Below the pieces are notes generated by a model. That model did not search any database. It was not told where the DNA came from and saw only the letters and a list, made by a program, of their open reading frames with translations. This document shows, piece by piece, positions 1-64,000 of a stretch of DNA of 64,000 bases; the stretch's first letter is position 1, and every line of letters begins with the position of its first letter. Source of the stretch: Candidatus Zhuqueibacterota bacterium. Lineage in GTDB: Bacteria > Zhuqueibacterota > Zhuqueibacteria > Oceanimicrobiales > Oceanimicrobiaceae. The stretch is taken from positions 1 through 64,000 of the forward strand of contig JAJDAD010000057.1 in the NCBI GenBank assembly GCA_029262055.1. The letters are read 5' to 3'. The position numbers and the translations under genes were made by a program.

Positions 1-241
1 CGGTCTGCATGACCAGATGATTTGCCGCCAATGCCCGGGCGAACTCGCCGGCATATCGCAATTCAGCTCGCGGCAGAGAGGGCGAATCCGCTGTTACCGC
101 TAGAAGGTTTTCCCCCAGAACATCATTTCCGACCTGCAGCAGCAGAGCGCTGTCCACGCCGCCGGAGTACGCGAGCACGACTTTCTGCAGGCGCGCAAAC
201 GCCGCTTGCAGCAGCGCCAGCTTTTGGGCTACAGGCTCCAT
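1..241 (-). CDS. larE: LarE-type sulfur transferase, 5' part only
   Basis: This is the first 80 residues of a gene that runs off the left edge of the window. The ATG is at 239-241. The N-terminus carries a PP-loop ATP pyrophosphatase motif, SGGVDSALLL, near residue 26, followed by AVTADSPSLPRAEL. LarE belongs to this family. It adenylates and sulfurates the pyridinium dicarboxylate precursor of the nickel-pincer cofactor used by lactate racemase and related enzymes. The start overlaps the end of the nickel permease gene by 13 bases, which suggests translational coupling and supports a nickel-cofactor role. Other PP-loop proteins (NAD synthase, asparagine synthase-like) are possible, but the sequence after the loop fits LarE best. 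Confidence 0.75.
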   Translation of the reverse strand, partial: MEPVAQKLALLQAAFARLQKVVLAYSGGVDSALLLQVGNDVLGENLLAVTADSPSLPRAELRYAGEFARALAANHLVMQT

Positions 242-912
242 TCGACAATCCGGTTTTCATACAGAAGGTGCGCCCCGATCAAGATGGCCGCCACAGCCGG
301 CAGGGCCATCACGTAACCTAGCAAACGCTGGTGCCGGGCTGCCAGTATGATCGGAACAGACACAAGTGTACCGGCGGCAATCATTCCGAGCACCGACCCC
401 AGGCCAAAGACTGCGGTAAACAGAACGCCCTGCAGGATTGAGGTCATACTGGTGCCGATCAGTACCACTAGTCCGCCGCTACCGGCCAGCCCGTGCAACA
501 TCCCGATCAGCAAAGGCCTGTGCAAATGCTGATGGCCGGAGTCTGATCGATGCGAGTGAAAGTGCACGTGCTCGACCTCCCCGTGCGCATGCTTGTGAAT
601 GTGAATCTTGTCCACCACGATTCTTTTTACCAGCATGAATCCCAGGTAGATCAACATTAAGCCGACCAGCGCTTCAAATAGTCTCGCCAGGTTTTCCGGG
701 ATGGTAAGCTTGAACAGCAGCACGGTAGTGCTGACCACAACGATAGCAAACGTGTGGCCGAAGCCCCACACAGCTCCGGCCCAAACTGCCCTGCGCAGAC
801 CGCCGCCTTTCCCAACTAAAGTCGAAACCGCCGCGACATGGTCGGCTTCAAAGCTGTGCTGCACGCCGAGCAAAAGGCCCGTTGTGAAGAAGGCAAAAGT
901 TTGCGGGAACAT
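229..912 (-). CDS. NiCoT/UreH-like nickel (cobalt) permease
   Basis: A 227-residue integral membrane protein, predicted to import nickel or cobalt. The sequence HSFEADH at residues 19-25 matches the H-x4-DH metal-binding signature of the NiCoT/UreH/RcnA superfamily. A hydrophilic loop rich in histidine (about residues 104-131, with HIHKHAH and HVHFHSH) divides the membrane segments, a usual feature of these permeases. About six hydrophobic segments can be seen. I chose the ATG at 910-912, preceded by GAGGAATT, over an upstream TTG. The gene overlaps the start of larE, whose product helps make a nickel cofactor, so nickel is the likely substrate. Direction of transport cannot be read from sequence: RcnA relatives export, but the larE link favours import. 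Confidence 0.8.
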   Translation of the reverse strand: MFPQTFAFFTTGLLLGVQHSFEADHVAAVSTLVGKGGGLRRAVWAGAVWGFGHTFAIVVVSTTVLLFKLTIPENLARLFEALVGLMLIYLGFMLVKRIVVDKIHIHKHAHGEVEHVHFHSHRSDSGHQHLHRPLLIGMLHGLAGSGGLVVLIGTSMTSILQGVLFTAVFGLGSVLGMIAAGTLVSVPIILAARHQRLLGYVMALPAVAAILIGAHLLYENRIVEWSL

Positions 913-961
913 CAATTCCTCAGAATAAACAGTATTATCATGACAGAAAGAGCTTCAGCAA

Positions 962-1858
962 TCAGCCAACCGCGCAGTCCGAAGGTTCAATGTGGACTGC
1001 GACATCCATGATGCCCATACCTGATTTCATGAGAGCATCCTTGACCCGGTGTCCGATCTCATGGCCGCGCTGCACCGAAATTGAGCTGTCGACTTCGACA
1101 TGAATCTCCACGAACATTCCTAAACCGCTCTTGCGCAGGCGGCATTTTTCAATGCGAACCGCACCTGCAACCGCGCCCGCAATTTCCCGCACCTGCAATT
1201 CGCTCTCCGGTGGCGGTGCGGCATCCATAACATCAGCCGCCGCTGACCTGAGCAACCGGAGACCGTTGATGGCGATGATGCCGCAGGCGAATAATGCCGC
1301 CCAGTCATCTGCACTTTCGTAGCCCTCGCCGGCCAGGAGTGCAATGGATATCCCGATGAACGCTGCGATCGAGGTCAAGGCATCGGAGCGGTGGTGCCAC
1401 GCATCCACCCGTAAAGACAGGCTGCCGACGGCTTTGCCGACTGAGGACAAGAACCGAAACAGGATCTCCTTGGTGGCCACGACGCAGACCAAAACCACCA
1501 ACGTAAAAGGAGCGGGCAGATGGTGCGGATTTCGGATTTCGCGAATGCTCTGTACTGAAATGGTGACCGCGGCCCCCAAAAGCATCATGGCAACCACCAG
1601 GGCGGCCAATGATTCGGCCTTACCGTGGCCGTAGGGATGATTCTCATCCGGTGGTTTGGCGCCGATTTTCAACCCGCCCCACACGATGGTCGAGCCAAAA
1701 ATATCTACCGTCGATTCGATGCCGTCAGCTACCAGAGCATAGCTGCGTCCCAATATCCCCGCGATGATCTTGATGACGGCAAGGACGACGTTGGCTACAA
1801 TACTGACGACAGTTGCTGTCGCTGCATAAGAACTTCTGTGTGTCTGTGTCGAGTTCAT
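962..1858 (-). CDS. Cation diffusion facilitator (CDF) transporter
   Basis: A 298-residue protein of the CDF family, which moves Zn2+, Fe2+, Mn2+, Co2+ or Ni2+ out of the cytoplasm in exchange for protons. Around six membrane segments occupy the first ~200 residues. DGIESTVD (residues 45-52) is the family's first metal-site motif, HPYGHGK (74-80) is the conserved loop after TM2, and HHRSDALTS holds the second HxxxD metal site in TM5. The last ~90 residues form the cytoplasmic ferredoxin-like dimerization domain (VEIHVEVD). It lies just upstream of the nickel permease and larE on the same strand with a 49-base gap, so a metal-homeostasis cluster is likely. The substrate cannot be assigned. Confidence 0.88.
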   Translation of the reverse strand: MNSTQTHRSSYAATATVVSIVANVVLAVIKIIAGILGRSYALVADGIESTVDIFGSTIVWGGLKIGAKPPDENHPYGHGKAESLAALVVAMMLLGAAVTISVQSIREIRNPHHLPAPFTLVVLVCVVATKEILFRFLSSVGKAVGSLSLRVDAWHHRSDALTSIAAFIGISIALLAGEGYESADDWAALFACGIIAINGLRLLRSAAADVMDAAPPPESELQVREIAGAVAGAVRIEKCRLRKSGLGMFVEIHVEVDSSISVQRGHEIGHRVKDALMKSGMGIMDVAVHIEPSDCAVG

Positions 1859-1932
1859 TAGAGATTCAACCAGGTCCGGGTGTTGCGCGCTTGGTTTCGG
1901 ACAGGGCAGCGCGCCAATCCTGGCAACAGGAG

Positions 1933-2187
1933 TCAGCTCTGTCTTTTGGGCGGCAGCTTTTCGAGACAGTCCAGCTCCTCATTCAGCAAAGAAAAAGACT
2001 TCAGGATCTGTTCCTTCGCGTCGTTTAGCCCCTGATTGTAGTAGAAGGGCGTGATTTCTTTTTGGACAAAATCCAGGAGAAAACCTGCGGCCAGGTCACC
2101 AATTTCCTCATCTCTTTCATCCAAAAAATAGGACTTAATCTTGAGAATGATGCCTGCCCGCACTTCTTGCGGTAGCCTTATGTCCAT
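1933..2187 (-). CDS. DUF2164 family protein
   Basis: An 84-residue protein matching the small DUF2164 family in length and in its central sequence DERDEEIGDLAAGFLLDF followed by EITPFYYNQG. The function of this family is unknown. The protein has no membrane segment or signal peptide and is predicted to be mostly helical and cytoplasmic. It is on the same strand as the CDF gene, 74 bases upstream of it, and may be co-transcribed with it. Confidence 0.75.
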   Translation of the reverse strand: MDIRLPQEVRAGIILKIKSYFLDERDEEIGDLAAGFLLDFVQKEITPFYYNQGLNDAKEQILKSFSLLNEELDCLEKLPPKRQS

Positions 2188-2399
2188 GGCGCTTCCATTT
2201 GAACATTATAAACATGGGTCGCGGCGACATTTCAGAATATCTGAGGATGAGACCGGAACCGGTGCAGATGACGCTATAAGGCCTGGCAACCGTGACTGGG
2301 TTCATTCCGGCCATCTTCGTGCCCAGGCTCATTTGACCTACAGTCCTGCCGGCCTGAAACAGGCAGGGAATCGGCACGCCGGACACTGCCGGGTTGGGA

Positions 2400-3566
2400 C
2401 TACTGGCCGCGCAGCGCGTTGACCACCGGCAAGCGTGCAGCTCGGGCCGCCGGTGCAAATCCACCAATCAACCCCATGATCACGGAAAAACACAAGGATC
2501 CAAACAGGATTCCAGGGGATAAGTGGAAGCTGAACACGACCTCGGAAAAAGTAGCCCAATTGGTGGTGGAGACATTGATGAATTGTAGAAAGAACGCGAA
2601 AAAGACGCCGAGCAGGCCGCCCACAATCGAGAGCAAAATGCATTCCGCCATAAATGATGCGAGAATATTTCGCCTCTTGAATCCGAGCGCGCGCAAAGTT
2701 CCGATCTCTTTGACGCGCGAGGCAACCGCTGAGTACATTGTGATGACCGCCCCCGTGATTGCCCCAAAGCTGAAAATGATCGTAACAGTCAGCCCCAGAA
2801 TCTTGATGAACAGACCAAGTCCCTGTGACTGCTCTTCATAGAATTGAATCTCAGGAGTGACATCGACGGTCAAACGCGCATCGCCTTCGATTCTGGCTTT
2901 CATGACCTCGTACTGGCTGGGGTCCTTCATTTTCATAGTAAGCGAAGAAAAGACCGGACGTCGAAACGCCGGCATAAACTGGTCCACATCGCCCCAGATC
3001 TCAGAATCAAAGCTGCTGCCGCCGGCGTCGAACAACCCCACGACAGTCCACTCCCGCCTGCCCATTTCTACAGTCTCACCGATGCCGCAGCCTTTGAACT
3101 TTTCCGCAACGCGGCGGCCAGCAATGATCTCCGATGTGCCGGGACGCCACATACGACCTTCCACGACATTGACGCGGTTGCGCAAGGTGATGGACTCGGC
3201 CGACACGCCGCGCACGACTACATTGGATGGCTGACCGTCCGCCCGGCGCGGCAAATTGTTTACGACCACAACTTCTCCCGTAATCAGAGGCCGGCCATCT
3301 TCCAGCAACAGCGCTTCCGGTTGCGTCTTGAGAATATTGGTTTGGCTGCGCGGGATGCCGCTGTTCAATTCGGCATTCGAACCCTTGCGCAAAAAAATGA
3401 CATTATTCGGGTCACCGGTGCTGACCAGGGTCTTGCGAAACCCCTCGGCCAACATCAACACTGCCGTAAACACAAATACAACCAGTCCGATTCCCAGAAC
3501 CGTCAGGCCGGTGGTGAGTTTCTTGGTGACGAGATTTCTGAGATTATAACTTACGGGAATTTTCAT
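2400..3566 (-). CDS. ABC transporter permease, MacB/FtsX type
   Basis: A 388-residue permease with one membrane segment near the N-terminus, a large extracytoplasmic MacB-type core (about residues 45-270) and three C-terminal membrane segments forming the FtsX domain. The segment VKEIGTLRALGFKRRNI is the conserved FtsX coupling region that contacts the ATPase. Such permeases do not move substrate through a channel. They work as mechanotransmitters, extracting lipoproteins, peptides or drugs at the outer face of the inner membrane. It is the last gene of a four-gene set (adaptor, ATPase, permease, permease) transcribed on the minus strand. The second permease probably pairs with it as a heterodimer. 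Substrate unknown. Confidence 0.88.
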   Translation of the reverse strand: MKIPVSYNLRNLVTKKLTTGLTVLGIGLVVFVFTAVLMLAEGFRKTLVSTGDPNNVIFLRKGSNAELNSGIPRSQTNILKTQPEALLLEDGRPLITGEVVVVNNLPRRADGQPSNVVVRGVSAESITLRNRVNVVEGRMWRPGTSEIIAGRRVAEKFKGCGIGETVEMGRREWTVVGLFDAGGSSFDSEIWGDVDQFMPAFRRPVFSSLTMKMKDPSQYEVMKARIEGDARLTVDVTPEIQFYEEQSQGLGLFIKILGLTVTIIFSFGAITGAVITMYSAVASRVKEIGTLRALGFKRRNILASFMAECILLSIVGGLLGVFFAFFLQFINVSTTNWATFSEVVFSFHLSPGILFGSLCFSVIMGLIGGFAPAARAARLPVVNALRGQ

Positions 3567-3655
3567 GATTGATAGCTCTGTTTGTGATGCATCGACTTAT
3601 GGAGATAATTGGCTGATCTATATCATTCACGAATTGATCAGGCTAACAGGTCCAG

Positions 3656-4825
3656 CTAATCAATCTGCCTGAGACCATCAGCGATGGGCATCTTGACCGC
3701 ACGAATTGCCGGGAAGATAGCCGCAATCACGCCCACCGAAACGGCCGCAACGGTTGCCAGCGTAATGGTGGTGGCCGAAATCTCAAAGACAGGAAAGAAG
3801 CTGCCCAGATTCTCGGTCAAGAAAATACCAAACCGTTTGACGGCCATCAGGGTAATGCCTATTCCGAGCAGGCCTCCGGCCAACGCGATCGCCGTCGATT
3901 CTCCGAAAATCAATCCGACCAAATGCTTCGGCATGAAGCCGAGAGTCTTCAGTACGGCATATTCAGAGATGCGTTCGCGCGCGGTCATGGCCATGGTGTT
4001 TGCCATCACCAGAAGGATAATAGCGATAACGACCACGGAAATAATCCGAACGGAAGTGACGATGGTGCCTACCATGGAGACAAAACTCAATTGAAATTCC
4101 TTTTCGGTTTCAGTTTTGGTTTCATCCTGGGAATTATCGAAAGTGGCGTCGACCGCGGCTGACACCCCGGCGACCGCATTCGCATCCTCTACCGCAATGT
4201 AGTAAACTCCCACCTGTCCGGCACGTCCGGGACTGGTCGCATTCATACGTTCGTCCACATACTGCCAATGGAAATACATGGTGGTTTCGTCAGTGGCTTT
4301 GTCGCGCCCATCGTAAATACCCCGAATGACGAAATCCCAGTCACCGGGGAAAATCGTCCCGGTCAGCCGGAACGTATCCCCTACTTTCCACCCGTGCTTG
4401 TCTGCCAGCTTCCGTCCGACGATGCATGAGTTTCGCTCGCGCAGAAAAGCTTCTTTCTCATCCGGGGGGATAATGAATTCAGGGTAAAGCTGAAGGAACG
4501 ACTCCGGCTCGACCGCAAACTGGGCGAAGAAGTTCTTGGGATCGATGTAGGTGGCGCCGAACCAATTGCCATACGACACATTGCTCACCCCCGGAATCTC
4601 TGCAATCTTGTCCTTGTAGGCCAAAGGCAGCGGGAACGTCAGGGAAACCGCATTACGCGTGATGAGACGGGTATCGGAAGACGCCTCGACGCCGAAAAAA
4701 TACGCATCAATGATTGTACGCAACAAGCCAAAAGCCAGGATAGCCATGGCGATGCCGACAGCCGTGAGCAGGGACCGTAATTTGTGCCGCAGGCTGTTCT
4801 TGAGAATCAGTTTTAGTATTTTCAT
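3656..4825 (-). CDS. ABC transporter permease, MacB/FtsX type
   Basis: A 389-residue FtsX-fold permease with the same plan as its downstream neighbour: an N-terminal membrane segment (IAMAILAFGLL), an extracytoplasmic core, and three C-terminal membrane segments. The coupling stretch ISEYAVLKTLGFMPKHL is recognisable. It differs clearly from the other permease in the core, consistent with two non-identical half-permeases sharing one ATPase. The gap to the ATPase gene is only 21 bases and the gap to the next permease is 89 bases. Confidence 0.88.
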   Translation of the reverse strand: MKILKLILKNSLRHKLRSLLTAVGIAMAILAFGLLRTIIDAYFFGVEASSDTRLITRNAVSLTFPLPLAYKDKIAEIPGVSNVSYGNWFGATYIDPKNFFAQFAVEPESFLQLYPEFIIPPDEKEAFLRERNSCIVGRKLADKHGWKVGDTFRLTGTIFPGDWDFVIRGIYDGRDKATDETTMYFHWQYVDERMNATSPGRAGQVGVYYIAVEDANAVAGVSAAVDATFDNSQDETKTETEKEFQLSFVSMVGTIVTSVRIISVVVIAIILLVMANTMAMTARERISEYAVLKTLGFMPKHLVGLIFGESTAIALAGGLLGIGITLMAVKRFGIFLTENLGSFFPVFEISATTITLATVAAVSVGVIAAIFPAIRAVKMPIADGLRQID

Positions 4826-4846
4826 CTGTTTATCTACCTGCGATAG

Positions 4847-5551
4847 TTAGTCCGCGCTGCTCGCGTCCCGATTCAACTCCTCCAAAACTCCCTTGTCAAA
4901 ATGCCGGGTGACGTGCGCCTGATCCGCGGCGCGCGGGTCGTGCGTCACCATAATGATGGTTTTTTCGAACTCGGAGTTGAGACGCTCCAGTAGAGTAAGG
5001 ATCTCTCCTGCTGACTCCTTGTCAAGATCGCCGGTCGGCTCATCGGCAACGATCAGGGTCGGATCCGTCACGACGGCGCGGGCGATTGCCACGCGTTGCT
5101 CCTGTCCACCCGACAGTTGGTTGGGATAGTGCTGCATCCGGTCGGCGAGTCCGACGATGTCCAGAGCGGTTTCGACATGTTTTTTGCGCTCCTGCCTGGA
5201 TAAACTGGTCAAAAGCAGGGGCAGCTCGACATTTTCGTATGCGGTCAGGACAGGCATCAGGTTGTAGAATTGAAACACGAAACCGATATGCCTGGCGCGC
5301 CAGGCGGCCAGTTGCGATTCCGAAAGGCTCACGATATCTGTCCCAGAAACGACAATCCCACCGGAATCCGGTTTGTCGATGCCTGCAATCAGATTGAGAA
5401 GCGTGGTCTTGCCGGACCCGGATGGTCCCATGAGCGCAAGGAACTCTCCCGGTGGCACTAAGAGTGTGATCCCCTGCAGGACCGGTATCGTCTGACTGCC
5501 GCGCCGGTACGATTTAGAAACTTCTTGTATTTCGACAAGTGCTGCTGACAT
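4847..5551 (-). CDS. ABC transporter ATPase, LolD/MacB type
   Basis: A 234-residue ATP-binding subunit that powers the two downstream FtsX-type permeases. Visible motifs are Walker [10 protein letters not shown], the Q-loop region FVFQFYNL, signature [14 protein letters not shown] (family LSGGQQQR, with E in one position), Walker [13 protein letters not shown] and the switch histidine in MVTHDPRAA. The short length without a fused membrane domain makes it LolD-like rather than full MacB. Its position between the periplasmic adaptor and the permeases defines a tripartite system. Confidence 0.93.
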
Positions 5552-5656
5552 GAATCTCCTCCCCTTTAGATCTTTTCCGAATTGCTCAAAAAGAATGGTT
5601 GGGCTAACCGCAGCCAGTGCTCCGGTAGGCGTTCCTACTTCCGGCAGGACAGCCGG

Positions 5657-6895
5657 CTAGTCGGTCGCAACGTCCATTCCGGCCTTCAGCTCTGCGGTCG
5701 GATTAAGGACCACTTTTTCGCCAACTTCGATGCCACCACCGACTTCGACCTGGCCGGAGAAGGTACGTCCACCGGTGATCGCAATTTCTGACAACTTGCC
5801 GGCCCGAACCACAAACGCCACCTGCTTGCCGCTACGGTCGGTAACTGCACTCAAAGGAATGGCTGTCACCGCCGGGGCCAGGGTGCCGCCGTCTGCTTCA
5901 CCGCCGGTCAGGAAGTGGACTTTGGCGCTCATTTCAGGCAGGACCTTGCCGTCGATTTCGTCGAAGCGGACCTTGGTCTGGACGGTCGCTTTTGCCCGAT
6001 CTGCTGTCGGCACAATCTTGTGAACCGTTCCGGGATAACGAATGCCGGGGAAGGCATCCAGGATAATTTCACAACGAAGCCCGGCTTGCACCTTTTGAAT
6101 ATTCGCTTCCGAGACATCGGCCTCCACTTCTAATGAAGACATGTCGGCAATGGTAACAACGGCGCCCCGGGAATTGGACGAGGCGGCAAACGGCGCAACC
6201 ATCTCGCCGATATCCGCGTTTTTGGTCAGAACCGTACCATCGAAGGGCGCACGGATTCGGGTATTCTCGACATCGACACTGGCTGAGACCACAGTCGCCT
6301 GCGCGACCTGAATCTGCGCCCCGGCGGCGGCCACGCCGGCCGCCGCGCTTTGAAAACGCGCCTCAGCCACTTCAAACTCCGAGGCTGAGATCAGCTTTTG
6401 CGCCAAAAGTTCGCGCTGGCGTTCATAGTGGAGCCGGGCCTCTTTCAGGCCTGCCTCGTTCTGCAGCAGTGCGGCCTCGGTCATTTGCAGGTTTGCCCGG
6501 GCCTGTGCCAGCGCCGCATCTACGTCTGCGTGCTCTAACTTTGCAATAATCTCACCCGTCTTGACGCGATCACCCTCCTCCACGCGCAGCTGCTCTAGCC
6601 GCCCGGTCGCTTTCGACGCGATGGCGGCCTGACGCTGCGCAACGACATACCCGCTGGCGGTCAAAGTTACTTCCGCCTGTGATGGGTAGACGCGCCCAGC
6701 CTCCGCGAACCTGAGGGTGGCCGGCTCAGCGCCGGTTCGCAAAAAGGTAAACCCCAAGGCCGCGAGGACAAGCAGGGCAAGCGCTACAAGTATGCTTGTT
6801 CGGGCTGTACCCGGACCGCCGGAGGTGCTTTGAGCATCGTCCCGATTTATTCGCAGCGCCGAAAGGTCGGCGGAATCAGTTCTTTTCTCAGCCAT
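5657..6895 (-). CDS. Periplasmic adaptor (membrane fusion) protein
   Basis: A 412-residue HlyD/AcrA-type adaptor. A single membrane anchor lies near residues 33-55 (ILVALALLVLAALGF). The sequence then shows the split lipoyl domain (YVVAQRQAAIASKATGRLEQ, later RIRAPFDGTVL), a coiled-coil hairpin rich in Ala, Glu and Leu between the halves, and the beta-barrel domain. It would link the MacB-type permeases to an outer membrane channel. No TolC-like gene lies next to it. It is the first gene of the operon, and the ATPase follows after 105 bases. Confidence 0.9.
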   Translation of the reverse strand: MAEKRTDSADLSALRINRDDAQSTSGGPGTARTSILVALALLVLAALGFTFLRTGAEPATLRFAEAGRVYPSQAEVTLTASGYVVAQRQAAIASKATGRLEQLRVEEGDRVKTGEIIAKLEHADVDAALAQARANLQMTEAALLQNEAGLKEARLHYERQRELLAQKLISASEFEVAEARFQSAAAGVAAAGAQIQVAQATVVSASVDVENTRIRAPFDGTVLTKNADIGEMVAPFAASSNSRGAVVTIADMSSLEVEADVSEANIQKVQAGLRCEIILDAFPGIRYPGTVHKIVPTADRAKATVQTKVRFDEIDGKVLPEMSAKVHFLTGGEADGGTLAPAVTAIPLSAVTDRSGKQVAFVVRAGKLSEIAITGGRTFSGQVEVGGGIEVGEKVVLNPTAELKAGMDVATD

Positions 6896-7123
6896 ATTCT
6901 CGATAATGCAGTTATTTTGGACTTTGTTCCCGGTTCAATTTTCCCGAAGATATTTACCGCGTGTAATAAAAGCAAGTGAAAGCAGGCCAATTCTGATTAC
7001 CGGATGAAACGCGATGACCGATGATCGAAAGTCCGCCACGAAGGATCGCTAGCCGGAAGCAAGTCCTCAATAAATAGATAGGATCCCTGTCGCGAACAAC
7101 ACTCTGGCGCAACCGGTCCCGTC

Positions 7124-8524
7124 TCAAAGTCCATACTTGTCGAGCAGGTAAATCAGCGCGGCCAGCGATCCGGTCCCAAGCTCCAACTCGCGCCGGTCCA
7201 CCGCGCCAAAGTGATCGTGTTCGGAGTGGTGAACGTCGAAATAGCGCTGAGAATCCGTGATCAGCCCGATCACCGGGATGCCCTGCGACTTGTTGAGTGG
7301 GTTGATATCGGCACCGCCGCCACCGGCTTCTATATATGAAATCGTGTTCGGGTCAAAGTGTGGCAGCCAGGAACGGATCTTGTCGATGGCAGCTTCTGAG
7401 GCGGTTACCCCGAAGCCGCGGGGCGAGAAGCCGCCGGCATCACTCTCGATGGCCGCAAGATGTTTTTCCTGGTTTTCCAGGGCCAGGGCCGCATATCGCC
7501 GCCCGCCGCGCAAACCGTTCTCCTCATTCATGAACATGACTGCGCGCAAGGTGCGCCTGGGCTTGTAACCGATCCTCTGCAGTGCTCGCAAGGCCCCGAT
7601 GGCGTGCACGCAGCCGGCGCCATCATCATGCGCCCCCTGAGCCAGATCCCAGGAATCGAGATGTCCACCGACGACGATGATTTCATCCGGGTGCTCACTA
7701 CCTCGCAACTCCCCGATTACGTTGTGCGACTTCGCGTCTGGCAACCAGCATCCACTGAGCTCGAGGTGTAGTTTCAGAGGGCCGCGCGCGCGCAGCGCTT
7801 CTGTCAGCTTGTCCGCCGACTGCACGCCGAAGGCGGCGGCAGGAATCCGGTCAATGTCCGGCTTGTAGGACAGCATACCCGTATGTGGCGCATCGTCAAA
7901 AGCCGTGGTCACTGAACGAATCACAACGGCAGCAGCGCCAAACTCTGCCGCCCGCGACGGCCCATCAACCCTCTGGTCGTTGGCACCACCGTAGCCTCGC
8001 CCGGTATGTACCGAGCGTTGGTCAAACGCGCGATTATAGAAAACGATCTTACCGGCAACCCGTTGCTTGCCCAGCGCAGTTAGCTCTTCCAGACCCTGTA
8101 CCTCGACCACTTCGGCGGTTACGCCGCCCTCCGGGGTTGCGACTGAACCACCGATAGCGGTGACCTTCAAGTCGACACGGTTGCCGGAGGGCAGGACAAT
8201 ATGCGCGGTCTCTACTGCGCCGCGGACCCAATGCGGCACCATCACATCTTGCAGGAACACGCGATCGAAGCCGTAGCCGAGCATCACCTCTTTTGTCCAT
8301 TGCACAGCCCTGGCCGCGCCCTCCGATCCGCTCAGACGCGGACCGATTTGGTTCGACAGGTGATCCAGCAGCTTGTAGCTTTCCGCCGACACCAGAACCT
8401 CATCAAAAATTGCTTTGATTATCCTGCTGTCTTCAGCACCGGAGCCTTTCCCATCGTCGGCAGGAAAAACCGCAAGTAAGAACAGGCCCAACATCAGAGT
8501 CGCAAGGGAATATTGAGGCTTCAT
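7124..8524 (-). CDS. Secreted M28 family zinc peptidase
   Basis: A 466-residue protein with an N-terminal signal peptide (TLMLGLFLLAVFPA). It matches M28 aminopeptidases/carboxypeptidase Q-like enzymes, which remove residues from peptides with two zinc ions. A PA-like domain sits near residues 130-265. The catalytic core shows GGHLDSWD (H288, D290), HDDGAG (D300), NEENGLRGG (E334 and E335), SDAGG (D362) and a late HHSEHD that supplies the last histidine ligand. All metal and base residues expected for the family appear intact. It stands alone between two operons, so a scavenging role in the periplasm is inferred. Confidence 0.87.
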   Translation of the reverse strand: MKPQYSLATLMLGLFLLAVFPADDGKGSGAEDSRIIKAIFDEVLVSAESYKLLDHLSNQIGPRLSGSEGAARAVQWTKEVMLGYGFDRVFLQDVMVPHWVRGAVETAHIVLPSGNRVDLKVTAIGGSVATPEGGVTAEVVEVQGLEELTALGKQRVAGKIVFYNRAFDQRSVHTGRGYGGANDQRVDGPSRAAEFGAAAVVIRSVTTAFDDAPHTGMLSYKPDIDRIPAAAFGVQSADKLTEALRARGPLKLHLELSGCWLPDAKSHNVIGELRGSEHPDEIIVVGGHLDSWDLAQGAHDDGAGCVHAIGALRALQRIGYKPRRTLRAVMFMNEENGLRGGRRYAALALENQEKHLAAIESDAGGFSPRGFGVTASEAAIDKIRSWLPHFDPNTISYIEAGGGGADINPLNKSQGIPVIGLITDSQRYFDVHHSEHDHFGAVDRRELELGTGSLAALIYLLDKYGL

Positions 8525-8718
8525 TCGTCCTTCCTTATTGTTTTCAGTTTAAACTGTGTAATCACGGGCAGGGCGAGCTTAGACGTTCAGGGCTGCCGCC
8601 GGAACGGAAGGCCGCTGGTCAGCTCTCGCAACAGATGTTGCAAAGAGCAACAATCAGGCGTCAAGTGCAACCAGAAAAACGCATCAAGGCAATGGTTGTC
8701 CGTCGACGGGATAAAATA

Positions 8719-9840
8719 TCAGACAAACGGTAAGTCCAGGTCAAAAGCCCGCTCAACGAACCAGATAAGACCGAACACAAAAATGCAGGCGGAGATCCCA
8801 TAGATGAATCGCTGCTTCCACTTCGTTCGCAAGACAAGCGCGATCAACGGGAAAGTCACGGCCACGATCACAAGCTGGCCCACCTCGACCCCAACATTGA
8901 AAAAAAGCAGGGAGGTTACCAGACCGCGGGTCGGCAGACCTAGTTCAACCAGGACATTGGCGAAACCGAAGCCATGCATCAGGCCAAACAGGAAAGCGAT
9001 AACCCAGCGCTGGCTTCCCTCTTTGGTAAAAAAGTTCTCGACCGCAACATAGACAATACTGAACGCGATGACGGATTCCACCAACCGGGAAGGGATGCTC
9101 ACCACCTGTAACGCCGCCAGGATGAGTGTCGCACTGTGGGCAACAGTGAAGGCCGTAACCATTTTGACCAAATTTGCCAGACTTCCGCCGAGCAAAATCA
9201 ACCCTAGCAAGAAGAGAATATGGTCATATCCTGTAAAAATGTGTTCCACGCCCAGCCAGAAAAACTGCGCGATTTGCGCGAAAACAAAGCCGGTACCCCC
9301 ACGAAAATAGAATGTCTCCTCATTGTAGCCGCGCGTCAGAATAGCCTGCTGCACCTCGTCCGGTCCACAACTAATCCGGACCAGGTTCTTGTGCAGTCTT
9401 GCCAACTCCCCGAAAATATCGATCCGCAGCCGCACTTGCCACGGCGTCCGGTCGAATCTGCTCTCAAAAACAAATCGGGCAAACCTGTTTCCCAATTCAT
9501 CGTTTTCCATCGCGCAAGACCGGGGCGTGAATACCAGGTCCGCAGCGCCGATCCCAAGATAGATCGAATCACGCACATGCAGTAGCGCCGCTTCCCGGAC
9601 AGTTTGCAGTTCCTGGTCTGAAATAGTTCTGTTTGAGTCCGAATCCGGATGGAAGAGAGTTTCGAGGTCAGCCTCATCCAACACAAGACTGAGCACGACC
9701 TGGCTTTTGTCGGGATCTATAAAGATTTCAGTATAGCTGGTATTGAGGTCGTGCGCCGACAATGGCGCACCACAAAGAGCAGGTAGCAGCGCTGAAAACA
9801 GAGCCGGCAAGAATCGGGTTCCGCGCATGGACACAATCAT
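8719..9840 (-). CDS. HupE/UreJ-type membrane protein
   Basis: A 373-residue protein with a signal peptide, an extracytoplasmic half of about 175 residues, and a C-terminal block of six to seven membrane helices. The membrane half shows GVEHIFTGYDHILFLLG, the histidine- and aspartate-bearing motif of the HupE/UreJ family, and AHSATLILAAL. Members are thought to transport nickel or other divalent metals. Here it is the last gene of a metal-uptake operon with a binding protein and permease 20 bases upstream, so it may add a second metal route. Substrate unknown. Confidence 0.8.
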   Translation of the reverse strand: MIVSMRGTRFLPALFSALLPALCGAPLSAHDLNTSYTEIFIDPDKSQVVLSLVLDEADLETLFHPDSDSNRTISDQELQTVREAALLHVRDSIYLGIGAADLVFTPRSCAMENDELGNRFARFVFESRFDRTPWQVRLRIDIFGELARLHKNLVRISCGPDEVQQAILTRGYNEETFYFRGGTGFVFAQIAQFFWLGVEHIFTGYDHILFLLGLILLGGSLANLVKMVTAFTVAHSATLILAALQVVSIPSRLVESVIAFSIVYVAVENFFTKEGSQRWVIAFLFGLMHGFGFANVLVELGLPTRGLVTSLLFFNVGVEVGQLVIVAVTFPLIALVLRTKWKQRFIYGISACIFVFGLIWFVERAFDLDLPFV

Positions 9841-9859
9841 TTGACCTGTACTGTGACTG

Positions 9860-10684
9860 TTAGGCTGCAGACGACTTTCGGTTCATCAGGCTGCGGACAA
9901 TGCCGGAGAGAAGCAGAAACACCCCGAACGTGCAGACAATGGCAGCGCCGGTCGGCACGTCAAGCCCGACCGATGCGATAATGCCGAAAAGACTGGCCAG
10001 GACGCCCAGGCTCCAGCCAATCAGGAGGCGGGTCTTGAAATTATCCGAAAAAAGTACGGCGCACACCGAAGGCACCACCAGGTACGAAAAAACCAGCAGC
10101 ACGCCCGCAATCAGTACGGAGCTGGTAACCACAAAACCAAAGGACACGTAGAAGCAAAAGTCCCAAAACCGCACCGGCAAACCCTCATCGTACGCTTTTT
10201 GCGGGTTAAGGGAGATAGTCATGAACTTACTACGGAAAATGTAGTGAAAGGCCCCGATCAGGCTGTAGAGCAGGCCGGTCAGGATGACTTTGTCCCAGTC
10301 CACGAACAGGATGCTGCCGACCAGCATGCCCTTGATATGCTCCGTTCCTTCCGGAGCCTGGTCCATGACCAAGATGAATCCGGCAGCGGAAACAGCGTAG
10401 ACAATTCCGATAATCGCCTCTTGCGGCACGCGCTCATCTTTAACCCGGGTTAGGGCAAAAATTGTGGCGCCAACGATGGTAAAGGAAAGCCCTAACAGAT
10501 ATGAAACCGTGCCGCCGTAATCGAACCCCAATACCGCCCCTATCGCCGTCCCCAACGCAGCTACTTGTGCCAATGAAAGATCGACAAAGATCACTTTCCT
10601 TTCGATTACGTGGATGCCGAGATACGCGTGGATACCCGTCAGGATCAAGCAAGCAGCAAAAGGTGGAAGAAGGAATTCAAGCAT
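9860..10684 (-). CDS. znuB: Metal ABC transporter permease (ZnuB/TroC family)
   Basis: A 274-residue polytopic protein with about seven to eight membrane helices. It matches the ABC-3 family permeases for Zn2+ or Mn2+, including the cytoplasmic coupling stretch FVDLSLAQVAALGTAIG and FVVTSSVLIAGVLLVFSYL. It follows the binding-protein gene by 21 bases. No cognate ATP-binding (ZnuC) gene is present anywhere in the window, so the ATPase must be encoded elsewhere or the set is incomplete. Zinc rather than manganese is inferred from the divergent folE2 gene. Confidence 0.85.
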   Translation of the reverse strand: MLEFLLPPFAACLILTGIHAYLGIHVIERKVIFVDLSLAQVAALGTAIGAVLGFDYGGTVSYLLGLSFTIVGATIFALTRVKDERVPQEAIIGIVYAVSAAGFILVMDQAPEGTEHIKGMLVGSILFVDWDKVILTGLLYSLIGAFHYIFRSKFMTISLNPQKAYDEGLPVRFWDFCFYVSFGFVVTSSVLIAGVLLVFSYLVVPSVCAVLFSDNFKTRLLIGWSLGVLASLFGIIASVGLDVPTGAAIVCTFGVFLLLSGIVRSLMNRKSSAA

Positions 10685-10705
10685 CTTATTGGGTCCGCTG
10701 CACAG

Positions 10706-11653
10706 TTACTGGCTATTTCGAAACGCTGCCAGCAGCATCGTGATGTTATGTTCAAACAGATCGAAATACGTTATGATTTGGGGAAACGCGCCTACCGATG
10801 GCGCCATGGCTACCACTTTCGCTCCGGTCCTCCTGGCGAGCGACTGCGCCGGCTTATCATCAAAGTAAGGGGAGATGATAATCGTCTTTAGCTTCTCGTC
10901 TCTCATTTGCTTTATGACTGAAACCAAATGCGATGGCGCGGGCGGAATCCCCGGCTTTGGCTCGATAAACCCGACAATGTCGATGCCAAAGGCCTGCTCG
11001 AAGTATGGCCAGCTATTGTGATACGCAATGATTCTTGTGCCAGCGTAAGGCGCCATCAAAGTGCTCCAGTGCTGGTAGGCAGAGTCAATTCTCGCCGCGA
11101 AGCGATCCGTGTTCCTGCGATAAAAGGCCTCATCGTCCGGTCTGATTGCCTTGAGAGCGTTGTAGATGTTCTCCGCGATCACTTTGCCGTTTCTGGGATC
11201 GAGCCAGTAATGGGGATTGCCGAAGACATGGATGTCACCGCCGGCCCGCATCGTTGACGGATCTACCTGCGGCACTTCCAGCAGGTCCACCCCGTGCGCG
11301 CCGTTTACCAGCCCGCTGCCGCCAAAATAGATCCTCTTGTTGCGCGCCGCTTCCAGGAGGGGTGGCACCCAGCCAACCTCGAGATCGAGACCAATCTGGA
11401 CAAAAAGATCCGCCTTATTCAACCGAAGCACAAAGCTCGGCTTGGCGTCGACAAAGTGTGGATCCTGGTATCCTTTCGCAATTGCAAAGACGTCCACCGT
11501 CGACCCGCCAACTTGTTCCACAATGTACTTCAAGTCCGGCAGGGTTGTTACCACCTTTACGCCGCCGTTGGCACGCAGCGACGTCTCCGGCCAAAGCACA
11601 ACCGCGGAAACGACTAGCCCCACTCTGAGGTACGTGACTATTCTATTCATCAT
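10706..11653 (-). CDS. znuA: Metal ABC transporter substrate-binding protein (ZnuA family)
   Basis: A 315-residue cluster A-I solute-binding protein with a signal peptide ending near residue 28. The metal ligands expected for the family can be read: His in GYQDPHF (about 66), His in NPHYWLD (about 148), His in AYHNSWPYF (about 213), and an acidic residue in SPYFDDKPA. There is no long His-rich loop of the kind some ZnuA proteins have, so Mn or Fe relatives cannot be excluded. An ATGATG start leaves two possible starts three bases apart. Confidence 0.87.
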   Translation of the reverse strand: MMNRIVTYLRVGLVVSAVVLWPETSLRANGGVKVVTTLPDLKYIVEQVGGSTVDVFAIAKGYQDPHFVDAKPSFVLRLNKADLFVQIGLDLEVGWVPPLLEAARNKRIYFGGSGLVNGAHGVDLLEVPQVDPSTMRAGGDIHVFGNPHYWLDPRNGKVIAENIYNALKAIRPDDEAFYRRNTDRFAARIDSAYQHWSTLMAPYAGTRIIAYHNSWPYFEQAFGIDIVGFIEPKPGIPPAPSHLVSVIKQMRDEKLKTIIISPYFDDKPAQSLARRTGAKVVAMAPSVGAFPQIITYFDLFEHNITMLLAAFRNSQ

Positions 11654-11829
11654 AGTTAACCGTTTTTATGCTGCGGCGCAGATCCCGCATGAAACGTTTC
11701 TGTCGCCTGGGAAAAGTCTTCTGCGATCTAATCCAGGCCCGTCCAATGCGACTGCGCAGCCTCCAAAAGATTCCTCGTGAATGACCGCGTTGTTAGAATT
11801 GCGCCCAGTATGCCCACCGATCATCCGGG

Positions 11830-13104
11830 TTAGTACTGGTGCGCACCATGAGCCCCAATCACGAACACGGCCCGCAATTTCACTTCAGCAAAACTATCGA
11901 AGAAATTGCCATTATTATATTTCACCTGCAGTTCTGCTTTTTCGAATTCGGTAACCAGAAACTGCAAAATCCCTGAGTACGCCAAGTGGTGGACGTCACT
12001 ATATTTAGGGTATTCGGAATAATCGAATAGGCCACCGACAAACCAGCGCGGCGCAAATTGATAACGCAAATGCGAGTAAAAACCCAAACTGTTGATGTCT
12101 GCCCTCCCGGTCTCGCGATTGCTCAGCAAGAACTCGCTGGTCCATTCGATGGACTGGTTTCTGTCCTGTAGGGGCCGCCACTTCACGGTCAGATCAGCAG
12201 CCAGCATATTTGTTGCATCGCCTGCTGCGTTGTTGGGCCCGGTAAGACCGGTGATGCCCAGCTCGAGCGTCGTGTTGTCATTCAGATCAAAGAAGTTCTT
12301 CAGATGTGCCAGGTAGAGCAGCCGGTTATTTTCAGCGCGTGTGAAGCTGGCGTTTTCTGCCGGGCCGCTGGTCACCTGGATTTGCAGCTCCTGAAAAAAG
12401 CGCTTGTTCGGCAGCAGCCAGTTGAGTCCAACTCCCTCATCGCCGAGGCCTTCACCGCCAAAGAAATTGCCATAAACCTGTGGCACCCCGATGAAATTGT
12501 AGGCATGCGGATGCGTCTCATTAATTTTCCCAAACTTGCTTCTGAATTTGCCGGCCTTGAGTTGGGTTGACAAAGGCAGGCTCAGGAATGTGATGTAGGC
12601 TTCTTCCAACTCAGGATTAAAACCGCCCTCCTCCTCTTCTTCCTCCGCTGCCGCGTCAGCTCCGGGATTGAGCGCGGCCTCCTGCTCCTTCACAAATGTC
12701 ACGAAAAAGTCCGCCTTCGCAAACGGATCGACCACGGCCTGGAAGGCAAACTCAGACTCTTCCATGCCTAGATCGATGTTGCGCTCGACGCCATCAAACG
12801 AGGTGGCGTTGCCGAATACCGAACCGACAACGCTGATGTTGGGATTCATATTTTGAAAAAAACTGCGCCGCGCGGCAAGGGTGGCCGCCGAAATTGCGGG
12901 CTCTTTTCTTTCATCTTGCGTGCCTTGTTGCGGGTTCAGGCCAAGCTCTTCAGCCAGTTCTTTTTCGAGAGCCGATTGACTTGTGTCGCTCTTGCTCTCC
13001 TGCTGAACAGTAGCCCGTGACTCCACGCTTGTTCCAGCGGAAGCCGCCATGAGTATGGCTGGAAAGACGATTGAGGTCAAAGTGACCCATCTTTGTAATA
13101 ACAT
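11830..13104 (-). CDS. Putative outer membrane beta-barrel protein of the metal operon
   Basis: A 424-residue exported protein with an N-terminal signal sequence (LTSIVFPAILMAASAG). After a charged stretch it shows long alternating polar/hydrophobic strands (LQIQVTSGPAENASFT, WFVGGLFDYSEYPKYS) and many aromatic residues, typical of porin-like barrels. There is an acidic run of Glu near residue 155 and a histidine at the C-terminal HGAHQY. The ATG at 13102-13104 is chosen because GGAGGAG precedes it. It lies upstream of znuA in the same direction, so a channel for metal entry across the outer membrane is plausible. I cannot name a specific family. Confidence 0.65.
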   Translation of the reverse strand: MLLQRWVTLTSIVFPAILMAASAGTSVESRATVQQESKSDTSQSALEKELAEELGLNPQQGTQDERKEPAISAATLAARRSFFQNMNPNISVVGSVFGNATSFDGVERNIDLGMEESEFAFQAVVDPFAKADFFVTFVKEQEAALNPGADAAAEEEEEEGGFNPELEEAYITFLSLPLSTQLKAGKFRSKFGKINETHPHAYNFIGVPQVYGNFFGGEGLGDEGVGLNWLLPNKRFFQELQIQVTSGPAENASFTRAENNRLLYLAHLKNFFDLNDNTTLELGITGLTGPNNAAGDATNMLAADLTVKWRPLQDRNQSIEWTSEFLLSNRETGRADINSLGFYSHLRYQFAPRWFVGGLFDYSEYPKYSDVHHLAYSGILQFLVTEFEKAELQVKYNNGNFFDSFAEVKLRAVFVIGAHGAHQY

Positions 13105-13144
13105 GACTCCTCCAAAAGTAAGGTGTACCAACCACGCGACGCCG

Positions 13145-13156
13145 TCTGACGTCAGA
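13145..13156. promoter_or_regulatory. 12-bp perfect palindrome upstream of the barrel gene
   Basis: TCTGACGTCAGA reads the same on both strands. It sits about 40 bases upstream of the start of the barrel-protein gene and just before the end of the preceding small gene. It could be an operator, for example for a zinc-responsive regulator, but it does not match a Zur box that I recognise. A single 12-bp palindrome can occur by chance. Confidence 0.25.
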
Positions 13157-13161
13157 TGTGG

Positions 13162-13509
13162 TTATACATACTTAGGAAAGAGTCGAGGGGGAGCTCTGAG
13201 GCGGTAAAAGGCTAAAGATGTCTGGCTGGAGAAACGGTCTTTGCAGGAAGAAGAGTGGTGCTGCTCCTGAAAGCTGGGGGTCGCCCGGAATGTGGCTGCC
13301 AGGCCAGCTTTGGCTACGGCGAAAAAACAGGCAACACAAACGGGTATGAGGACCTGAGGTCCCCTGGCATCGTCTTCGGAAGTCCCGCTTTCCGCGACAC
13401 TGCTCGCAACTTGTCCAAAGCGGTGGTGGTGGGACAATTCCACAACCGAGCTCACCAGCAGAAGAATGGAGCAAAGCAGAGATATCAGGAGTTTTTGGGA
13501 TTTGGTCAT
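13162..13509 (-). CDS. Small secreted or membrane-anchored His/Cys protein, unknown
   Basis: A 115-residue protein starting at ATG 13507-13509 (MTKSQKLLISLLCSILLLVSS). The hydrophobic N-terminus is a signal or anchor, followed by ELSHHHRFG, a VCVAC pair, and a late QEQHHSSSC. The His and Cys pattern suggests metal contact and resembles short DUF2946-like proteins found beside metal transport genes, but I cannot assign a family. It lies first in the metal-uptake operon, 57 bases upstream of the barrel gene start, and is divergent from folE2. Confidence 0.5.
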   Translation of the reverse strand: MTKSQKLLISLLCSILLLVSSVVELSHHHRFGQVASSVAESGTSEDDARGPQVLIPVCVACFFAVAKAGLAATFRATPSFQEQHHSSSCKDRFSSQTSLAFYRLRAPPRLFPKYV

Positions 13510-13852
13510 AACTCTGTCAGGGAGATTAAGCAATCGCGATTAATATAGTCGGTAGAAACTGTCATTGCAAGGTTTTTTTACGCATGACACCAAACCCCAA
13601 GTGATGCCGGCCCTTGACTTTCAGTCACGTTATGCGTAGTCTATCAACTGCAACCGCACGTGGAATGTCAACTTATTTCGTCCGGGTCTGCGGCCCGCAC
13701 TACCTCTGGGCGGGCCCAAAACGCGTTCCACACTTCTGGTCTCCAGTAGATTTGATCTCGCTTACAAACTGCAAGCCAGAATCACAAGCTGAAATTTCAG
13801 GCCCGGTTTTGATGTTATAGATCTCATGATCCTATTTTGATCAGGAGGAAAT
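13510..13852. promoter_or_regulatory. Divergent intergenic region between the metal operon and folE2
   Basis: About 340 bases separate two divergent transcription units that are often both zinc-responsive, so shared control elements are expected here. TACGCATGAC near 13580 and GTTATGCGTA near 13629 form an imperfect inverted repeat about 50 bases apart. No canonical Zur box could be recognised. A clear ribosome binding site, AGGAGG, lies just before the folE2 start. Confidence 0.35.
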
Positions 13853-14857
13853 ATGAAATACACGAAACCCACGAATATCAGTTCTTTGACCAATATCGCC
13901 GGAAGCAACGGCAACGGCTCCAAGGGCAATTTGGATAAAAAAGTGCGGGACCTCAAACAGCAGTATGATCACGGGTTCGAGGCAACGCCGGAATATATTG
14001 AAACTCTCCCCGACATGCAGAACTCGGAAAACAACAGTCCCAAGGTAGACATTCAGCATGTCGGTATTCAGAATTTCAAAATACCTCTGGAAATCGCCAC
14101 GCGGCAAGGCGGGATGCAGCACGTGCACTGTTCCGTCACCGGCACGGTTTCGCTCAAGGCCTTCAAAAAGGGCATCAATATGAGCCGGATTATTCGTACT
14201 TTTTATGAATATGAAGAGTGCGACCTGCACGCCGGGACCCTGCAAAATGTGGTCAAGGAGTACTTACAAAGGCTGGAAGCATGCTCCGCACGGTTGGCGA
14301 TTGCGTTCGACTATCCGATCAAGCAGAAAAGTCTGCGCAGTGGCCTGAGCGGGTACCAGTACTATCCGGTGGTGTTTGAAACCGTCACGACCTCGAAAGA
14401 GGAGGTGCAGCAGTTCCTCCACGTCGACTTCGAGTATTCGTCCGCCTGCCCGTGCAGCTATGAATTGAGTTTGCACGCCAATCTCCACAAAGGAGTCGCC
14501 GCCGTGCCGCACAGTCAAAGATCCGTGGCTAGGCTGTCACTCGAATACGACGGTTTTCTCTGGATAGAAGAAGTGGTGGAGATGTGCCAGCGGGCTTTGC
14601 AGACGGAAACGCAAGTCATGGTGAAGCGGGAGGACGAGCAAGCCTTTGCGGAAATGAATGCCGCCCATCTGAAATTCGTGGAAGACGCGGTGCGCTTGTT
14701 GCACGAAGAGCTTAACCAGGAAAAGCGCATTAAGGATTTTCGGATTTTTGCGTCGCACCAGGAATCGCTGCATTCTCACGATGCAATCAGCGTCCTGGTC
14801 AAAGGCGTGCCCGGTGGTTTTGCGGCTCACATCGACCCCTTCGCTTATCCTAGCTAA
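13853..14857 (+). CDS. folE2: GTP cyclohydrolase FolE2 (type IB)
   Basis: A 334-residue enzyme that converts GTP to dihydroneopterin triphosphate, the first step of folate and pterin synthesis. It belongs to the type IB family, which can use metals other than zinc and in several bacteria replaces zinc-dependent FolE when zinc is scarce. Family hallmarks are visible: DIQHVGIQNFKIPL, SVTGTVSL, SACPCSYELS (active-site Cys region) and VPHSQRSVARL. The N-terminal ~50 residues are Asn- and Gly-rich and look flexible. It is divergent from the znu-like operon. AGGAGGAAAT precedes the ATG. Confidence 0.92.
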   Translation: MKYTKPTNISSLTNIAGSNGNGSKGNLDKKVRDLKQQYDHGFEATPEYIETLPDMQNSENNSPKVDIQHVGIQNFKIPLEIATRQGGMQHVHCSVTGTVSLKAFKKGINMSRIIRTFYEYEECDLHAGTLQNVVKEYLQRLEACSARLAIAFDYPIKQKSLRSGLSGYQYYPVVFETVTTSKEEVQQFLHVDFEYSSACPCSYELSLHANLHKGVAAVPHSQRSVARLSLEYDGFLWIEEVVEMCQRALQTETQVMVKREDEQAFAEMNAAHLKFVEDAVRLLHEELNQEKRIKDFRIFASHQESLHSHDAISVLVKGVPGGFAAHIDPFAYPS

Positions 14858-15065
14858 ACAGGCCTTGTCCTAATCCTTCGTCCGGAAGTGCCTGGCGCGT
14901 GGCATGTGCCGGGGGCTTCAGAGTCCTCTGCGGTTGGCCGGCTCTCCCTTCGCCGGGCCAGCGTACGTTGTCGGCACGCCCCAAAAAAGCATTGTTAAAC
15001 CAAAAATTTGTACTATATTTATCGTTCATCAAAATCAGTCAAAACAAATCTAAGAATCTCCCAAA

Positions 15066-16862
15066 ATGTCGCAACCCGAAAATTACGAAAGCACGCAGCT
15101 TTACAAAATCAGGCACTCCCTGGCGCATGTCATGGCCCAGGCCGTGCTTGAGATGTTTCCGAACGGCAAAGTCGCCATTGGCCCGCCCATCGAAGATGGC
15201 TTCTACTATGACTTTGACTTGCCGCGCGCCCTGACGTCCGACGATCTGGCCGCCATCGAAAAACGCATGCGCAACATCGTCAAGCAGCGCCACACGTTCG
15301 CTTTCCGCGAGCTCAGTGCAGACGCCGCCAAAAAGCTCTTTGTCGATCAGCCCTACAAGATCGAGCTAATCGAAGGCCTGGAGGCCGGTGGCCTGGACGA
15401 CAACGGCGAGCCGCTGCCTGAAGACCAAAAGCCGGTGATCACCACCTACAAGCACGACACATTTGAAGATTTGTGCAAGGGCCCGCACGTCGAGGATCTT
15501 GGCAAGATCAACCCTAAGTCCTTTAGGTTGCTGAGTGTGGCAGGCGCTTACTGGCGCGGTGATGAAAAGCGTGCGCAACTGCAACGGATTTACGGAACGG
15601 CGTGGGAAAACTCCCAGGAGCTGCAAGACTATCTGCACAAGCTGGCAGAAGCCAAAAAGCGCGATCACCGCAAACTTGGCAAAGAGCTCGACCTTTTCAG
15701 CAGTGATTCCGATGAAATCGGCAATGGGCTGATTTTGTGGCATCCCAAAGGTGCGCTCATGCGTCACCTGATCGAAGAATTCTACCGCAATGAGCACCTC
15801 AAGAACGGCTACGATCTGGTCAGCACACCGCACATCGGGCGCGGCAAGCTCTGGCAGACCAGTGGCCACCTCGATTTTTACAAAGAGGGCATGTACTCCT
15901 CGATGGAAATCGATGAGCAGGACTACTATCTCAAGCCGATGAACTGTCCGTTTCACATCATGGTTTACAAAAACAGTAAGCGTTCCTATCGCGAGCTGCC
16001 CATGCGCTATTCGGAATGGGGGACGGTTTATCGCTATGAACGCAGCGGCACCCTGCACGGACTCTTGCGGGTACGCGGCTTTACCCAGGACGACGCCCAT
16101 CACTTCGTCCGGCCAGACCAATTGGACGAAGAGATAGACTTCACTTTGAAGTTCAGCGTCCACATGTTGCGCAGCTTCGGCTTTGAGGACATCCAGGCTT
16201 ATCTCAGCACGCAGCCGGCGGAAAAATCAGTCGGCGCTGCCGCTGACTGGCGCAAAGCCGAAAGTGCATTGGAAGCCTCGCTCAAACGCTCAGGCCTGAG
16301 TTATGAGCTTGATGCCGGCGGCGGCGCATTTTACGGCCCCAAGATCGATCTCAAAATCAAAGACGCCATCGGCCGCGCCTGGCAGCTCAGCACCATTCAG
16401 GTGGACTTCAATCTGCCCGAACGCTTTGATATGACCTTCATCGGGCAGGACGGCCAGGAACACCGGCCGTTCATGGTACACCGGGCGCTACTCGGCAGCC
16501 TGGAGCGATTTTTCGGCATCCTGGTGGAGCACTACGCCGGCGCCTTTCCGGTCTGGCTGGCCCCGGTGCAGGCGATCCTCATCCCCATCGCGGACCGGCA
16601 CATTGAGTACGCCAACAAAGTCTGCGACAGCCTGAAAGAGGCCGGCATTCGCGCTGAAGTCGATGACGGCGGCGACCGCATGGGCAATAAGATCCGCAAA
16701 GCGCAGGGACAAAAAATACCCTACATGCTGGTCGTAGGCGACAAGGAAATGGACGCGGAAGAAGTAGCCGTACGCCTGCGGAATGGCGAAGATCTCGGAC
16801 CGAAATCCGTGGCCGCCTTCTCTGAAATCGCCCTGCAGGCTGTCGCAGACAAGCTCGCGTAA
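15066..16862 (+). CDS. thrS: Threonine-tRNA ligase lacking the TGS domain
   Basis: A 598-residue threonyl-tRNA synthetase. The family is usually about 640 residues and starts with a TGS domain; this protein begins almost directly at the editing domain (RHSLAHVMAQAV with H17 and H21, then GPPIEDGFYYDF). Class II motif 2 (RYERSGTLHGLLRVRGF), the zinc-binding Cys region (MNCPFHIMVYKN), motif 3 (GSLERFFGILVEHY) and the C-terminal anticodon-binding domain are all present. The ATG at 15066 is the only clear start, and no in-frame TGS sequence is visible upstream. It is followed by two tRNA genes. Confidence 0.95.
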   Translation: MSQPENYESTQLYKIRHSLAHVMAQAVLEMFPNGKVAIGPPIEDGFYYDFDLPRALTSDDLAAIEKRMRNIVKQRHTFAFRELSADAAKKLFVDQPYKIELIEGLEAGGLDDNGEPLPEDQKPVITTYKHDTFEDLCKGPHVEDLGKINPKSFRLLSVAGAYWRGDEKRAQLQRIYGTAWENSQELQDYLHKLAEAKKRDHRKLGKELDLFSSDSDEIGNGLILWHPKGALMRHLIEEFYRNEHLKNGYDLVSTPHIGRGKLWQTSGHLDFYKEGMYSSMEIDEQDYYLKPMNCPFHIMVYKNSKRSYRELPMRYSEWGTVYRYERSGTLHGLLRVRGFTQDDAHHFVRPDQLDEEIDFTLKFSVHMLRSFGFEDIQAYLSTQPAEKSVGAAADWRKAESALEASLKRSGLSYELDAGGGAFYGPKIDLKIKDAIGRAWQLSTIQVDFNLPERFDMTFIGQDGQEHRPFMVHRALLGSLERFFGILVEHYAGAFPVWLAPVQAILIPIADRHIEYANKVCDSLKEAGIRAEVDDGGDRMGNKIRKAQGQKIPYMLVVGDKEMDAEEVAVRLRNGEDLGPKSVAAFSEIALQAVADKLA

Positions 16863-17134
16863 CGCCTCTCCGCCGCACGCTATCCCGCTTTGAACGCTTC
16901 GGGACGTCAGGGTTGTCTGATTTCCCGGCTTTGACAATCCTGCGTTCAACTTCCCGCACAGGCGTCCGCCGGGTGCGGCCCTCACCCCTGTTTGTTAAAC
17001 CGTGCTCGTCTGGATGCACCGCAGTGAGCCGCTCCGATCCGGCGCGGAGACTCAGGCGCCACCCCACCCTGCGAGCAGTCAGGACAGACTCATAGAAGCA
17101 ACATCAAAATGGTCAATTTGCGGGAAAATAGTCC

Positions 17135-17162
17135 TTGCATGTTAGGGAAATATTGCTAAAAT
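17135..17162 (+). promoter_or_regulatory. Sigma-70-type promoter for the tRNA pair
   Basis: TTGCAT (17135-17140) and TAAAAT (17157-17162) are separated by 16 bases and lie about 13 bases upstream of the tRNA-His start, which fits a housekeeping promoter. The about 270 bases between thrS and this promoter hold no gene that I can support. Confidence 0.55.
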
Positions 17163-17175
17163 ATATGTCTGTTTT

Positions 17176-17249
17176 GGTGGGCGTAGCTCAACTGGCAGAG
17201 CACCAGATTGTGGATCTGGTCGTTGGGGGTTCAAGTCCCCTCGCTCACC
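17176..17249 (+). tRNA. tRNA-His (GTG)
   Basis: A full cloverleaf can be drawn. The extra 5' G (position -1) pairs with the C discriminator, as expected for tRNA-His. The acceptor stem is GTGGGCG with CGCTCAC. The anticodon stem CCAGA/TCTGG encloses TTGTGGA with anticodon GTG. The T arm contains GGTTCAAGTCC. CCA is not encoded. Confidence 0.95.
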
Positions 17250-17269
17250 CTCTTCTCCCGGCACAATAT

Positions 17270-17342
17270 GTCCCCTTCGTCTAGTGGCCTAGGACTCAGG
17301 ACTTTCATTCCTGCAACAGGGGTTCGACTCCCCTAGGGGACG
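17270..17342 (+). tRNA. tRNA-Glu (TTC)
   Basis: The acceptor stem GTCCCCT pairs with AGGGGAC, discriminator G. The anticodon arm CAGGA/TCCTG encloses CTTTCAT with anticodon TTC. The T arm has GGTTCGACTCC. It lies 20 bases after tRNA-His and is probably co-transcribed. Its 3' end is repeated at 31168, marking the boundary of the accessory island. Confidence 0.95.
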
Positions 17343-17348
17343 CAAACC
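17329..17348 (+). repeat. Left island boundary: 3' end of tRNA-Glu (attL-like)
   Basis: The 20 bases TCCCCTAGGGGACGCAAACC cover the last part of tRNA-Glu and six bases beyond. The identical sequence recurs at 31168-31187 in the same orientation, 13.8 kb away. In both places it is followed by a near-identical hairpin and T run. tRNA 3' ends are the usual targets of tyrosine-type integrases. No integrase gene remains in the island. Confidence 0.65.
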
Positions 17349-17356
17349 TTTGCAAC

Positions 17357-17393
17357 AGGCAGAACTCCATCATCCGGAGGTTCTGCCTTTTTT
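17357..17393 (+). terminator. Rho-independent terminator after tRNA-Glu
   Basis: AGGCAGAACTCC and GGAGGTTCTGCCT form a strong stem with one bulge, followed by TTTTTT. It ends the tRNA-His/tRNA-Glu transcript. A closely similar copy is at 31197-31233. Confidence 0.8.
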
Positions 17394-17626
17394 GTATTGA
17401 ACGGTGTCGTGTATTTAAACCACAACTTGGGGAAGCCACACTGATCGCAATATTTTGGATTATAGTCCTCCTGACTAATTCTAATTCTTCGGATTAATTT
17501 ACTCTGACTCTCAGTTCTTACTTAGAATCGAGGTCATCCTGAGCGCCCGGCAACAGCCGGCTCAAAAAGTCTAACGTCCGGGAAAAATTGGCGCTTCATT
17601 GAAAGGCTCACCGATCCTCCAAAAAC

Positions 17627-17669
17627 TCAGAGTTTCAGAGACCAGAGGCTTCAGAGATCAGAGGAATGG
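17627..17669 (-). repeat. 43-bp block 3' of VR-A (candidate IMH region)
   Basis: This block is identical, or nearly so, next to all three variable repeats (also 23502-23544 and 27369-27411) and covers the end of each target gene and the bases beyond its stop. In the coding direction it contains two tandem 16-base units, CCTCTGATCTCTGAAG and CCTCTGGTCTCTGAAA. The template repeat lacks this block; there the corresponding flank is different (AAGAGGAGCGT on the plus strand). It therefore has the position and behaviour expected of the element that marks VR as recipient. Confidence 0.55.
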
Positions 17670-20600
17670 GCGAGCGCGACACGAAAACCAATGTAGTTGT
17701 ACCGGTCGAACGGGAGGTTCCTGAAGCGATAGGCGCACCGAACGCCGCTCGGATTAGCGTCGAACGCGCCGCCACGAACAACGCGCACCCCTTCGGAATC
17801 GACCTTCTCACGACCGTCGTCGGGTTCGTACTCGTAGTCCGCAAAACGGCTGCGCGTCCACTCCCAGACATTGCCCAGCATCTCTTCACAACCGTAAGGC
17901 GAACGCCCGTGCGCACAGGTCCCGACTGGGCTGGTAGCGCCGACTTCTGATCGGTAGTAATTTGCCAGATCCGGATTAATTCCATCATCCGCAACCGATT
18001 CCGCCCAGGCATGAATTCGTGACGGGTTGCCATTGTCTCGTTTTGCCCTGGCCTTGGCTGCGGCAGTCGCCAATGTCTGCAAACCGGACGCCACAGCTAT
18101 CTCGGGGATTTGCCGGCCGCCGCGTGCTGCCTTTTCCCACTCAGCCTCGGAAGGCAAACAAACCCGCATACCGTCCGGGAGCCACCCTCGTTCACGCCAG
18201 CGGCCATCCAGCCAATGGCAAAAAGCAATAGCCTCATACCAGGAAACGCCAACCACCGGATGGTTGGGCAAAACAAATGCACCACCAAAGCGCTCCGGAC
18301 CATCAACCCCATTCTTCCTCTGCCAGTCCCAACCGGCCTCGGTCCAGCATTGCTCCGCCTGGTATCCGCCGTCTGCGATGAAAACCGCATATTGGGCATT
18401 GGTCACCGGGAAACGCGCCATATAGAAAAGCGGCAATTCGACCTCATGCTGTGGCAGTTCCCTATCCTGGGCATCACTGTCATACTTCTTGTCGCTGCCC
18501 ATCAGGAAAGCGCCCGCCGGGACGGGGCAGAACTCCATCGCATCAGCGTGATGCACACTGGAGCGTGAGTCGCCAAGTTCGGCAAGCAGCACGCCGGAGC
18601 GCGCTCTCTCTTTTAATGGCAAAACGCCGTGCGCAGCAAGCGCAGCAAGATGCCACTCCTGCAGGCGTTCCAGAATCACCTGGCCGAGCTCCTCGCGTTT
18701 CACACCCACCAGACCGATTTCCAGCAGCGCCTCAGCCGCCATTTGGGCGCGCAACCAGGTGTCGCGCTCTTTGTCGCCGGTTTTCCGGACGTCGCGCGGG
18801 CAAAGCGCATTCACCGATGCCAGCGCCGAACCAAGCAGGTTCTGGCGGCTGGAATAACCGGCAGCCAGCACAAACACTTCGCGCCAGCGGTCGAAATCGT
18901 CACGGACAAGAGCAGCGGCTTTCTCCGCGTAGTCCTGGCGGGTGGCCAGGTGGCACGCGGCCATGAATTCCTGGAAGGTGCGGTGAGGAAACGTATACTC
19001 ATCAGTCTTATGCGAGATCAGCAGTCCCGCCCGTTCATGGATGTAAGCTACGAAGTCCGCGGCCTTGTTGCGGTCGCCGCTCAGATAGGGTGTCAGCCAC
19101 TCCACCAGGCTGCCGCGTTCGACATCCGCGGTCTGCTCCTCTGGTTTTATGCGACTGTGCGCTTTGAAGGCGACTTCAAACAAGCCGGATTCCAGGTCGC
19201 TGCGTTTGAGCCCGGGCACGTTGAGACGCACCAGGACGCCTTCGTCTTTGCCCAACCTGCCTTCCCAGCGTTCGAATAGCAGGTCGATGGCGTCTGCGTA
19301 GAGCTCGGTACGGTCCTGTGGCAGTTTGCCCTTGAAGGTGTGCAGTTGCGTGGTGACGGTGAGCAGGAGCGGCCGTTCCGCCAGTTCCTGCAGATCATGC
19401 CGTTCCAGGGCCGTCTTGAGTTCCGCAGCCTTCTCCTCCGCTTCGTGCGCGCTGAGGTAGCTGGCAGCCAACCGGCCATACCAGTTGTCGACAAAAGTGA
19501 CCATTTGTTCCTGTGAAAAGGGTGCCAGCGTCACTTCTTGAAAGCCTTTCAGTTTCCAGGGCTGGCCAATGTAAGCATACGGCCGGCAGGTGACCACGTA
19601 GCGGTGTTTCTTGTACCGCGTAGCGAGATCCTGTGTTGCATCCACCACAGCCTGGCGCTGCGCCTTCGGCACCTCATCCAGTCCATCCAGCATGACGAGA
19701 AACGGGATTTCCTCGTCCATGATGGCGGCGGTCAGTTCGTCGGCGAACCTCTGCAGCTGCCATTCTGTTAGCAACGCTCTCAGGTAGCCAAGTATTTGTA
19801 CCGCTGAACCCTGGCCCTTGTCGTCAACGAATTCGGCAAATCGCCGCAGCTCCAGCCGTACCGGCATCAAAGTCCCGTGCTGCCATGGTTCGATCTGTTT
19901 CAGCCACGCCTCCGGCTGGTTTGCCAGGCACGCCTGGGCCAGCACATAGGTGAGGTGCTTCACAAAAGTAGATTTGCCGGAGCCCGGATCGCCCATAATC
20001 AGCAGTAGGCGCTCCCTGTCGAGCATCTCCTGCGCCGGCACACGCTCCTTCTCGGAAAGTTCACGCATAAATTTGCGCAGCTCGGCCTCTTCCCGCACAC
20101 GGATCTCCGTTGTATCGAGGTTGGTGTAGATATCAGCGAGGCCGAACTGGACGCTGGACTCGGAGCGGGCGTACTCGATGTTGACCTTGGTCCACGGCAA
20201 CAGGTTGGCGTCCCGGGCGACTTCGCGCAGGTAACGCTCGCGCAGCCCCTCGTCTTTCACAGTTGGGCCAGCCGTGTTCTGCACAAAAACCTGAATGAGC
20301 TGCTCGATGTTCTGGTATTTGCCGCCGGCGCCAACGGCAATGGCGCCTTCCTGGGCGATGGCGCCGGCGCCGTGCAACTCAGCGTTAAGGCGGCGAACGA
20401 GGCTGCCTGGCTGCAACTGCGGGCGTTCTTGCATCAGAGCTATCATCTCTTTGTGATACTGTACGTCCTCAAATCTTGCTAGCATGGGCCCGCAGTTAGT
20501 ATCCGCAAGCAACCCATTCTTGACCAGTTGCACGTACTGCTGCAATGAGCGCGCGTGGTCCGGATAGTCCGCTCTTAGTTGCGCAATGTCGAGCCCGTTG

Positions 20601-20845
20601 GCATCCAGCAGTCCCGCCAGAACACGATTCTGGACCTCCTGCTGTTCAAGCAATTCGGACAGGTGATCGTCTGAAACGGCCGCGAGGGCCGCCTTGTGCA
20701 CTTTGCGAAAGGCAGAAAGGCGTTTCTGGTCATCGCCGTCTTTGACCAGCTCTTTCAGCGCATCCGAAAGATACTCCTGACCCGCGTTCCTGAACACATC
20801 AACCATCGCTTTGACGGCCGCGCCAAACAGAGCTTCAACGAACAT
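17651..20845 (-). CDS. DGR target protein A: NACHT NTPase with variable FGE/C-lectin domain
   Basis: A 1,064-residue protein. The ATG at 20843-20845 follows GGGAGGATA. The N-terminal ~165 residues are helical and of unknown function. A glycine-rich linker (GAGAIAQEGAIAVGAGG) leads to a NACHT/STAND NTPase with Walker A GDPGSGKST at about residues 285-293 and Walker B FLVMLDGLDEVP at about 382-393. Helical STAND repeats follow. The last ~290 residues are an FGE-sulfatase/C-type-lectin fold (CPVPAGAFLMGSD, FPVTNAQYAVF, EEMLGNVWEWTRS) ending in the variable repeat (VRVVRGGAFDANPSG). STAND proteins act as ligand-triggered switches that oligomerise, so the variable C-terminus is inferred to be the sensor and the N-terminus the effector. 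It is separated from the retroelement core by a transposase and gene debris. Confidence 0.88.
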   Translation of the reverse strand: MFVEALFGAAVKAMVDVFRNAGQEYLSDALKELVKDGDDQKRLSAFRKVHKAALAAVSDDHLSELLEQQEVQNRVLAGLLDANGLDIAQLRADYPDHARSLQQYVQLVKNGLLADTNCGPMLARFEDVQYHKEMIALMQERPQLQPGSLVRRLNAELHGAGAIAQEGAIAVGAGGKYQNIEQLIQVFVQNTAGPTVKDEGLRERYLREVARDANLLPWTKVNIEYARSESSVQFGLADIYTNLDTTEIRVREEAELRKFMRELSEKERVPAQEMLDRERLLLIMGDPGSGKSTFVKHLTYVLAQACLANQPEAWLKQIEPWQHGTLMPVRLELRRFAEFVDDKGQGSAVQILGYLRALLTEWQLQRFADELTAAIMDEEIPFLVMLDGLDEVPKAQRQAVVDATQDLATRYKKHRYVVTCRPYAYIGQPWKLKGFQEVTLAPFSQEQMVTFVDNWYGRLAASYLSAHEAEEKAAELKTALERHDLQELAERPLLLTVTTQLHTFKGKLPQDRTELYADAIDLLFERWEGRLGKDEGVLVRLNVPGLKRSDLESGLFEVAFKAHSRIKPEEQTADVERGSLVEWLTPYLSGDRNKAADFVAYIHERAGLLISHKTDEYTFPHRTFQEFMAACHLATRQDYAEKAAALVRDDFDRWREVFVLAAGYSSRQNLLGSALASVNALCPRDVRKTGDKERDTWLRAQMAAEALLEIGLVGVKREELGQVILERLQEWHLAALAAHGVLPLKERARSGVLLAELGDSRSSVHHADAMEFCPVPAGAFLMGSDKKYDSDAQDRELPQHEVELPLFYMARFPVTNAQYAVFIADGGYQAEQCWTEAGWDWQRKNGVDGPERFGGAFVLPNHPVVGVSWYEAIAFCHWLDGRWRERGWLPDGMRVCLPSEAEWEKAARGGRQIPEIAVASGLQTLATAAAKARAKRDNGNPSRIHAWAESVADDGINPDLANYYRSEVGATSPVGTCAHGRSPYGCEEMLGNVWEWTRSRFADYEYEPDDGREKVDSEGVRVVRGGAFDANPSGVRCAYRFRNLPFDRYNYIGFRVALAHSSDL
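17670..17787 (-). other. DGR variable repeat VR-A
   Basis: 118 bases aligning without gaps to the template repeat at 22973-23090. I count 15 substitutions, each at a position where the template coding strand has A (T on the plus strand). The encoded stretch replaces template Asn codons, for example giving D, A, N, S, G, F, N, L, F, D, Y, N and Y at the thirteen variable positions. The invariant scaffold (PxxVRCAYR, then IGFRVAL) is unchanged. Confidence 0.9.
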
Positions 20846-20849
20846 TTTT

Positions 20850-21104
20850 TTATCCTCCCAATGGTTGCCAGCCACCGAGCAAGCGGCCGATCTCGACGAG
20901 CATCTTGGCGGCGTGCTCGTACTGGCCAGCGTTCAGCCAGTCAAGTCCATCATCATGATGCGCAAACGCAGCACCCGTGTTGTACAGCGGGTCAATACAA
21001 ATGCACTTGATCTTCCCGGCAAAATCCTGTTTGAGCTCCTTCAACGCCAGCAGCTTGTCGCCATAAATCAGCATGTTTTTGCTGCTGGCGTCGCCGTAGG
21101 TCAC
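20850..21104 (-). pseudogene. Debris: avd 3' fragment fused to a methyltransferase fragment
   Basis: Two unrelated remnants read in one frame. The part at about 20873-20941 encodes DWLNAGQYEHAAKMLVEIG and is nearly identical at DNA level (about 65 of 69 bases) to the end of the intact avd gene at 23153-23221. The part at about 20945-21100 encodes NMLIYGDKLLALKEL and CICIDPLYNTG, the start of an adenine-specific DNA methyltransferase of the type III Mod kind, where DPPYNTG would be expected. Neither half is functional. The avd piece indicates that target gene A once followed a complete avd, so part of the DGR was duplicated and then truncated. Confidence 0.7.
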
Positions 21105-21137
21105 AACCTTGCGAAGGTTCCAAACCTTCGCAAGGTT
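21105..21137. repeat. REP-like palindrome, left side of the RAYT element
   Basis: A perfect 15-base inverted repeat with a 3-base loop: AACCTTGCGAAGGTT, CCA, AACCTTCGCAAGGTT. A second copy lies at 21729-21759 on the other side of the transposase gene. Hairpins of this sort are the DNA substrates of IS200-like and REP-associated tyrosine transposases. Confidence 0.75.
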
Positions 21138-21148
21138 AAGGTCGACGA

Positions 21149-21717
21149 TCAATCCAAATAATATCGTTCCAGTTCTTCAGCAAGTTCTTTCCCAACATCA
21201 TGGTCATGCACAAACTCGATGTATTGTTCGAATGTTGAAAAGTAAGCCATCACAAAATCACGATCAACCAAAGTGCCGCCACGAGCGCCAAGCCATTCCG
21301 CATAGTTAGAGAACCGCCAGTTTTGAGGGCGTTTCGCTAAACCGGCTTTAACGGGATTCAAGTGAATGTATCTGGCAAGATGTATCAAATGCTCATCCCT
21401 GTCCACCAGCACGTGCTTCGCCCTGCCTTGAAACAATGTGCCCGACCTCCCCACCTGTTTGTTGACTGCCTGAACATAGCCGTTAAACAGGTCTTTGAGC
21501 CAGTCTGAAATGGGACGTTCAGTCATCTGGCGAACAAGAAAATGATAATGATTCGGCATCAAACAGTAAGCGAAAATGCCTATTCCGTAATTCCTGTACG
21601 TTGCCTTCACCTTCTTCAAGAGATACAGATAGTTCCCTTCGTTAAAAAAAATGCGCTCCCTGTTGCAGCCGCGGTTGTAAAGTGGTAAACGTGATTTTGT
21701 AGCAACGGTTCGTTCAT
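21149..21717 (-). pseudogene. IS200-like Y1 (RAYT) transposase, frameshifted near the 5' end
   Basis: The protein has the HUH/Y1 transposase features MPNHYHFLVR (His-hydrophobic-His) and the later helix GYVQAVNKQVGRSGTLFQGR with the catalytic Tyr, followed by HLNPVKAG. The natural start appears to be ATG 21715-21717 (MNEPLLQNHVYHF). That frame stops after about 33 residues. Adding one T near 21679 (CACTTT to CACTTTT) would restore the expected HFYNRGCNRERIFF and join it to the downstream frame. The observed sequence therefore lacks one base. A shorter 156-residue protein could still start at an internal TTG, but it would lack the first strand of the fold. Confidence 0.7.
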
Positions 21718-21728
21718 AGCGTTACCTT

Positions 21729-21759
21729 AACCTTGCGAAGGTTTGGAACCTTCGCAAGG
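21729..21759. repeat. REP-like palindrome, right side of the RAYT element
   Basis: AACCTTGCGAAGGTT, TGG, AACCTTCGCAAGG: the same inverted repeat as at 21105-21137 with the loop changed and the final bases lost. Together the two copies bracket the transposase gene. Confidence 0.75.
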
Positions 21760-21778
21760 ATGGTATGCCAATATGCAG

Positions 21779-22807
21779 TTATGCTCTTGTGAGAATCGCC
21801 TTGCGCAGCCCAACAGTGTTACCGTAGCGTGCGTGGTTCACCCACCCCCGGACACTTGCTGAGATGTTCTCTAGCGGAATAGTGCGATCAAGATGGCCGC
21901 GCTGCATTGCGCGGTACTTGCGCCGGAAATATAGCCCTTTGCTGCGCTTTAGCCGGCGACTTTCCGGGTACACCACAAAGCCGAGAAAAGCGACCCCTTC
22001 AGCGACCGGTCTTGGATGTGCATTTTTATGTATTGTCAGGCGCATGGCAAGCAGTTTTTCTATCAGATTGTTCTTCCACTGCCAGAGAAGCCGCTTATCA
22101 TCCGCAAACAACATAAAATCGTCCACATATCTGAGATAGGCCGGGCATCGTAGCTCTCGTTTCACGAAGTGGTCAAAGGTATTCAAATAGACATTCGCCC
22201 AGAACTGGCTGGTTAGATTGCCAATGGGTAGACCGCGTGGCCTCTCGATAGCGAACAGGTCATCCCCAGGAAAGTAAACCATGTCATATTCTTCTGCAAG
22301 CACATCACGACCACTGCAGAGGATCTGATCGACAAGCCATCTCACCCGGACGTCGTGGATCTTGCTTGTCAAAGCAACGCGCAAAACGCCATGGTCCAGG
22401 CTCGGGAAGAACTGACGAACATCGCATTGCAGAACATATCGATAGCGTCTCGCGTATTGCTGACACCGGTCGAGCGCACGGTGCGTTCCCTTGCCGATAC
22501 GGTTTGCGTAAGAATCCCGGATGAAACTGCGCTCAAACTCTGGCTCGATGATGTTGCAGAGTGCATGATGTACCACCCGATCCCGAAATGGGGCAGCGCT
22601 GATGAGGCGGCGCTTGGGTTCATGAATGTGGAAACTGCAATACCCACCTGGCGTATAGGTAAAGGACCGCAAGTCCTGCCGCAGCCGCAACAGGTTATCC
22701 TCCAGTCTGTGCTCGAATGCTGCCACGCTGGGCTTGCCACGTTTACCCTTACTGGCGCTGTGGAACGCAGCGAACAGATTGCCGAACGATGTCAGTCGCA
22801 GATACAT
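21779..22807 (-). CDS. DGR reverse transcriptase
   Basis: A 342-residue group II intron-like reverse transcriptase of the DGR clade. The catalytic motifs are present: first Asp in LQCDVRQFFPSLD (D129), RGLPIGNLTSQFWANVYL (about 191-208), and YVDDF (227-231), the catalytic aspartates. The SQ after LPIGNLT, where most RTs have QGxxxSP, is typical of DGR enzymes. The C-terminal thumb region (RRLKRSKGLYFRRKY) is short and there is no endonuclease or maturase domain. GGAG lies about 12 bases before the ATG at 22805-22807; an in-frame TTG is six bases upstream. It copies the TR transcript into mutagenised cDNA together with Avd. The TR lies 165 bases upstream in the same direction. Confidence 0.93.
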   Translation of the reverse strand: MYLRLTSFGNLFAAFHSASKGKRGKPSVAAFEHRLEDNLLRLRQDLRSFTYTPGGYCSFHIHEPKRRLISAAPFRDRVVHHALCNIIEPEFERSFIRDSYANRIGKGTHRALDRCQQYARRYRYVLQCDVRQFFPSLDHGVLRVALTSKIHDVRVRWLVDQILCSGRDVLAEEYDMVYFPGDDLFAIERPRGLPIGNLTSQFWANVYLNTFDHFVKRELRCPAYLRYVDDFMLFADDKRLLWQWKNNLIEKLLAMRLTIHKNAHPRPVAEGVAFLGFVVYPESRRLKRSKGLYFRRKYRAMQRGHLDRTIPLENISASVRGWVNHARYGNTVGLRKAILTRA

Positions 22808-22972
22808 AGACAATAGTTACTCCGCCCAAAGACCGCCGCGGCCCAGTGGGCGGAGCCGTTGTTATTCGCCCGATTCCGAGACTTTCGAAATGCGGCCGGG
22901 AACAGGCCCAACCATTCCTCACTTCGGCCCGGAAGCCACCGCCGCCGGGCAGTTCCAGCTAAAGAGGAGCGT

Positions 22973-23090
22973 GCGAGCGCGACACGAAAACCAATGTTGT
23001 TGTTCCGGTTGTTCGGGTTGTTCCTGTTGCGATAGGCGCACCGAACGTTGTTCGGATTATTGTTGAACGCGCCGCCACGAACAACGCGCA
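22973..23090 (-). other. DGR template repeat (TR)
   Basis: A 118-base sequence between avd and the RT gene. On the minus strand it would read VRVVRGGAFNNNPNNVRC and then YRNRNNPNNRNNNIGF, with 13 Asn codons (11 AAC, 2 AAT) exactly where the three variable repeats differ. AAY codons can mutate at both adenines to encode up to 15 residues without creating a stop, the known design of DGR templates. The flank on the RT side differs from the VR flanks, as expected for a donor. The frame continues as a chance open frame after the TR and is not a gene. Confidence 0.93.
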
Positions 23091-23131
23091 CCCTCGGGCC
23101 GTCCCCCGGGTTATTCCCGCTCTGTTATCCT

Positions 23132-23482
23132 TCATTTTGAAGCGGTGGCTTTCTGCCAGCCACCAAGCAAGCGGCCGATCTCGACGACCATCTTGGCGGC
23201 GTGCTCGTACTGGCCGTCGTTCAGCCAACCCCAGCCCAGCGCCAACCGCAAATACACACGCACGCGTGCCAGGGCCTCATCGGCAAGTGCCAGTCTCAAA
23301 AGTCTTTCATCGCTGCGCCGCAGGTTCGCTTCCTCCAGCCGCTCCCGCAGATCGAACGCGGCGTCCAGGAGCCTGCGGGTAAACGTATGCCGTTGGGCGC
23401 GCGGGAAGTTATTGGTGGCCGGCAGCAGCCAGCTCAGGAAGTCGAACGTCCGCGTAAAAATGGGCATTTCCACATTAGCCAT
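23132..23482 (-). CDS. avd: DGR accessory variability determinant (Avd)
   Basis: A 116-residue, all-helical, basic protein (about four helices) directly upstream of the TR, the usual place of avd. Avd forms a pentameric barrel that binds the RT and the template RNA and is required for cDNA synthesis. Visible stretches are FPRAQRHTFTRRLLDAAF, LRERLEEANLRRSDERLL and YEHAAKMVVEIGRLLGGW, which fit the family. GGAGG precedes the ATG at 23480-23482. The gap to target gene B is 50 bases. The 3' end is duplicated as a fragment at 20873-20941. Confidence 0.87.
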   Translation of the reverse strand: MANVEMPIFTRTFDFLSWLLPATNNFPRAQRHTFTRRLLDAAFDLRERLEEANLRRSDERLLRLALADEALARVRVYLRLALGWGWLNDGQYEHAAKMVVEIGRLLGGWQKATASK

Positions 23483-23501
23483 AAATATCCTCCAGTAGCG
23501 A

Positions 23502-23544
23502 TCAGAGTTTCAGAGACCAGAGGCTTCAGAGATCAGAGGAATGG
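23502..23544 (-). repeat. 43-bp block 3' of VR-B (candidate IMH region)
   Basis: Same block as at 17627-17669, with the two tandem 16-base units. In gene B the frameshift upstream makes the protein stop inside this block at 23533 instead of at 23526. Confidence 0.55.
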
Positions 23545-26500
23545 GCGAGCGCGACACGAAAACCAATGTTGAGGTCCCGGCTGCCTCGGGTAGTACCTGT
23601 AGCGATAGGCGCACCGAACGTAGTTCGGATTACTGCCGAACGCGCCGCCACGAACAACGCGCGTATCTTCGGAATCGAGCTGCTCACGACCATCCCCAGG
23701 ATCGTACTCGTAGTCTGAATAAAGGCTGCGCGTCCACTCCCAGACATTGCCCGACATCTCTTCACAACCGCATGCCGACCGGCCTTGCGTAAAGCAGCCC
23801 ACAGCACTTGTTGTGTTGATGTTCGTGTCACGGTAGTTGGCCAGATTGGAATTAATCTCCTGACCGCGCCCCCACGGAAACTCGCGCTTATCTCGCACAT
23901 TTTCAACTGTAGTAAATGCCGGCTTTGCTGGCAATTCGGCCAACGAAGCAACCACCGGCTCCTCGGGTTTCTTGAGTCCACCGCGGGCCGCCTTTTCCCA
24001 CTCTGCCTCCGAAGGCAGGTGAACCTGCAATCCCTTGCTCTTTAGTCCCATCCTGACGGTCAGCCAACGGACAAAGGCCAGCGCCTCGTACCAGGAAACG
24101 CCAACGCACGGATGGTTGTCCAGATTGAACGGAGGGCCAAAGTCCACTGCTTGAATGCGCGGCTTGTCATCCCGCCATCCCTTGAAGCCGTTTTTTGACC
24201 ACAGACCTGCTTTCTTCGCCTCGACCCAGTATTCCTTTGTCGAATAGCCACCGCCCTGGACGAACGCTCTGAACTGTGCATTGGTCACAGGATACCTGGA
24301 AATCCAATAATCCTCGGCGAGGCTTTTGTTGCAGTGCAAGGCCTCATCCTCACCCATCCAGAATTCACCGCCGGGTACAAGGCAGAAGGACATCTTCTCT
24401 AAAGTGGTCACTTCCTCACGCGGGTCGCCGATTCGGGCCAGGTTGACACCCGCTGCTGCCCGTTCGATGGCCGGGAACTCGTTGCAGCGCATGACCTCCT
24501 TCAACCCATCTTTCACTTCGGCTACGCGTGCGATCTTGGCTGCACTGAGCTTACTCAGATCGGCAGTTTCCACTAGCGCCTGGCCCGCCAGGTGCACATC
24601 CCAGGCGACGTCGGGATGCATCTGCTGTTCGCCCTGCTCCGGCCAAAGTTCGTCGATCAGGTTCCAGATGGTAGAGCCCGAGCCACGGTACGCCTTTGCG
24701 GCGGCGAGCAGTGCCACTTCCCGCCAGCGATTCGGCTCGGCACGGTACTTCCCAACCAACTCCTTTGGGTACTCCGGGCCTGTCAGATGACACGCGGCAA
24801 GGTACTCCTGAAAGGTCCGGTGCGGGAACGAATAGACACCGACGCCGCGCGAAACCAGTAGGCCGGCGCGTTCGCTCAGATATTTGATAAGCTGGCCAGG
24901 TTTGGCGTCGGGATTTGCGGCCAGATCCATCAGGCTGTCGACCAGATCTTTCTCTGCAATGTCCGCTGTGCCGTGCAGCTCTTTTTGACAGGCATGCACC
25001 ATAAACGCTTGCTCATTCAGGCGTTCGCGTATTTTGTCGCGATCGGTGTTGAGCCATTCGGCCAGGCTCGGCTCCTTCACGTCGGTGGTGCCGTCTTCCT
25101 TCTGCTCCAGCTTGGCGTTCTCCCACCAGTCCAGCAAGAGCTCCACCGCATCGGAGTAGAGTACTTCACGCTTATCCGGCAATGACCCGCCACGCCATGC
25201 ATGCAGGCTGGCCATGAGGGTGAGCAAAAGCGGCCGCTCCGCGAGCCCCTTGAGACGCTCGCTCTTGCTGATGGTCTCTTTTAAGAGGGTTGCTCTACCC
25301 CTGGCAGTCTCTGCGCTCATGCCGCGTGTCTGTGCGCTCATATCATACCATCGCTGCACAAATGCATCGATCTGAGCTTGATCGAAGGGCGCCAGCATGG
25401 TTGAAGCGAAATCGTCGAGTCTCCACTCCTGGGCCTGGTAAGCGTAGGTTCTGCTGGTCACGACGATGCGGCACTTGCCAAATATCGAGGCAAAATGCTC
25501 CACACACTGCTTGATCTGCACCCGCAGCCGGCCTCCTTCGGGTACTTCATCGAGGCCGTCCAGCAGGATAATCCCACCGTTGCCCAGCAATTCCTGCTTC
25601 AGGAGCGGTGCGTACTCAGCCAGGCAGGCTGATGAGAGGTCATCGGCGATAAACTGCCAAAGGTGGTCAGCAGTTGCTCTTTTGCCCGAAGATGGCAGAC
25701 CTTTTGTGGTAAAGTCTTTGAGGATGACCCGCACCGGCTGCAGGCCGGCGTGGTCCCATTTCTGACGTTTTGGTTCATCCTCGCCAGGGTTGGGTAATGG
25801 GCGGGTCAGCAAGTCGAGGTTGGTGCTGCTGTTGAGCAGTTCCCCGGCCATACACATTGCCACGAAATTGACGAATGTGCTCTTGCCGCTACCCGGGTCA
25901 CCGAGCAGCACCAGATGCTTGTGCGCATTCAGTTGTTCAAGGGCAGAGAGGTGCTTTTCCTGGCGCTCTTGCATTCGGACATCTGGCATGCCTTCACTCG
26001 ATTCCGGCGTTTTCGTACGCAGAGCCGTGTAAACCGCGTCGAGGTTCAATTGGGCATGGGCCTCGCCTGTCGCCGCCTTTGGATCGATGCCGGATAGCGA
26101 GAGTTTCTGGACCTGGCTGTGGACATGTCTGAGATACGCCTCCTTCATTGAGGCGACAGCGGCTTTCTTCGTACCATCCTCCACCTGATTATAAATGTTG
26201 ACCGTGGCACCTTCGGTGACAACAATCGCATGCCGCTCTGCCAGGATGGCCCGCTTGCCCTGGGCTGCCTTACCCGAGCCGGTTATGGTAGCCTCGTAAG
26301 ATTCAGAAGGCGCAGATTTCTCGAGTTCGGGCAGGATGACCTCGGCAAACCATTCCCGATCAGCGACAGGCAATGCACTCTGCGCCTGTGACAGCGCCTC
26401 CAGCTCGCGAAGCATCGCCTCCAGGTAAGCCATGATCGCGTTATCTCCTGCTATTGCCTTTTCGAGCTCATTGGCGACTTGAGCCTCGTCTTGCCAGTCT

Positions 26501-26724
26501 TTGATCTTTGCTGCGATTAGACTTGTGCCGGCACCTGCCGCCACCGTGCCAAGTGCAATGAGGGCCTGCACGTTGCCCTGCTGGAACGCTTCTATGACCG
26601 GCCACAGTGCGGAGGCCGACACAAAGGCAAATACAGACTTCGTGCCCGTTGCCCGCATGCGGTCGCGCCAGCCCGGGATGCGCTTGCCGAATTCTGTCTT
26701 CCAGGTATCAAGATCAAAAGTCAT
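23533..26724 (-). CDS. DGR target protein B: NACHT NTPase with variable FGE domain, shifted tail
   Basis: A 1,063-residue protein from ATG 26722-26724 (GAAGGG upstream). The first ~140 residues (MTFDLDTWKTEFGKRIPGWR) match the stand-alone protein encoded just upstream and include hydrophobic stretches near 31-72. A variant linker GSGKAAQGKRAIL, a conserved SLSGIDPKAATGEAHAQLNL block and a NACHT domain follow (Walker A GDPGSGKST at 275-283, Walker B IILLDGLDEVPEGG). The C-terminal FGE fold has SFCLVPGGEFWMGE and EEMSGNVWEWTRS. Within the variable repeat one extra base changes the frame, so the protein ends YYPRQPGPQHWFSCRARPFL instead of the expected IGFRVALAHSSDL. This is either a defective product of retrohoming or a sequencing error. 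It is the target nearest to avd. Confidence 0.87.
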   Translation of the reverse strand: MTFDLDTWKTEFGKRIPGWRDRMRATGTKSVFAFVSASALWPVIEAFQQGNVQALIALGTVAAGAGTSLIAAKIKDWQDEAQVANELEKAIAGDNAIMAYLEAMLRELEALSQAQSALPVADREWFAEVILPELEKSAPSESYEATITGSGKAAQGKRAILAERHAIVVTEGATVNIYNQVEDGTKKAAVASMKEAYLRHVHSQVQKLSLSGIDPKAATGEAHAQLNLDAVYTALRTKTPESSEGMPDVRMQERQEKHLSALEQLNAHKHLVLLGDPGSGKSTFVNFVAMCMAGELLNSSTNLDLLTRPLPNPGEDEPKRQKWDHAGLQPVRVILKDFTTKGLPSSGKRATADHLWQFIADDLSSACLAEYAPLLKQELLGNGGIILLDGLDEVPEGGRLRVQIKQCVEHFASIFGKCRIVVTSRTYAYQAQEWRLDDFASTMLAPFDQAQIDAFVQRWYDMSAQTRGMSAETARGRATLLKETISKSERLKGLAERPLLLTLMASLHAWRGGSLPDKREVLYSDAVELLLDWWENAKLEQKEDGTTDVKEPSLAEWLNTDRDKIRERLNEQAFMVHACQKELHGTADIAEKDLVDSLMDLAANPDAKPGQLIKYLSERAGLLVSRGVGVYSFPHRTFQEYLAACHLTGPEYPKELVGKYRAEPNRWREVALLAAAKAYRGSGSTIWNLIDELWPEQGEQQMHPDVAWDVHLAGQALVETADLSKLSAAKIARVAEVKDGLKEVMRCNEFPAIERAAAGVNLARIGDPREEVTTLEKMSFCLVPGGEFWMGEDEALHCNKSLAEDYWISRYPVTNAQFRAFVQGGGYSTKEYWVEAKKAGLWSKNGFKGWRDDKPRIQAVDFGPPFNLDNHPCVGVSWYEALAFVRWLTVRMGLKSKGLQVHLPSEAEWEKAARGGLKKPEEPVVASLAELPAKPAFTTVENVRDKREFPWGRGQEINSNLANYRDTNINTTSAVGCFTQGRSACGCEEMSGNVWEWTRSLYSDYEYDPGDGREQLDSEDTRVVRGGAFGSNPNYVRCAYRYRYYPRQPGPQHWFSCRARPFL
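23545..23663 (-). other. DGR variable repeat VR-B with a 1-nt insertion
   Basis: 119 bases that align to the 118-base TR with one inserted C (plus strand, within 23581-23587). I count 12 substitutions, all at template adenines. The insertion lies at the codons for the N-N-R part of the template and shifts the frame for the last residues. The alternative frame still encodes the normal ending NIGFRVALAHSSDL and its stop at 23526. Confidence 0.87.
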
Positions 26725-26743
26725 TGCGGCAACCCTTCTGTGT

Positions 26744-27307
26744 TTATTCATCTTCGGATTTATTTCCGCGGCCAATCTTGATACTGGAGCCGCCCGTAGC
26801 AACCACGCCTCCAGCACCCACTGCGATGGCTCCTTTGCCCTGGGCAATGGCACCTGAGCCATGTACGACGGCACTGAATGACTGTGTACTGCCGAGTTTT
26901 TGCAGCTCTTTTTCAAGGGTTTTGTCGAACCAGAGATGTTCGTCCTCAGGAAGCGTCGCACGGGCGACTTTGAGCGCCTGCAATTCTTTGAGCACTTTGT
27001 CCAGTTCATCACGAAGCTCAGTGTCCGTTTCTATTGCCTTATCCAACTGGGCGGACGCATCTTCTTCAGATGTCCACTGACCGATCTTCTTTTGCAGGAG
27101 TTCCGCGCCTTTCGCCCCAACCAGACTGGTCAGTGCGCCGCCGGCGCCAGCCCAGTCACCGGACCGTACCGCCTCGACCACCGGCCAGAGCGCGGTCGCC
27201 GAAACAAATCCGTAGATGGACTTGCGCCCGAGCTGTTTCATGCGGTCACGCCACGCCGCAAACCGGCCATCCAGGTCATTCTTCCAGGAATTGATATCAA
27301 AAGCCAT
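26744..27307 (-). CDS. Stand-alone paralogue of the N-terminal domain of target B
   Basis: A 187-residue protein starting at ATG 27305-27307, with TAAGGAGG upstream. It begins MAFDINSWKNDLDGRFAAWR, closely parallel to protein B, and shares its hydrophobic segment (IYGFVSATALWPVVEA) and helical region. It ends in the linker GSGAIAQGKGAIAVGAGG and then stops, with no NTPase or sensor. It could be a free effector or adaptor that works with the NACHT proteins, or a left-over of domain duplication. The hydrophobic stretch could insert in a membrane, but that is a guess. It is 19 bases upstream of gene B, so the two are probably co-transcribed. Confidence 0.75.
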   Translation of the reverse strand: MAFDINSWKNDLDGRFAAWRDRMKQLGRKSIYGFVSATALWPVVEAVRSGDWAGAGGALTSLVGAKGAELLQKKIGQWTSEEDASAQLDKAIETDTELRDELDKVLKELQALKVARATLPEDEHLWFDKTLEKELQKLGSTQSFSAVVHGSGAIAQGKGAIAVGAGGVVATGGSSIKIGRGNKSEDE

Positions 27308-27368
27308 AAGATGAGCCTCCTTAGAATGTACGACTGCATTCACTCACTAGCGAACCCCCACCCCCAAA

Positions 27369-27411
27369 TCAGAGTTTCAGAGACCAGAGGCTTCAGAGAT
27401 CAGAGGAATGG
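27369..27411 (-). repeat. 43-bp block 3' of VR-C (candidate IMH region)
   Basis: Third copy of the block with two tandem 16-base units found next to VR-A and VR-B. Confidence 0.55.
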
Positions 27412-30400
27412 GCGAGCGCGACACGAAAACCAATGTTGTAGCTCCGGGCGTTCGGGTTGAACCTGTAGCGATAGGCGCACCGAACGAGGTTCGGATTACT
27501 GAAGAACGCGCCGCCACGAACAACGCGCAGTGTCTGAGCATCGACTGCAATACCCTCCCGGCCATCATCGGATTCATAAGGATATCCAAAGGAACACTTG
27601 AAGATATCTTCGCCCCATTGGCTGCGCGTCCACTCCCAGACGTTGCCCAGCATCTCTTCACAACCGTAAGGCGAACGCCCACCGCAAAAACAGCCGACCG
27701 CACTGGTCGAGTTGATATTGGTCTCACCGTAATTTGCCAGGTTCGGGTTTGCTGTATCCACGCCTTTTTCCTGCCCCCAGGGGTGGATCTGTCCCGGGTT
27801 GGGATGCGCTACGAGCAGGCAATCAACCGGCTGCGGCAGGTTCGTCAATTCCCCATAAACAGGATGTTCCGGATATTGCGAGCCGCCGCGCGCCGCTTTC
27901 TCCCACTGCGCTTCAGAAGGCAGAACGGCTCGCAATCGTGGCCGTTCGAGATGGCACGCATCATTCAGCCACCTGACAAAGGCCAGCGCCTCGTACCAGG
28001 TGATGCCGACGACGGGATGGTTGGGCAACCGCAAGCTGTCACCGAAATCTGCCGGCCGGTCGCGCCAGTCATCATCATTCCCGGCCTTGACTCGACCGCC
28101 TTTCCAAACTTTCGCTTTCTTCGCCTCATGCCAGTATTCTTTCCTGCTGTAGCCTTCAGCCTGGCAAAACAACTCGAACTGAGCATTCGTGACCGGGAAC
28201 CGGCTGATCCAGTACCCGGGCAATGCAGGCTCATGTTGAGGCATCTCGTCATTATAGGCCTTTGGATCCCGCGACTTATCGCTTCCCATGACAAATTTCC
28301 CGGCCGGCACATAACAGAAGGCCATCCGCTCGATGTTTTTGACTTCATCGCGCGGGTCGCCCAACCGGGCCAGGTTGGCGCCCGCTGCCGCACGTTCGAT
28401 GGCCGGGAATTCGTTGCAGCGTATGACCTGTACCAGCCTGTCGGCCACATGGCTAACCTTTGCTTTCTTAGCATCCGTCAGGTTGCTGAGGTCCGCGATC
28501 TCGGTCAAGGCTTGCGCAGCCAGATGAACATCCCAGGCCCTCTCAGGCGTCATCTTTTTTTGCGGGGGTTTGACATGACTGAGTTCATCCACAAGTTGCC
28601 AGATGGTGGACGCAGCACCGCCGTAGGCTTTGGCGCAAGCCAGCAGGGCCGCCTCACGCCAGCGGTTCGGCTCCTGGCGATATAGCTCGACCAGCTTGTC
28701 CGGATAATCGTACTCCGTCAGTTGACAGGCGGCCAGATATTCCTGAAAAGTCCGGTGTGGGAAGGCGTAGACCCCTTTGCCGCGCTGCACCAGGAGTCCG
28801 GCCCGCGTGCTGAGATACTCGACCAGCCTGCCTGGTTTGACCTCCGGGTTCTTACTCATGTTCAGCATTCCCGCCACCAGTTTTTCTTCAGGAATATCAG
28901 CGGTTCCAACCAGATCCGGCTGGGAGGCATGTGCTTCGAACGCAAGCTTGTTGAGCATTTCCCGGACTTTCCCACGGTCAACTTTCAGCCACTCAGCCAG
29001 ACTGGGCTGGAGAATTTTGAAACCGCCGGAAGCGTCTCGCACGGCTTTTGGCTTTTCCCACAAATCCAGCAAGACATCCACCGTGTCGCTGTAAAGCTGT
29101 TCGCGCTTTTCAGGCAGGCTGCCGCCACGCCAGGCGTGCAGGCTCGCCATGAGTGTCAGGAGCAGCGGCCGCTCAGCCAGGGCCTGCAGCCGGTCGCTTT
29201 CCTGAATGGCGTGCTTGAGCAATTTTGCACGCCCGCGCGCATCGTCCGGATCCATGCCGCGTTTCACCGCGGCCTCATCGTACCAGTGCTCGACAAACAC
29301 AGCGATCTGGGCTGGTGTAAAAGGCGCCAAAACGGTTTCCGGAAACTCATACAATCGCCAATCCTGTTTTTGATAAGCGTAGGTCCGGCTGGTCACCAGA
29401 ATGCGGCACAGCGGAAAACCGGAGGCAAAGTCTGTCACCGCATCTTTTATCTGCACCCGGCGATGCTCGGCCTCTGGGACCTCATCCAGGCCATCCAGCA
29501 ACAAAATTCCGCCTTTCTCACGCAGCTCCCGCTGCAGAAAAGGAGCGTATTTCTCCAGGGTGGCCGACTGCAACTCAGATTCGATGAACTGCCACAGGTG
29601 CTTTGCCGTCCCCTCTTCCGGGGCGTCCGGCAGACCGCGTGCGGCGAAATCGCGTAATATGACCCGGACCGGCAGCAACCGCCCGTGATCCCAGGGTTGC
29701 GGCCTGGCCTTCTCATCATCTCCTTCCGCCGGTAAAGGTGCGGTCAGCAGGGAAAGATCAATGTCTTTGTTCTGCAACAGCGCTCCAGACAAACAGAGCA
29801 TGACGAAATTCACAAACGTGCTCTTGCCGCTGCCGGGATCTCCAAGCAGCACCAGACGCGAATGCTGGTTCAACTGCTCTACGGCTGACTGGCGGCGTGA
29901 TTCTCTCGCGGGCGATTTGCCTTGCAGCGCCTGCTCATGTGCTTCAGACGTCTGGGTAAGCAAGGCTGTGTAAACGCCGGCAAGATTGAGCCGGGCCTCC
30001 ACTTCACTGCTTGCTGCTTTCGGGTCGATGCCGGCGAGCGATAGCTGTCTGGTTGAATCGAAAAGGCGGTTGAGATAGGCCTCCCGCAAAGAAGCTACAT
30101 TTGCGGTTTCTGCACGTTGCGATTGCACGGTCTGGCTTTCGACATAGGTGCCGGTGTGAATAACCTTTGACTCGATTAGAACGCCCTTTTCCCCCACCGC
30201 TTTAGCGCCCTCGCCCTGGGCGATGGCGCCACTTCCCCGCAGCACGGCGCCGGTTGGCGGGAGCGACGTCGCTTTGTCCGCGATCGCAACGCTCACTTCC
30301 CTGGCGAGTTCGTCAGCCGTGCGAAAGAAACCTACGATGTAGTCGCGGCTCAGCTCCGCCCGCAGCGCTTCAATCCGTTCAGGGTCGGCATCCATCTGCT

Positions 30401-30722
30401 TTCGCGGCCAGGGTGCTTCTTCGTGCAGCAAAAACAGCAGACAGGTCTTCTTGCATCTTACCGCCTCGCGAAACTCCAGCTCGGTGATCGAGCACTTTTG
30501 CTCCGGCGGGATATGACCGTAACGCCAGGCGAAGATACCAACGTAGATGTCGCACTCTGCCACATCCGCCAGGCACTTGTCGACCGGGCGCTGGTCGGTC
30601 GCCACATAGTCTTCCATGGCGATAACGTCATGACGCATTTTGCGCAAAGCGCGGTAAACTGCTTCCCGTGCTGCGGCGAGGTCTTGATAAGTCGAGGAGA
30701 TATAGATTCTGGCCATACTCAT
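27393..30722 (-). CDS. DGR target protein C: DUF4062-NACHT-variable FGE domain
   Basis: A 1,109-residue protein. The N-terminus is a DUF4062 domain (RIYISSTYQDLAAAREAVYR, DIYVGIFAWRYGHIP, residues 4 to ~100), a Rossmann-like, TIR-related module common at the N-terminus of STAND proteins. Then come the linker GSGAIAQGEGAKAVGEKG (163-180), the shared SLAGIDPKAASSEVEARLNL block (228-247), and NACHT with Walker A GDPGSGKST (294-302) and Walker B ILLLDGLDEVPE. The C-terminal FGE fold (FCYVPAGKFVMGSDKS, EEMLGNVWEWTRS) ends in an intact variable repeat and the usual HSSDL. ATGAGTATG leaves two starts six bases apart. It is the first gene of the island when read on the minus strand and heads the probable operon C, paralogue, B, avd, TR, RT. 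Confidence 0.9.
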   Translation of the reverse strand: MSMARIYISSTYQDLAAAREAVYRALRKMRHDVIAMEDYVATDQRPVDKCLADVAECDIYVGIFAWRYGHIPPEQKCSITELEFREAVRCKKTCLLFLLHEEAPWPRKQMDADPERIEALRAELSRDYIVGFFRTADELAREVSVAIADKATSLPPTGAVLRGSGAIAQGEGAKAVGEKGVLIESKVIHTGTYVESQTVQSQRAETANVASLREAYLNRLFDSTRQLSLAGIDPKAASSEVEARLNLAGVYTALLTQTSEAHEQALQGKSPARESRRQSAVEQLNQHSRLVLLGDPGSGKSTFVNFVMLCLSGALLQNKDIDLSLLTAPLPAEGDDEKARPQPWDHGRLLPVRVILRDFAARGLPDAPEEGTAKHLWQFIESELQSATLEKYAPFLQRELREKGGILLLDGLDEVPEAEHRRVQIKDAVTDFASGFPLCRILVTSRTYAYQKQDWRLYEFPETVLAPFTPAQIAVFVEHWYDEAAVKRGMDPDDARGRAKLLKHAIQESDRLQALAERPLLLTLMASLHAWRGGSLPEKREQLYSDTVDVLLDLWEKPKAVRDASGGFKILQPSLAEWLKVDRGKVREMLNKLAFEAHASQPDLVGTADIPEEKLVAGMLNMSKNPEVKPGRLVEYLSTRAGLLVQRGKGVYAFPHRTFQEYLAACQLTEYDYPDKLVELYRQEPNRWREAALLACAKAYGGAASTIWQLVDELSHVKPPQKKMTPERAWDVHLAAQALTEIADLSNLTDAKKAKVSHVADRLVQVIRCNEFPAIERAAAGANLARLGDPRDEVKNIERMAFCYVPAGKFVMGSDKSRDPKAYNDEMPQHEPALPGYWISRFPVTNAQFELFCQAEGYSRKEYWHEAKKAKVWKGGRVKAGNDDDWRDRPADFGDSLRLPNHPVVGITWYEALAFVRWLNDACHLERPRLRAVLPSEAQWEKAARGGSQYPEHPVYGELTNLPQPVDCLLVAHPNPGQIHPWGQEKGVDTANPNLANYGETNINSTSAVGCFCGGRSPYGCEEMLGNVWEWTRSQWGEDIFKCSFGYPYESDDGREGIAVDAQTLRVVRGGAFFSNPNLVRCAYRYRFNPNARSYNIGFRVALAHSSDL
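27412..27529 (-). other. DGR variable repeat VR-C
   Basis: 118 bases that align to the TR without gaps. I count 12 substitutions, all at template adenines. The thirteen variable positions read F, S, N, N, L, Y, F, N, N, A, S, Y, N. The frame is intact. Confidence 0.9.
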
Positions 30723-31167
30723 TTACCGGGTTGAAGAAATACGGGTTATATCACATCCATTGTGTCGGCCGGTGCGTGTCGTTGAAGTTGGTGCTGGAGC
30801 TATTTCTGCCAATATCTCGCAGATATTCAGGCAAAAACAGGTGCAAGAAGATAGGCCTATTACTTTACATTGTCAAACAATTGCAACCGCTTTGACAGGG
30901 GGAGGATTACTCAAAAAAAGTCACTATAGCGATCTGTTCTGGACTTCGTTGTCTCATAATTCCGGGAATGTTTGCGATTTTTCAAATTTTGATCCAATTA
31001 ACATAAACACAATCCTTTAACGCGAAAATCAGTTCAGCAAAAAAATGTTGACACCGTTAAAAACCAATCGCACATTGCCTGCACGATTGGATTTTGTTTG
31101 AATCGGCACAGCACGAGGAGCTGCAATCGGCGGCAGTATGCTACCATTTACAGGGATAGATACACCG
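30723..31167. other. Island edge without a recognisable gene
   Basis: About 445 A+T-rich bases between target gene C and the right boundary repeat. It must hold the promoter for the minus-strand operon, but I could not choose a convincing -35/-10 pair. CCAATCG at 31064-31070 and CGATTGG at 31084-31090 form a 7-base hairpin with a T run on the minus strand, a possible weak terminator. No integrase fragment was recognised. Confidence 0.4.
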
Positions 31168-31187
31168 TCCCCTAGGGGACGCAAACC
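31168..31187 (+). repeat. Right island boundary: copy of the tRNA-Glu 3' end (attR-like)
   Basis: Identical to 17329-17348 (TCCCCTAGGGGACGCAAACC). The rest of the tRNA is absent, so this is not a second tRNA gene. The similarity continues through the terminator copy, giving a quasi-repeat of about 66 bases. Confidence 0.65.
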
Positions 31188-31196
31188 CATGTAAAA

Positions 31197-31233
31197 AGGC
31201 AGAACTCCATCAAGCGGAGGCTCTGCCTTTTTT
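31197..31233 (+). terminator. Copy of the tRNA-Glu terminator
   Basis: AGGCAGAACTCC and GGAGGCTCTGCCT followed by TTTTTT, nearly identical to the hairpin at 17357-17393. Here no gene lies just upstream, so its presence is best explained by integration or duplication at the tRNA locus. Confidence 0.7.
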
Positions 31234-31585
31234 GCGTCAAGAGATATTGCATTCAGCGGTGATGTTAGGATGACCGAATTCGACGCGGTTGAAGAGGGTT
31301 TTGGTGAATTTTTGTTGCCCGACCATTGTACTTGGACTTGACAGTATTCGCAAGTCCGCGTTTATATGCCTCTCCCATTTCGCTTGAATGTGAGGAAACC
31401 ATTTTGTAGAATTAACAGTGTCGGGGCGTGCAAGTTGTTGTGGCCGATACATGCATCGGCTATTGTCTCGAGTCCATACCCTGCGATGATTCGTAGAATG
31501 GGAAGTAATGGAAAGAAGAGGTGTCATTGCTATTTGGAAGAAATATTCGGGCTATGTAGACTCACCTTGATTTGAGTGACTTGGT
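31234..31585. other. Intergenic stretch, nothing recognised
   Basis: About 350 bases between the island boundary and the response regulator gene. Open frames here do not resemble known proteins and have no good start signals. The promoter of the regulator must lie here. Confidence 0.4.
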
Positions 31586-32254
31586 ATGAATGAACCGATT
31601 CGCATTTTCATTGCGGACGATAATCGCCTGCTACGTGAAGGTCTTGCTTCTATGCTGGCGCAACAAGAAGACATGATCGTCATCGGCGCGGCGGCAAGTG
31701 GCAGCGAAGCCATGGAACAAATCAAAACACTGCATCCGGAAGTGGCACTCATTGACATTGGCATGCCTGACAAGGATGGAATCGAGGTGACCCAAGCACT
31801 GCACCAGGATTCGCCGGACGTCAAAGTGATTATCCTCGGCATGATCGACTTGACTGATGAAATCATGGCGTGTATCGAGGCCGGAGCCACGGGATACGTT
31901 TTAAAAGAAGGCTCGTTTGACTACCTGGTCGAAACGATTCGTTCGGTGCACCGCGGCGAATCGTTCTGTTCGCCGGAGGTGACGGCTTCGCTATTCTCTC
32001 GCATTGCAGAGTTGGCCGGCGCACGCATGCCGAAAATAGCGAAAAGTTCTATCAAGCTGACCGGCCGCGAGCTGGAAGTTGTTACCTTAATTGCCGAAGG
32101 CTTGTCCAACAAAGAAATTGCCCAGCGGCTCTTCATTGAAACGCAGACAGTAAAAAATCACGTCCATAATCTTCTGGACAAGCTCCAACTGCATACCCGC
32201 CTCGAAGCCGTACAGTATGCCCGCGCAAGAAACTTACTGAAAAAGAAGCAATAG
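31586..32254 (+). CDS. NarL/FixJ-type response regulator
   Basis: A 222-residue two-domain regulator. The receiver domain shows the acidic pair in IFIADDNRLLREGL, the phospho-acceptor Asp in VALIDIGMPDKDG (about residue 56) and the conserved Lys in GYVLKEG. The C-terminal LuxR-type helix-turn-helix is intact (LTGRELEVVTLIAEG, SNKEIAQRLFIETQTVKNHV). It would bind DNA when phosphorylated. No histidine kinase gene is nearby, so it is an orphan in this window. Confidence 0.92.
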   Translation: MNEPIRIFIADDNRLLREGLASMLAQQEDMIVIGAAASGSEAMEQIKTLHPEVALIDIGMPDKDGIEVTQALHQDSPDVKVIILGMIDLTDEIMACIEAGATGYVLKEGSFDYLVETIRSVHRGESFCSPEVTASLFSRIAELAGARMPKIAKSSIKLTGRELEVVTLIAEGLSNKEIAQRLFIETQTVKNHVHNLLDKLQLHTRLEAVQYARARNLLKKKQ

Positions 32255-32411
32255 GGGCAGGATTCTCCTTCCAGGTACTAGTACTCTCATCTACCAAACC
32301 CTGACTAGGTCCGCCCTTGGACTAGTCCCTTCCCTATATCATTTTTGAACCCTCCGGTCTATTGTATCTCTGCTCTGAATTGCGGATGTTATTTGTCAAT
32401 GAGACCATGCC

Positions 32412-32792
32412 ATGCAAACAATTAAAGTGATCTTGGCGAGCCGGCCAAAGATACTATCGGATGTAATCAGAAACCTGATCGACTGTCAACCCGATATGCA
32501 AGTAGTGGGCGAAGTGCTTGACCCGATCGAGTTGTTGATTGCCGTAATGGCAACGCCCGTCGACGCGGTCATCGTCACACCGCTCGCATCGACCGGGGAC
32601 CCCAAGATATGCCACCATTTGCTGGCGGAGCGTCCGCGGCTAAAAATCATAGCGTTATCGGAGGAAGGCGACGCCGCCTTCCTATACGAATCGAAATCAC
32701 GAAAGAAGCGAATCGACGAGCCATCCGGACAGTTGATTCTTAGCGCCATCCGGGAGTCCATTAACCGGAATCAAAAAGGAAAGAAACCATGA
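32412..32792 (+). CDS. Pseudo-receiver protein without a phospho-acceptor
   Basis: A 126-residue protein with the outline of a response regulator receiver (IKVILASRP, then MQVVGEV, then VDAVIVTPL, then RLKIIALSEEG), but the acidic pair and the phospho-acceptor Asp are missing (ASRP in place of ADD, VIVT in place of LxD). No output domain follows. Degenerate receivers can act by protein contact rather than phosphorylation. It starts 158 bases after the response regulator. Its stop overlaps the start of the next small frame (ATGA). Confidence 0.65.
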   Translation: MQTIKVILASRPKILSDVIRNLIDCQPDMQVVGEVLDPIELLIAVMATPVDAVIVTPLASTGDPKICHHLLAERPRLKIIALSEEGDAAFLYESKSRKKRIDEPSGQLILSAIRESINRNQKGKKP

Positions 32793-32887
32793 TCAACGTG
32801 TACCTACTCTTTCCTCATTCCAGTGTCATGCAGCAAGAAGAATCTCGAGATCGTTCTACCTTACCTGAACACGGAGACGATAAATGA
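32789..32887 (+). CDS. Possible 32-residue coupled peptide
   Basis: A short frame (MINVYLLFPHSSVM) that begins in the ATGA overlapping the stop of the pseudo-receiver gene. Its own stop overlaps the ATG of the FnIII protein gene (AAATGA). Stop/start overlaps on both sides suggest translational coupling, but the frame may only be a relay for ribosomes or chance. Confidence 0.3.
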   Translation: MINVYLLFPHSSVMQQEESRDRSTLPEHGDDK

Positions 32888-33801
32888 AACGCACGATAGT
32901 TGTAGTTGTAAGCTTAATGCTTCTGAGCGGATTTTTGTGGATGCCATTTGCTCAAAGTTCCCCGTCGACGAAGCTTACCAAATTGGCGCCGCCAACCAAC
33001 GTTCGAGTGGAGGCCGGCGAGAATGCGGTCAAAATAAACTGGGATGCCAGCCCCAACGAAGCCGATTACGGGCTTGCCGGGTACAATGTTTATTTCGACA
33101 CCAAATCCTTGGCCCTGCTCGAACCTGATAGCCTGCAGTTTCCAGTACAACTCGGGAAAAGAACACACGAATATGTGATCAGAGGTCTGCAAAACGGCCG
33201 GCGATACTTCTTTCATGTACGTGCTCGCGATACCGGCGGTGGAATCAGCGCCGCCGGTCTTCCGGAAGAAGCGGCGGCGCCTCAGCCAGAAGCAATGAAT
33301 CATGCGGTTTCCATGTACGACAACGGTGTCTCCGGTACCCCCGGTAACAGCGGTTACGGCTGGAGCAGTGAAAACGGGCAGGGCATCCCCGGCTATGATA
33401 ACCTGATACAAGACGGCAGGGACGTCAACATCCTCATGATGGAATCGCCTTCTTCCAAAACCAAATCGGTTTTAGTCAGCCCATCGGAAGCCGATTTCAC
33501 CAGAGCGTGGGCGTTGCGAAACCAAACATGGATTGCCGATATCGGGACAAATTGGGTGGTGGAAGACTTGTTACCTGATTCGGCATTTACCGCGACTGCT
33601 GAAATCAAGAATGGTCATGTTTATGTCCTGAAGACCCATGACAATTATTACGTCAAGTTGCGTATTGCTTCCGTCGAAGAAGTGACCTTGCTGATGGGTG
33701 CCGGGGCCAAGCATCGAGACGTACATATCAACAAGATCAGCTTTACGTACGTCTCTCAACTCAGCCAGAGTTACGAACAGTTTTTGACAGGCAACCCTTA
33801 A
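32884..33801 (+). CDS. Secreted protein with a fibronectin type III domain
   Basis: A 305-residue exported protein with signal peptide IVVVVSLMLLSGFLWMPFA. Residues ~36-130 form an FnIII domain (PPTNVRVEAGENAVKINWDA, YNVYFDTKSL, GLQNGRRYFFHVRARDTGG). A Pro/Gly-rich linker follows, and the last ~165 residues look like a beta sandwich (FTRAWALRNQTWIAD, VYVLKTHDNYYVKLRIASVE), perhaps carbohydrate- or surface-binding. It lies downstream of two regulator-like genes. No enzyme motif is seen. Confidence 0.7.
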   Translation: MKRTIVVVVSLMLLSGFLWMPFAQSSPSTKLTKLAPPTNVRVEAGENAVKINWDASPNEADYGLAGYNVYFDTKSLALLEPDSLQFPVQLGKRTHEYVIRGLQNGRRYFFHVRARDTGGGISAAGLPEEAAAPQPEAMNHAVSMYDNGVSGTPGNSGYGWSSENGQGIPGYDNLIQDGRDVNILMMESPSSKTKSVLVSPSEADFTRAWALRNQTWIADIGTNWVVEDLLPDSAFTATAEIKNGHVYVLKTHDNYYVKLRIASVEEVTLLMGAGAKHRDVHINKISFTYVSQLSQSYEQFLTGNP

Positions 33802-33942
33802 TAGCATGCACGGATTTTGATTTCAATCAAACAAAACACGGCTCCGTGCTGCCCAAAATCCATTGAAGGGTGGATTGTGGATTCCCCACAGAACCAACTC
33901 GCTGAAAGGCAACAATGACTCATCCAGCAAGTGGATGCAAGA

Positions 33943-34086
33943 ATGGCAAAAATGAATGAATTACCGCCACGAGAAACGACAAAAAGAAGCTGGAAGAAAG
34001 AAATGAAGGGCGAAAAACACCAACGCAAACTGGATATAAACACAGAACCCAAAGAGAATCACGACCAGCCATCCGGACCAGGGTGA
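33943..34086 (+). CDS. Possible 47-residue basic peptide
   Basis: MAKMNELPPRETTKRSWKKE begins a highly charged short frame. It resembles in composition the small basic protein encoded 135 bases further on. No strong ribosome binding site is present, so confidence is low. The rest of the interval 33802-34220 holds nothing else that I recognise. Confidence 0.3.
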   Translation: MAKMNELPPRETTKRSWKKEMKGEKHQRKLDINTEPKENHDQPSGPG

Positions 34087-34220
34087 AAACATGTAGGGCC
34101 TTTTGGTTCAGCGCATTTCATCATCTACTTCGTGCGAGGAAGACCATCTCACTTCATTAACTGGATGACAAGGATTTATTCCAATGAATAGTTCATTTGC
34201 CAGACAAAAGGAGTCATAAA

Positions 34221-34340
34221 ATGGGAGACAAAGGCAAGAAGGACCAAGAAAAACGAAAGAAGCAAAAAATCAAACATCAGACGGCTGATGCAAAAACGAA
34301 AAAGGAGAAACAGCAGAGAGACTCTTTTCTGGGGAAATAA
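34221..34340 (+). CDS. Small Lys-rich protein of the MGDKG type
   Basis: A 39-residue protein starting MGDKGKKDQEKRKKQK and ending DSFLGK, with AAAGGAG eight bases before the ATG. It is very basic and probably disordered. A clear relative, MGDKGGKKDKNKSQKQKK, is encoded on the minus strand at 48601-48714 inside the cassette array. Short proteins with this beginning recur in the FCB group, but their role is unknown; nucleic acid binding is a guess. Confidence 0.65.
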   Translation: MGDKGKKDQEKRKKQKIKHQTADAKTKKEKQQRDSFLGK

Positions 34341-34438
34341 AAAGAACCCTCCAATTGAGACGAGACTCCGGCAATCGTCGTTTTGTCGGTCCAAGAGCTA
34401 AAGCTGAAGCGCTGAAACCCAAAGAACAGGAAGAAACA

Positions 34439-34621
34439 ATGAGTCTATTAATTGTCCTAACCATGTCTACAGTCCTCGCCACTTTTTTGATTTTGTCATC
34501 AGTTCGTGCAGAAGCGCGCCGCCAGGAATGGCGACAGAAATCCAGATTACACAGCTCAAATGACCGGTTTGAAGACAATCACGAACTATCCGGCATAGTA
34601 TCAAATCAAACAAAGCAGTAG
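34439..34621 (+). CDS. Small single-pass membrane protein, unknown
   Basis: A 60-residue protein. AGGAAG stands before the ATG. MSLLIVLTMSTVLATFLILS is a membrane segment, followed by a charged tail (AEARRQEWRQKSRLHSSNDR). No family recognised. It sits in a run of very small genes upstream of two RNA-binding proteins. Confidence 0.45.
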   Translation: MSLLIVLTMSTVLATFLILSSVRAEARRQEWRQKSRLHSSNDRFEDNHELSGIVSNQTKQ

Positions 34622-34852
34622 ACACCAAAAGCCAAGGGCGGAGTAGCAGACATTCATGGGTAAAGAATCAATTGTTCATCATACCCGGGTGGAAAGAGAT
34701 GCGATGGGACATGTCACTCTATCGTTACAGCATGCCAAGGTATTGACTGTGACAGATGGAAAGTTTTCCCGAAGTCTCCCCAGACTGCTTGTCACTAAGC
34801 CTTTTCAGATGCATATGGAACGAATGTTTGCATTGGAAGGCTTGACGGCTAT

Positions 34853-35101
34853 ATGGATGGCGTTTGTCAACTGCGGCCGGAATTTACGAATAGAATGAAC
34901 GATCTGAAGGTAACACACGGACAGATGCGTAACAGGATTCGGCAACTGGCCCCGCGTCTCGAATGTGCGTCGCCGACTCAGTTTGCGATATTTGATGGGC
35001 TCTATGAGAAGCTGCAAAATCTGATCGGCTGGTTCCACGAGCATAGTCAGCAGGAGAACGAATTGCTGCTGGAGGCTTTGTTAGATCATGATTCAACCTA
35101 A
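34853..35101 (+). CDS. Hemerythrin-like helical protein, possibly 5'-truncated or frameshifted
   Basis: An 82-residue helical frame containing THGQMRNRIRQLAPRLE and LIGWFHEHSQQENELLLEAL. The His and Glu spacing recalls the second half of HHE/hemerythrin-like domains, which bind diiron or heme-related ligands. The first helices are not in this frame. An overlapping frame from 34656 (MGKESIVHHTRVERDAM) could be the earlier part if there was a frameshift near 34840. The evidence is weak. Confidence 0.35.
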   Translation: MDGVCQLRPEFTNRMNDLKVTHGQMRNRIRQLAPRLECASPTQFAIFDGLYEKLQNLIGWFHEHSQQENELLLEALLDHDST

Positions 35102-35245
35102 AGATCGTTCAGAATCAAGAAAAGAGCGCGCAGAAGATTGTAGATGTGATTCACCAAACGGTTTTCGACTTCGGGAACCAGGTCAAGTGGCAGGATGACT
35201 TTACGGCTGTGGTTGTAAAAAAAGTAGGTACCAATGGAGGTCCCA

Positions 35246-35515
35246 ATGAAAGAATTTATTGAGCATATGATTAGACAGTTAGTCGATGAGCCCGAGCAAG
35301 TTCGAGTTAACGAAATTGCCGGCGAACGAACCGTGGTCTTTGAATTGCGTGTTGGCGATGGGGATATGGGAAAGGTTATTGGGCGAGGTGGCCAAACTGT
35401 CAGGTCGGTCCGAACCCTGCTGACGGCTGCCGCAGCAAGACAAGGTAAGCGATCTGTTTTGGAAGTATTAGAAAATGATAAGCGGGAAAATTCCGAGGCT
35501 GCTGAAAAGAACTAA
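35246..35515 (+). CDS. khpA: KH-domain RNA-binding protein (KhpA-like)
   Basis: An 89-residue protein starting MKEFIEHMIRQLVDEPEQ with one KH domain. The RNA-binding loop GKVIGRGGQTVRSVRTLL is textbook. KhpA proteins bind many RNAs and usually pair with KhpB. The C-terminal tail (ENDKRENSEAAEKN) is charged. AGGTCCCA precedes the chosen ATG at 35246; an in-frame ATG lies 12 bases upstream. In many genomes khpA sits beside rpsP, but here it is next to an RRM gene. Confidence 0.85.
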   Translation: MKEFIEHMIRQLVDEPEQVRVNEIAGERTVVFELRVGDGDMGKVIGRGGQTVRSVRTLLTAAAARQGKRSVLEVLENDKRENSEAAEKN

Positions 35516-35566
35516 ATGAGTAAGCAAGGTTCAATTATAAGCACTTGAATCCAAAAGGAGAATACG

Positions 35567-35842
35567 ATGAATATCTACGTGGGTAACTTGTCCCGGTCCG
35601 TCACTGAAGACGATTTAAAAGGAGCATTTGGAGCATTTGGGCAGCTCGAATCCGTCAATGTTATTACGGACAAATTCAGCGGCGAACCTCGAGGCTTCGG
35701 ATTCGTTGAGATGCCTTCAAAAGATGAAGCTCAGGCGGCGATCGGCGGCCTAAATGGCACGGACTTAAAAGGGCAGAGTCTTAATGTCAATGAGGCCCGC
35801 CCTCGTCAGGATAAGCGGAAAAATGGAGAGCGACGACCATAG
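35567..35842 (+). CDS. RRM-type RNA-binding protein
   Basis: A 91-residue protein with one RNA recognition motif. RNP2 is MNIYVGNLSRS at the start and RNP1 is PRGFGFVEM near residue 45. The short basic tail ARPRQDKRKNGERRP follows. Bacterial single-RRM proteins of this sort (cold-responsive Rbp family) bind single-stranded RNA. AAAGGAG lies before the ATG. It follows the KH gene by 51 bases, so the pair probably forms an RNA-binding operon. Confidence 0.92.
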   Translation: MNIYVGNLSRSVTEDDLKGAFGAFGQLESVNVITDKFSGEPRGFGFVEMPSKDEAQAAIGGLNGTDLKGQSLNVNEARPRQDKRKNGERRP

Positions 35843-36113
35843 AAATCACCATCCTGACATCGGATACTGCACTTTTTAGCTGTAAATGAGACTCACCCGG
35901 TTCAACCCAGCGGCCCAGCTCAGACATGATTTCCGTGCTTTGAGGAAGAGATTGGTTTAAACCAAAACAGTGGTGCAAAGCAGTGGACATGGCGCTGGTG
36001 TCGAGAATCAATCAATGATTCTGGCAATTTCTGTTGGAAAACTGATTTATCGCCATGAGCCGCCTCAACACTGTTTATGACGGCTGGCATAACAAGAAGT
36101 GAGAAATCCAAAT

Positions 36114-36278
36114 ATGCAGAACACAAGACAAGACCGTAGAGCGTCACGCTCCCTGGGAGCCATTGTGAAAGAATTCTTCACATGGCTGAAAGGATTTCGT
36201 TCGCCACAATATGTGCCCCAAAAATCAAAGTATGAAGACAGAGGAAGGGGGAAAGCTGTTCGGGAATCTGATTTCTAA
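36114..36278 (+). CDS. Possible 54-residue basic protein
   Basis: The frame MQNTRQDRRASRSLGAIVKE continues through FFTWLKGFRSP and ends in a charged tail. It is similar in size and charge to the other tiny proteins in this region. There is no clear Shine-Dalgarno sequence and no family was recognised. Confidence 0.3.
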   Translation: MQNTRQDRRASRSLGAIVKEFFTWLKGFRSPQYVPQKSKYEDRGRGKAVRESDF

Positions 36279-36793
36279 CCTGAGACTACGAGGCTGGTCC
36301 AGCTAGCCACATGGAGCTGTTCCTTTGGCGGGGGCTTGCTCCAGATCTGAGGCCGATACTCTGAGGGCCGGACCGCCCTTGACGGTCGAGCCCGTATTTT
36401 TTTTGAAATCTTTCTTACTGACATTTCTCACTTCGACTCAAGGTCATTTTGAGCGCCCAGTGACGGATTTTGAGGTCACGCAAGCCATTGGAGCGCGAAG
36501 AATCTTCAAATGGCCAGGGAGATTCTTCGGACATCTTCGCTCCTTGGTTGAAACACAGAATTCACGACTGCGTGCTCCAGAATGATATCTAAGTAATTGT
36601 CTATAAATCAGACACGAAACTGAGAAAGTTAGTTCTAAGTTGTTGTGGCGTTGTAAGGCGCACCGGCGACTTTCATAGGTATTTGGTTTTAGCCGATTCG
36701 CATAATTTGGGAAGATGTAACAAACCTCGATTGTTGGAGTACAAAGGACATAGACTTCTAATTTCCCCCCAAAAGAACTCCCGGAGGATAATC
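36279..36793. other. Intergenic stretch with repeat-like sequence
   Basis: No gene supported. AGGTCATTTTGAGCGCCC at 36441-36458 matches AGGTCATCCTGAGCGCCC at 17531-17548 in 16 of 18 positions. The surrounding bases (GCGAAGAATCTTC) recall a dispersed intergenic element common in related genomes. The ribosome binding site of the next gene (GGAGG) is at its right end. Confidence 0.35.
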
Positions 36794-37864
36794 ATGAGAC
36801 GCATCATGAAATGTTCAACCATGCTGTTTTTTCTGATCAGTTTCGCTATCGTGTCTTTTCACCCCACATCTGGCCAGGCTCAGTTAAGAAACCTGCCCAG
36901 GGTAAGCCCCGCAGCCTCAGTTAGTCAGAGGATTGGGATAACCGATATCACCATCGACTACCATCGGCCGGGAGTTAAGGGCCGGGAAGTCTGGGGGAAA
37001 CTCGTTCCTTACAACGGCCGAATTCCGTGGCGGGCCGGCGCCAATGACAACACCACCATCACTTTTAGCCACGATGTGACTATCAAAGATCAGCAGGTCC
37101 CTGCAGGCACTTATGGCGTGCATGTGAGCCCGACCGAAGGAGAGTGGACGATCTCCTTCAGTAAGAACCACACCTCCTGGGGAAGTTTTTTCTACAAACC
37201 TGAAGAGGATGCTGCCCGCATCAATCTTACTCCACAAAAAGCCGAACACACCGAATGGTTGAGCTACGGCTTCGAAGACCTGACGGAAAACTCCACAGTG
37301 GCTTACCTCCGATGGGAAAAGCTCAAGGTGCCGTTTAAGATTGAGATCGACGTCCACGAAATTGTTCTCGGGAGCATTCGCAATGAGCTGAGGACCGTCC
37401 CGGCTTTTAGCTGGCGTGGCTGGCATGATGCAGCCAGATACTGCTTGCGCAACGATATCATCACTGATGAGGCGCTGGGCTGGATCGATGAATCGATTAA
37501 GCGGGAAAAGAGCTTCAACAATCTGCAGATAAAATCTCAACTGCTGGCAAGATCCGCCAAACCCAAAGAATCGCAAGATTATATGAACCAGGCGATCGAG
37601 ATGGCCAACCGGGCTCAACTCAACCGGTACGGCTATCAGCTCCTCGGTGAGGACAAGACGGATCAGGCCATTGCGATATTCAAGATGAACGTGAAACGCC
37701 ATCCGAAAGAGTGGAACGTTTATGACAGCCTTGCTGATGCATACGCGAAAAAAGGAGACAGCAAGGCAGCCATCAAAAATTACAAGAAAACGCTCAGTAT
37801 GGCCCCGGATAACCAGAAAGAACGGCTTCAAAATACCTTAGCCAAAATCGAAGGCACGAATTAA
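36794..37864 (+). CDS. Secreted DUF2911 protein with C-terminal TPR repeats
   Basis: A 356-residue exported protein. The ATG at 36794 follows CCGGAGGATAATC. The signal peptide is MLFFLISFAIVSFHPTSGQA. Residues ~30-170 match DUF2911 (DITIDYHRPGVKGREVWGKL, VPYNGRIPWRAGANDNTTI, VPAGTYGVHV). The C-terminal third has tetratricopeptide repeats (AIAIFKMNVKRHPKEWNVYD, LADAYAKKGDSKAAIKNY). DUF2911 is a beta-sandwich of unknown function common in Bacteroidota. The TPRs suggest protein contacts in the periplasm. Confidence 0.82.
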   Translation: MRRIMKCSTMLFFLISFAIVSFHPTSGQAQLRNLPRVSPAASVSQRIGITDITIDYHRPGVKGREVWGKLVPYNGRIPWRAGANDNTTITFSHDVTIKDQQVPAGTYGVHVSPTEGEWTISFSKNHTSWGSFFYKPEEDAARINLTPQKAEHTEWLSYGFEDLTENSTVAYLRWEKLKVPFKIEIDVHEIVLGSIRNELRTVPAFSWRGWHDAARYCLRNDIITDEALGWIDESIKREKSFNNLQIKSQLLARSAKPKESQDYMNQAIEMANRAQLNRYGYQLLGEDKTDQAIAIFKMNVKRHPKEWNVYDSLADAYAKKGDSKAAIKNYKKTLSMAPDNQKERLQNTLAKIEGTN

Positions 37865-38015
37865 GAAAGATCGCACACCTTCGCAGGAAGGCGTTTCTAA
37901 CGTGCAACGTAGAGAATGTACGAGTTCGAGAAATGCCTTCTTTCTTTGACCGCTTCGACTTCGAAAATACGATGTATCGTTTTCGTAACTACCAAGTTTG
38001 CGAGAAAGGAGAAGT

Positions 38016-38774
38016 ATGCTAAATCAGAGTCACTTTAGGTGCTGCGTCATATCCATTGCCACCGGTGCCGTGTTTTTTAGTTGCTCAAGTCAACCGGATG
38101 CTAAGTCAATCATTGACGCTGCCATAGTCGCTCATGGAGGGCATCGATATGAATCTTCAATTATTGAGTTCGACTTTCGCGACCAGCATTTTTCGGTCGA
38201 GCGCAACGGTGGTTTGTTCACATACAAGCGTACTTTTGAAGATACGGCCGGCACCATTTCTGATATTTTGAGCAATGCAGGGTTTCACCGGGAAATCAAT
38301 GGAGAACGGGTGAGGACCTTGGAGCACGAGCAAACCAGCTTCTCGGAATCAGTGAACTCCGTCGTCTACTTTGCTCTACTCCCTCATTTCCTAAATGACC
38401 CGGCAGTGCAAAAGCGCTATCTTGGCAAAGGCACGGTCAAAGAAGAGCCTTACCATAAGGTCGAAGTGACTTTTCGCAAAGAGGGCGGCGGAAAAGACTA
38501 TTCCGATGTTTTCACTTACTGGTTTCACCAGGACGACCACACCATGGCTTATCTGGCCTATCGCTATCACCGTGACGGCGAGGGTACCCGTTTCCGGGCA
38601 GCATTTAACCAACGGCGAATCAACGGAATTCTGTTTGCAGACTATCATAACTACAAGGGTACTGAAGGCGACACCTTGACGGTAAGTTATGACCAACGTT
38701 TTGAGGATGGACAGCTCAGCAAAGTATCTGAAGTGATTCTGGAGAATATCGAAGTGAAGATACTGTCGGATTAG
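38016..38774 (+). CDS. DUF6503-like lipoprotein
   Basis: A 252-residue protein with a lipobox-like signal (TGAVFFSCSSQPD), so probably attached to the outer membrane. After the Cys it reads AKSIIDAAIVAHGGHRYESS, typical of the DUF6503 family and of LolA/LolB-like folds. The body is beta-rich (IEFDFRDQHFSVERNGGLFT, YHNYKGTEGDTLTVSY). The AAAGGAG before the ATG at 38016 decides the start over an upstream ATG at 37998. Function unknown; a lipid- or ligand-binding shell is suggested by the fold only. Confidence 0.7.
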   Translation: MLNQSHFRCCVISIATGAVFFSCSSQPDAKSIIDAAIVAHGGHRYESSIIEFDFRDQHFSVERNGGLFTYKRTFEDTAGTISDILSNAGFHREINGERVRTLEHEQTSFSESVNSVVYFALLPHFLNDPAVQKRYLGKGTVKEEPYHKVEVTFRKEGGGKDYSDVFTYWFHQDDHTMAYLAYRYHRDGEGTRFRAAFNQRRINGILFADYHNYKGTEGDTLTVSYDQRFEDGQLSKVSEVILENIEVKILSD

Positions 38775-39013
38775 CCTATTTCGATGGTGAACCAATCGTT
38801 GTCAAGGCAGGGTGTTTGATCTGCTATGGGCAACCAGCCGGCGCACGAGATCCCTATTTTCCGGAGTACAAGAAAAATGGCTGGAAGGTCAATCTAATAA
38901 TTGGCGGAGTTGTTGCCCGGGTCGCGCGAGAGTAGTTATCTCCGTTCGTCCAAGCCCCGATCAAGACGGAATACCCCTTTGATTAACTGGCCAGGCCTGA
39001 AGTTCAAAGGCAC

Positions 39014-40045
39014 TCAGCGGACGCGCTTGCCATAGATACGCGTATTCTCCGTCCAAGTCTTGCCCTCGTCGGTGGACGACTCGCTCTTCCAGTCGAACGT
39101 ATTTTCAGTGAAATTGTGGAACGTGATTCGAGTCCAGGTTTTGCCGGAAAAGTTAGTCATAACCACCTCATCTTCGTCTGAAATCGCATCAAAGCGACTT
39201 GTTGTATTTCGTGCGTTTGCCAACCAGACGGCTTCCCATTTCTTTTCCTTCGGTTTGTACATGCGAACGTTCGTACCCATGAAGTCCCGATTCATGGAAG
39301 AAATTTGAGGAGGTGTGTCCAACCACTTCACATACCATAGATCCTGGACGGCAAAACCATCGAGAATGTACTTCCACACCCACTTCGCCTGGCTACGCTG
39401 CACCCATTCACCGCTTGCTGAACGCGCTTCCAGGGAACAATCCCATTCCCCGGCAAGACGACCCCAGTGCTCAGTTTCCGGCGGCGCCTTCGGGTGCAAA
39501 CGGCCGTACGGATACTCTTCATTATTGGCAAGAAAATCTGTTAGTTCGGTCGATTGCCGGTAACTTGCCGGATCTCGCAGGTAGGCGAGTTTGGCCTCTA
39601 CGTTATCCTTTAGATTTGCATTTGTGGCCTTTCCCAAGTCGCTTGACTCCAGGATTGCCAACGCCTTTTCATAATACTGCCTCGACACCTCGTGATTTTC
39701 CGCACGCAGATACGCTTCGCCAAGGCTATCAAGTGCATTGGCTGATTTTGGAAAAATCTGTGTATTCAATTCGAAGATTGCGATGGCAGCCTCTAGCTTT
39801 TTCTCGCGTACCAGCTTATAGCCTAACGAATTAAGCTCCGTTTCAGAGAAATCATAAGCATCGACCTGCTCTCTTTTGAGCTCATGATACTTATTCAAAG
39901 CTGCCTCGATGCCTTCCCGCGAAAAAATCTCGTAGAGTGTTTTACCAACGGGCTGCTTGGCATCATCCACCGAAAATGCTTGAGCAGCATGGGTAAAACA
40001 TAAAACAAAAATCCCTATCCAGGCCCTATAAGTGGGTTTTGGCAT
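39014..40045 (-). CDS. Secreted TPR protein with a DUF1579-like C-terminal domain
   Basis: A 343-residue protein starting MPKPTYRAWIGIFVLCF, whose first ~25 residues form a signal peptide. TPR-like helices occupy about residues 50-160 (LEAAIAIFELNTQIFPKSAN, LDSLGEAYLRAENHEVSRQY). The C-terminal ~140 residues (WGRLAGEWDCSLEARSASGE, IYGKRVR at the end) resemble the lipocalin-like DUF1579 and related families that often follow TPRs. It faces the opposite way from its neighbours, so it is a separate unit. Confidence 0.7.
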   Translation of the reverse strand: MPKPTYRAWIGIFVLCFTHAAQAFSVDDAKQPVGKTLYEIFSREGIEAALNKYHELKREQVDAYDFSETELNSLGYKLVREKKLEAAIAIFELNTQIFPKSANALDSLGEAYLRAENHEVSRQYYEKALAILESSDLGKATNANLKDNVEAKLAYLRDPASYRQSTELTDFLANNEEYPYGRLHPKAPPETEHWGRLAGEWDCSLEARSASGEWVQRSQAKWVWKYILDGFAVQDLWYVKWLDTPPQISSMNRDFMGTNVRMYKPKEKKWEAVWLANARNTTSRFDAISDEDEVVMTNFSGKTWTRITFHNFTENTFDWKSESSTDEGKTWTENTRIYGKRVR

Positions 40046-40896
40046 GGTTGTTCTCCCTATATGGATTATGTGTACCCGGACCACCGCGCAGATTCCTTAC
40101 TACTATACAAAGCCTGGCACTGCGTAGCGCGGCTGAACGGGCGAGGACACGTGTTTATTTAGTAAGGGGTACCTGAGGGCCTTTAAGCGGTGCGCTACTA
40201 CCGGTACAATTGCCAGGATGGTGTGAACAGGGCCGGCCTCAAAGGCGGTATTTCATTGATTGAGACGGTGGTAGGAAAGTCGAAGACTCATTTGCCTGCG
40301 GAAGGATTAGTTATTTTAAGCAGTGTAGACGGTAATCCCCTGATGAGCTTAGTGTTTTTTCAACAATGCGAATCCACTGAACATTCTTCCCAGGATTGAG
40401 AAAAATTGCCACCTATTTTTTAGTTGTAGCCTCACACCAGTTTGGCATTATCTTAGCTCAAGGGTAAGCCGTGAATTAGATACTTTCACTCTGAGGCAGT
40501 CCCCTTCGAGTCTCTTTCGCCTATAGGTCTTCGGTTTTTCCTCAACTTATTCCTACTGTTCGCTCCCTACTGATAACATCCGTTTGCGGCTGTGATACCT
40601 GGTGGCTTCACCAGTCGCTTTGCATGATCGACCATAGTTCATTTGAATTGAAGATATGATGATTCATGCTCGTAAGATGACGATTCGAAAAACCATGGAA
40701 CGATTTCGCACGCCTTGGAGACATCTTTTGTCAACGCCCAGGCGTGGTTGAAAAACTGGTTGCCCGAGCAAGCGATTAGGCTTTGACCGCTGCTCATTCC
40801 ATTTCTCATCAGATAGACAATTTTACATCCATTCTGCGCGCACACCCGTAGGCATCATGTGTGATTTAACCTCCAACCCAGAAAGGAGGGTCGCTC
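40046..40896. other. Long intergenic region without a supported gene
   Basis: About 850 bases. Short open frames on both strands lack ribosome binding sites and resemble nothing known. AGAAAGGAGGG near the right end is the ribosome binding site of the next gene. Confidence 0.4.
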
Positions 40897-43800
40897 ATGT
40901 CTGAAAAAACCTCCATATTCCTGGCCCTGGCCAGCGCATTCCTCATGCTCGCCGGCAGGAGTCCGGCGCAAACCGCCATCAACCTCGATCAGACACATGG
41001 AGATCTACGCGTTCTCGGCCGCACCAGCGATGACGAACTCGGCACATCGGTAGCGACCGGCGATGTCAATGGCGACGGTCTGCCGGACATGATCCTTGGC
41101 GCGCCGGGGGAATTCGGCAAGAATCGTAAGGGTGCAGTGTATGTAGTTTTCGGGACGGCGCGCCGTACAGCGGCAACAGATATCGACCTGAGTATCGCCG
41201 CCGCCGACTTGACCATCATCGGCAGCAAGATCGACGACCGGTTCGGGTTTGCCGTGGCCGCTGGCGATGTGAATGGCGACACCCTCACCGATCTGATTAT
41301 GGCGGCCCGGTTCGGCGATCCACCCGGTCGCACGGATGCGGGCGTGGTTTACCTCGTCTACGGTGCTCGTAACTTTGCACCGAACCTGGTTATCGACCTG
41401 GGGACCACACCCGCCGATCTCACGATTCTCGGAGAAAATGCACAAGATTACCTGGGCGCCTCTCTCGAAGGCCGCGGTCTGGCGACCGGTGATATCAACA
41501 GCGACGGGAAGGACGACATCGTCATGGCCGCAGCCTGGGCCGACCCCGGTGGGATAAATCGTGCCGGAAAGGTCTCTGTCCTCTTCGGCAGCAACACGTT
41601 TCCTGCAAATCACACTATCAATCTGGCGGTTTCTAGTGCCGATCTTGTTTTTCTGGGCAAAGCCACAACTGACGAACTGGGACAGGCGGTTGCCGGCGGC
41701 GACGTGAACGGTGACGGGACAGACGACCTGTTGTTTTCTGCCTGGGGCGCAGACGTGGGCAACCGCAACAAAGCCGGGGAGGTGTACCTTTTTTACGGAG
41801 GTCCTGGATGGACATCCGGCATCGTGCTAGATCTGAATGTGACAAACGCCGACCTCACGCTGCGCGGCGAGGCTACGAATTACATGACCGGCAACCAGCT
41901 TGGCAGCGGCGATATCAACAACGATGGCAAGGATGACATTCTTATCGGCGCCAGCTTTGCCTCGCCCAACTTGCAACAACTCGAGACCGGCCGGGCGTAC
42001 GTCATTTTTGGCTCGAATACTTTCCCTGCCAATCATGTAATCGATTTGACCACTGGCGCGGATATCAAGATTCTCGGCCAGGCCAGGGGCGACCGCCTGG
42101 GGTCTGCCCTCGCTGCCGGGGATGTCAACCTTGACGGCGCCGCGGATCTGATCATCGGGGCCATGAAAGCAGATGAAGGCGGGAGGCTCGGTGCGGGCAA
42201 GCTGTACACGATTTTCGGGACTGCAACCTTTCCTGCCAACCAGGTGATCGATCTGAGTACGACGGCTGCCAACGTTACTATCATTGGAGATGATGCCACG
42301 GATGCCCTCGGGGTTTCCGTGGCCAGCGCCGACTTCGATGGCAACGGGCTCGGGGACTATTTGATCGGCGCCAGCGGGGCCGATCATCCGGGGCGCACGG
42401 ACGCCGGCGAAGCAATCCTAGTGTCGGGCATATGCCCGGTCACGTTGCCGGCCATCATGACCCTGCTCCCAAACGTTCCTGATGCCAACCAGCCGCCGGC
42501 CACCACGCTGCCATCGACCAATCCCGTCAACTACTGCGCTCCCATGGCTGCGGTGAATGTTCTGGCTTACTGGGACGCAATCTCGGGGCATAACAATGCA
42601 CGAGGCGTGACGGCCGGACTCCCACTCGACGAAGCGGCGGAATATGTCGGCTATTTTATGGACACAAACGATACGGGATCGCCTGACCGGGTTAACGGCC
42701 GGACACAGCCGGCCAGCACCGGCACCTACGTCGCCGATGAACTGATCGGGGTTTTTGAATTCATCCGTTGGGACAGCAGTCACTCATTTGCCACGCCACC
42801 GCCCAGCCTGCCGCCAGCGAAAAAAGGCCATGATTGGACGATTGCGATGGATTCGACACAGGCCTTTCCGCTGGTCAAGTCCGAGATCGATGCCGGACGG
42901 CCGGTGAAGATCGACTTTTTCCACTGGAATCCCGTGCCGACCGGCGCCATCGTCATCGATCCGGCGACAGAAGACACGATTCACATCTTCCAATGGGGGC
43001 CGCCGCGAGCAACTTCGACGGAACAGAATGAAGACGCTCCATTCGAGGAATGGAATTTTGAAGAAGGATTACAGGGCATCGGCCATGCGGTGACCGGTAT
43101 GGGGTATATCGAAAACTGGCGCCCCGGTTGCCCGCTGCTCAAACCCGGCGATTACGTCATTGTGCACGACAACTGGAGCATTACGCCCCGGCATGTCGCC
43201 CTGCCGTGGGCGAATTGGAATGTGACCATCACCTTCGATCCCACGCCGCCACCGCAGGCCATCTGTCGCTTCATTCCGAAAGTGCCGGATGAAAACCAGC
43301 CGCCGCCCTCCGGCTCCTCGAACTGGTGCGCACCAGTGGCCGCGGGCAATATTGTCGAATACTGGGACACAGTCATGGGTCACCCGGGCGCAAAAGGTGT
43401 GATGAACGGCTGGACCGGAGGGCAGGCCAGCGATGAAATTGGCTGGTTCATGAATACCAACAACACGGGCAGCACTAACCGCACAAACCCCATTCCGCAC
43501 GCCGGGACCTTCAACGCCGATATCGAGCCCGGGTTGGATGAATTTGTACAGTGGAATGCGACCGCAACCTTTGGCCATGTCGCGCCGCCGGCAACCAAGC
43601 AAGGCTACCAATGGGGCTATGTGACGGATTACACGCAAAGCCTGGCTTTTTACAAATCGGAGATCGACAACGCGCGCCCGGCTCTTTTGGCCTTTCTCTA
43701 TTGGAATCCGATAAAAACGACGCTGCCGCCCGTCAAAGATGCCTCCGGCGAGGAAATCATTATTTACACCTGGGGGAATTTCACCTCATCGAGCAGTGAC

Positions 43801-44313
43801 CCGATTGAAGACTGGAATGCACAGGAGGACAGCCTCAATATCGGGCACGTCGTCACCGGCGTTGGCTACTGGGAAAATTTCGATCCGGATGGCCCGGGCA
43901 CAAAATTCCAGCCTTCCACGTGGATTATTGTGCACGACAATTGGCAGTCGACCGCGCGAAATATCGCTATCCCGTGGGCGCATTGGGTTGCTACGGTGGC
44001 CGTGAAAATAATGTACCCCACATCTGTGCCCTCTGAGGCTGGGTTGATTTCCGAATTCGCGCTGCACCAGAACTATCCCAACCCCTTCAATCCTTCCACG
44101 ACCATCGAATTCACGATTCCGCGTTCTCACCATGTCACCTTGAAGATGTTCAACCTACTTGGCAAAGAGGTTGCGATATTAGTAAATCAGAAATACGTGG
44201 CAGGGCGATACAAAGTTGATTGGGATGCAAGTGGCTTCGAGAGCGGCATATATTTTTATCAGCTTCATGCTGGTGAATTTGTTCAAACCAGAAGACTCAT
44301 CTTGATAAGATAA
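40897..44313 (+). CDS. Exported FG-GAP protein with two papain-like (C39-like) domains and a type IX sorting tail
   Basis: A 1,138-residue secreted protein. After a signal peptide come about seven FG-GAP repeats (ATGDVNGDGLPDMILGAPG and variants, residues ~35-510), which fold as an integrin-like beta propeller and bind Ca2+ through DxNxDGxxD loops. Two homologous domains follow (~530-780 and ~800-1040). Each has a Cys in NYCAPMAAVNV or NWCAPVAAGNI, a His in GHAVTGMGY or GHVVTGVGY, and an Asn/Asp in IVHDNWS or IVHDNWQ, the layout of a C39-like Cys-His-Asn peptidase. The last ~80 residues are a type A sorting domain (LHQNYPNPFNPSTTIEF). It is probably surface-bound or released and may process peptides. 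Confidence 0.82.
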   Translation: MSEKTSIFLALASAFLMLAGRSPAQTAINLDQTHGDLRVLGRTSDDELGTSVATGDVNGDGLPDMILGAPGEFGKNRKGAVYVVFGTARRTAATDIDLSIAAADLTIIGSKIDDRFGFAVAAGDVNGDTLTDLIMAARFGDPPGRTDAGVVYLVYGARNFAPNLVIDLGTTPADLTILGENAQDYLGASLEGRGLATGDINSDGKDDIVMAAAWADPGGINRAGKVSVLFGSNTFPANHTINLAVSSADLVFLGKATTDELGQAVAGGDVNGDGTDDLLFSAWGADVGNRNKAGEVYLFYGGPGWTSGIVLDLNVTNADLTLRGEATNYMTGNQLGSGDINNDGKDDILIGASFASPNLQQLETGRAYVIFGSNTFPANHVIDLTTGADIKILGQARGDRLGSALAAGDVNLDGAADLIIGAMKADEGGRLGAGKLYTIFGTATFPANQVIDLSTTAANVTIIGDDATDALGVSVASADFDGNGLGDYLIGASGADHPGRTDAGEAILVSGICPVTLPAIMTLLPNVPDANQPPATTLPSTNPVNYCAPMAAVNVLAYWDAISGHNNARGVTAGLPLDEAAEYVGYFMDTNDTGSPDRVNGRTQPASTGTYVADELIGVFEFIRWDSSHSFATPPPSLPPAKKGHDWTIAMDSTQAFPLVKSEIDAGRPVKIDFFHWNPVPTGAIVIDPATEDTIHIFQWGPPRATSTEQNEDAPFEEWNFEEGLQGIGHAVTGMGYIENWRPGCPLLKPGDYVIVHDNWSITPRHVALPWANWNVTITFDPTPPPQAICRFIPKVPDENQPPPSGSSNWCAPVAAGNIVEYWDTVMGHPGAKGVMNGWTGGQASDEIGWFMNTNNTGSTNRTNPIPHAGTFNADIEPGLDEFVQWNATATFGHVAPPATKQGYQWGYVTDYTQSLAFYKSEIDNARPALLAFLYWNPIKTTLPPVKDASGEEIIIYTWGNFTSSSSDPIEDWNAQEDSLNIGHVVTGVGYWENFDPDGPGTKFQPSTWIIVHDNWQSTARNIAIPWAHWVATVAVKIMYPTSVPSEAGLISEFALHQNYPNPFNPSTTIEFTIPRSHHVTLKMFNLLGKEVAILVNQKYVAGRYKVDWDASGFESGIYFYQLHAGEFVQTRRLILIR

Positions 44314-44962
44314 TCCGGATCATGAGTGTCCGATTTAACCAAACTCTCAAGGCAAGTAAGTCCAGCTAAACAAGCGCAACGGTATTTGCGCCAAAGTCCG
44401 AGACTTGAAAATGGCAACGCGCGTTCAATGTCATGCCCGAAGTCTCTTGATCGGGCATCCAGAAAAGTGGTAGATGGAGCCCTGCTGAAAATGCAGGGAT
44501 GACATTCGGACTTGATGTGATTTACTTAAATTGGATGTTCGTCACGTTCATAGAATCTTAACCGGACACTCATGAATCCGGATAATTCGCGAATCTGCCC
44601 TTTGAGCACAACACCAACAACCACTGTCATTCATGAGGAATCATTTTTGAACGGGCCCAGTCGCGTTCGACGGGCACGGATTTGAGCCAAAAGGTCCTTC
44701 CAGGATGACAGCAAGGTAATTCATGAATAATGGAGGATAGTATTAAAAGACCAGATGAGAGTACAAGGCAGCTTTTTTTCACGCATGGCTGGCAATCAAG
44801 CTGATTCCACCACACAAATTTGGGTAGCGTCTATCTGCGTTGTGCCGAACTCAGGTGGACGTAATTTGGTTTCATCAGAGAATCTCAGCGCGCCAAGCTA
44901 CAGCGACTGGGTTTTCAATCTGGACAGACTTGACTCTCAACTATGAATAAGGGAGGAACACC
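44314..44962. other. Intergenic region between two exported-protein genes
   Basis: About 650 bases with no gene supported. It contains the palindromic element at 44427-44506. AGGGAGGAACACC before 44963 is the ribosome binding site of the next gene. Confidence 0.4.
44427..44506. repeat. 80-bp palindromic intergenic element
   Basis: The element begins AATGTCAT and ends ATGACATT. It contains an inner perfect stem ATGCCCGA/TCGGGCAT and a second stem CCCTGC/GCAGGG. It has the shape of a small folded repeat of the REP or MITE kind. No second copy was found in this window. Confidence 0.45.
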
Positions 44963-47317
44963 ATGACCAGCCGTTTTGCTGTTCTCGCCATTTTGTTGTC
45001 TGCAAGTGTGTCTTATGGGCAATTGGCCAACACTGCCTGGCCTAAGTTTCAATACGACCTGCAGCAGACCGGGCGGAGCCCGAACGCCGGCCCGGCAGCA
45101 CCCGTGGTCAAATGGTCCTTCCAGGCCAACAATTGGATTCAGTCCTCGGCGGCCATCGGTGCGGATGGCAGCATTTTTTTTGGCTCTTCGGACTACAATC
45201 TCTATGCCATCCATCCGGATGGTACGTTGAAGTGGCGGTTTCCCACCGGATCGTTTGTCGATTCATCACCTGCCATCGATACCGGCGGCACCCTCTATTT
45301 CGGTTCGATTGACAGTTCCCTCCACGCGCTCCATGCTGACGGCACCCTGAAGTGGACCTTCAAGACGGGCGATGCCATTCCTGCTTCACCGACGATCGGT
45401 AGCGACGGCACTATTTTCACCGGCTCGATGGATGACAGTCTGTACGCCATCCGTCCCGACGGCACGCCGAAGTGGGTGTACCCCACGGGCGCTGACATCC
45501 TCTCGACCCCGGCCATAGCAACGAACGGAACCATTTACATCGGGTCACAGGACAGCAAGCTCTACGCCATCAGTGCTGCAGGTGTTTTGCAATGGGCGTA
45601 CGAAACAGGCGGGCCCATCTCTTCCTCACCGGCAGTGGCAGTGGATGGCACCATCTATGTGGGTTCAGACGACTTTAGACTACACGCGGTCGCAAGTGAT
45701 GGCACACCGGGATGGACGTTTGAGACCGGCGGTGTCGTGGCGACCTCTCCGGCAATTGCGACGGATGGCACAATCTATTTCGGTTCTTTCGACCATAACT
45801 TCTACGCTGTTAACCCGGACGGCTCGCTGAAATGGCAATTCCAGACCGGCGGCCTGGTCTGGGGATCTTCCGCCGTCATCGATGCAGACGGGGTTATCTA
45901 CTTTGGCTCTTTCGATCATCATCTTTACGCCCTCAACCCGGACGGCACCCTCAAATGGTCCTTGAAAACCGGCCATGAAATCTTCGCAACCCCCGCACTG
46001 GGCGCCGATAGCACGCTGTACGTCGGGTCCAAGGACGGCAAACTATATGCGATCGGCGACAGCAAATCCGAAGCCGGAAGCTATCAGATTGCAGTCTATT
46101 ATGCTGTACCCGACAATATTTCTTACGATGCCTCCCTGCATGCTCAATTGGTCGAATCGACCAAAAACATCCAGGCCTGGTATCAGGTAGCCTCCGGCGG
46201 CCTTACCTGGAAACCGGCATTTCCGGAGGTGGTGCGCACCTACTACTCTCAAGAGACCTGGCAGCACTACCGCGACAATGACTGGTGGGGACCCTTGCTC
46301 TCGGAGATGACTGAACAAGGCTTGCCGGTCTGGACACCGAAAACCACACTGGCTATCTGGGCCCACGGCGCGGGCTGGTGGGCGGGTGGTGCACAAGGCG
46401 GTGACGGAGAGAGCGGTGTTGCGTTGTTGGGTGTGGAAAGTTTCCCACAATTCAATGATCCTCTGTACTCCGGCGGCGACTGTCCCGAAGGCGTCGGTGT
46501 GGATGCCTGGCCCTGCACGCCGGAGGGCGCTTTTGCCCATGAATTAGGCCACACGTTCGGGTTAGGCCATCCGGCAGATACTCCGGAGTTGGCGCCGTTT
46601 GCGAGCCATAGCATCATGCAGACGCACTGGAACTACCCGGATTACGCTCCGACAACCGAAGCCCCCTGGGGATTTCTGACGGATGAACGAAGCACACTGC
46701 GGGCCAATCCCTTCCTATATCCGGGCATCGACCTCTATCAACTCTATCCCGGGGCAGATGTGGTCAACCTTCCCGCTCATGGCAGCGGCCCGGAAACCGA
46801 CTTTGACATGCAAATCAATGAAAGGACCGTGAGCTTCATCAACAAGAGTGTTGACGCTTCCCTGTTTTACTGGACTTTTGGTGATGGCGGCGTCAGCAAT
46901 GAGTTCCAGCCGACGCACACCTATCAGGATTATGGCGTCTATACCGTGACTTTGCGGGCGAGCAATGATGCCTCGATGATGGGACTGCAAAGCACGGACA
47001 GGGTGGTCTCCGTGCCCTCACCAGACAAAGTTGTTGCAAAGACGTTTGTCCTGGAACAGAACTTTCCAAATCCGTTTAATCCGGAGACCACGATCCGGTA
47101 TGAGTTGACCCGGGACGCAGACGTTCAGATACTCATCTATGATGTGCTCGGCCGCATGGTCAAAACACTGGTGGACCAAAGACAACCTGCCGGACGCCAC
47201 ACCGTGCAATGGAACGGCAAGGACGACCACGAGCAGGTGGCCGCTAGCGGTCTTTACGTCTATATGCTAAAGACGGAGTCCCTTAGCATGAGCAAGAAAT
47301 TACTTTTGGTCCGATAG
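44963..47317 (+). CDS. Exported PQQ-like propeller protein with metzincin motif, PKD domain and type IX sorting tail
   Basis: A 784-residue secreted protein. After the signal peptide (LAILLSASVSYG), residues ~30-365 hold about eight repeats of the form IYFGSxDxxLYAINPDGTLKW, a PQQ-type beta propeller. Residues ~370-600 resemble a metalloprotease with HELGHTFGLGH near residue 525, the HExxHxxGxxH zinc motif of metzincins; SIMQTHWNYP may supply the Met-turn. A PKD-like domain follows (FTYWTFGDGG-like, actual YWTFGDGGVSNEFQPTHTY), then a sorting domain (LEQNFPNPFNPETTIRYEL). It probably acts at the cell surface. Joining a propeller to a metzincin is unusual. Confidence 0.82.
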   Translation: MTSRFAVLAILLSASVSYGQLANTAWPKFQYDLQQTGRSPNAGPAAPVVKWSFQANNWIQSSAAIGADGSIFFGSSDYNLYAIHPDGTLKWRFPTGSFVDSSPAIDTGGTLYFGSIDSSLHALHADGTLKWTFKTGDAIPASPTIGSDGTIFTGSMDDSLYAIRPDGTPKWVYPTGADILSTPAIATNGTIYIGSQDSKLYAISAAGVLQWAYETGGPISSSPAVAVDGTIYVGSDDFRLHAVASDGTPGWTFETGGVVATSPAIATDGTIYFGSFDHNFYAVNPDGSLKWQFQTGGLVWGSSAVIDADGVIYFGSFDHHLYALNPDGTLKWSLKTGHEIFATPALGADSTLYVGSKDGKLYAIGDSKSEAGSYQIAVYYAVPDNISYDASLHAQLVESTKNIQAWYQVASGGLTWKPAFPEVVRTYYSQETWQHYRDNDWWGPLLSEMTEQGLPVWTPKTTLAIWAHGAGWWAGGAQGGDGESGVALLGVESFPQFNDPLYSGGDCPEGVGVDAWPCTPEGAFAHELGHTFGLGHPADTPELAPFASHSIMQTHWNYPDYAPTTEAPWGFLTDERSTLRANPFLYPGIDLYQLYPGADVVNLPAHGSGPETDFDMQINERTVSFINKSVDASLFYWTFGDGGVSNEFQPTHTYQDYGVYTVTLRASNDASMMGLQSTDRVVSVPSPDKVVAKTFVLEQNFPNPFNPETTIRYELTRDADVQILIYDVLGRMVKTLVDQRQPAGRHTVQWNGKDDHEQVAASGLYVYMLKTESLSMSKKLLLVR

Positions 47318-47400
47318 GAATGCATGCCAGAGGGCAAGAACTCGAACGCTGGCTATATTCACACGAACTGGAATGATCCAGCCATGATGTCCGATCGAAT

Positions 47401-47529
47401 GCCTAACGATCAAGATAGCCGGGCACACGGCCCGACAGAATTAAGCCTGGACAACCTTCAACCGTTACCGAAGCGAAGACTCTGAAAAACCGAATGCCTA
47501 GCGTGTTCCGGTTCATCGCCTTGTTAGGA
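47401..47529 (-). other. attC-like recombination site after the deoxyribosyltransferase-like gene
   Basis: On the minus strand the gene's stop codon lies in TCCTAAC, followed by AAGGCGATGAACCGGAACAC; the site ends GATCGTTAGGC after 129 bases. The two ends pair (GATGAACCGGAACACG against GATAGCCGGGCACACG) with a few bulged bases. GTTAGGC fits the GTTRRRY core of integron attC sites. A stop codon inside the first core site is typical of gene cassettes. Confidence 0.7.
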
Positions 47530-48264
47530 CAGAATCTCGTTGATAGTTGAACGAAGGGTGCTTTCAAATTTCATCATTCCAGGTCGTGTGTACTTGTATT
47601 CGATATACCGGATCGCTCTGAGATCAAATGGTACGTCATCTTTATTTTGCGTGATCAGTATTAGCGGCTTTCCGAGTGTGTGAGCGATGCCAATTTCATA
47701 AAACACATTTGGGTTGCGGTGCGTACAGTCAGCTATAACTGCGGTGGTTCCCACTAAGGAACGCCAGATGTCTTTCATTATCTCGTGCGAAGTAAAGAAA
47801 TCGTCAGCGCGGCTGATTATGAGGGACATCTTTGACACGACCTTTCTGATGTGACCCTCGTAAACTGGTAAAAGATCATCGGAGAACGGCATCAGCATAA
47901 ACAAGTCTGTTCGGTCATCCTCCTTAATGTCGACGACTCCAAAGAACGGCTCGACAACTATCGCTCGCCCACGTTTCATCTTAGCCGTTTCAGGTAGACT
48001 GACCCCGAGCGCATGTTGTGTCAGTGCAGCATTTCGCGTCAAGCGAATCTTGCCGCTTGGAAACCTAAAACTTGGTGGATCGAGCGGGCCTTGGACATGC
48101 ACGAGATCTGCAGCGACGAGTTCCCCAAGCGCTTCTGCGATCCAGAAAGTATAGGAATTCTGCTCGTGTGGGTCCCTTCCCAATTGTTGACACAGTGAGG
48201 CCCAGTCCGTAGCGTGTCCCTCTCGGATCAGCAGAAGGATTTGGGCTCCACTCGGTTTATCCAT
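47524..48264 (-). CDS. Cassette gene: nucleoside 2-deoxyribosyltransferase/TIR-like protein
   Basis: A 246-residue protein starting MDKPSGAQILLLIREG at ATG 48262-48264, 19 bases after the core of an attC-like site. The C-terminal half has LFMLMPFSDDLLPVYEGHI, then ADCTHRNPNVFYEIGIAHTL and GKPLILIT, the pattern of the nucleoside 2-deoxyribosyltransferase-like superfamily, a relative of TIR domains. The Glu in FYEIG is the expected catalytic residue. Proteins of this kind cleave nucleosides or NAD and recur in antiphage systems, but the exact activity here is unknown. The N-terminal half is a helical domain that I do not recognise. Confidence 0.7.
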   Translation of the reverse strand: MDKPSGAQILLLIREGHATDWASLCQQLGRDPHEQNSYTFWIAEALGELVAADLVHVQGPLDPPSFRFPSGKIRLTRNAALTQHALGVSLPETAKMKRGRAIVVEPFFGVVDIKEDDRTDLFMLMPFSDDLLPVYEGHIRKVVSKMSLIISRADDFFTSHEIMKDIWRSLVGTTAVIADCTHRNPNVFYEIGIAHTLGKPLILITQNKDDVPFDLRAIRYIEYKYTRPGMMKFESTLRSTINEILS

Positions 48265-48282
48265 GGTGGTCTCTCTTTGGCG

Positions 48283-48409
48283 TCCTAACACGTGGCTCAG
48301 TGGTGCGTTTGCGGACCACTGAACTCTAAGTCCGCAAGAAAGCTGACGCGGTGCTCCAGAAGCTATAAATTCGCACGATCGGCAGTATCCGCTGAAGCCG
48401 ATGTTATGC
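48283..48409 (-). other. attC-like recombination site upstream of the deoxyribosyltransferase-like gene
   Basis: On the minus strand it begins GCATAACATCGGCTTCAGCGG and ends GAGCCACGTGTTAGGA (127 bases). The ends pair (AACATCGGCTTCAGCGG against AACACGTGGCTCAGTGG) with an extra unpaired base, the asymmetry that sets strand choice in integron recombination. The end lies 19 bases before the next start codon. Confidence 0.72.
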
Positions 48410-48600
48410 CTTTGCCCTGAATCATTAGCCCCTTTTTAAGAACTACCTTAGATTTCACCCAGTAAAACGCCAGCCATCAAGCGCGCCTGGTGATGACGCT
48501 TGAATGGGCATGGTTGGCATCTATATCCATAGTTCCATTATCGGGAAACGGAACTTTCGTTTGGAACTGTGGTCTTCACGTACTTGAATCCTGCGTCCAT

Positions 48601-48714
48601 TTACGGGGTTCTTTTCGATTGCTTATCTAACTTCTTTTTTGCTTTTTGTTCCTGTTTACTTTTCTTCTGTTTCTGACTCTTGTTCTTATCCTTCTTGCCA
48701 CCTTTGTCTCCCAT
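48601..48714 (-). CDS. Cassette gene: small Lys-rich MGDKG-type protein
   Basis: A 37-residue protein, MGDKGGKKDKNKSQKQKK and a Lys-rich tail ending SKRTP. AAAGGAT precedes the ATG at 48712-48714. It is a relative of the protein at 34221-34340, with the same opening and composition. It lies between two attC-like sites, so it is probably carried as a cassette. Function unknown. Confidence 0.6.
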   Translation of the reverse strand: MGDKGGKKDKNKSQKQKKSKQEQKAKKKLDKQSKRTP

Positions 48715-48843
48715 TGTTTTATCCTTTCATGTTATCAATCATATTCTCGCCGCAAGGGGCGCTACGTCGTAAATTATGGTTTTTCTTATCTTCATTGTCA
48801 TTTCGGCCAACTATACATACACGCTAAAACTATGTTTCATAAT

Positions 48844-48906
48844 GTATAACGCCGCAAATGAGCCGCGTCGCTTTTTAGGCATCGGTCTCGATTTGCATCG
48901 TTAGGC
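48844..48906 (-). other. attC recombination site after the methyltransferase gene
   Basis: The clearest site of the array, 63 bases. On the minus strand it begins GCCTAACGATGCAAATCGAG and ends CTCATTTGCGGCGTTATAC. The arms pair almost completely; one extra C in the first arm would be an extrahelical base. The cores GCCTAAC and GTTATAC sit at the ends, and the methyltransferase stop codon (TAA) lies in the first core. This is the standard layout of an integron cassette. Confidence 0.82.
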
Positions 48907-49680
48907 CATGATGCCCTTTGCCTCCAAAAAATCATCAGGTACATCTGATGCTTTCCATCCTGTTATCGCGAAATAGTACAGTGGCTCGCCCTCAATTGAT
49001 AATCTATGTCGATAGCGTTCGATGTAGTAAATATCAAGATATTTAGAGAAAACTAATTCCCTAATCATTTTTGAAAATCCTGATTCATCGCTTATATCAA
49101 AGAAGGTATCCTTAATATTAAAGGCCACCCACGCTTCGCTCTTGATTATATTAAATGCCTCTAAAAACGCCTTCGTCGGAATGTCGCCGAAACCAAGTGC
49201 GGCAACCGTTACCATGCAATCACATTGCCACGATACTATTTCTTCCTTTTTATCCTTACCTAGCCTGGTGAAATCCTCAACATAGTATGCGTCATAGATT
49301 CCCGGTCTATCTCGAATTGCCGCATCATAAGCTTCGGGAATTATGTCTACGCCTATTAAGCGAGAAACCCCACGCCTTTTTAGCTCTTCTCCCATCATGC
49401 CATTGCCCGCACCTAAATCTAATATACGAAGCTCAGTAAAGTTATTTTGATACTGTTTTACCGCTGATTCGAGAATTGATGCTACTTTACTTGGAGACGT
49501 GCATTTAAGGCGATCATAAAATACTTGTTCATATAGACCTGGTACTTGATAAATTTCATCGTAGTCGTGGAACCTTATTTTTCTCTTGCCACCTGATTCT
49601 TGAAGGTAGAAATAGGCTTCGTCTTGATTGATGCTGGTTAATTCATCTTTCGGAAATTGTATTCGATGTCTTTTCGTCAT
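48901..49680 (-). CDS. Cassette gene: class I SAM-dependent methyltransferase
   Basis: A 259-residue protein with the SAM-binding motif LRILDLGAGNGMMGEELKRR near residue 83 and the acidic residue of motif II in LIGVDIIPEAYDAA. The C-terminal part (WVAFNIKDTFFDISDESGFS) fits a small-molecule or cofactor methyltransferase rather than a DNA enzyme. Substrate unknown. It starts at ATG 49678-49680 and ends within an attC site. Its A+T content appears higher than that of the surrounding genes, consistent with acquisition from another source. Confidence 0.8.
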   Translation of the reverse strand: MTKRHRIQFPKDELTSINQDEAYFYLQESGGKRKIRFHDYDEIYQVPGLYEQVFYDRLKCTSPSKVASILESAVKQYQNNFTELRILDLGAGNGMMGEELKRRGVSRLIGVDIIPEAYDAAIRDRPGIYDAYYVEDFTRLGKDKKEEIVSWQCDCMVTVAALGFGDIPTKAFLEAFNIIKSEAWVAFNIKDTFFDISDESGFSKMIRELVFSKYLDIYYIERYRHRLSIEGEPLYYFAITGWKASDVPDDFLEAKGIMA

Positions 49681-49711
49681 TACTTGCCCAGTTTTGTTTG
49701 GATATATATTG

Positions 49712-49751
49712 ACCTAACATAAAATTAAATGGAATAGATTCTGTGTTATAA
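49712..49751 (-). other. Possible short attC-like site upstream of the methyltransferase
   Basis: On the minus strand TTATAAC and GTTAGGT stand 26 bases apart, with some pairing between the arms (AACACAGAAT against AACATAAAAT). At 40 bases it is shorter than ordinary attC sites, so it may be decayed or coincidental. Confidence 0.35.
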
Positions 49752-50251
49752 CATGGAATTTATTCCTGCTAAACCCAAAGTGCAGCCATGAAAAAGCGAT
49801 AGAACACCGCCGAAATGGCCGTATAAGACTTTACCGCCGGGGTTATCTGGCACGGCCCAAATCTAAAGCCCTCCCGCCATGAGTTTTCGCGGGCCATCCT
49901 AAAGATTACAATTCTCTCATTGAACCACAAGGGAAAATGACTATGCCGGGGGAGCTAACCCGGAATAGCGATATGGGAACTGTACATCTAGTAGGATTGA
50001 ACACCAACCTGGCCTACACAAATAGTAAGGTGCTAACCCAGGTGAGCTGGATTCAGGACCAACCGTGGGGACTCCCTCACATTGCCGTCCGCATTTCCAC
50101 CGGCGGAGCAATCAGCCAAAGACTCCGCACCGCAAATTCTTGTGGCTTTGGGGATTGAAGAATGACGCTTGGTTCACTGTTGGCGGGGCGTATGAAAGGC
50201 CAGACGAACCGCAAAATGCAGATGCTGGCCGCAGACCACAATTGTGCCGTT
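49752..50251. other. Intergenic region downstream of the alternative complex III operon
   Basis: About 500 bases between the cassette array and the end of actF. No gene is supported; the open frames lack start signals. Confidence 0.4.
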
Positions 50252-51430
50252 CTACATATGCTGTAATTCCGGCAAACTCTCAACTAGATACGGATCTTTT
50301 ACCGGCACCAGGTTTTGTTTCCCGAGGGTTCTGAACACCACCCAGAAAAACCCTGCCAACATACCGACAAACGTTCCTATTTCCCAAATGCCAAACACAG
50401 GGACGGCGCCAAAAATAGATGGCATGACCATGATGTACAAATCCAGCCAGTGGCCGATGAGCAGGATGATTGCAGCTTGCAGCATAACTTTGTCGCTACG
50501 CTTGGTCGCCCGCGGCAGCAACATCAGGAAAGGTATCAGCCAGTTCAAAATAACATTGAGAAATGAAAGCGAGCCCCAGCCGCCAAAGTGCCGGAAAATA
50601 TAGTAGGAAGTTTCCTCGGGGATATTTGAGTACCAGATGAGCATGTGCTGTGACACCCACATATAAACCCAAAAAAAGCTGAACGCCATCAGCAACCGTC
50701 CAAGGTCGTGCAGATGCTCGGTCGTAAAAATATGTTTATAGCCAACGTGTCGCAAAATCACAACAATCACGACCATGGCAGCGAGCGCATTCAAGAACAT
50801 TCCGGACAAATTTAACCAGCCAAAGACCGTACTGTACCAGTGCGGCTGCAAAGACATGAGCCAATCAACACTTGCCAGGCAAAAAGTATAGACGCCCAGA
50901 ATAATAAAAAAGACAGAATTGCGGACATTGCGTTTGGTGTAAATGACATCTCCGTTCTCGTCTTGTTTAACGGAATTACGGACGAGGATTTTACTCATCA
51001 CAATCCAGAGGACAAAATATCCAACCGTCCGGGCGATAAAAAAGGGCTCGTTGAGCCAGGCGCTCTTGTCCTGCAAAATATTGTCTTCAGCGATGACCGC
51101 GTGGTGACTCCACTCATAGAGTGTATGAATTCCGAAAATCAGCGCCAATGAGCCGAGAGCAGCAAAAGGTAGAGTTGCGGTAATGGCCTCAGGGATCCTG
51201 CGAAGGGCAGTACTCCAACCTGCATTTGTGATGTATTGCAGTGCAATGAACATTCCAGCTCCCAGCCCGAGTCCAGTCAGATAATAGAAGGAAATCAGAA
51301 AATTGGGCCAAATCCGTTCTGGAGTTGTGAAGAGGCCGGCAATCAGCGTCAACAGGCCTAATACGCTTAACACGAGCAGCAATCGGTTCATGTTTGCTGA
51401 GAGCCGGAATTTTGCTATTGAGGCGATCAT
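50252..51430 (-). CDS. actF: Alternative complex III, quinol-oxidising membrane subunit ActF
   Basis: A 392-residue polytopic protein with about ten membrane helices, matching ActF, which has an NrfD-like fold and resembles ActC. Recognisable stretches include FYYLTGLGLGAGMFIALQYI, WSHHAVIAEDNILQDKSAWL and LPRATKRSDKVMLQAAIILL. Alternative complex III oxidises menaquinol or ubiquinol and passes electrons to cytochrome c or directly to an oxidase, replacing the bc1 complex. It overlaps actE by four bases and is the last gene of the operon. No actG or oxidase genes follow. Confidence 0.88.
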   Translation of the reverse strand: MIASIAKFRLSANMNRLLLVLSVLGLLTLIAGLFTTPERIWPNFLISFYYLTGLGLGAGMFIALQYITNAGWSTALRRIPEAITATLPFAALGSLALIFGIHTLYEWSHHAVIAEDNILQDKSAWLNEPFFIARTVGYFVLWIVMSKILVRNSVKQDENGDVIYTKRNVRNSVFFIILGVYTFCLASVDWLMSLQPHWYSTVFGWLNLSGMFLNALAAMVVIVVILRHVGYKHIFTTEHLHDLGRLLMAFSFFWVYMWVSQHMLIWYSNIPEETSYYIFRHFGGWGSLSFLNVILNWLIPFLMLLPRATKRSDKVMLQAAIILLIGHWLDLYIMVMPSIFGAVPVFGIWEIGTFVGMLAGFFWVVFRTLGKQNLVPVKDPYLVESLPELQHM

Positions 51431-51990
51431 GGTTGGGTCTCTTGCAGTTTTCGAATGTAGGCCACCGAAAGCCAGCGATCCTCGCGCTCAATCTGAGCGT
51501 TGTACGGAGGCATGTTTTTGAAGCCATATGTGATAATATGAAAAATCTGGCCGTCTTTCATATTGCGCGCACCATCAAGCAACAAAGATGGCGGCGGCGG
51601 ATAGCCGCGCCTGGTCACCGGGCCGTCACCCTGCCCGCCGGCACCGTGACAAGGCTGGCAGTAAATTTTGTAAATCTTCTTGCTGCGCTCAAGGAGGGCC
51701 GCGGTCTGTTCAACTGGGTTTACGAGTTCCTCACCAGCACGCAGCGACTCTTCGATTGTACTGCCGAAGTTCAGCGGCCTGAAGCCGCGGGCAATTGTGC
51801 CTGCGACCGGGTTTTGCTGCGTTTGCCCGTTGGCAAAATGAGGGTTTGGGGATTCCGCCTCATAGGCTACCGACTGTGCCATGTCTGGTGCAAAATCAAG
51901 GTTCCGGCGTTCAGGATCTTGCCCCAATATCTTATCGAGCAGAAAAAGTCCGCCGACCAGGGCTATGGTGAGGACAATATATTTCTTCAA
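51427..51990 (-). CDS. actE: Alternative complex III, monoheme cytochrome c subunit ActE
   Basis: A 187-residue protein with one N-terminal membrane segment (VLTIALVGGLFLLDKI) and a single heme c motif, CQPCH in IYCQPCHGAGGQGDGP. The Met ligand is likely in FKNMPPYNAQIEREDRWLSV. It carries electrons at the periplasmic face of the complex. Its start overlaps the end of actD by four bases (ATGA). Confidence 0.9.
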   Translation of the reverse strand: MKKYIVLTIALVGGLFLLDKILGQDPERRNLDFAPDMAQSVAYEAESPNPHFANGQTQQNPVAGTIARGFRPLNFGSTIEESLRAGEELVNPVEQTAALLERSKKIYKIYCQPCHGAGGQGDGPVTRRGYPPPPSLLLDGARNMKDGQIFHIITYGFKNMPPYNAQIEREDRWLSVAYIRKLQETQP

Positions 51991-52514
51991 CAGGGTACCT
52001 CCGCAAGGCTCTTTGCTTCGATGAGGTTAAATTCTTCCCAGAGATGTCGCACCGCCCCTGAATCGAACGAAGCATCTTTCTGTACCAACGCGATGACAAA
52101 GCGATCATTTGTAACGCCTGCATCCGGCAGCCACACCGCTTTCCCCGGATAGAGCTTTGCACGCACCAGCATCGTGAAAACAACCCCAAGCCCGCCGATT
52201 AGCACGGTCAACTCAAAAATCACCGGCAAATAGGCAGGCAGCGAGTTAAAGGGTTTCCCCCCCACATTGAGCGGCCAGTCAATAGAGCCGATCCAGAATT
52301 GCGCGAACACACCGAGCAGCAAACCGGCCGCCGCAAACGCCAGGCAGGCCCAGGTTAAACGGCTCGGTTTCAGGCCCATGGCTTTTTCCAGACCATGAAC
52401 CGCGTAAGGAGTGTAGACATCGTGAATTGTGTAACCGGCAGAGTTGGTCGCCCTGGTTGCATTTACGACATCATCTTCATTCGTAAAAATACCCAGGAAA
52501 AGTTGTGTGTCCAT
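51987..52514 (-). CDS. actD: Alternative complex III, subunit ActD (DUF3341)
   Basis: A 175-residue protein with two membrane helices (LTWACLAFAAAGLLLGVFAQ, LPVIFELTVLIGGLGVVFTM). The N-terminal cytoplasmic part reads LFLGIFTNEDDVVNATRATN and YTIHDVYTPYAVHGLEKAMG, the hallmark of the DUF3341/ActD family. It is a structural subunit of the complex. It follows actC by two bases. Confidence 0.9.
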   Translation of the reverse strand: MDTQLFLGIFTNEDDVVNATRATNSAGYTIHDVYTPYAVHGLEKAMGLKPSRLTWACLAFAAAGLLLGVFAQFWIGSIDWPLNVGGKPFNSLPAYLPVIFELTVLIGGLGVVFTMLVRAKLYPGKAVWLPDAGVTNDRFVIALVQKDASFDSGAVRHLWEEFNLIEAKSLAEVPC

Positions 52515-52516
52515 AA

Positions 52517-53932
52517 TTAAACCTCTACAGCCTCAAGTTCGCGTTCCGAGTTCTGAACCGCTTTGGAGTTGGCTTTCTTGTTCCGCCCATAACCTAAGAC
52601 GCCCTTTACCTCGCCAATAGCGATGAAAGGAACGAAGCGCGCAAAAAGCAAAAACGCCGAAAAGAAAAGACCAAAACTGCCAAGCAAAGTAGCGATCTCT
52701 ATTAGTGACGGTTTGTACATCGCCCAACTCGACGGCAAAAAATCGCGGTGAATAGAAGTCACGATAATCACAAAGCGTTCGAACCACATTCCGATATTTA
52801 TGACGATAGACATCAAGAACACAAATGCGATGCTGCGGCGTAATTTTTTGACCCACAAAAGTTGTGGAATGATGACGTTGCAGCTGACCATGATCCAGTA
52901 TGCCCACGCGAACGGTCCCAGGGCGCGATTGATGAATGCAAAGCGCTCGAATTCGTTCACCGAATACCATGCCATGAACATCTCAGTCGCATAAGCCAGT
53001 CCAACGATACCCCCGGTTGCCAGGATCACCTTACACATTTTTTCGATGTGGTCCAGGGTAATATACTCCTGGTAATTCAAGACTTTGCGCGCGATAATCA
53101 TCAGCGTGAGCACCATGGCAAAGCCGGAGAAAATTGCACCTGCGACAAAATAGGGCGGGAAAATCGTCGTGTGCCAGCCCGGGATCACCGAGGTCGCAAA
53201 ATCCATGCTTACGATGGAATGCACCGACAACACCAGTGGCGTGGCAAAGGCCGCCAACAACACGTAAACGGTCTCGTAGCGATTCCAGGTACGGGCTGAG
53301 CCATTCCAACCCAAACTTGTGACGCGATAGATGGCCTTCTTGATTTTTGATTTTGCCCGGTCACGCATTGTGGCCAAATCTGGAACAAGGCCAATGTACC
53401 AGAACACGAGCGAGATCGTGAAATAGGTACTGATTGCAAAAAAGTCCCACAACAGCGGCGACCTGAAATTCACCCACAGTGGCCCACGAAAATTCGGGTA
53501 GGGCGCAATCCAGAAGAAGAGCCATGGCCGTCCCATGTGAATGATCGGGAATATACCGGCGCAGATGACGGCAAATACGGTCATCGCTTCCGCAGAGCGG
53601 TTGATGGATGTACGCCAACGCTGCCGGAACAAAAACAGGATAGCAGAAATCAGTGTGCCGGCATGCCCGATTCCGACCCAAAAAACGAAGTTCGTAATGT
53701 CAAAAGCCCAGCCGACGGTCTTATTCAGGCCCCAAGTGCCGATGCCGACTTTTATCTGATATGAAACCGCGACAATGCCAACCACCATGACAGAGAACGA
53801 GAGCATAAACGCAAACCACCACAGTCTGGTCGGCCCCCGTTCTATTGTTCGGGCAACATCATCGGTTATCTGGCCAAGGCTTTTGTCACCTTCGATAATA
53901 GGCTTTCTGAGTTTTGAATAGTGCGTTGACAT
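52517..53932 (-). CDS. actC: Alternative complex III, NrfD-like quinol-binding subunit ActC
   Basis: A 471-residue polytopic protein with about ten membrane helices and the NrfD-family features FWVGIGHAGTLISAILFL and PNFRGPLWVNFRSPLLWDF. It holds a quinol-binding site near the Fe-S subunit ActB. The C-terminal helices end in a charged tail. It follows actB by 76 bases. Confidence 0.92.
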   Translation of the reverse strand: MSTHYSKLRKPIIEGDKSLGQITDDVARTIERGPTRLWWFAFMLSFSVMVVGIVAVSYQIKVGIGTWGLNKTVGWAFDITNFVFWVGIGHAGTLISAILFLFRQRWRTSINRSAEAMTVFAVICAGIFPIIHMGRPWLFFWIAPYPNFRGPLWVNFRSPLLWDFFAISTYFTISLVFWYIGLVPDLATMRDRAKSKIKKAIYRVTSLGWNGSARTWNRYETVYVLLAAFATPLVLSVHSIVSMDFATSVIPGWHTTIFPPYFVAGAIFSGFAMVLTLMIIARKVLNYQEYITLDHIEKMCKVILATGGIVGLAYATEMFMAWYSVNEFERFAFINRALGPFAWAYWIMVSCNVIIPQLLWVKKLRRSIAFVFLMSIVINIGMWFERFVIIVTSIHRDFLPSSWAMYKPSLIEIATLLGSFGLFFSAFLLFARFVPFIAIGEVKGVLGYGRNKKANSKAVQNSERELEAVEV

Positions 53933-54008
53933 GTTAGATTAGATTCCCTCAAAAACGTAAAACGGCAAACGTAAGACGCCAGGAGAAAGCATGGAAAATA
54001 CTATTCTC

Positions 54009-57000
54009 TTACACGTGGTCTTTAGCATCTTCATCTAGATTTCGCACTTTGGTCAAATATCCAACAGTCGGGCGAAAGTTCATTTCTTCCAACAAGCGGT
54101 AGTGGCGCGGGTCGTGGATTAATTTCGAAACTCGACTATTGGGATCATTCATGTCGCCAAATACAATAGCGTCCGCAGGGCAAGATTGCTCACAGGCGAG
54201 CTTGATGTCGCCATCGGCCAACGGATTGCCCAGTCTTTTTGCCTCCGCTTTGGCTTCCTGGATGCGTTGCACGCAAAGTGAACATTTCTCCATCACGCCG
54301 CGGGTACGCGTGGTGATATCCGGATTTAGTGCCAGGTTCTCCCGATCGCCCTTGCGCCAGTAATCGAACCAATTGAAACGCCGGACTTTATACGGACAAT
54401 TGTTCGCGCAGTAGCGCGTACCAACGCAGCGGTTGTAAATCTGCTGATTCAAGCCTTCATCGCTGTGGACGGTTGCCAGCACCGGGCAGACCCCTTCGCA
54501 CGGCGCATGGTCGCAATGCTGACACATCACCGGCTGATGCAGAACTTCCACATTGTCGCTGTCGCCGGAGTAGTAGCGATCGAGCCGGAGCCAGGCCATT
54601 TCGCGGCGGCGAAACACCTCATCCTTGCCCACGACCGGTACATTATTTTCTGCCTGGCAACTAATCACGCAAGCCGAGCAGCCAGTACACTTGCTCAAAT
54701 CGATGGACATGGCCCAGTGGTGCCCTTCATACTTGTGGTCTTGCGCCCACAGTTGCAGTGTTTCGTGCCCGGCATGGTTGCCCGAGGCAGGATCTTCTGC
54801 GTAGGCTGCGAGGGTCGTTTCACGCACAATATCCCGGCGCTGTCCGCCTAGCTCCTCTGGCACCGTAATGGTGTGATGCGTCTGCGTCAGGGCGAGATTT
54901 GAGTGTTTGCCGGTAGCGGCTATTTTGACTTTACTATGGTAGAAAAAACCGTCCGGAGTGCCTAAAGCCAGGACATAGCCGTTCTGGCCGACCCTCTGCC
55001 CTGCTGTCAAAGTAGGTTTGCCCTCCAGCCAATCCGGGCCAACGTTGGTAAACCGCTCCGTGCCCATTCTGCCATAACCCACGGCAATAGCGACTACTCT
55101 GTCATGCTGCCCGGGTTGAATCTGTGCCGGTAGTTCCAGTGTTACGTCGCCTGCAGCGACGTTCACAATGCCGCCTTCCTTAATGCCGAGGCTGAGCGCT
55201 GTTTCCGGAGAAAGGCAAACATAGTTGTCCCAAACCACCTTAGTCACCGGATCTGACAATTCCTGCAGCCAGGCATTGTGGGCGTGACGCCCATCCAGCA
55301 TAGCAGCTTTTTGGTAAAGGACTAACTCATAGGAAGCCGAATCAAGGCCTGCTGACGGTTGAGCAGGTTCAGTCTGTCCCATCCTGAAGGACTGCGGGAG
55401 AACAGGTATGGGCTTGACTTGCGCGTAACCATCGTGTACTGATTGATCCCAGAACTGTTGAAAAGATGCTGCTGTCTTTTGCCGTGGGAAAATACTCTCC
55501 CGCCAAAATGATTGCAGGCTCCCCAGCTCGTCTTCTTTGTTGCCAAGCCATGTCGTTAATGTTCGTCGAAGCGAACGGGTCTGTCCAAACACAGGAACGG
55601 TTGGCTGTGAAACGCCGATCACACCGGAAACGACTTCCGCCTCATTCCAGGATTCCAGAAAATGCGGAACAGGCAGAACGAACTGAGCCAAACTTGAGGT
55701 CTCATCGATGTGTTCAGCAAAGGCAACAGTCAAAGGCACCTTTTCAAAATCAGTCCTGAATTGAGCAGCAGCAGGCAAACTGTAAGCGGGATTCACATTC
55801 GACACGAAAAGTGCATTTACGTCCCCTGCATTCATTTTGCTTAGCAGAGCCTGCACCTTGCGATCATCGCCACTCCATTGGCGGGAAGGACGCTCAATAT
55901 CCAGTGTCTTGCCGTAGTTGCCGAGTTTCTCGTTTATGAAGTTCACCACGCCCTGGGTGCCGGTCTCGTTCAAACCACAAACCACCAGACTCTTTCCCCG
56001 TGCCTGCCAAAGCTGTGTTGCCAATTCATCAATCGTCCGATCGTCGATACTTTCCGGGGAGGTTCCAGTTTGCCAATCAGGGAAACTTGAGCCACTCTTC
56101 CGGGCCAGCTTCTTGGCGATCGCGATCAGAGTTGCCCGTCCCTCTGCTGCCGTGACCTTTATTCGCTGGTCGGCATTTGCGCCCGTGATCGACATGCGGC
56201 CTTCAAGTTGAATGTGTTTCGACATCTTAGCGCTCTCACCATCGAGACTGCGGCCGGCAGTGTAAGCCTTGGTGAACTCAACCGGAGACAACCAGGTCCC
56301 AAGAAAATCAGCGTCGAAACTGACAATGACTTCAGCGCGATCAAAATGATAATGCGGCAAAACTCTTTTCTGAAAATTCTGCTCATGCGCATCCAGGATG
56401 GCTGAATATGAAACCGGATCATACTCTATATGTGCGGAATCTCTAAATTTCCTCAGGAAACGCTGGATAGCTGCACGGGTGCTTGGACTCGTAATCGTTC
56501 CTGTCAGGACATAAACCTTGTTCTTAATCCCTGCCAGTTTCATGTTGACCGCGAGGTCAATCTCATCCCAGTCAGCAGGTTGTCCGTTCGCAATCGGTTG
56601 CTGCAACCGTTGCGAATCGTACAAACCCAAAACCATAGCTTGTCCCACAGCACAAACACCGCCTTTTGACAGGGGGTGGCCGGGGTTCCCTTCGACTTTG
56701 ATTGGGCGTCCGTCGCGGTTCTTGGTGAGGATCCCGCAACCTGCGTTGCAACCCGCGCAAGCAGTCGCGTACCAATAAGCACGGCCAGGTGTAATTTCTT
56801 CCGGTTTTATCAAGATAGGAATGGACTTTTCGATGGGGGCGCGGACACAAGAGGCGAACATGGTTCCAGCGATGGAAAACCCTGCTGCTCTCAGGAAAGA
56901 ACGTCGCGAAACCCCGGTGTTCTGATTATTTCCAGAATCAAGAAGTTGACCAAGTTCTTCAGGTTTTGCGGGAAATTCGCCGTCTAAGGTTTGAGAAAAT

Positions 57001-57062
57001 TCCGGAGTGACCTCTTTTTCCTCAATACTTTTCCAGTAGGTTTTCTTTTTGTTTGCAGGCAT
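54009..57062 (-). CDS. actB: Alternative complex III, large iron-sulfur subunit ActB
   Basis: A 1,017-residue protein. A Tat-type signal with SRRSFLRAAGFSIAG lies near residue 54. The N-terminal ~730 residues resemble the molybdopterin oxidoreductase family (ACAGCNAGCGILTKNRDGRP) but are thought to lack the cofactor. The C-terminal part is a ferredoxin-like subunit with four cysteine clusters (KCTGCSACVISCQAENNVPV, CQHCDHAPCEGVCP, RYCANNCPYKVRRFNW, CSLCVQRIQEAKAEAKR with CEQSCP). The fusion is normal for ActB. It transfers electrons from quinol toward the heme subunits. Confidence 0.93.
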   Translation of the reverse strand: MPANKKKTYWKSIEEKEVTPEFSQTLDGEFPAKPEELGQLLDSGNNQNTGVSRRSFLRAAGFSIAGTMFASCVRAPIEKSIPILIKPEEITPGRAYWYATACAGCNAGCGILTKNRDGRPIKVEGNPGHPLSKGGVCAVGQAMVLGLYDSQRLQQPIANGQPADWDEIDLAVNMKLAGIKNKVYVLTGTITSPSTRAAIQRFLRKFRDSAHIEYDPVSYSAILDAHEQNFQKRVLPHYHFDRAEVIVSFDADFLGTWLSPVEFTKAYTAGRSLDGESAKMSKHIQLEGRMSITGANADQRIKVTAAEGRATLIAIAKKLARKSGSSFPDWQTGTSPESIDDRTIDELATQLWQARGKSLVVCGLNETGTQGVVNFINEKLGNYGKTLDIERPSRQWSGDDRKVQALLSKMNAGDVNALFVSNVNPAYSLPAAAQFRTDFEKVPLTVAFAEHIDETSSLAQFVLPVPHFLESWNEAEVVSGVIGVSQPTVPVFGQTRSLRRTLTTWLGNKEDELGSLQSFWRESIFPRQKTAASFQQFWDQSVHDGYAQVKPIPVLPQSFRMGQTEPAQPSAGLDSASYELVLYQKAAMLDGRHAHNAWLQELSDPVTKVVWDNYVCLSPETALSLGIKEGGIVNVAAGDVTLELPAQIQPGQHDRVVAIAVGYGRMGTERFTNVGPDWLEGKPTLTAGQRVGQNGYVLALGTPDGFFYHSKVKIAATGKHSNLALTQTHHTITVPEELGGQRRDIVRETTLAAYAEDPASGNHAGHETLQLWAQDHKYEGHHWAMSIDLSKCTGCSACVISCQAENNVPVVGKDEVFRRREMAWLRLDRYYSGDSDNVEVLHQPVMCQHCDHAPCEGVCPVLATVHSDEGLNQQIYNRCVGTRYCANNCPYKVRRFNWFDYWRKGDRENLALNPDITTRTRGVMEKCSLCVQRIQEAKAEAKRLGNPLADGDIKLACEQSCPADAIVFGDMNDPNSRVSKLIHDPRHYRLLEEMNFRPTVGYLTKVRNLDEDAKDHV

Positions 57063-57140
57063 GTCGTATTCCGATCTATTCTCCCGGGTATGTCACAGTG
57101 TGAAGGATTCTAACTTGAAAAGTCCAGGCTAAGTACTCGC

Positions 57141-57797
57141 TCAATAATGGCAAGCCGCACAATTCGTTGAAGCGTGCCTGCCGATAAGATCTGGCAAGGT
57201 ACCCGTATTGACATCGCGATGGCAATTGACGCACCAACCCATAGACAGATCACTTTCTTGTGAGATTTTTTCCATCGTCTCAACCGGACCATGACATTGC
57301 TGACAGGCAACCTCGGCATTGACATGACGCCGGTGGTCGAAATAAGTGAAGGCGGGCAGATTGTGTATGCGCACCCATGCGATGGGCTGTTCCTGCCTGC
57401 TTTCATCATATCGCATTGTATCTGTGTTAAAGCCAATTGCAGCGTAGAGCTTGCGCAACTCACTCGAGACCGGGATTTGCAGATCGCGTTTTTCTTCCAG
57501 CGCCTGCTTTTCTTCAATTTTGACTTGATCCCAGCCCGCGGTGACAAACTGGTGGCAGTTCATACAAATGCTGGCTGGCGGCGTTCCGGCATGTCTGCTT
57601 TTCTCCGCGCCGGTGTGGCAATAAAGGCAATCCAACTTCAGATCGCCGCTGTGCAGGCGGTGCGAAAATGCGATGGGCTGCTCCGGTGCATACCCCTGAT
57701 TGTTTCCGGGGAGATTGATGTTCACACTGCGAGCATAGATGATGGTGCCAATCACCAGGGCCATGAGTAGAATAATTGTGACGTTTCTATTTGTCAT
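57141..57797 (-). CDS. actA: Alternative complex III, pentaheme cytochrome c subunit ActA
   Basis: A 218-residue protein with an N-terminal membrane anchor (VTIILLMALVIGTIIYARSV) and five CxxCH heme motifs: CLYCH, CMNCH, CQQCH, CVNCH and CAACH. This matches ActA. It is the first gene of the act operon, and actB follows after 78 bases. Confidence 0.92.
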   Translation of the reverse strand: MTNRNVTIILLMALVIGTIIYARSVNINLPGNNQGYAPEQPIAFSHRLHSGDLKLDCLYCHTGAEKSRHAGTPPASICMNCHQFVTAGWDQVKIEEKQALEEKRDLQIPVSSELRKLYAAIGFNTDTMRYDESRQEQPIAWVRIHNLPAFTYFDHRRHVNAEVACQQCHGPVETMEKISQESDLSMGWCVNCHRDVNTGTLPDLIGRHASTNCAACHY

Positions 57798-57821
57798 GTC
57801 GTATGCAGTTTCGTTCGATAA

Positions 57822-59444
57822 TTAGGGATTTTTGTACTCTGCCTTGGGGCCCAGATAGTACCACCAATTCAAAACGGCACACACTGCATAAAAAATCGCA
57901 AACCCGTACATGGCAATTTCCGGTGTTGTTGCTTTCATTTGTTCACCGATGACTTTCGGTATCAGGAATGCGCCGTAGGCAGCAACGGCGGAAGTCCAGC
58001 CCAAAGCAGGACCGGCCTGCTCAACGTTAAACACCATGGAAATGGTCCGAAAAGTCGACCCATTGCCAATTCCGGTAGCTGTGAAGAGAATGACTATCAG
58101 GATGAAAAAGGGCATGAAATACTCTTGCGGCGTTGCCGATTGATACGCCAGGTGCGCGTAATAGCCTACTCCCACAGACGCCAGTACCATAACTATTGCA
58201 ACAAATTGTGTCACAATGGCGCCGCCAACCCGATCAGCAATCTTCCCGCCCACCGGCCTGATCAACGCACCGACAAAAGCGCCGACCCAAACATACATGA
58301 AGGTTGCGGGGCCGTCCGGATTGGCTACATTATGCGTCATCACACCGTCTACAACAATATGCTTGACACCAAAAATAAACTTGATGGCCAAACCCACCGC
58401 AGCAGCAAAACCAATGAAGGAACCAAAGGTCATTGTGTAAATAATAGTCATGACCCAAGTGTGCTTGTTGTTGAAGATCTTGTACTGCCGGTCCAGGTTC
58501 GTTTTGATTTCCCCCGGAGAGAGTCTTTTCATCAAAAAAACGGTCAGGGCAATAACCGCGGGCAAAGCAATCCATTTCACCCATGTGACTGCTTTAAAAG
58601 TCAGAATGAAATAGAGTCCGACGGCGGCTGTCATAAAACCGATGAGCAGTAGCCAGGAAATCCTTCCAAAGGAAACCAGAGGGCTTTTTAGATTGGGAGT
58701 CACATCTTCAGTCTTGATGTTGTTCATTTTGAACCAGCCGAAGAACGCCAGGGGAATCAGCCAAAGCATCCAAACCCAACCGGCGTTAGGAAGCCAGGTT
58801 TCGGCACCGGCGGCAATCCGCTTAAAAATGGTACCACTCGAGCTTGATAAAACCATCGAATCACCACTAAGGGCACCAAGCATGGGAAAAGTCATGACCA
58901 GAGGGATAAGGATTTGCATGGTGGTGACGCCAAAGTTTCCCAAGCCCGCATTCATGCCTAGCGCATAGCCCTGGGTCTTTTTGGGAAAGAAGAAGCTGAT
59001 ATTGCTCATGGACGAAGCGAAATTTCCTCCGCCAAAACCAGACAAGAATGCCATCACGACAAAAAATTCAAAGGAAGTATTTGGATCCTGCAACCCGATT
59101 GCTGTCCCAAAAGAAGGAATCATCAGCAAGGCGGTTGTAAAGAAAATGGTGTTTCTGCCACCGGCCAAACGAATGAAAAAGGTACTGGGAATTCTTAAGG
59201 TGGCCCCGGTAAGCCCGGCAACGGCGGGAAGCATAAATAATAGGCTCATAGCCTCTTCCGGGGATTTGCCAAATGTAAATCCCAGATTTTTCATCTGCAC
59301 TGTGATAATACCCCACATCAGCCACACGGAAAATCCCACCAATAAACTCGGGATGGAGATCCATAAATTGCGTGTGGCTATTGACTTGCCTTCCTTCTCC
59401 CAAAATTGTTCATCTTCGGGATTCCACTTCGTGAGGTTAGTCAT
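57822..59444 (-). CDS. narK: NarK-type nitrate/nitrite transporter (E. coli NarK-like)
   Basis: A 540-residue major facilitator protein with about twelve helices. It starts with the NarK-like ATRNLWISIPSLLVGFSVWL. The nitrate signature YALGMNAGLGNFGVTTMQIL and the second one, FRTISMVFNVEQAGPALGWT, are visible. Such proteins exchange nitrate for nitrite across the inner membrane. It stands between the act operon and the second transporter; actA begins 24 bases after its end, so nar and act genes might be read through. Confidence 0.88.
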   Translation of the reverse strand: MTNLTKWNPEDEQFWEKEGKSIATRNLWISIPSLLVGFSVWLMWGIITVQMKNLGFTFGKSPEEAMSLLFMLPAVAGLTGATLRIPSTFFIRLAGGRNTIFFTTALLMIPSFGTAIGLQDPNTSFEFFVVMAFLSGFGGGNFASSMSNISFFFPKKTQGYALGMNAGLGNFGVTTMQILIPLVMTFPMLGALSGDSMVLSSSSGTIFKRIAAGAETWLPNAGWVWMLWLIPLAFFGWFKMNNIKTEDVTPNLKSPLVSFGRISWLLLIGFMTAAVGLYFILTFKAVTWVKWIALPAVIALTVFLMKRLSPGEIKTNLDRQYKIFNNKHTWVMTIIYTMTFGSFIGFAAAVGLAIKFIFGVKHIVVDGVMTHNVANPDGPATFMYVWVGAFVGALIRPVGGKIADRVGGAIVTQFVAIVMVLASVGVGYYAHLAYQSATPQEYFMPFFILIVILFTATGIGNGSTFRTISMVFNVEQAGPALGWTSAVAAYGAFLIPKVIGEQMKATTPEIAMYGFAIFYAVCAVLNWWYYLGPKAEYKNP

Positions 59445-59504
59445 CTATTTTGTTCTCCGGATCTGATTCAACCTGCTTATTCAAGTTAGCATATAGCTGT
59501 GGTC

Positions 59505-61052
59505 TTACTCCTCAGCAAAGGAGCCTTCCGGCTCCTCCAATGTCAACCAACAGTAAATAAAACTGAGCGCCGCCCCGGCCGCGGTGACATAGAAAAATGT
59601 CTTGGCATCTACCAACGAAAACAGGACCAAATAGACAACTGCACCGACATTTCCGTAGGCACCAGCCATGCCGGCGATTTGTCCGGTCATGTTCTTTTTT
59701 ATCAGGGGAATAATCGCAAACGTTGCACCCTCGGCGCCCTGGACAAAAACCGAACACATAATCGTAATGAACACAGAGACGCCAAGCCACCAGATGCCAT
59801 CAAACATCGGAACTATTTCCTGTACACCATTGCCATTGACAATGTCATACTTTGCGATATTGGCCATACAGAAAAACCCGATTGCAATGCCCATCATATA
59901 GATGAGCATTGTTCTCTTTCTATTGGACATCTTGTCGGAAAGCAAACCACCGAGAGGACGGGCAAAGAGGTTGACGAATGCAAAGGAAGAGGCAATGATT
60001 CCTGCTAAAGTGGCAGTCATTATGTAGTTCCCACCGGCATTCGTCAGATTCTTGAAAGTAGTCTCAAAAAACATCGGCAGCATGGAAACAACAGCTAATT
60101 CCGACCCGAAATTCGCAAAATAAGTACTGTTTAGGGCCGCAACACTTCCCCAATGATACTTTTCGCTTTCCGGAACACCGGCTTTCAGGATAGGCAAGTT
60201 GACGTGCAAGACCTTAGCCACATGGCCAATGAAGATAGTCACCAAAACAGCATAAATGATGTAAAGAATGGTCTCGCTTATTATTGGCACTCCTGCAACT
60301 TTAACTGTACCAAGCCTCCAGGCCAGAACCCCCATTGCACCAACTAATGGAAAAGACCAGCCTATATATTGTAGAAGGTCCCAGTAGGAACTAACTGTCA
60401 TTGGCTCGGCCTTCTTGACACCGACAAATTCCTTACCTTCGGGCATATCTTTGACGAGAAAGTAGTAGGCAACTCCATAAACTAGAGACACCAATCCGTT
60501 TACAAACAAAGCCCAACGCCAGCTATCTTCTCCCAGATCAAACCATTTTGAAAAAACCGTCAAAGCAATCCAGGGCAAAGTCATCGCTGCCCAGGCTGAA
60601 CCAAAATTCCCCCATCCAGCATAAAAACCCTCGGCGCGGCCAACCATTTTTGGTGGAAACCATTGAGCGACCATTCTGATGCCAATTACGAATCCGGCGC
60701 CGATGGAACCAAGAACCAATCGTGAAATCAATAATTGCAGGAAGGTGTTCCCGAATGCAAAGAAGAACGCCGGCAATGCCATGCTAACCATCAGGGCCGA
60801 AAAAACAATACGCGGGCCGAAACGATCAATCAAGGCCCCAACTGCTATCCTTGCTGGAATTGTCAAAGCAACGTTGCAGATGAGCAAAATCTTAATATGT
60901 TCCCTGGTTAACCAATCCAGGTTTCTTAGCATTGTTGTTGCCAACGGCGCCAGATTAAACCAAACGTAGAACGTGATAAAGAAAGCAATCCAGGTGTAGT
61001 GCAGTGTTTTTATACGCTCCTGGCTAAAGTCCAGTAATTCAGGCCTTTTCAT
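59505..61052 (-). CDS. NarK-type nitrate transporter (NarK1/NrtP-like)
   Basis: A 515-residue major facilitator protein of a second NarK subgroup, with the loop RIAVGALIDRFGPRIVFSAL and the nitrate signature AEGFYAGWGNFGSAWAAMTL. NarK1-type proteins act as nitrate-proton symporters. Having a symporter and an antiporter side by side, sometimes fused into one gene, is known from denitrifiers. The gap to the next transporter is 60 bases. Confidence 0.88.
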   Translation of the reverse strand: MKRPELLDFSQERIKTLHYTWIAFFITFYVWFNLAPLATTMLRNLDWLTREHIKILLICNVALTIPARIAVGALIDRFGPRIVFSALMVSMALPAFFFAFGNTFLQLLISRLVLGSIGAGFVIGIRMVAQWFPPKMVGRAEGFYAGWGNFGSAWAAMTLPWIALTVFSKWFDLGEDSWRWALFVNGLVSLVYGVAYYFLVKDMPEGKEFVGVKKAEPMTVSSYWDLLQYIGWSFPLVGAMGVLAWRLGTVKVAGVPIISETILYIIYAVLVTIFIGHVAKVLHVNLPILKAGVPESEKYHWGSVAALNSTYFANFGSELAVVSMLPMFFETTFKNLTNAGGNYIMTATLAGIIASSFAFVNLFARPLGGLLSDKMSNRKRTMLIYMMGIAIGFFCMANIAKYDIVNGNGVQEIVPMFDGIWWLGVSVFITIMCSVFVQGAEGATFAIIPLIKKNMTGQIAGMAGAYGNVGAVVYLVLFSLVDAKTFFYVTAAGAALSFIYCWLTLEEPEGSFAEE

Positions 61053-61131
61053 GGGTGGTTTCCAGTCATGATTTTATTCGAGGTTTTGGCTATGATTGCG
61101 CGATCGACATTGTCTCCGCAGGGAAGCCTTC

Positions 61132-61863
61132 TCACTTGTGTATTTTGAATTCCGGTGTACGAATCTTTTTCCGATCCCAGTTCCATCGCACGACCTGCGG
61201 TTTGCGCCAGAGGTAAGGATTTGGCACGACCAGAGCATGAACAAGCCGGGTGAAAGGAAACAAGAGGATAACAACAAAGGCGCCGATGATGTGCAGTTTA
61301 ATCATGATCGGTAAAGGCGTCACATATGCAACTGCCGGATTGAACTTCACAATAGACCAAAGGTAGGGCGCAAGAGATGACGCAAACCAGGAACTACCCC
61401 AGCTATGGAAAATCGCGGTGAAGAGCCCGGTGCCGATCTGGAAAACCAGGATACCGATGACAAACCAGTCGGCGCCGGTGGTGACCATCTTGGTCCTCGC
61501 ATCCGTGAGGCGGCGAACAATAATGTTGATCAAACCGACAAGAGTGAAAATGCCACCAATAAATCCGGAGATTTCCAGGACATAAAGACGCAGTAAATTG
61601 CTGTTCCACTGCAGCAGTTGTCCGGGAAACAGAAAACCGAAAGCGTGTCCGGCAAGTACGATCAGCACGCCGTAGTGGAATGGCACCAGCGCCCAGAAAT
61701 GCATCTTGTTTTCCAGGAATTGCGAGGATAAACTCGAATAGGTGAAGCCCTTACCCCGATACCGCTGAATGGTCACAAGGAAGAAGGTGAACAAAGCGAG
61801 GTACGGCAAAACCGTAAACCAGAACAGGTTCAGATAATCAAAGTAAATCGTGTTTTCAGCCAT
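61132..61863 (-). CDS. narI: Nitrate reductase gamma subunit
   Basis: A 243-residue membrane subunit with five helices that anchors NarGH and holds two b hemes. FHYGVLIVLAGHAFGFLFPG and IIGAFVVILLFPFTRLVHAL contain expected heme-ligand His residues. The ATG at 61861-61863 lies just after the narJ stop with a four-base gap; an in-frame start upstream would overlap narJ. It takes electrons from quinol on the periplasmic side. Confidence 0.92.
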   Translation of the reverse strand: MAENTIYFDYLNLFWFTVLPYLALFTFFLVTIQRYRGKGFTYSSLSSQFLENKMHFWALVPFHYGVLIVLAGHAFGFLFPGQLLQWNSNLLRLYVLEISGFIGGIFTLVGLINIIVRRLTDARTKMVTTGADWFVIGILVFQIGTGLFTAIFHSWGSSWFASSLAPYLWSIVKFNPAVAYVTPLPIMIKLHIIGAFVVILLFPFTRLVHALVVPNPYLWRKPQVVRWNWDRKKIRTPEFKIHK

Positions 61864-61867
61864 GACA

Positions 61868-62479
61868 TTAGTCCGTAAAGTTCTCACTTAAGCCATTCAC
61901 TACGCGGCCTGCAAGAAAATCTTGCTGATTGTTCAGCATTTTCAATGCAGGATGGGGAGCAACAATATTGTAGTTTTCCTTCAATATGGCCTGTAATCCT
62001 GCAATGACTCCAAAGTAGGGATTTGTCTCCTGCTTCTTAAAGCCGGCTGTGATTTTCTCAAGGGCAGGCAGCAAGTAGCTTTTCGCGAATTCGTGGGCAT
62101 CTTCCGGCTCCAGATATGTCAGCAGGTTCAGGCAGTTGCTGATGTGGTCCGGCAGCTCCCCTGATTCCGGCAGATTCTCTTCGGTCAGTGATTGCCGCAT
62201 TTGTACCAAAAACTCGCCGCGTCTGTAATCCTCACCATACAGGTGCCAACCGACTTCCAAGCAACAGGCCGCATTCATATCGAATGTGCTGGTAAACAAT
62301 TCTTCAACATCACTGTATTTTGCCACTTGTACAAATTCAACAAACCCCGTGAGTTTGCCAATGTCCCCTGATTGTCTGGCAAGTGCTTCCTGCAAAAACG
62401 TCACGTCTGCCTGCATGTCAATATCCGGGTAAGACAACAGACGTGCGAAGCGGACGAAGACCTCATTGTCATAAATCAT
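61868..62479 (-). CDS. narJ: Nitrate reductase assembly chaperone
   Basis: A 203-residue helical protein of the TorD/NarJ family (FARLLSYPDIDMQADVTFLQ, DVEELFTSTFDMNAACCLEV, SGELPDHISNCLNLLTYLEP). It helps insert the molybdenum cofactor into NarG and is not part of the finished enzyme. The three-base gap to narH and the four-base gap to narI indicate an operon. Confidence 0.9.
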   Translation of the reverse strand: MIYDNEVFVRFARLLSYPDIDMQADVTFLQEALARQSGDIGKLTGFVEFVQVAKYSDVEELFTSTFDMNAACCLEVGWHLYGEDYRRGEFLVQMRQSLTEENLPESGELPDHISNCLNLLTYLEPEDAHEFAKSYLLPALEKITAGFKKQETNPYFGVIAGLQAILKENYNIVAPHPALKMLNNQQDFLAGRVVNGLSENFTD

Positions 62480-62482
62480 GAT

Positions 62483-63973
62483 CTACGCCCCTCTCTCCGG
62501 CTCTTCCCGCAGCCCAAATCCAACCGATTGCTTGTACTCCAGCGGATCTTTCATCATTTCGATGGCTTCTTCCCGGTTAGACGGTGGGATGACAAATCGC
62601 TCATCAAAGGTGCAAAGCGAAGTTAAGTTGTAGATGCCCTCAGCCTCTTCGATCGAACAGTCTGCTTCGATGAGCATCTTCTTCGCGGCTTCCATCGCAA
62701 TATCTCCGACCGTTACAGCACGCCGGTATTGCCTAACCGCCATCTGCTTTTTCAGGGCGTAACGCAGCTTGCCGGTGTTGCCGGCAGAGAAGAGGTTCGC
62801 CAAAAACTCCATAGGCACACGCGCCTTGTCAAAGTCGGGAAACAGGCCTTCATTCATATTTTTCTTCGCATCGCCGTCCATGGTGGTCATAACCGGCAAC
62901 ATGGGTGGCACATAAAACAACATGGGCAACGTGCGGTATTCGATGTGAGGCGGTAGCGCAATACCCCATTCTTTGACAAACTTATAAACCGGAGACTTTT
63001 GCGCTGCTTCGATGACATGGTCATGCAGACCGTTTGACTGTGCACCTCTGATGACTTCCGGATCATGCGGGTCCAAAACCATGGCACGGTGTGCTTCCAC
63101 CAACTCGTCATCTGGTGTGTTGGCAACATCCTCGATCATGTCGGCGTCATAAAGCAGGACGCCAAGATAGCGAATGCGTCCGACACAAGAATGAAAGCAT
63201 GCCGGGGCCTGTCCGGATTCGATGCGCGGAAAACAGAGAATACACTTTTCAGATTTTCCAGTCTGCCAGTTGTAGTAGGTTTTCTTATAAGGACAGGCAG
63301 CAACGCAGGAGCGCCAACCCCGGCAATTCTCCTGGTCAATCAGCACGATGCCGTCTTCGCCGCGTTTGTAGAGTGCACCCGAAGGACAGGAGGCCACGCA
63401 ACTCGGGTTAAGACAGTGGTTACAAATCCTCGGGAAATAAAAGAAGACCAATCGTTCGATGGCAAACAACTGTGCTTTCTGCTCTGCCGTAAGATTTTTA
63501 AAGTTGGGATCGTTTTGAGCGTAAACCGGAGAGCCACTCAGGTCATCATCCCAATTGGGTCCGGCCTCGATGTCCATGGGATTGCCGGTGACCATGGAAA
63601 CAGGCCTCGCAGTCGGTTGATCATTGCCTTCCGGTGCGTTGAACAGCTCGTCGTATTTGTAAGTCCAGGGTTCGTAATAGTCGTTCATGCTTGGCTGATG
63701 CGGGTGATGAAAAATATTGGAAACGACGCGTCCCTTGCCGGTGGACCTCAGATTTATGGAGCCATTTTTTTTCTCCCAACCACCTTTATACTTTTCCTGA
63801 TCTTCCCACTTTGTCGGGAAACCGGTGCCGGGTTTGGTCTCCACATTGTTCCACCACATGTACTCGGTGCCTTTGCGGTCGGTCCAAATATTCTTGCAAG
63901 CGATGCTACAAGTATGGCAACCGATACACTTGTCCAGATGAAAAACCATTGAGATTTGCGACCTGACATCCAT
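62483..63973 (-). CDS. narH: Nitrate reductase beta subunit
   Basis: A 496-residue iron-sulfur protein with four cysteine groups (DKCIGCHTCSIACKN, FPRICNHCLNPSCVASCPSG, QENCRGWRSCVAACPYKKTY, KCILCFPRIESGQAPACFHS). The W in RGWRSC replaces the fourth Cys, as is normal for the [3Fe-4S] centre of NarH. It carries electrons from NarI to NarG. narG should lie upstream, beyond 64000. ATG at 63971-63973. Confidence 0.95.
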   Translation of the reverse strand: MDVRSQISMVFHLDKCIGCHTCSIACKNIWTDRKGTEYMWWNNVETKPGTGFPTKWEDQEKYKGGWEKKNGSINLRSTGKGRVVSNIFHHPHQPSMNDYYEPWTYKYDELFNAPEGNDQPTARPVSMVTGNPMDIEAGPNWDDDLSGSPVYAQNDPNFKNLTAEQKAQLFAIERLVFFYFPRICNHCLNPSCVASCPSGALYKRGEDGIVLIDQENCRGWRSCVAACPYKKTYYNWQTGKSEKCILCFPRIESGQAPACFHSCVGRIRYLGVLLYDADMIEDVANTPDDELVEAHRAMVLDPHDPEVIRGAQSNGLHDHVIEAAQKSPVYKFVKEWGIALPPHIEYRTLPMLFYVPPMLPVMTTMDGDAKKNMNEGLFPDFDKARVPMEFLANLFSAGNTGKLRYALKKQMAVRQYRRAVTVGDIAMEAAKKMLIEADCSIEEAEGIYNLTSLCTFDERFVIPPSNREEAIEMMKDPLEYKQSVGFGLREEPERGA

Positions 63974-64000
63974 TATGCTATCCTTTATGATTGCTCATGA

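What the first reader, a model, noticed from the sequence alone, without database searches (positions are those of the whole stretch)
22973..23090. All 39 TR-to-VR substitutions fall at template adenines
I aligned the TR with the three VRs base by base: 15, 12 and 12 substitutions, all where the TR coding strand has A. The TR encodes 13 Asn (AAY) codons at the variable sites. If each AAY can become 15 residues, the theoretical repertoire is of order 10^15. The lack of changes elsewhere in the VRs suggests that retrohoming is recent or ongoing.
Basis: seen in the sequence. Interest (0 to 1): 0.85.

Follow-up and report, generated by a model that had tools for sequence, protein, structure and literature searches.

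The report
Mutation-targeting retroelement with marked target sites
A bacterium carries a retroelement that rewrites the tips of three immune-receptor-like genes only where its template has an A; one copy has been knocked out of frame, and every target is followed by a short repeated DNA tag that also marks such targets in many other bacteria and that I found described nowhere in the papers I could read.

Summary
In detail: 15, 12 and 12 substitutions, all at template adenines of the minus (coding) strand. It is a diversity-generating retroelement (DGR): Avd at 23132-23482, TR at 22973-23090, RT at 21779-22813, and three NACHT/STAND targets ending in a C-type-lectin-like FGE domain. The genome has two more DGR RTs and an RT-less TR with three VRs.

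(1) VR2 carries a 1-base insertion besides its 12 substitutions. It shifts the frame and destroys the conserved IGFRVAL end. In 66 VRs of related DGRs, 5 have indels (4 frameshifting), all inside the A-rich segment; the 100 codons upstream are open in 56 of 56. (2) Right after each VR, outside TR homology, lies an identical 43-bp array of five CTCTG units. The array YTCTG-N2-YTCTG-N3/4-YTCTG-N2-YTCTG follows VRs and never TRs. In blind genome scans every hit inspected that had enough upstream DNA lay behind an FGE-type VR. More divergent 7-8-nt arrays follow many other VRs. I found no description of it in the papers held here; Wu et al. 2018 could not be checked.

The DGR is ordinary. The array, probably a target-recognition element, is the part worth following up.

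The parts
22973..23090 (-). Template repeat (TR); 13 AAY codons; homology to the VRs extends to 22963-23093
21779..22813 (-). DGR reverse transcriptase, 344 aa (YVDD and TSQ motifs)
   Evidence: Pfam RVT_1; best solved relative is the RT of 8ub7, solved together with an Avd, E 1.9e-42
23132..23482 (-). Avd accessory protein, 116 aa
   Evidence: Pfam bAvd, NCBIfam DivGenRetAVD above cut-off, PDB 4dwl
17651..20875 (-). Target 1: N-terminal region + NACHT + FGE/C-lec domain, 1074 aa
17670..17787 (-). VR1, 15 A-substitutions, in frame
23533..26724 (-). Target 2: NACHT + FGE/C-lec domain, last ~17 residues frameshifted (open frame listed to 27012; likely ATG at 26724)
23545..23663 (-). VR2, 12 A-substitutions plus a 1-nt insertion at ~23584-23585 (frameshift)
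27393..30722 (-). Target 3: DUF4062 + NACHT + FGE/C-lec domain, 1109 aa
27412..27529 (-). VR3, 12 A-substitutions, in frame
17627..17669 (-). Post-VR1 array, five CTCTG units (spacers 2-4-2-3), 43 bp identical at all three VRs
23502..23544 (-). Post-VR2 array (identical)
27369..27411 (-). Post-VR3 array (identical)
26744..27343 (-). 199-aa ORF between targets 3 and 2; by eye its start resembles the start of target 2
   Evidence: no Pfam family
17270..17343 (+). tRNA-Glu gene at the left edge of the DGR region
17329..17394 (+). Left copy of the flanking direct repeat (tRNA-Glu 3' end + terminator)
31168..31234 (+). Right copy of that repeat (88%, first 20 bp exact); no tRNA gene here

Best explanation
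This is a cellular DGR. The TR between avd and the RT gene is transcribed, the RT-Avd complex copies it while misincorporating at adenines, and the cDNA replaces the 3' end of any of three target genes (mutagenic retrohoming). Each target is a STAND/NACHT protein whose C-terminal lectin-like FGE domain carries the variable surface, so the products are most likely diversified sensors of a defence or cell-death system (inferred). VR2 is a retrohoming product with a 1-nt register error that puts its receptor out of frame; a later round of copying from the intact TR could restore it (inferred). The CTCTG array right behind each VR, absent behind TR, is most likely the cis element that marks a VR as recipient and takes the place of, or works with, the hairpin known from BPP-1 (position and specificity shown; function inferred).
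For: 39/39 substitutions at A; RT and Avd assigned; target domains. Related loci: 1077 of 1145 TR/VR differences at A in 66 VRs. Indels in 5 of 66 VRs, all in the A-rich segment, upstream 100 codons open in 56/56; a further 1-nt deletion in a VR of the complete Anabaena sp. 90 plasmid. Array: at least two TCTG after 42/64 VRs against 0/57 TRs; self-match peaks at lags 7-8, 15-16 and 23 after VRs, flat after TRs; 36/61 post-VR against 0/61 post-TR regions exceed a 99% shuffle threshold; pattern hits 17/17 and 25/25 at VR ends with none elsewhere in 1.28 Mb of strand. Blind scans: all fetched hits with 2-(3/4)-2 spacers in genomes of the host's class, and 33 hits with enough upstream DNA from a second scan plus three more class loci (31 by automatic score, 2 by eye), sit behind FGE-type VRs. 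The three window arrays are 43/43 identical while the DNA on both sides is not.
Against: No expression, cDNA or population reads were available, so activity is inferred. The VR2 insertion could be an assembly error, and the other frameshifted cases are mostly in MAG contigs. The array has no tested function. Some VRs, including BPP-1, lack a recognisable array, and 20 of 61 surveyed VRs passed neither the array nor the hairpin test.
Confidence: 0.9

Rival explanations
1. The element is a relic: it diversified its targets in the past and is now inactive, and the frameshifted VR2 shows decay.
For: VR2 is frameshifted; a RAYT-like transposase flanked by inverted palindromes sits between the RT gene and target 1.
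Against: RT, Avd, TR, VR1 and VR3 are intact; no substitution at non-A sites inside the VRs; the three arrays are 43/43 identical.
Confidence: 0.12
2. The VR2 insertion is a sequencing or assembly error at a hypervariable site, and all three receptors are intact in the cell.
For: VRs are heterogeneous in populations and hard to assemble; one assembly only (inference).
Against: The site is not a long homopolymer; the rest of VR2 is a clean TR copy; 1-nt VR indels also occur in other assemblies, among them the complete Anabaena sp. 90 plasmid.
Confidence: 0.25
3. The post-VR array is a hitch-hiking piece of 3' untranslated DNA inherited with the C-lec module, or a stop cassette, without a role in retrohoming.
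For: TGA in CTCTGA ends the target genes; the stop of frameshifted VR2 is the TGA of unit 1, that of VR1 and VR3 the TGA of unit 2. All three frames are closed in 12/61 post-VR regions against 9% of shuffles.
Against: Unit sequence changes between lineages (CTCTG, TTCTG, CCCTTTA, AATCTG) while a 7-8-nt period is kept. Many units are CTCTGG or CTCTGT without a stop. Full identity of three copies between diverged flanks is not expected of neutral 3' DNA.
Confidence: 0.25
4. The repeats are ordinary gene duplicates that diverged, without reverse transcription.
For: Targets are paralogues.
Against: 39/39 changes at A of one strand, next to a DGR RT and Avd.
Confidence: 0.01

Closest known systems
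Bordetella phage BPP-1 DGR (mtd, avd, TR, brt)
   Same: Same parts and order (target, avd, TR, RT); adenine-specific TR-to-VR transfer; RT 32% identical; Avd and RT match solved DGR proteins.
   Different: Cellular; three NACHT targets instead of a tail protein. No GC hairpin behind the window VRs but a CTCTG array; BPP-1 has the hairpin and no array (PMC3240598).
DGR-diversified STAND NTPase systems of multicellular bacteria (RT clade 5D; Thiohalocapsa PB-PSB1, Dore et al. 2024, PMC10907252)
   Same: NACHT plus C-terminal CLec targets, several targets per cassette, several DGRs per genome, loci that need trans activity.
   Different: Three targets, one with DUF4062; host probably in the KSB1 class. 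RT clade not placed by a tree here. That text mentions no hairpin/cruciform and describes tandem repeats only as MITE-like.
Cyanobacterial DGRs with vWA-MoxR ternary systems (Kaur et al. 2020, PMC7159879; Nostoc, Fischerella and Acaryochloris plasmids)
   Same: RT 45-47% identical; FGE-type targets; a ~7-8-nt pyrimidine-rich array (CCCTTTA...) behind the VRs.
   Different: Target architecture (peptidase/MoxR/FGE neighbours) and array unit differ.

Membership tests
Diversity-generating retroelement | TR/VR pair differing at template adenines | tested here: met
   39/39 in three VRs
Diversity-generating retroelement | DGR-type reverse transcriptase near TR, with SQ dipeptide | tested here: met
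   8ub7 RT, E 1.9e-42; TSQ and YVDD read in the sequence; SQ as DGR mark: PMC3521204
Diversity-generating retroelement | Avd accessory protein | tested here: met
   Pfam bAvd; NCBIfam DivGenRetAVD above cut-off
Diversity-generating retroelement | VR at the 3' end of a gene, in a C-lec/FGE fold | tested here: met
   FGE-sulfatase covers the end of targets 1 and 3; in target 2 the match stops at 244/255 because of the frameshift
Diversity-generating retroelement | IMH in VR differs from IMH* in TR | tested here: met
   Fixed differences shared by all three VRs; first TR/VR difference behind the GFR codons is A>C in 32 of 52 surveyed VRs
Diversity-generating retroelement | Hairpin/cruciform just behind VR (BPP-1; known in a subset) | tested here: not met
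   No GC stem of at least 6 bp within 90 nt; no inverted repeat behind VR2 or VR3, and behind VR1 only a 6-bp AT-rich one and a 6-nt palindrome; folding no better than shuffles
Diversity-generating retroelement | Mutagenic retrohoming activity | not testable with these tools
   needs reads or an assay
DGR-linked STAND NTPase conflict system | NACHT/STAND domain with C-terminal CLec VR | tested here: met
   three targets
DGR-linked STAND NTPase conflict system | N-terminal effector domain | tested here: inconclusive
   DUF4062 in target 3; none recognised in targets 1 and 2
DGR-linked STAND NTPase conflict system | RT falls in clade 5D | not tested
   no reference tree built
tRNA-integrated genomic island | Direct repeat of the tRNA 3' end at both edges | tested here: met
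   17329-17394 / 31168-31234, one tRNA-Glu gene only
tRNA-integrated genomic island | Integrase | tested here: not met
   No further large ORF between the repeats

The most novel reading that the evidence does not exclude
The spaced array behind VRs (YTCTG-N2-YTCTG-N3/4-YTCTG-N2-YTCTG and lineage variants with the same 7-8-nt period) is an undescribed cis-acting target-site element of cellular DGRs. It replaces or assists the hairpin, is read by the RT-Avd machinery (possibly one unit per subunit of the Avd pentamer) and can find remote VRs without TR, RT or homology search. In the same systems, single-base slips in the A-rich segment switch individual receptors off reversibly.
Probability: 0.35. 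Interest if true: 0.75.

Novelty: new variant of a known kind. Interest (0 to 1): 0.58.

Why it matters
How a DGR tells recipient (VR) from donor (TR) is worked out only for BPP-1, through IMH and a hairpin. An array found after most VRs surveyed, in several phyla, and never after TRs gives a concrete, mutable candidate for target recognition in cellular DGRs. It also gives a short DNA pattern that finds diversified receptor genes anywhere in a genome, including far from any RT. Frameshifted VRs beside intact TRs give a way to measure the slippage rate of DGR RTs and to ask whether retrohoming repairs its own failures.

Tried and rejected
Hairpin/cruciform behind the window VRs: none found. 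Array as a phage feature: 4 pattern hits in IMG/VR, none behind a VR; looser arrays do follow VRs of BalMu-1 and FP_Lagaffe. Array as plain microsatellite: 2-2-2 repeats in G044 are not at VRs, so spacing matters. TAACTGA heptamers of Beggiatoaceae (PMC4679880): mostly upstream of start codons, no mention of retroelements; set aside. Pairing of the array with DGR RNA: no CAGAG seen by eye between TR and RT. PADLOC: no firm system for the targets. RT beside the Avd-like hits of G002, G007 and G057: none. Wu et al. 2018 (PMC5758913) not held, so an earlier description of the array there is not excluded.

Full report
OBSERVATION. The TR at 22973-23090, read on the minus (coding) strand, encodes RVVRGGAFNNNPNNVRCAYRNRNNPNNRNNNIGFRVAL, with 13 AAY codons. 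Alignment with the VRs gives 15, 12 and 12 substitutions, all at template A. With 29 A in 118 bases the chance probability is about 10^-24. A>T (19) and A>G (15) outnumber A>C (5); 53 gap-free VRs of related loci show the same bias (389, 368, 110). The three A's outside AAY codons (TAT, AGG, ATT) are unchanged in all VRs.

VR2 is one base longer than TR. On the coding strand CCCGAACAACCGG became CCCGAGGCAGCCGG, one extra base at about 23584-23585. Target 2 is open up to there and then reads PRQPGPQHWFSCRARPFL* instead of a ...NIGFRVALAHSSDL* end; its FGE match stops at profile position 244 of 255, against 254 in the other two. VR1 and VR3 are in frame.

HOW COMMON THIS IS. In 66 VRs from loci of RT relatives, five have an indel: this +1, -1 in L051, -1 in L093, +4 in L052 and +3 in L054. 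Four shift the frame and all lie in the A-rich segment. The 100 codons upstream are stop-free in 56 of 56 VRs with enough sequence. A 1-nt deletion also sits in a VR of the complete plasmid pANA02 of Anabaena sp. 90, beside an intact sister VR, and L201, near a contig end, looks frameshifted at the GFR codons. PMC12875486 refers to indels in multiples of three within AAC repeats and proposes transient slippage for G misincorporation; single-base slips fit that picture. I found no report of frameshifted natural VRs in the papers searched. Assembly error cannot be excluded case by case.

THE CASSETTE. On the minus strand the order is target 3 (27393-30722; DUF4062-NACHT-FGE), a 199-aa ORF (26744-27343) whose start resembles that of target 2 by eye, target 2 (about 23533-26724), avd (23132-23482), TR, RT (21779-22813), a RAYT-like transposase (21149-21619) between inverted palindromes (21104-21142 / 21724-21762), and target 1 (17651-20875). 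RT and Avd match solved DGR proteins, and Avd passes the NCBIfam cut-off. A 74-bp piece of the avd 3' end recurs at 20866-20939 (94.6%), next to the start of target 1.

ISLAND. A single tRNA-Glu gene (17270-17343) stands at the left. A copy of its 3' end and terminator, 88% over 67 bp with the first 20 bp exact, stands at 31168-31234, where no tRNA gene is found. The tRNA-His/tRNA-Glu pair is conserved in relatives. The DGR region thus looks like a 13.8-kb tRNA-integrated island without an integrase of its own.

GENOME. There are three DGR-type RTs (C67, C2, C87). C2 and C87 each have a TR and a VR (16/16 and 17/18 differences at A). Contig C86 has a TR with three VRs (17/18, 21/23, 21/22 at A), and no RT hit on that contig, so it probably works in trans or is a remnant. 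The host appears to lie in the class of candidate division KSB1: the same-class genome G070 shares contig numbers, size and hits with the genome of L032, titled 'candidate division KSB1'. This is an inference.

RETROHOMING. The VRs equal TR at every non-A site inside the repeat, while the 120 bp upstream are 59/126, 66/130 and 99/120 identical between pairs of targets and the 60 bp beyond the array 29-37 of about 63. So the VRs were rewritten from TR after the genes diverged. The edge of copying shows: beyond the repeat end as given, all VRs share differences from TR (GCACGC to GCCCAT). In the survey the first TR/VR difference behind the GFR codons is A>C in 32 of 52, as expected of IMH*/IMH.

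THE ARRAY. Directly behind each VR (17627-17669, 23502-23544, 27369-27411) is the same 43-bp block, CTCTG units with spacers 2-4-2-3, found three times in the genome and not behind TR. It forms no hairpin. In the survey at least two TCTG occur behind 42 of 64 VRs and 0 of 57 TRs. Self-similarity peaks at lags 7-8, 15-16 and 23 behind VRs and is flat behind TRs. 36 of 61 post-VR and 0 of 61 post-TR regions pass a 99% shuffle threshold; 26 of 61 have a GC hairpin, 21 both, 20 neither. Spacers 2-4-2 and 2-3-2 dominate (16 of 20). Divergent lineages keep the period with other units: CCCTTTA-like in cyanobacteria, AATCTG in two phages; BPP-1 has only the hairpin.

BLIND TESTS OF THE ARRAY. Within my loci the four-unit pattern occurs 17 times and the three-unit pattern 25 times, always at VR ends, in 1.28 Mb of strand. 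That test uses the loci from which the pattern was read, so I scanned genomes with the pattern alone. In 63 genomes of the host's class, all fetched hits with spacers 2-(3/4)-2 follow an FGE domain with the RGG...GFR frame and variable residues in between; they include G002 and G057, where no RT relative reached E 1e-20, and three sites in G030 on contigs other than those of its RT hits. Plain 2-2-2 microsatellites (G044) do not. In 396 genomes of the class of G064 (Levilinea), 73 have hits; the reversed control pattern hits only a handful of genomes. Of the loci fetched there and three more from the host's class, 33 have enough upstream DNA: 31 score as VR by rule, and L201 and L212 are VRs by eye. 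Not every listed hit was fetched.

MECHANISM. Shown: adenine-limited differences, overwriting of diverged targets, intact RT/Avd/TR, a frameshifted VR, an array specific to VR ends. Inferred: reverse transcription and homing by this RT; sensor function in defence; slippage as origin of the insertion and its repair by a further round; the array as target mark. It lies just beyond the 3' junction of cDNA integration, where BPP-1 has its hairpin (PMC3240598; PMC12875486). It could bind the RT-Avd complex (the solved complex has five Avd chains per RT) or a host factor, or keep the DNA open; I cannot tell which.

NOVELTY. The DGR and its NACHT-CLec targets are of a described kind (PMC10907252, PMC7159879). 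The papers I could read name IMH and the hairpin as target-site elements, not this array. Wu et al. 2018 was not held. I therefore call it apparently undescribed.

Noticed in passing
17329-17394 and 31168-31234: Direct repeat of the tRNA-Glu 3' end and terminator at both edges of the DGR region: a tRNA-integrated island of about 13.8 kb without an integrase.
   Followed up: partly
L006 (contig C86) 8079-8214 with VRs at 6446, 7490 and 9096: A fourth TR with three VRs in FGE genes and no RT hit on the contig; probably served in trans or a remnant.
   Followed up: partly
L012 (C2) and L013 (C87): Two further DGRs with NACHT/FGE-like target proteins in the same genome; RTs 49% and 44% identical to this one.
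   Followed up: partly
21104-21762: RAYT-like (Y1_Tnp) transposase between inverted copies of a 39-bp palindromic sequence, inserted between the RT gene and target 1.
   Followed up: no
20866-20939 and 23154-23227: A 74-bp piece of the avd 3' end duplicated (94.6%) next to the start of target 1: trace of an earlier cassette duplication.
   Followed up: no
17651-20875, 26744-27343, 27393-30722 (protein level): Targets 1 and 3 and the 199-aa ORF share a G(S/A)GAIAQGxGAxAVG linker-like motif before or instead of the NACHT domain (target 2 has a degenerate form).
   Followed up: no
L163, L164 (genome G002), L173-L175 (genome G057): VR-like target genes with arrays in near-complete genomes in which no RT relative reached E 1e-20; orphan targets or a different RT.
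   Followed up: partly
L129 5877-6000: Anabaena sp. 90 plasmid pANA02: a VR with a 1-nt deletion that shifts the frame of an annotated FGE-family gene, beside an intact sister VR.
   Followed up: yes
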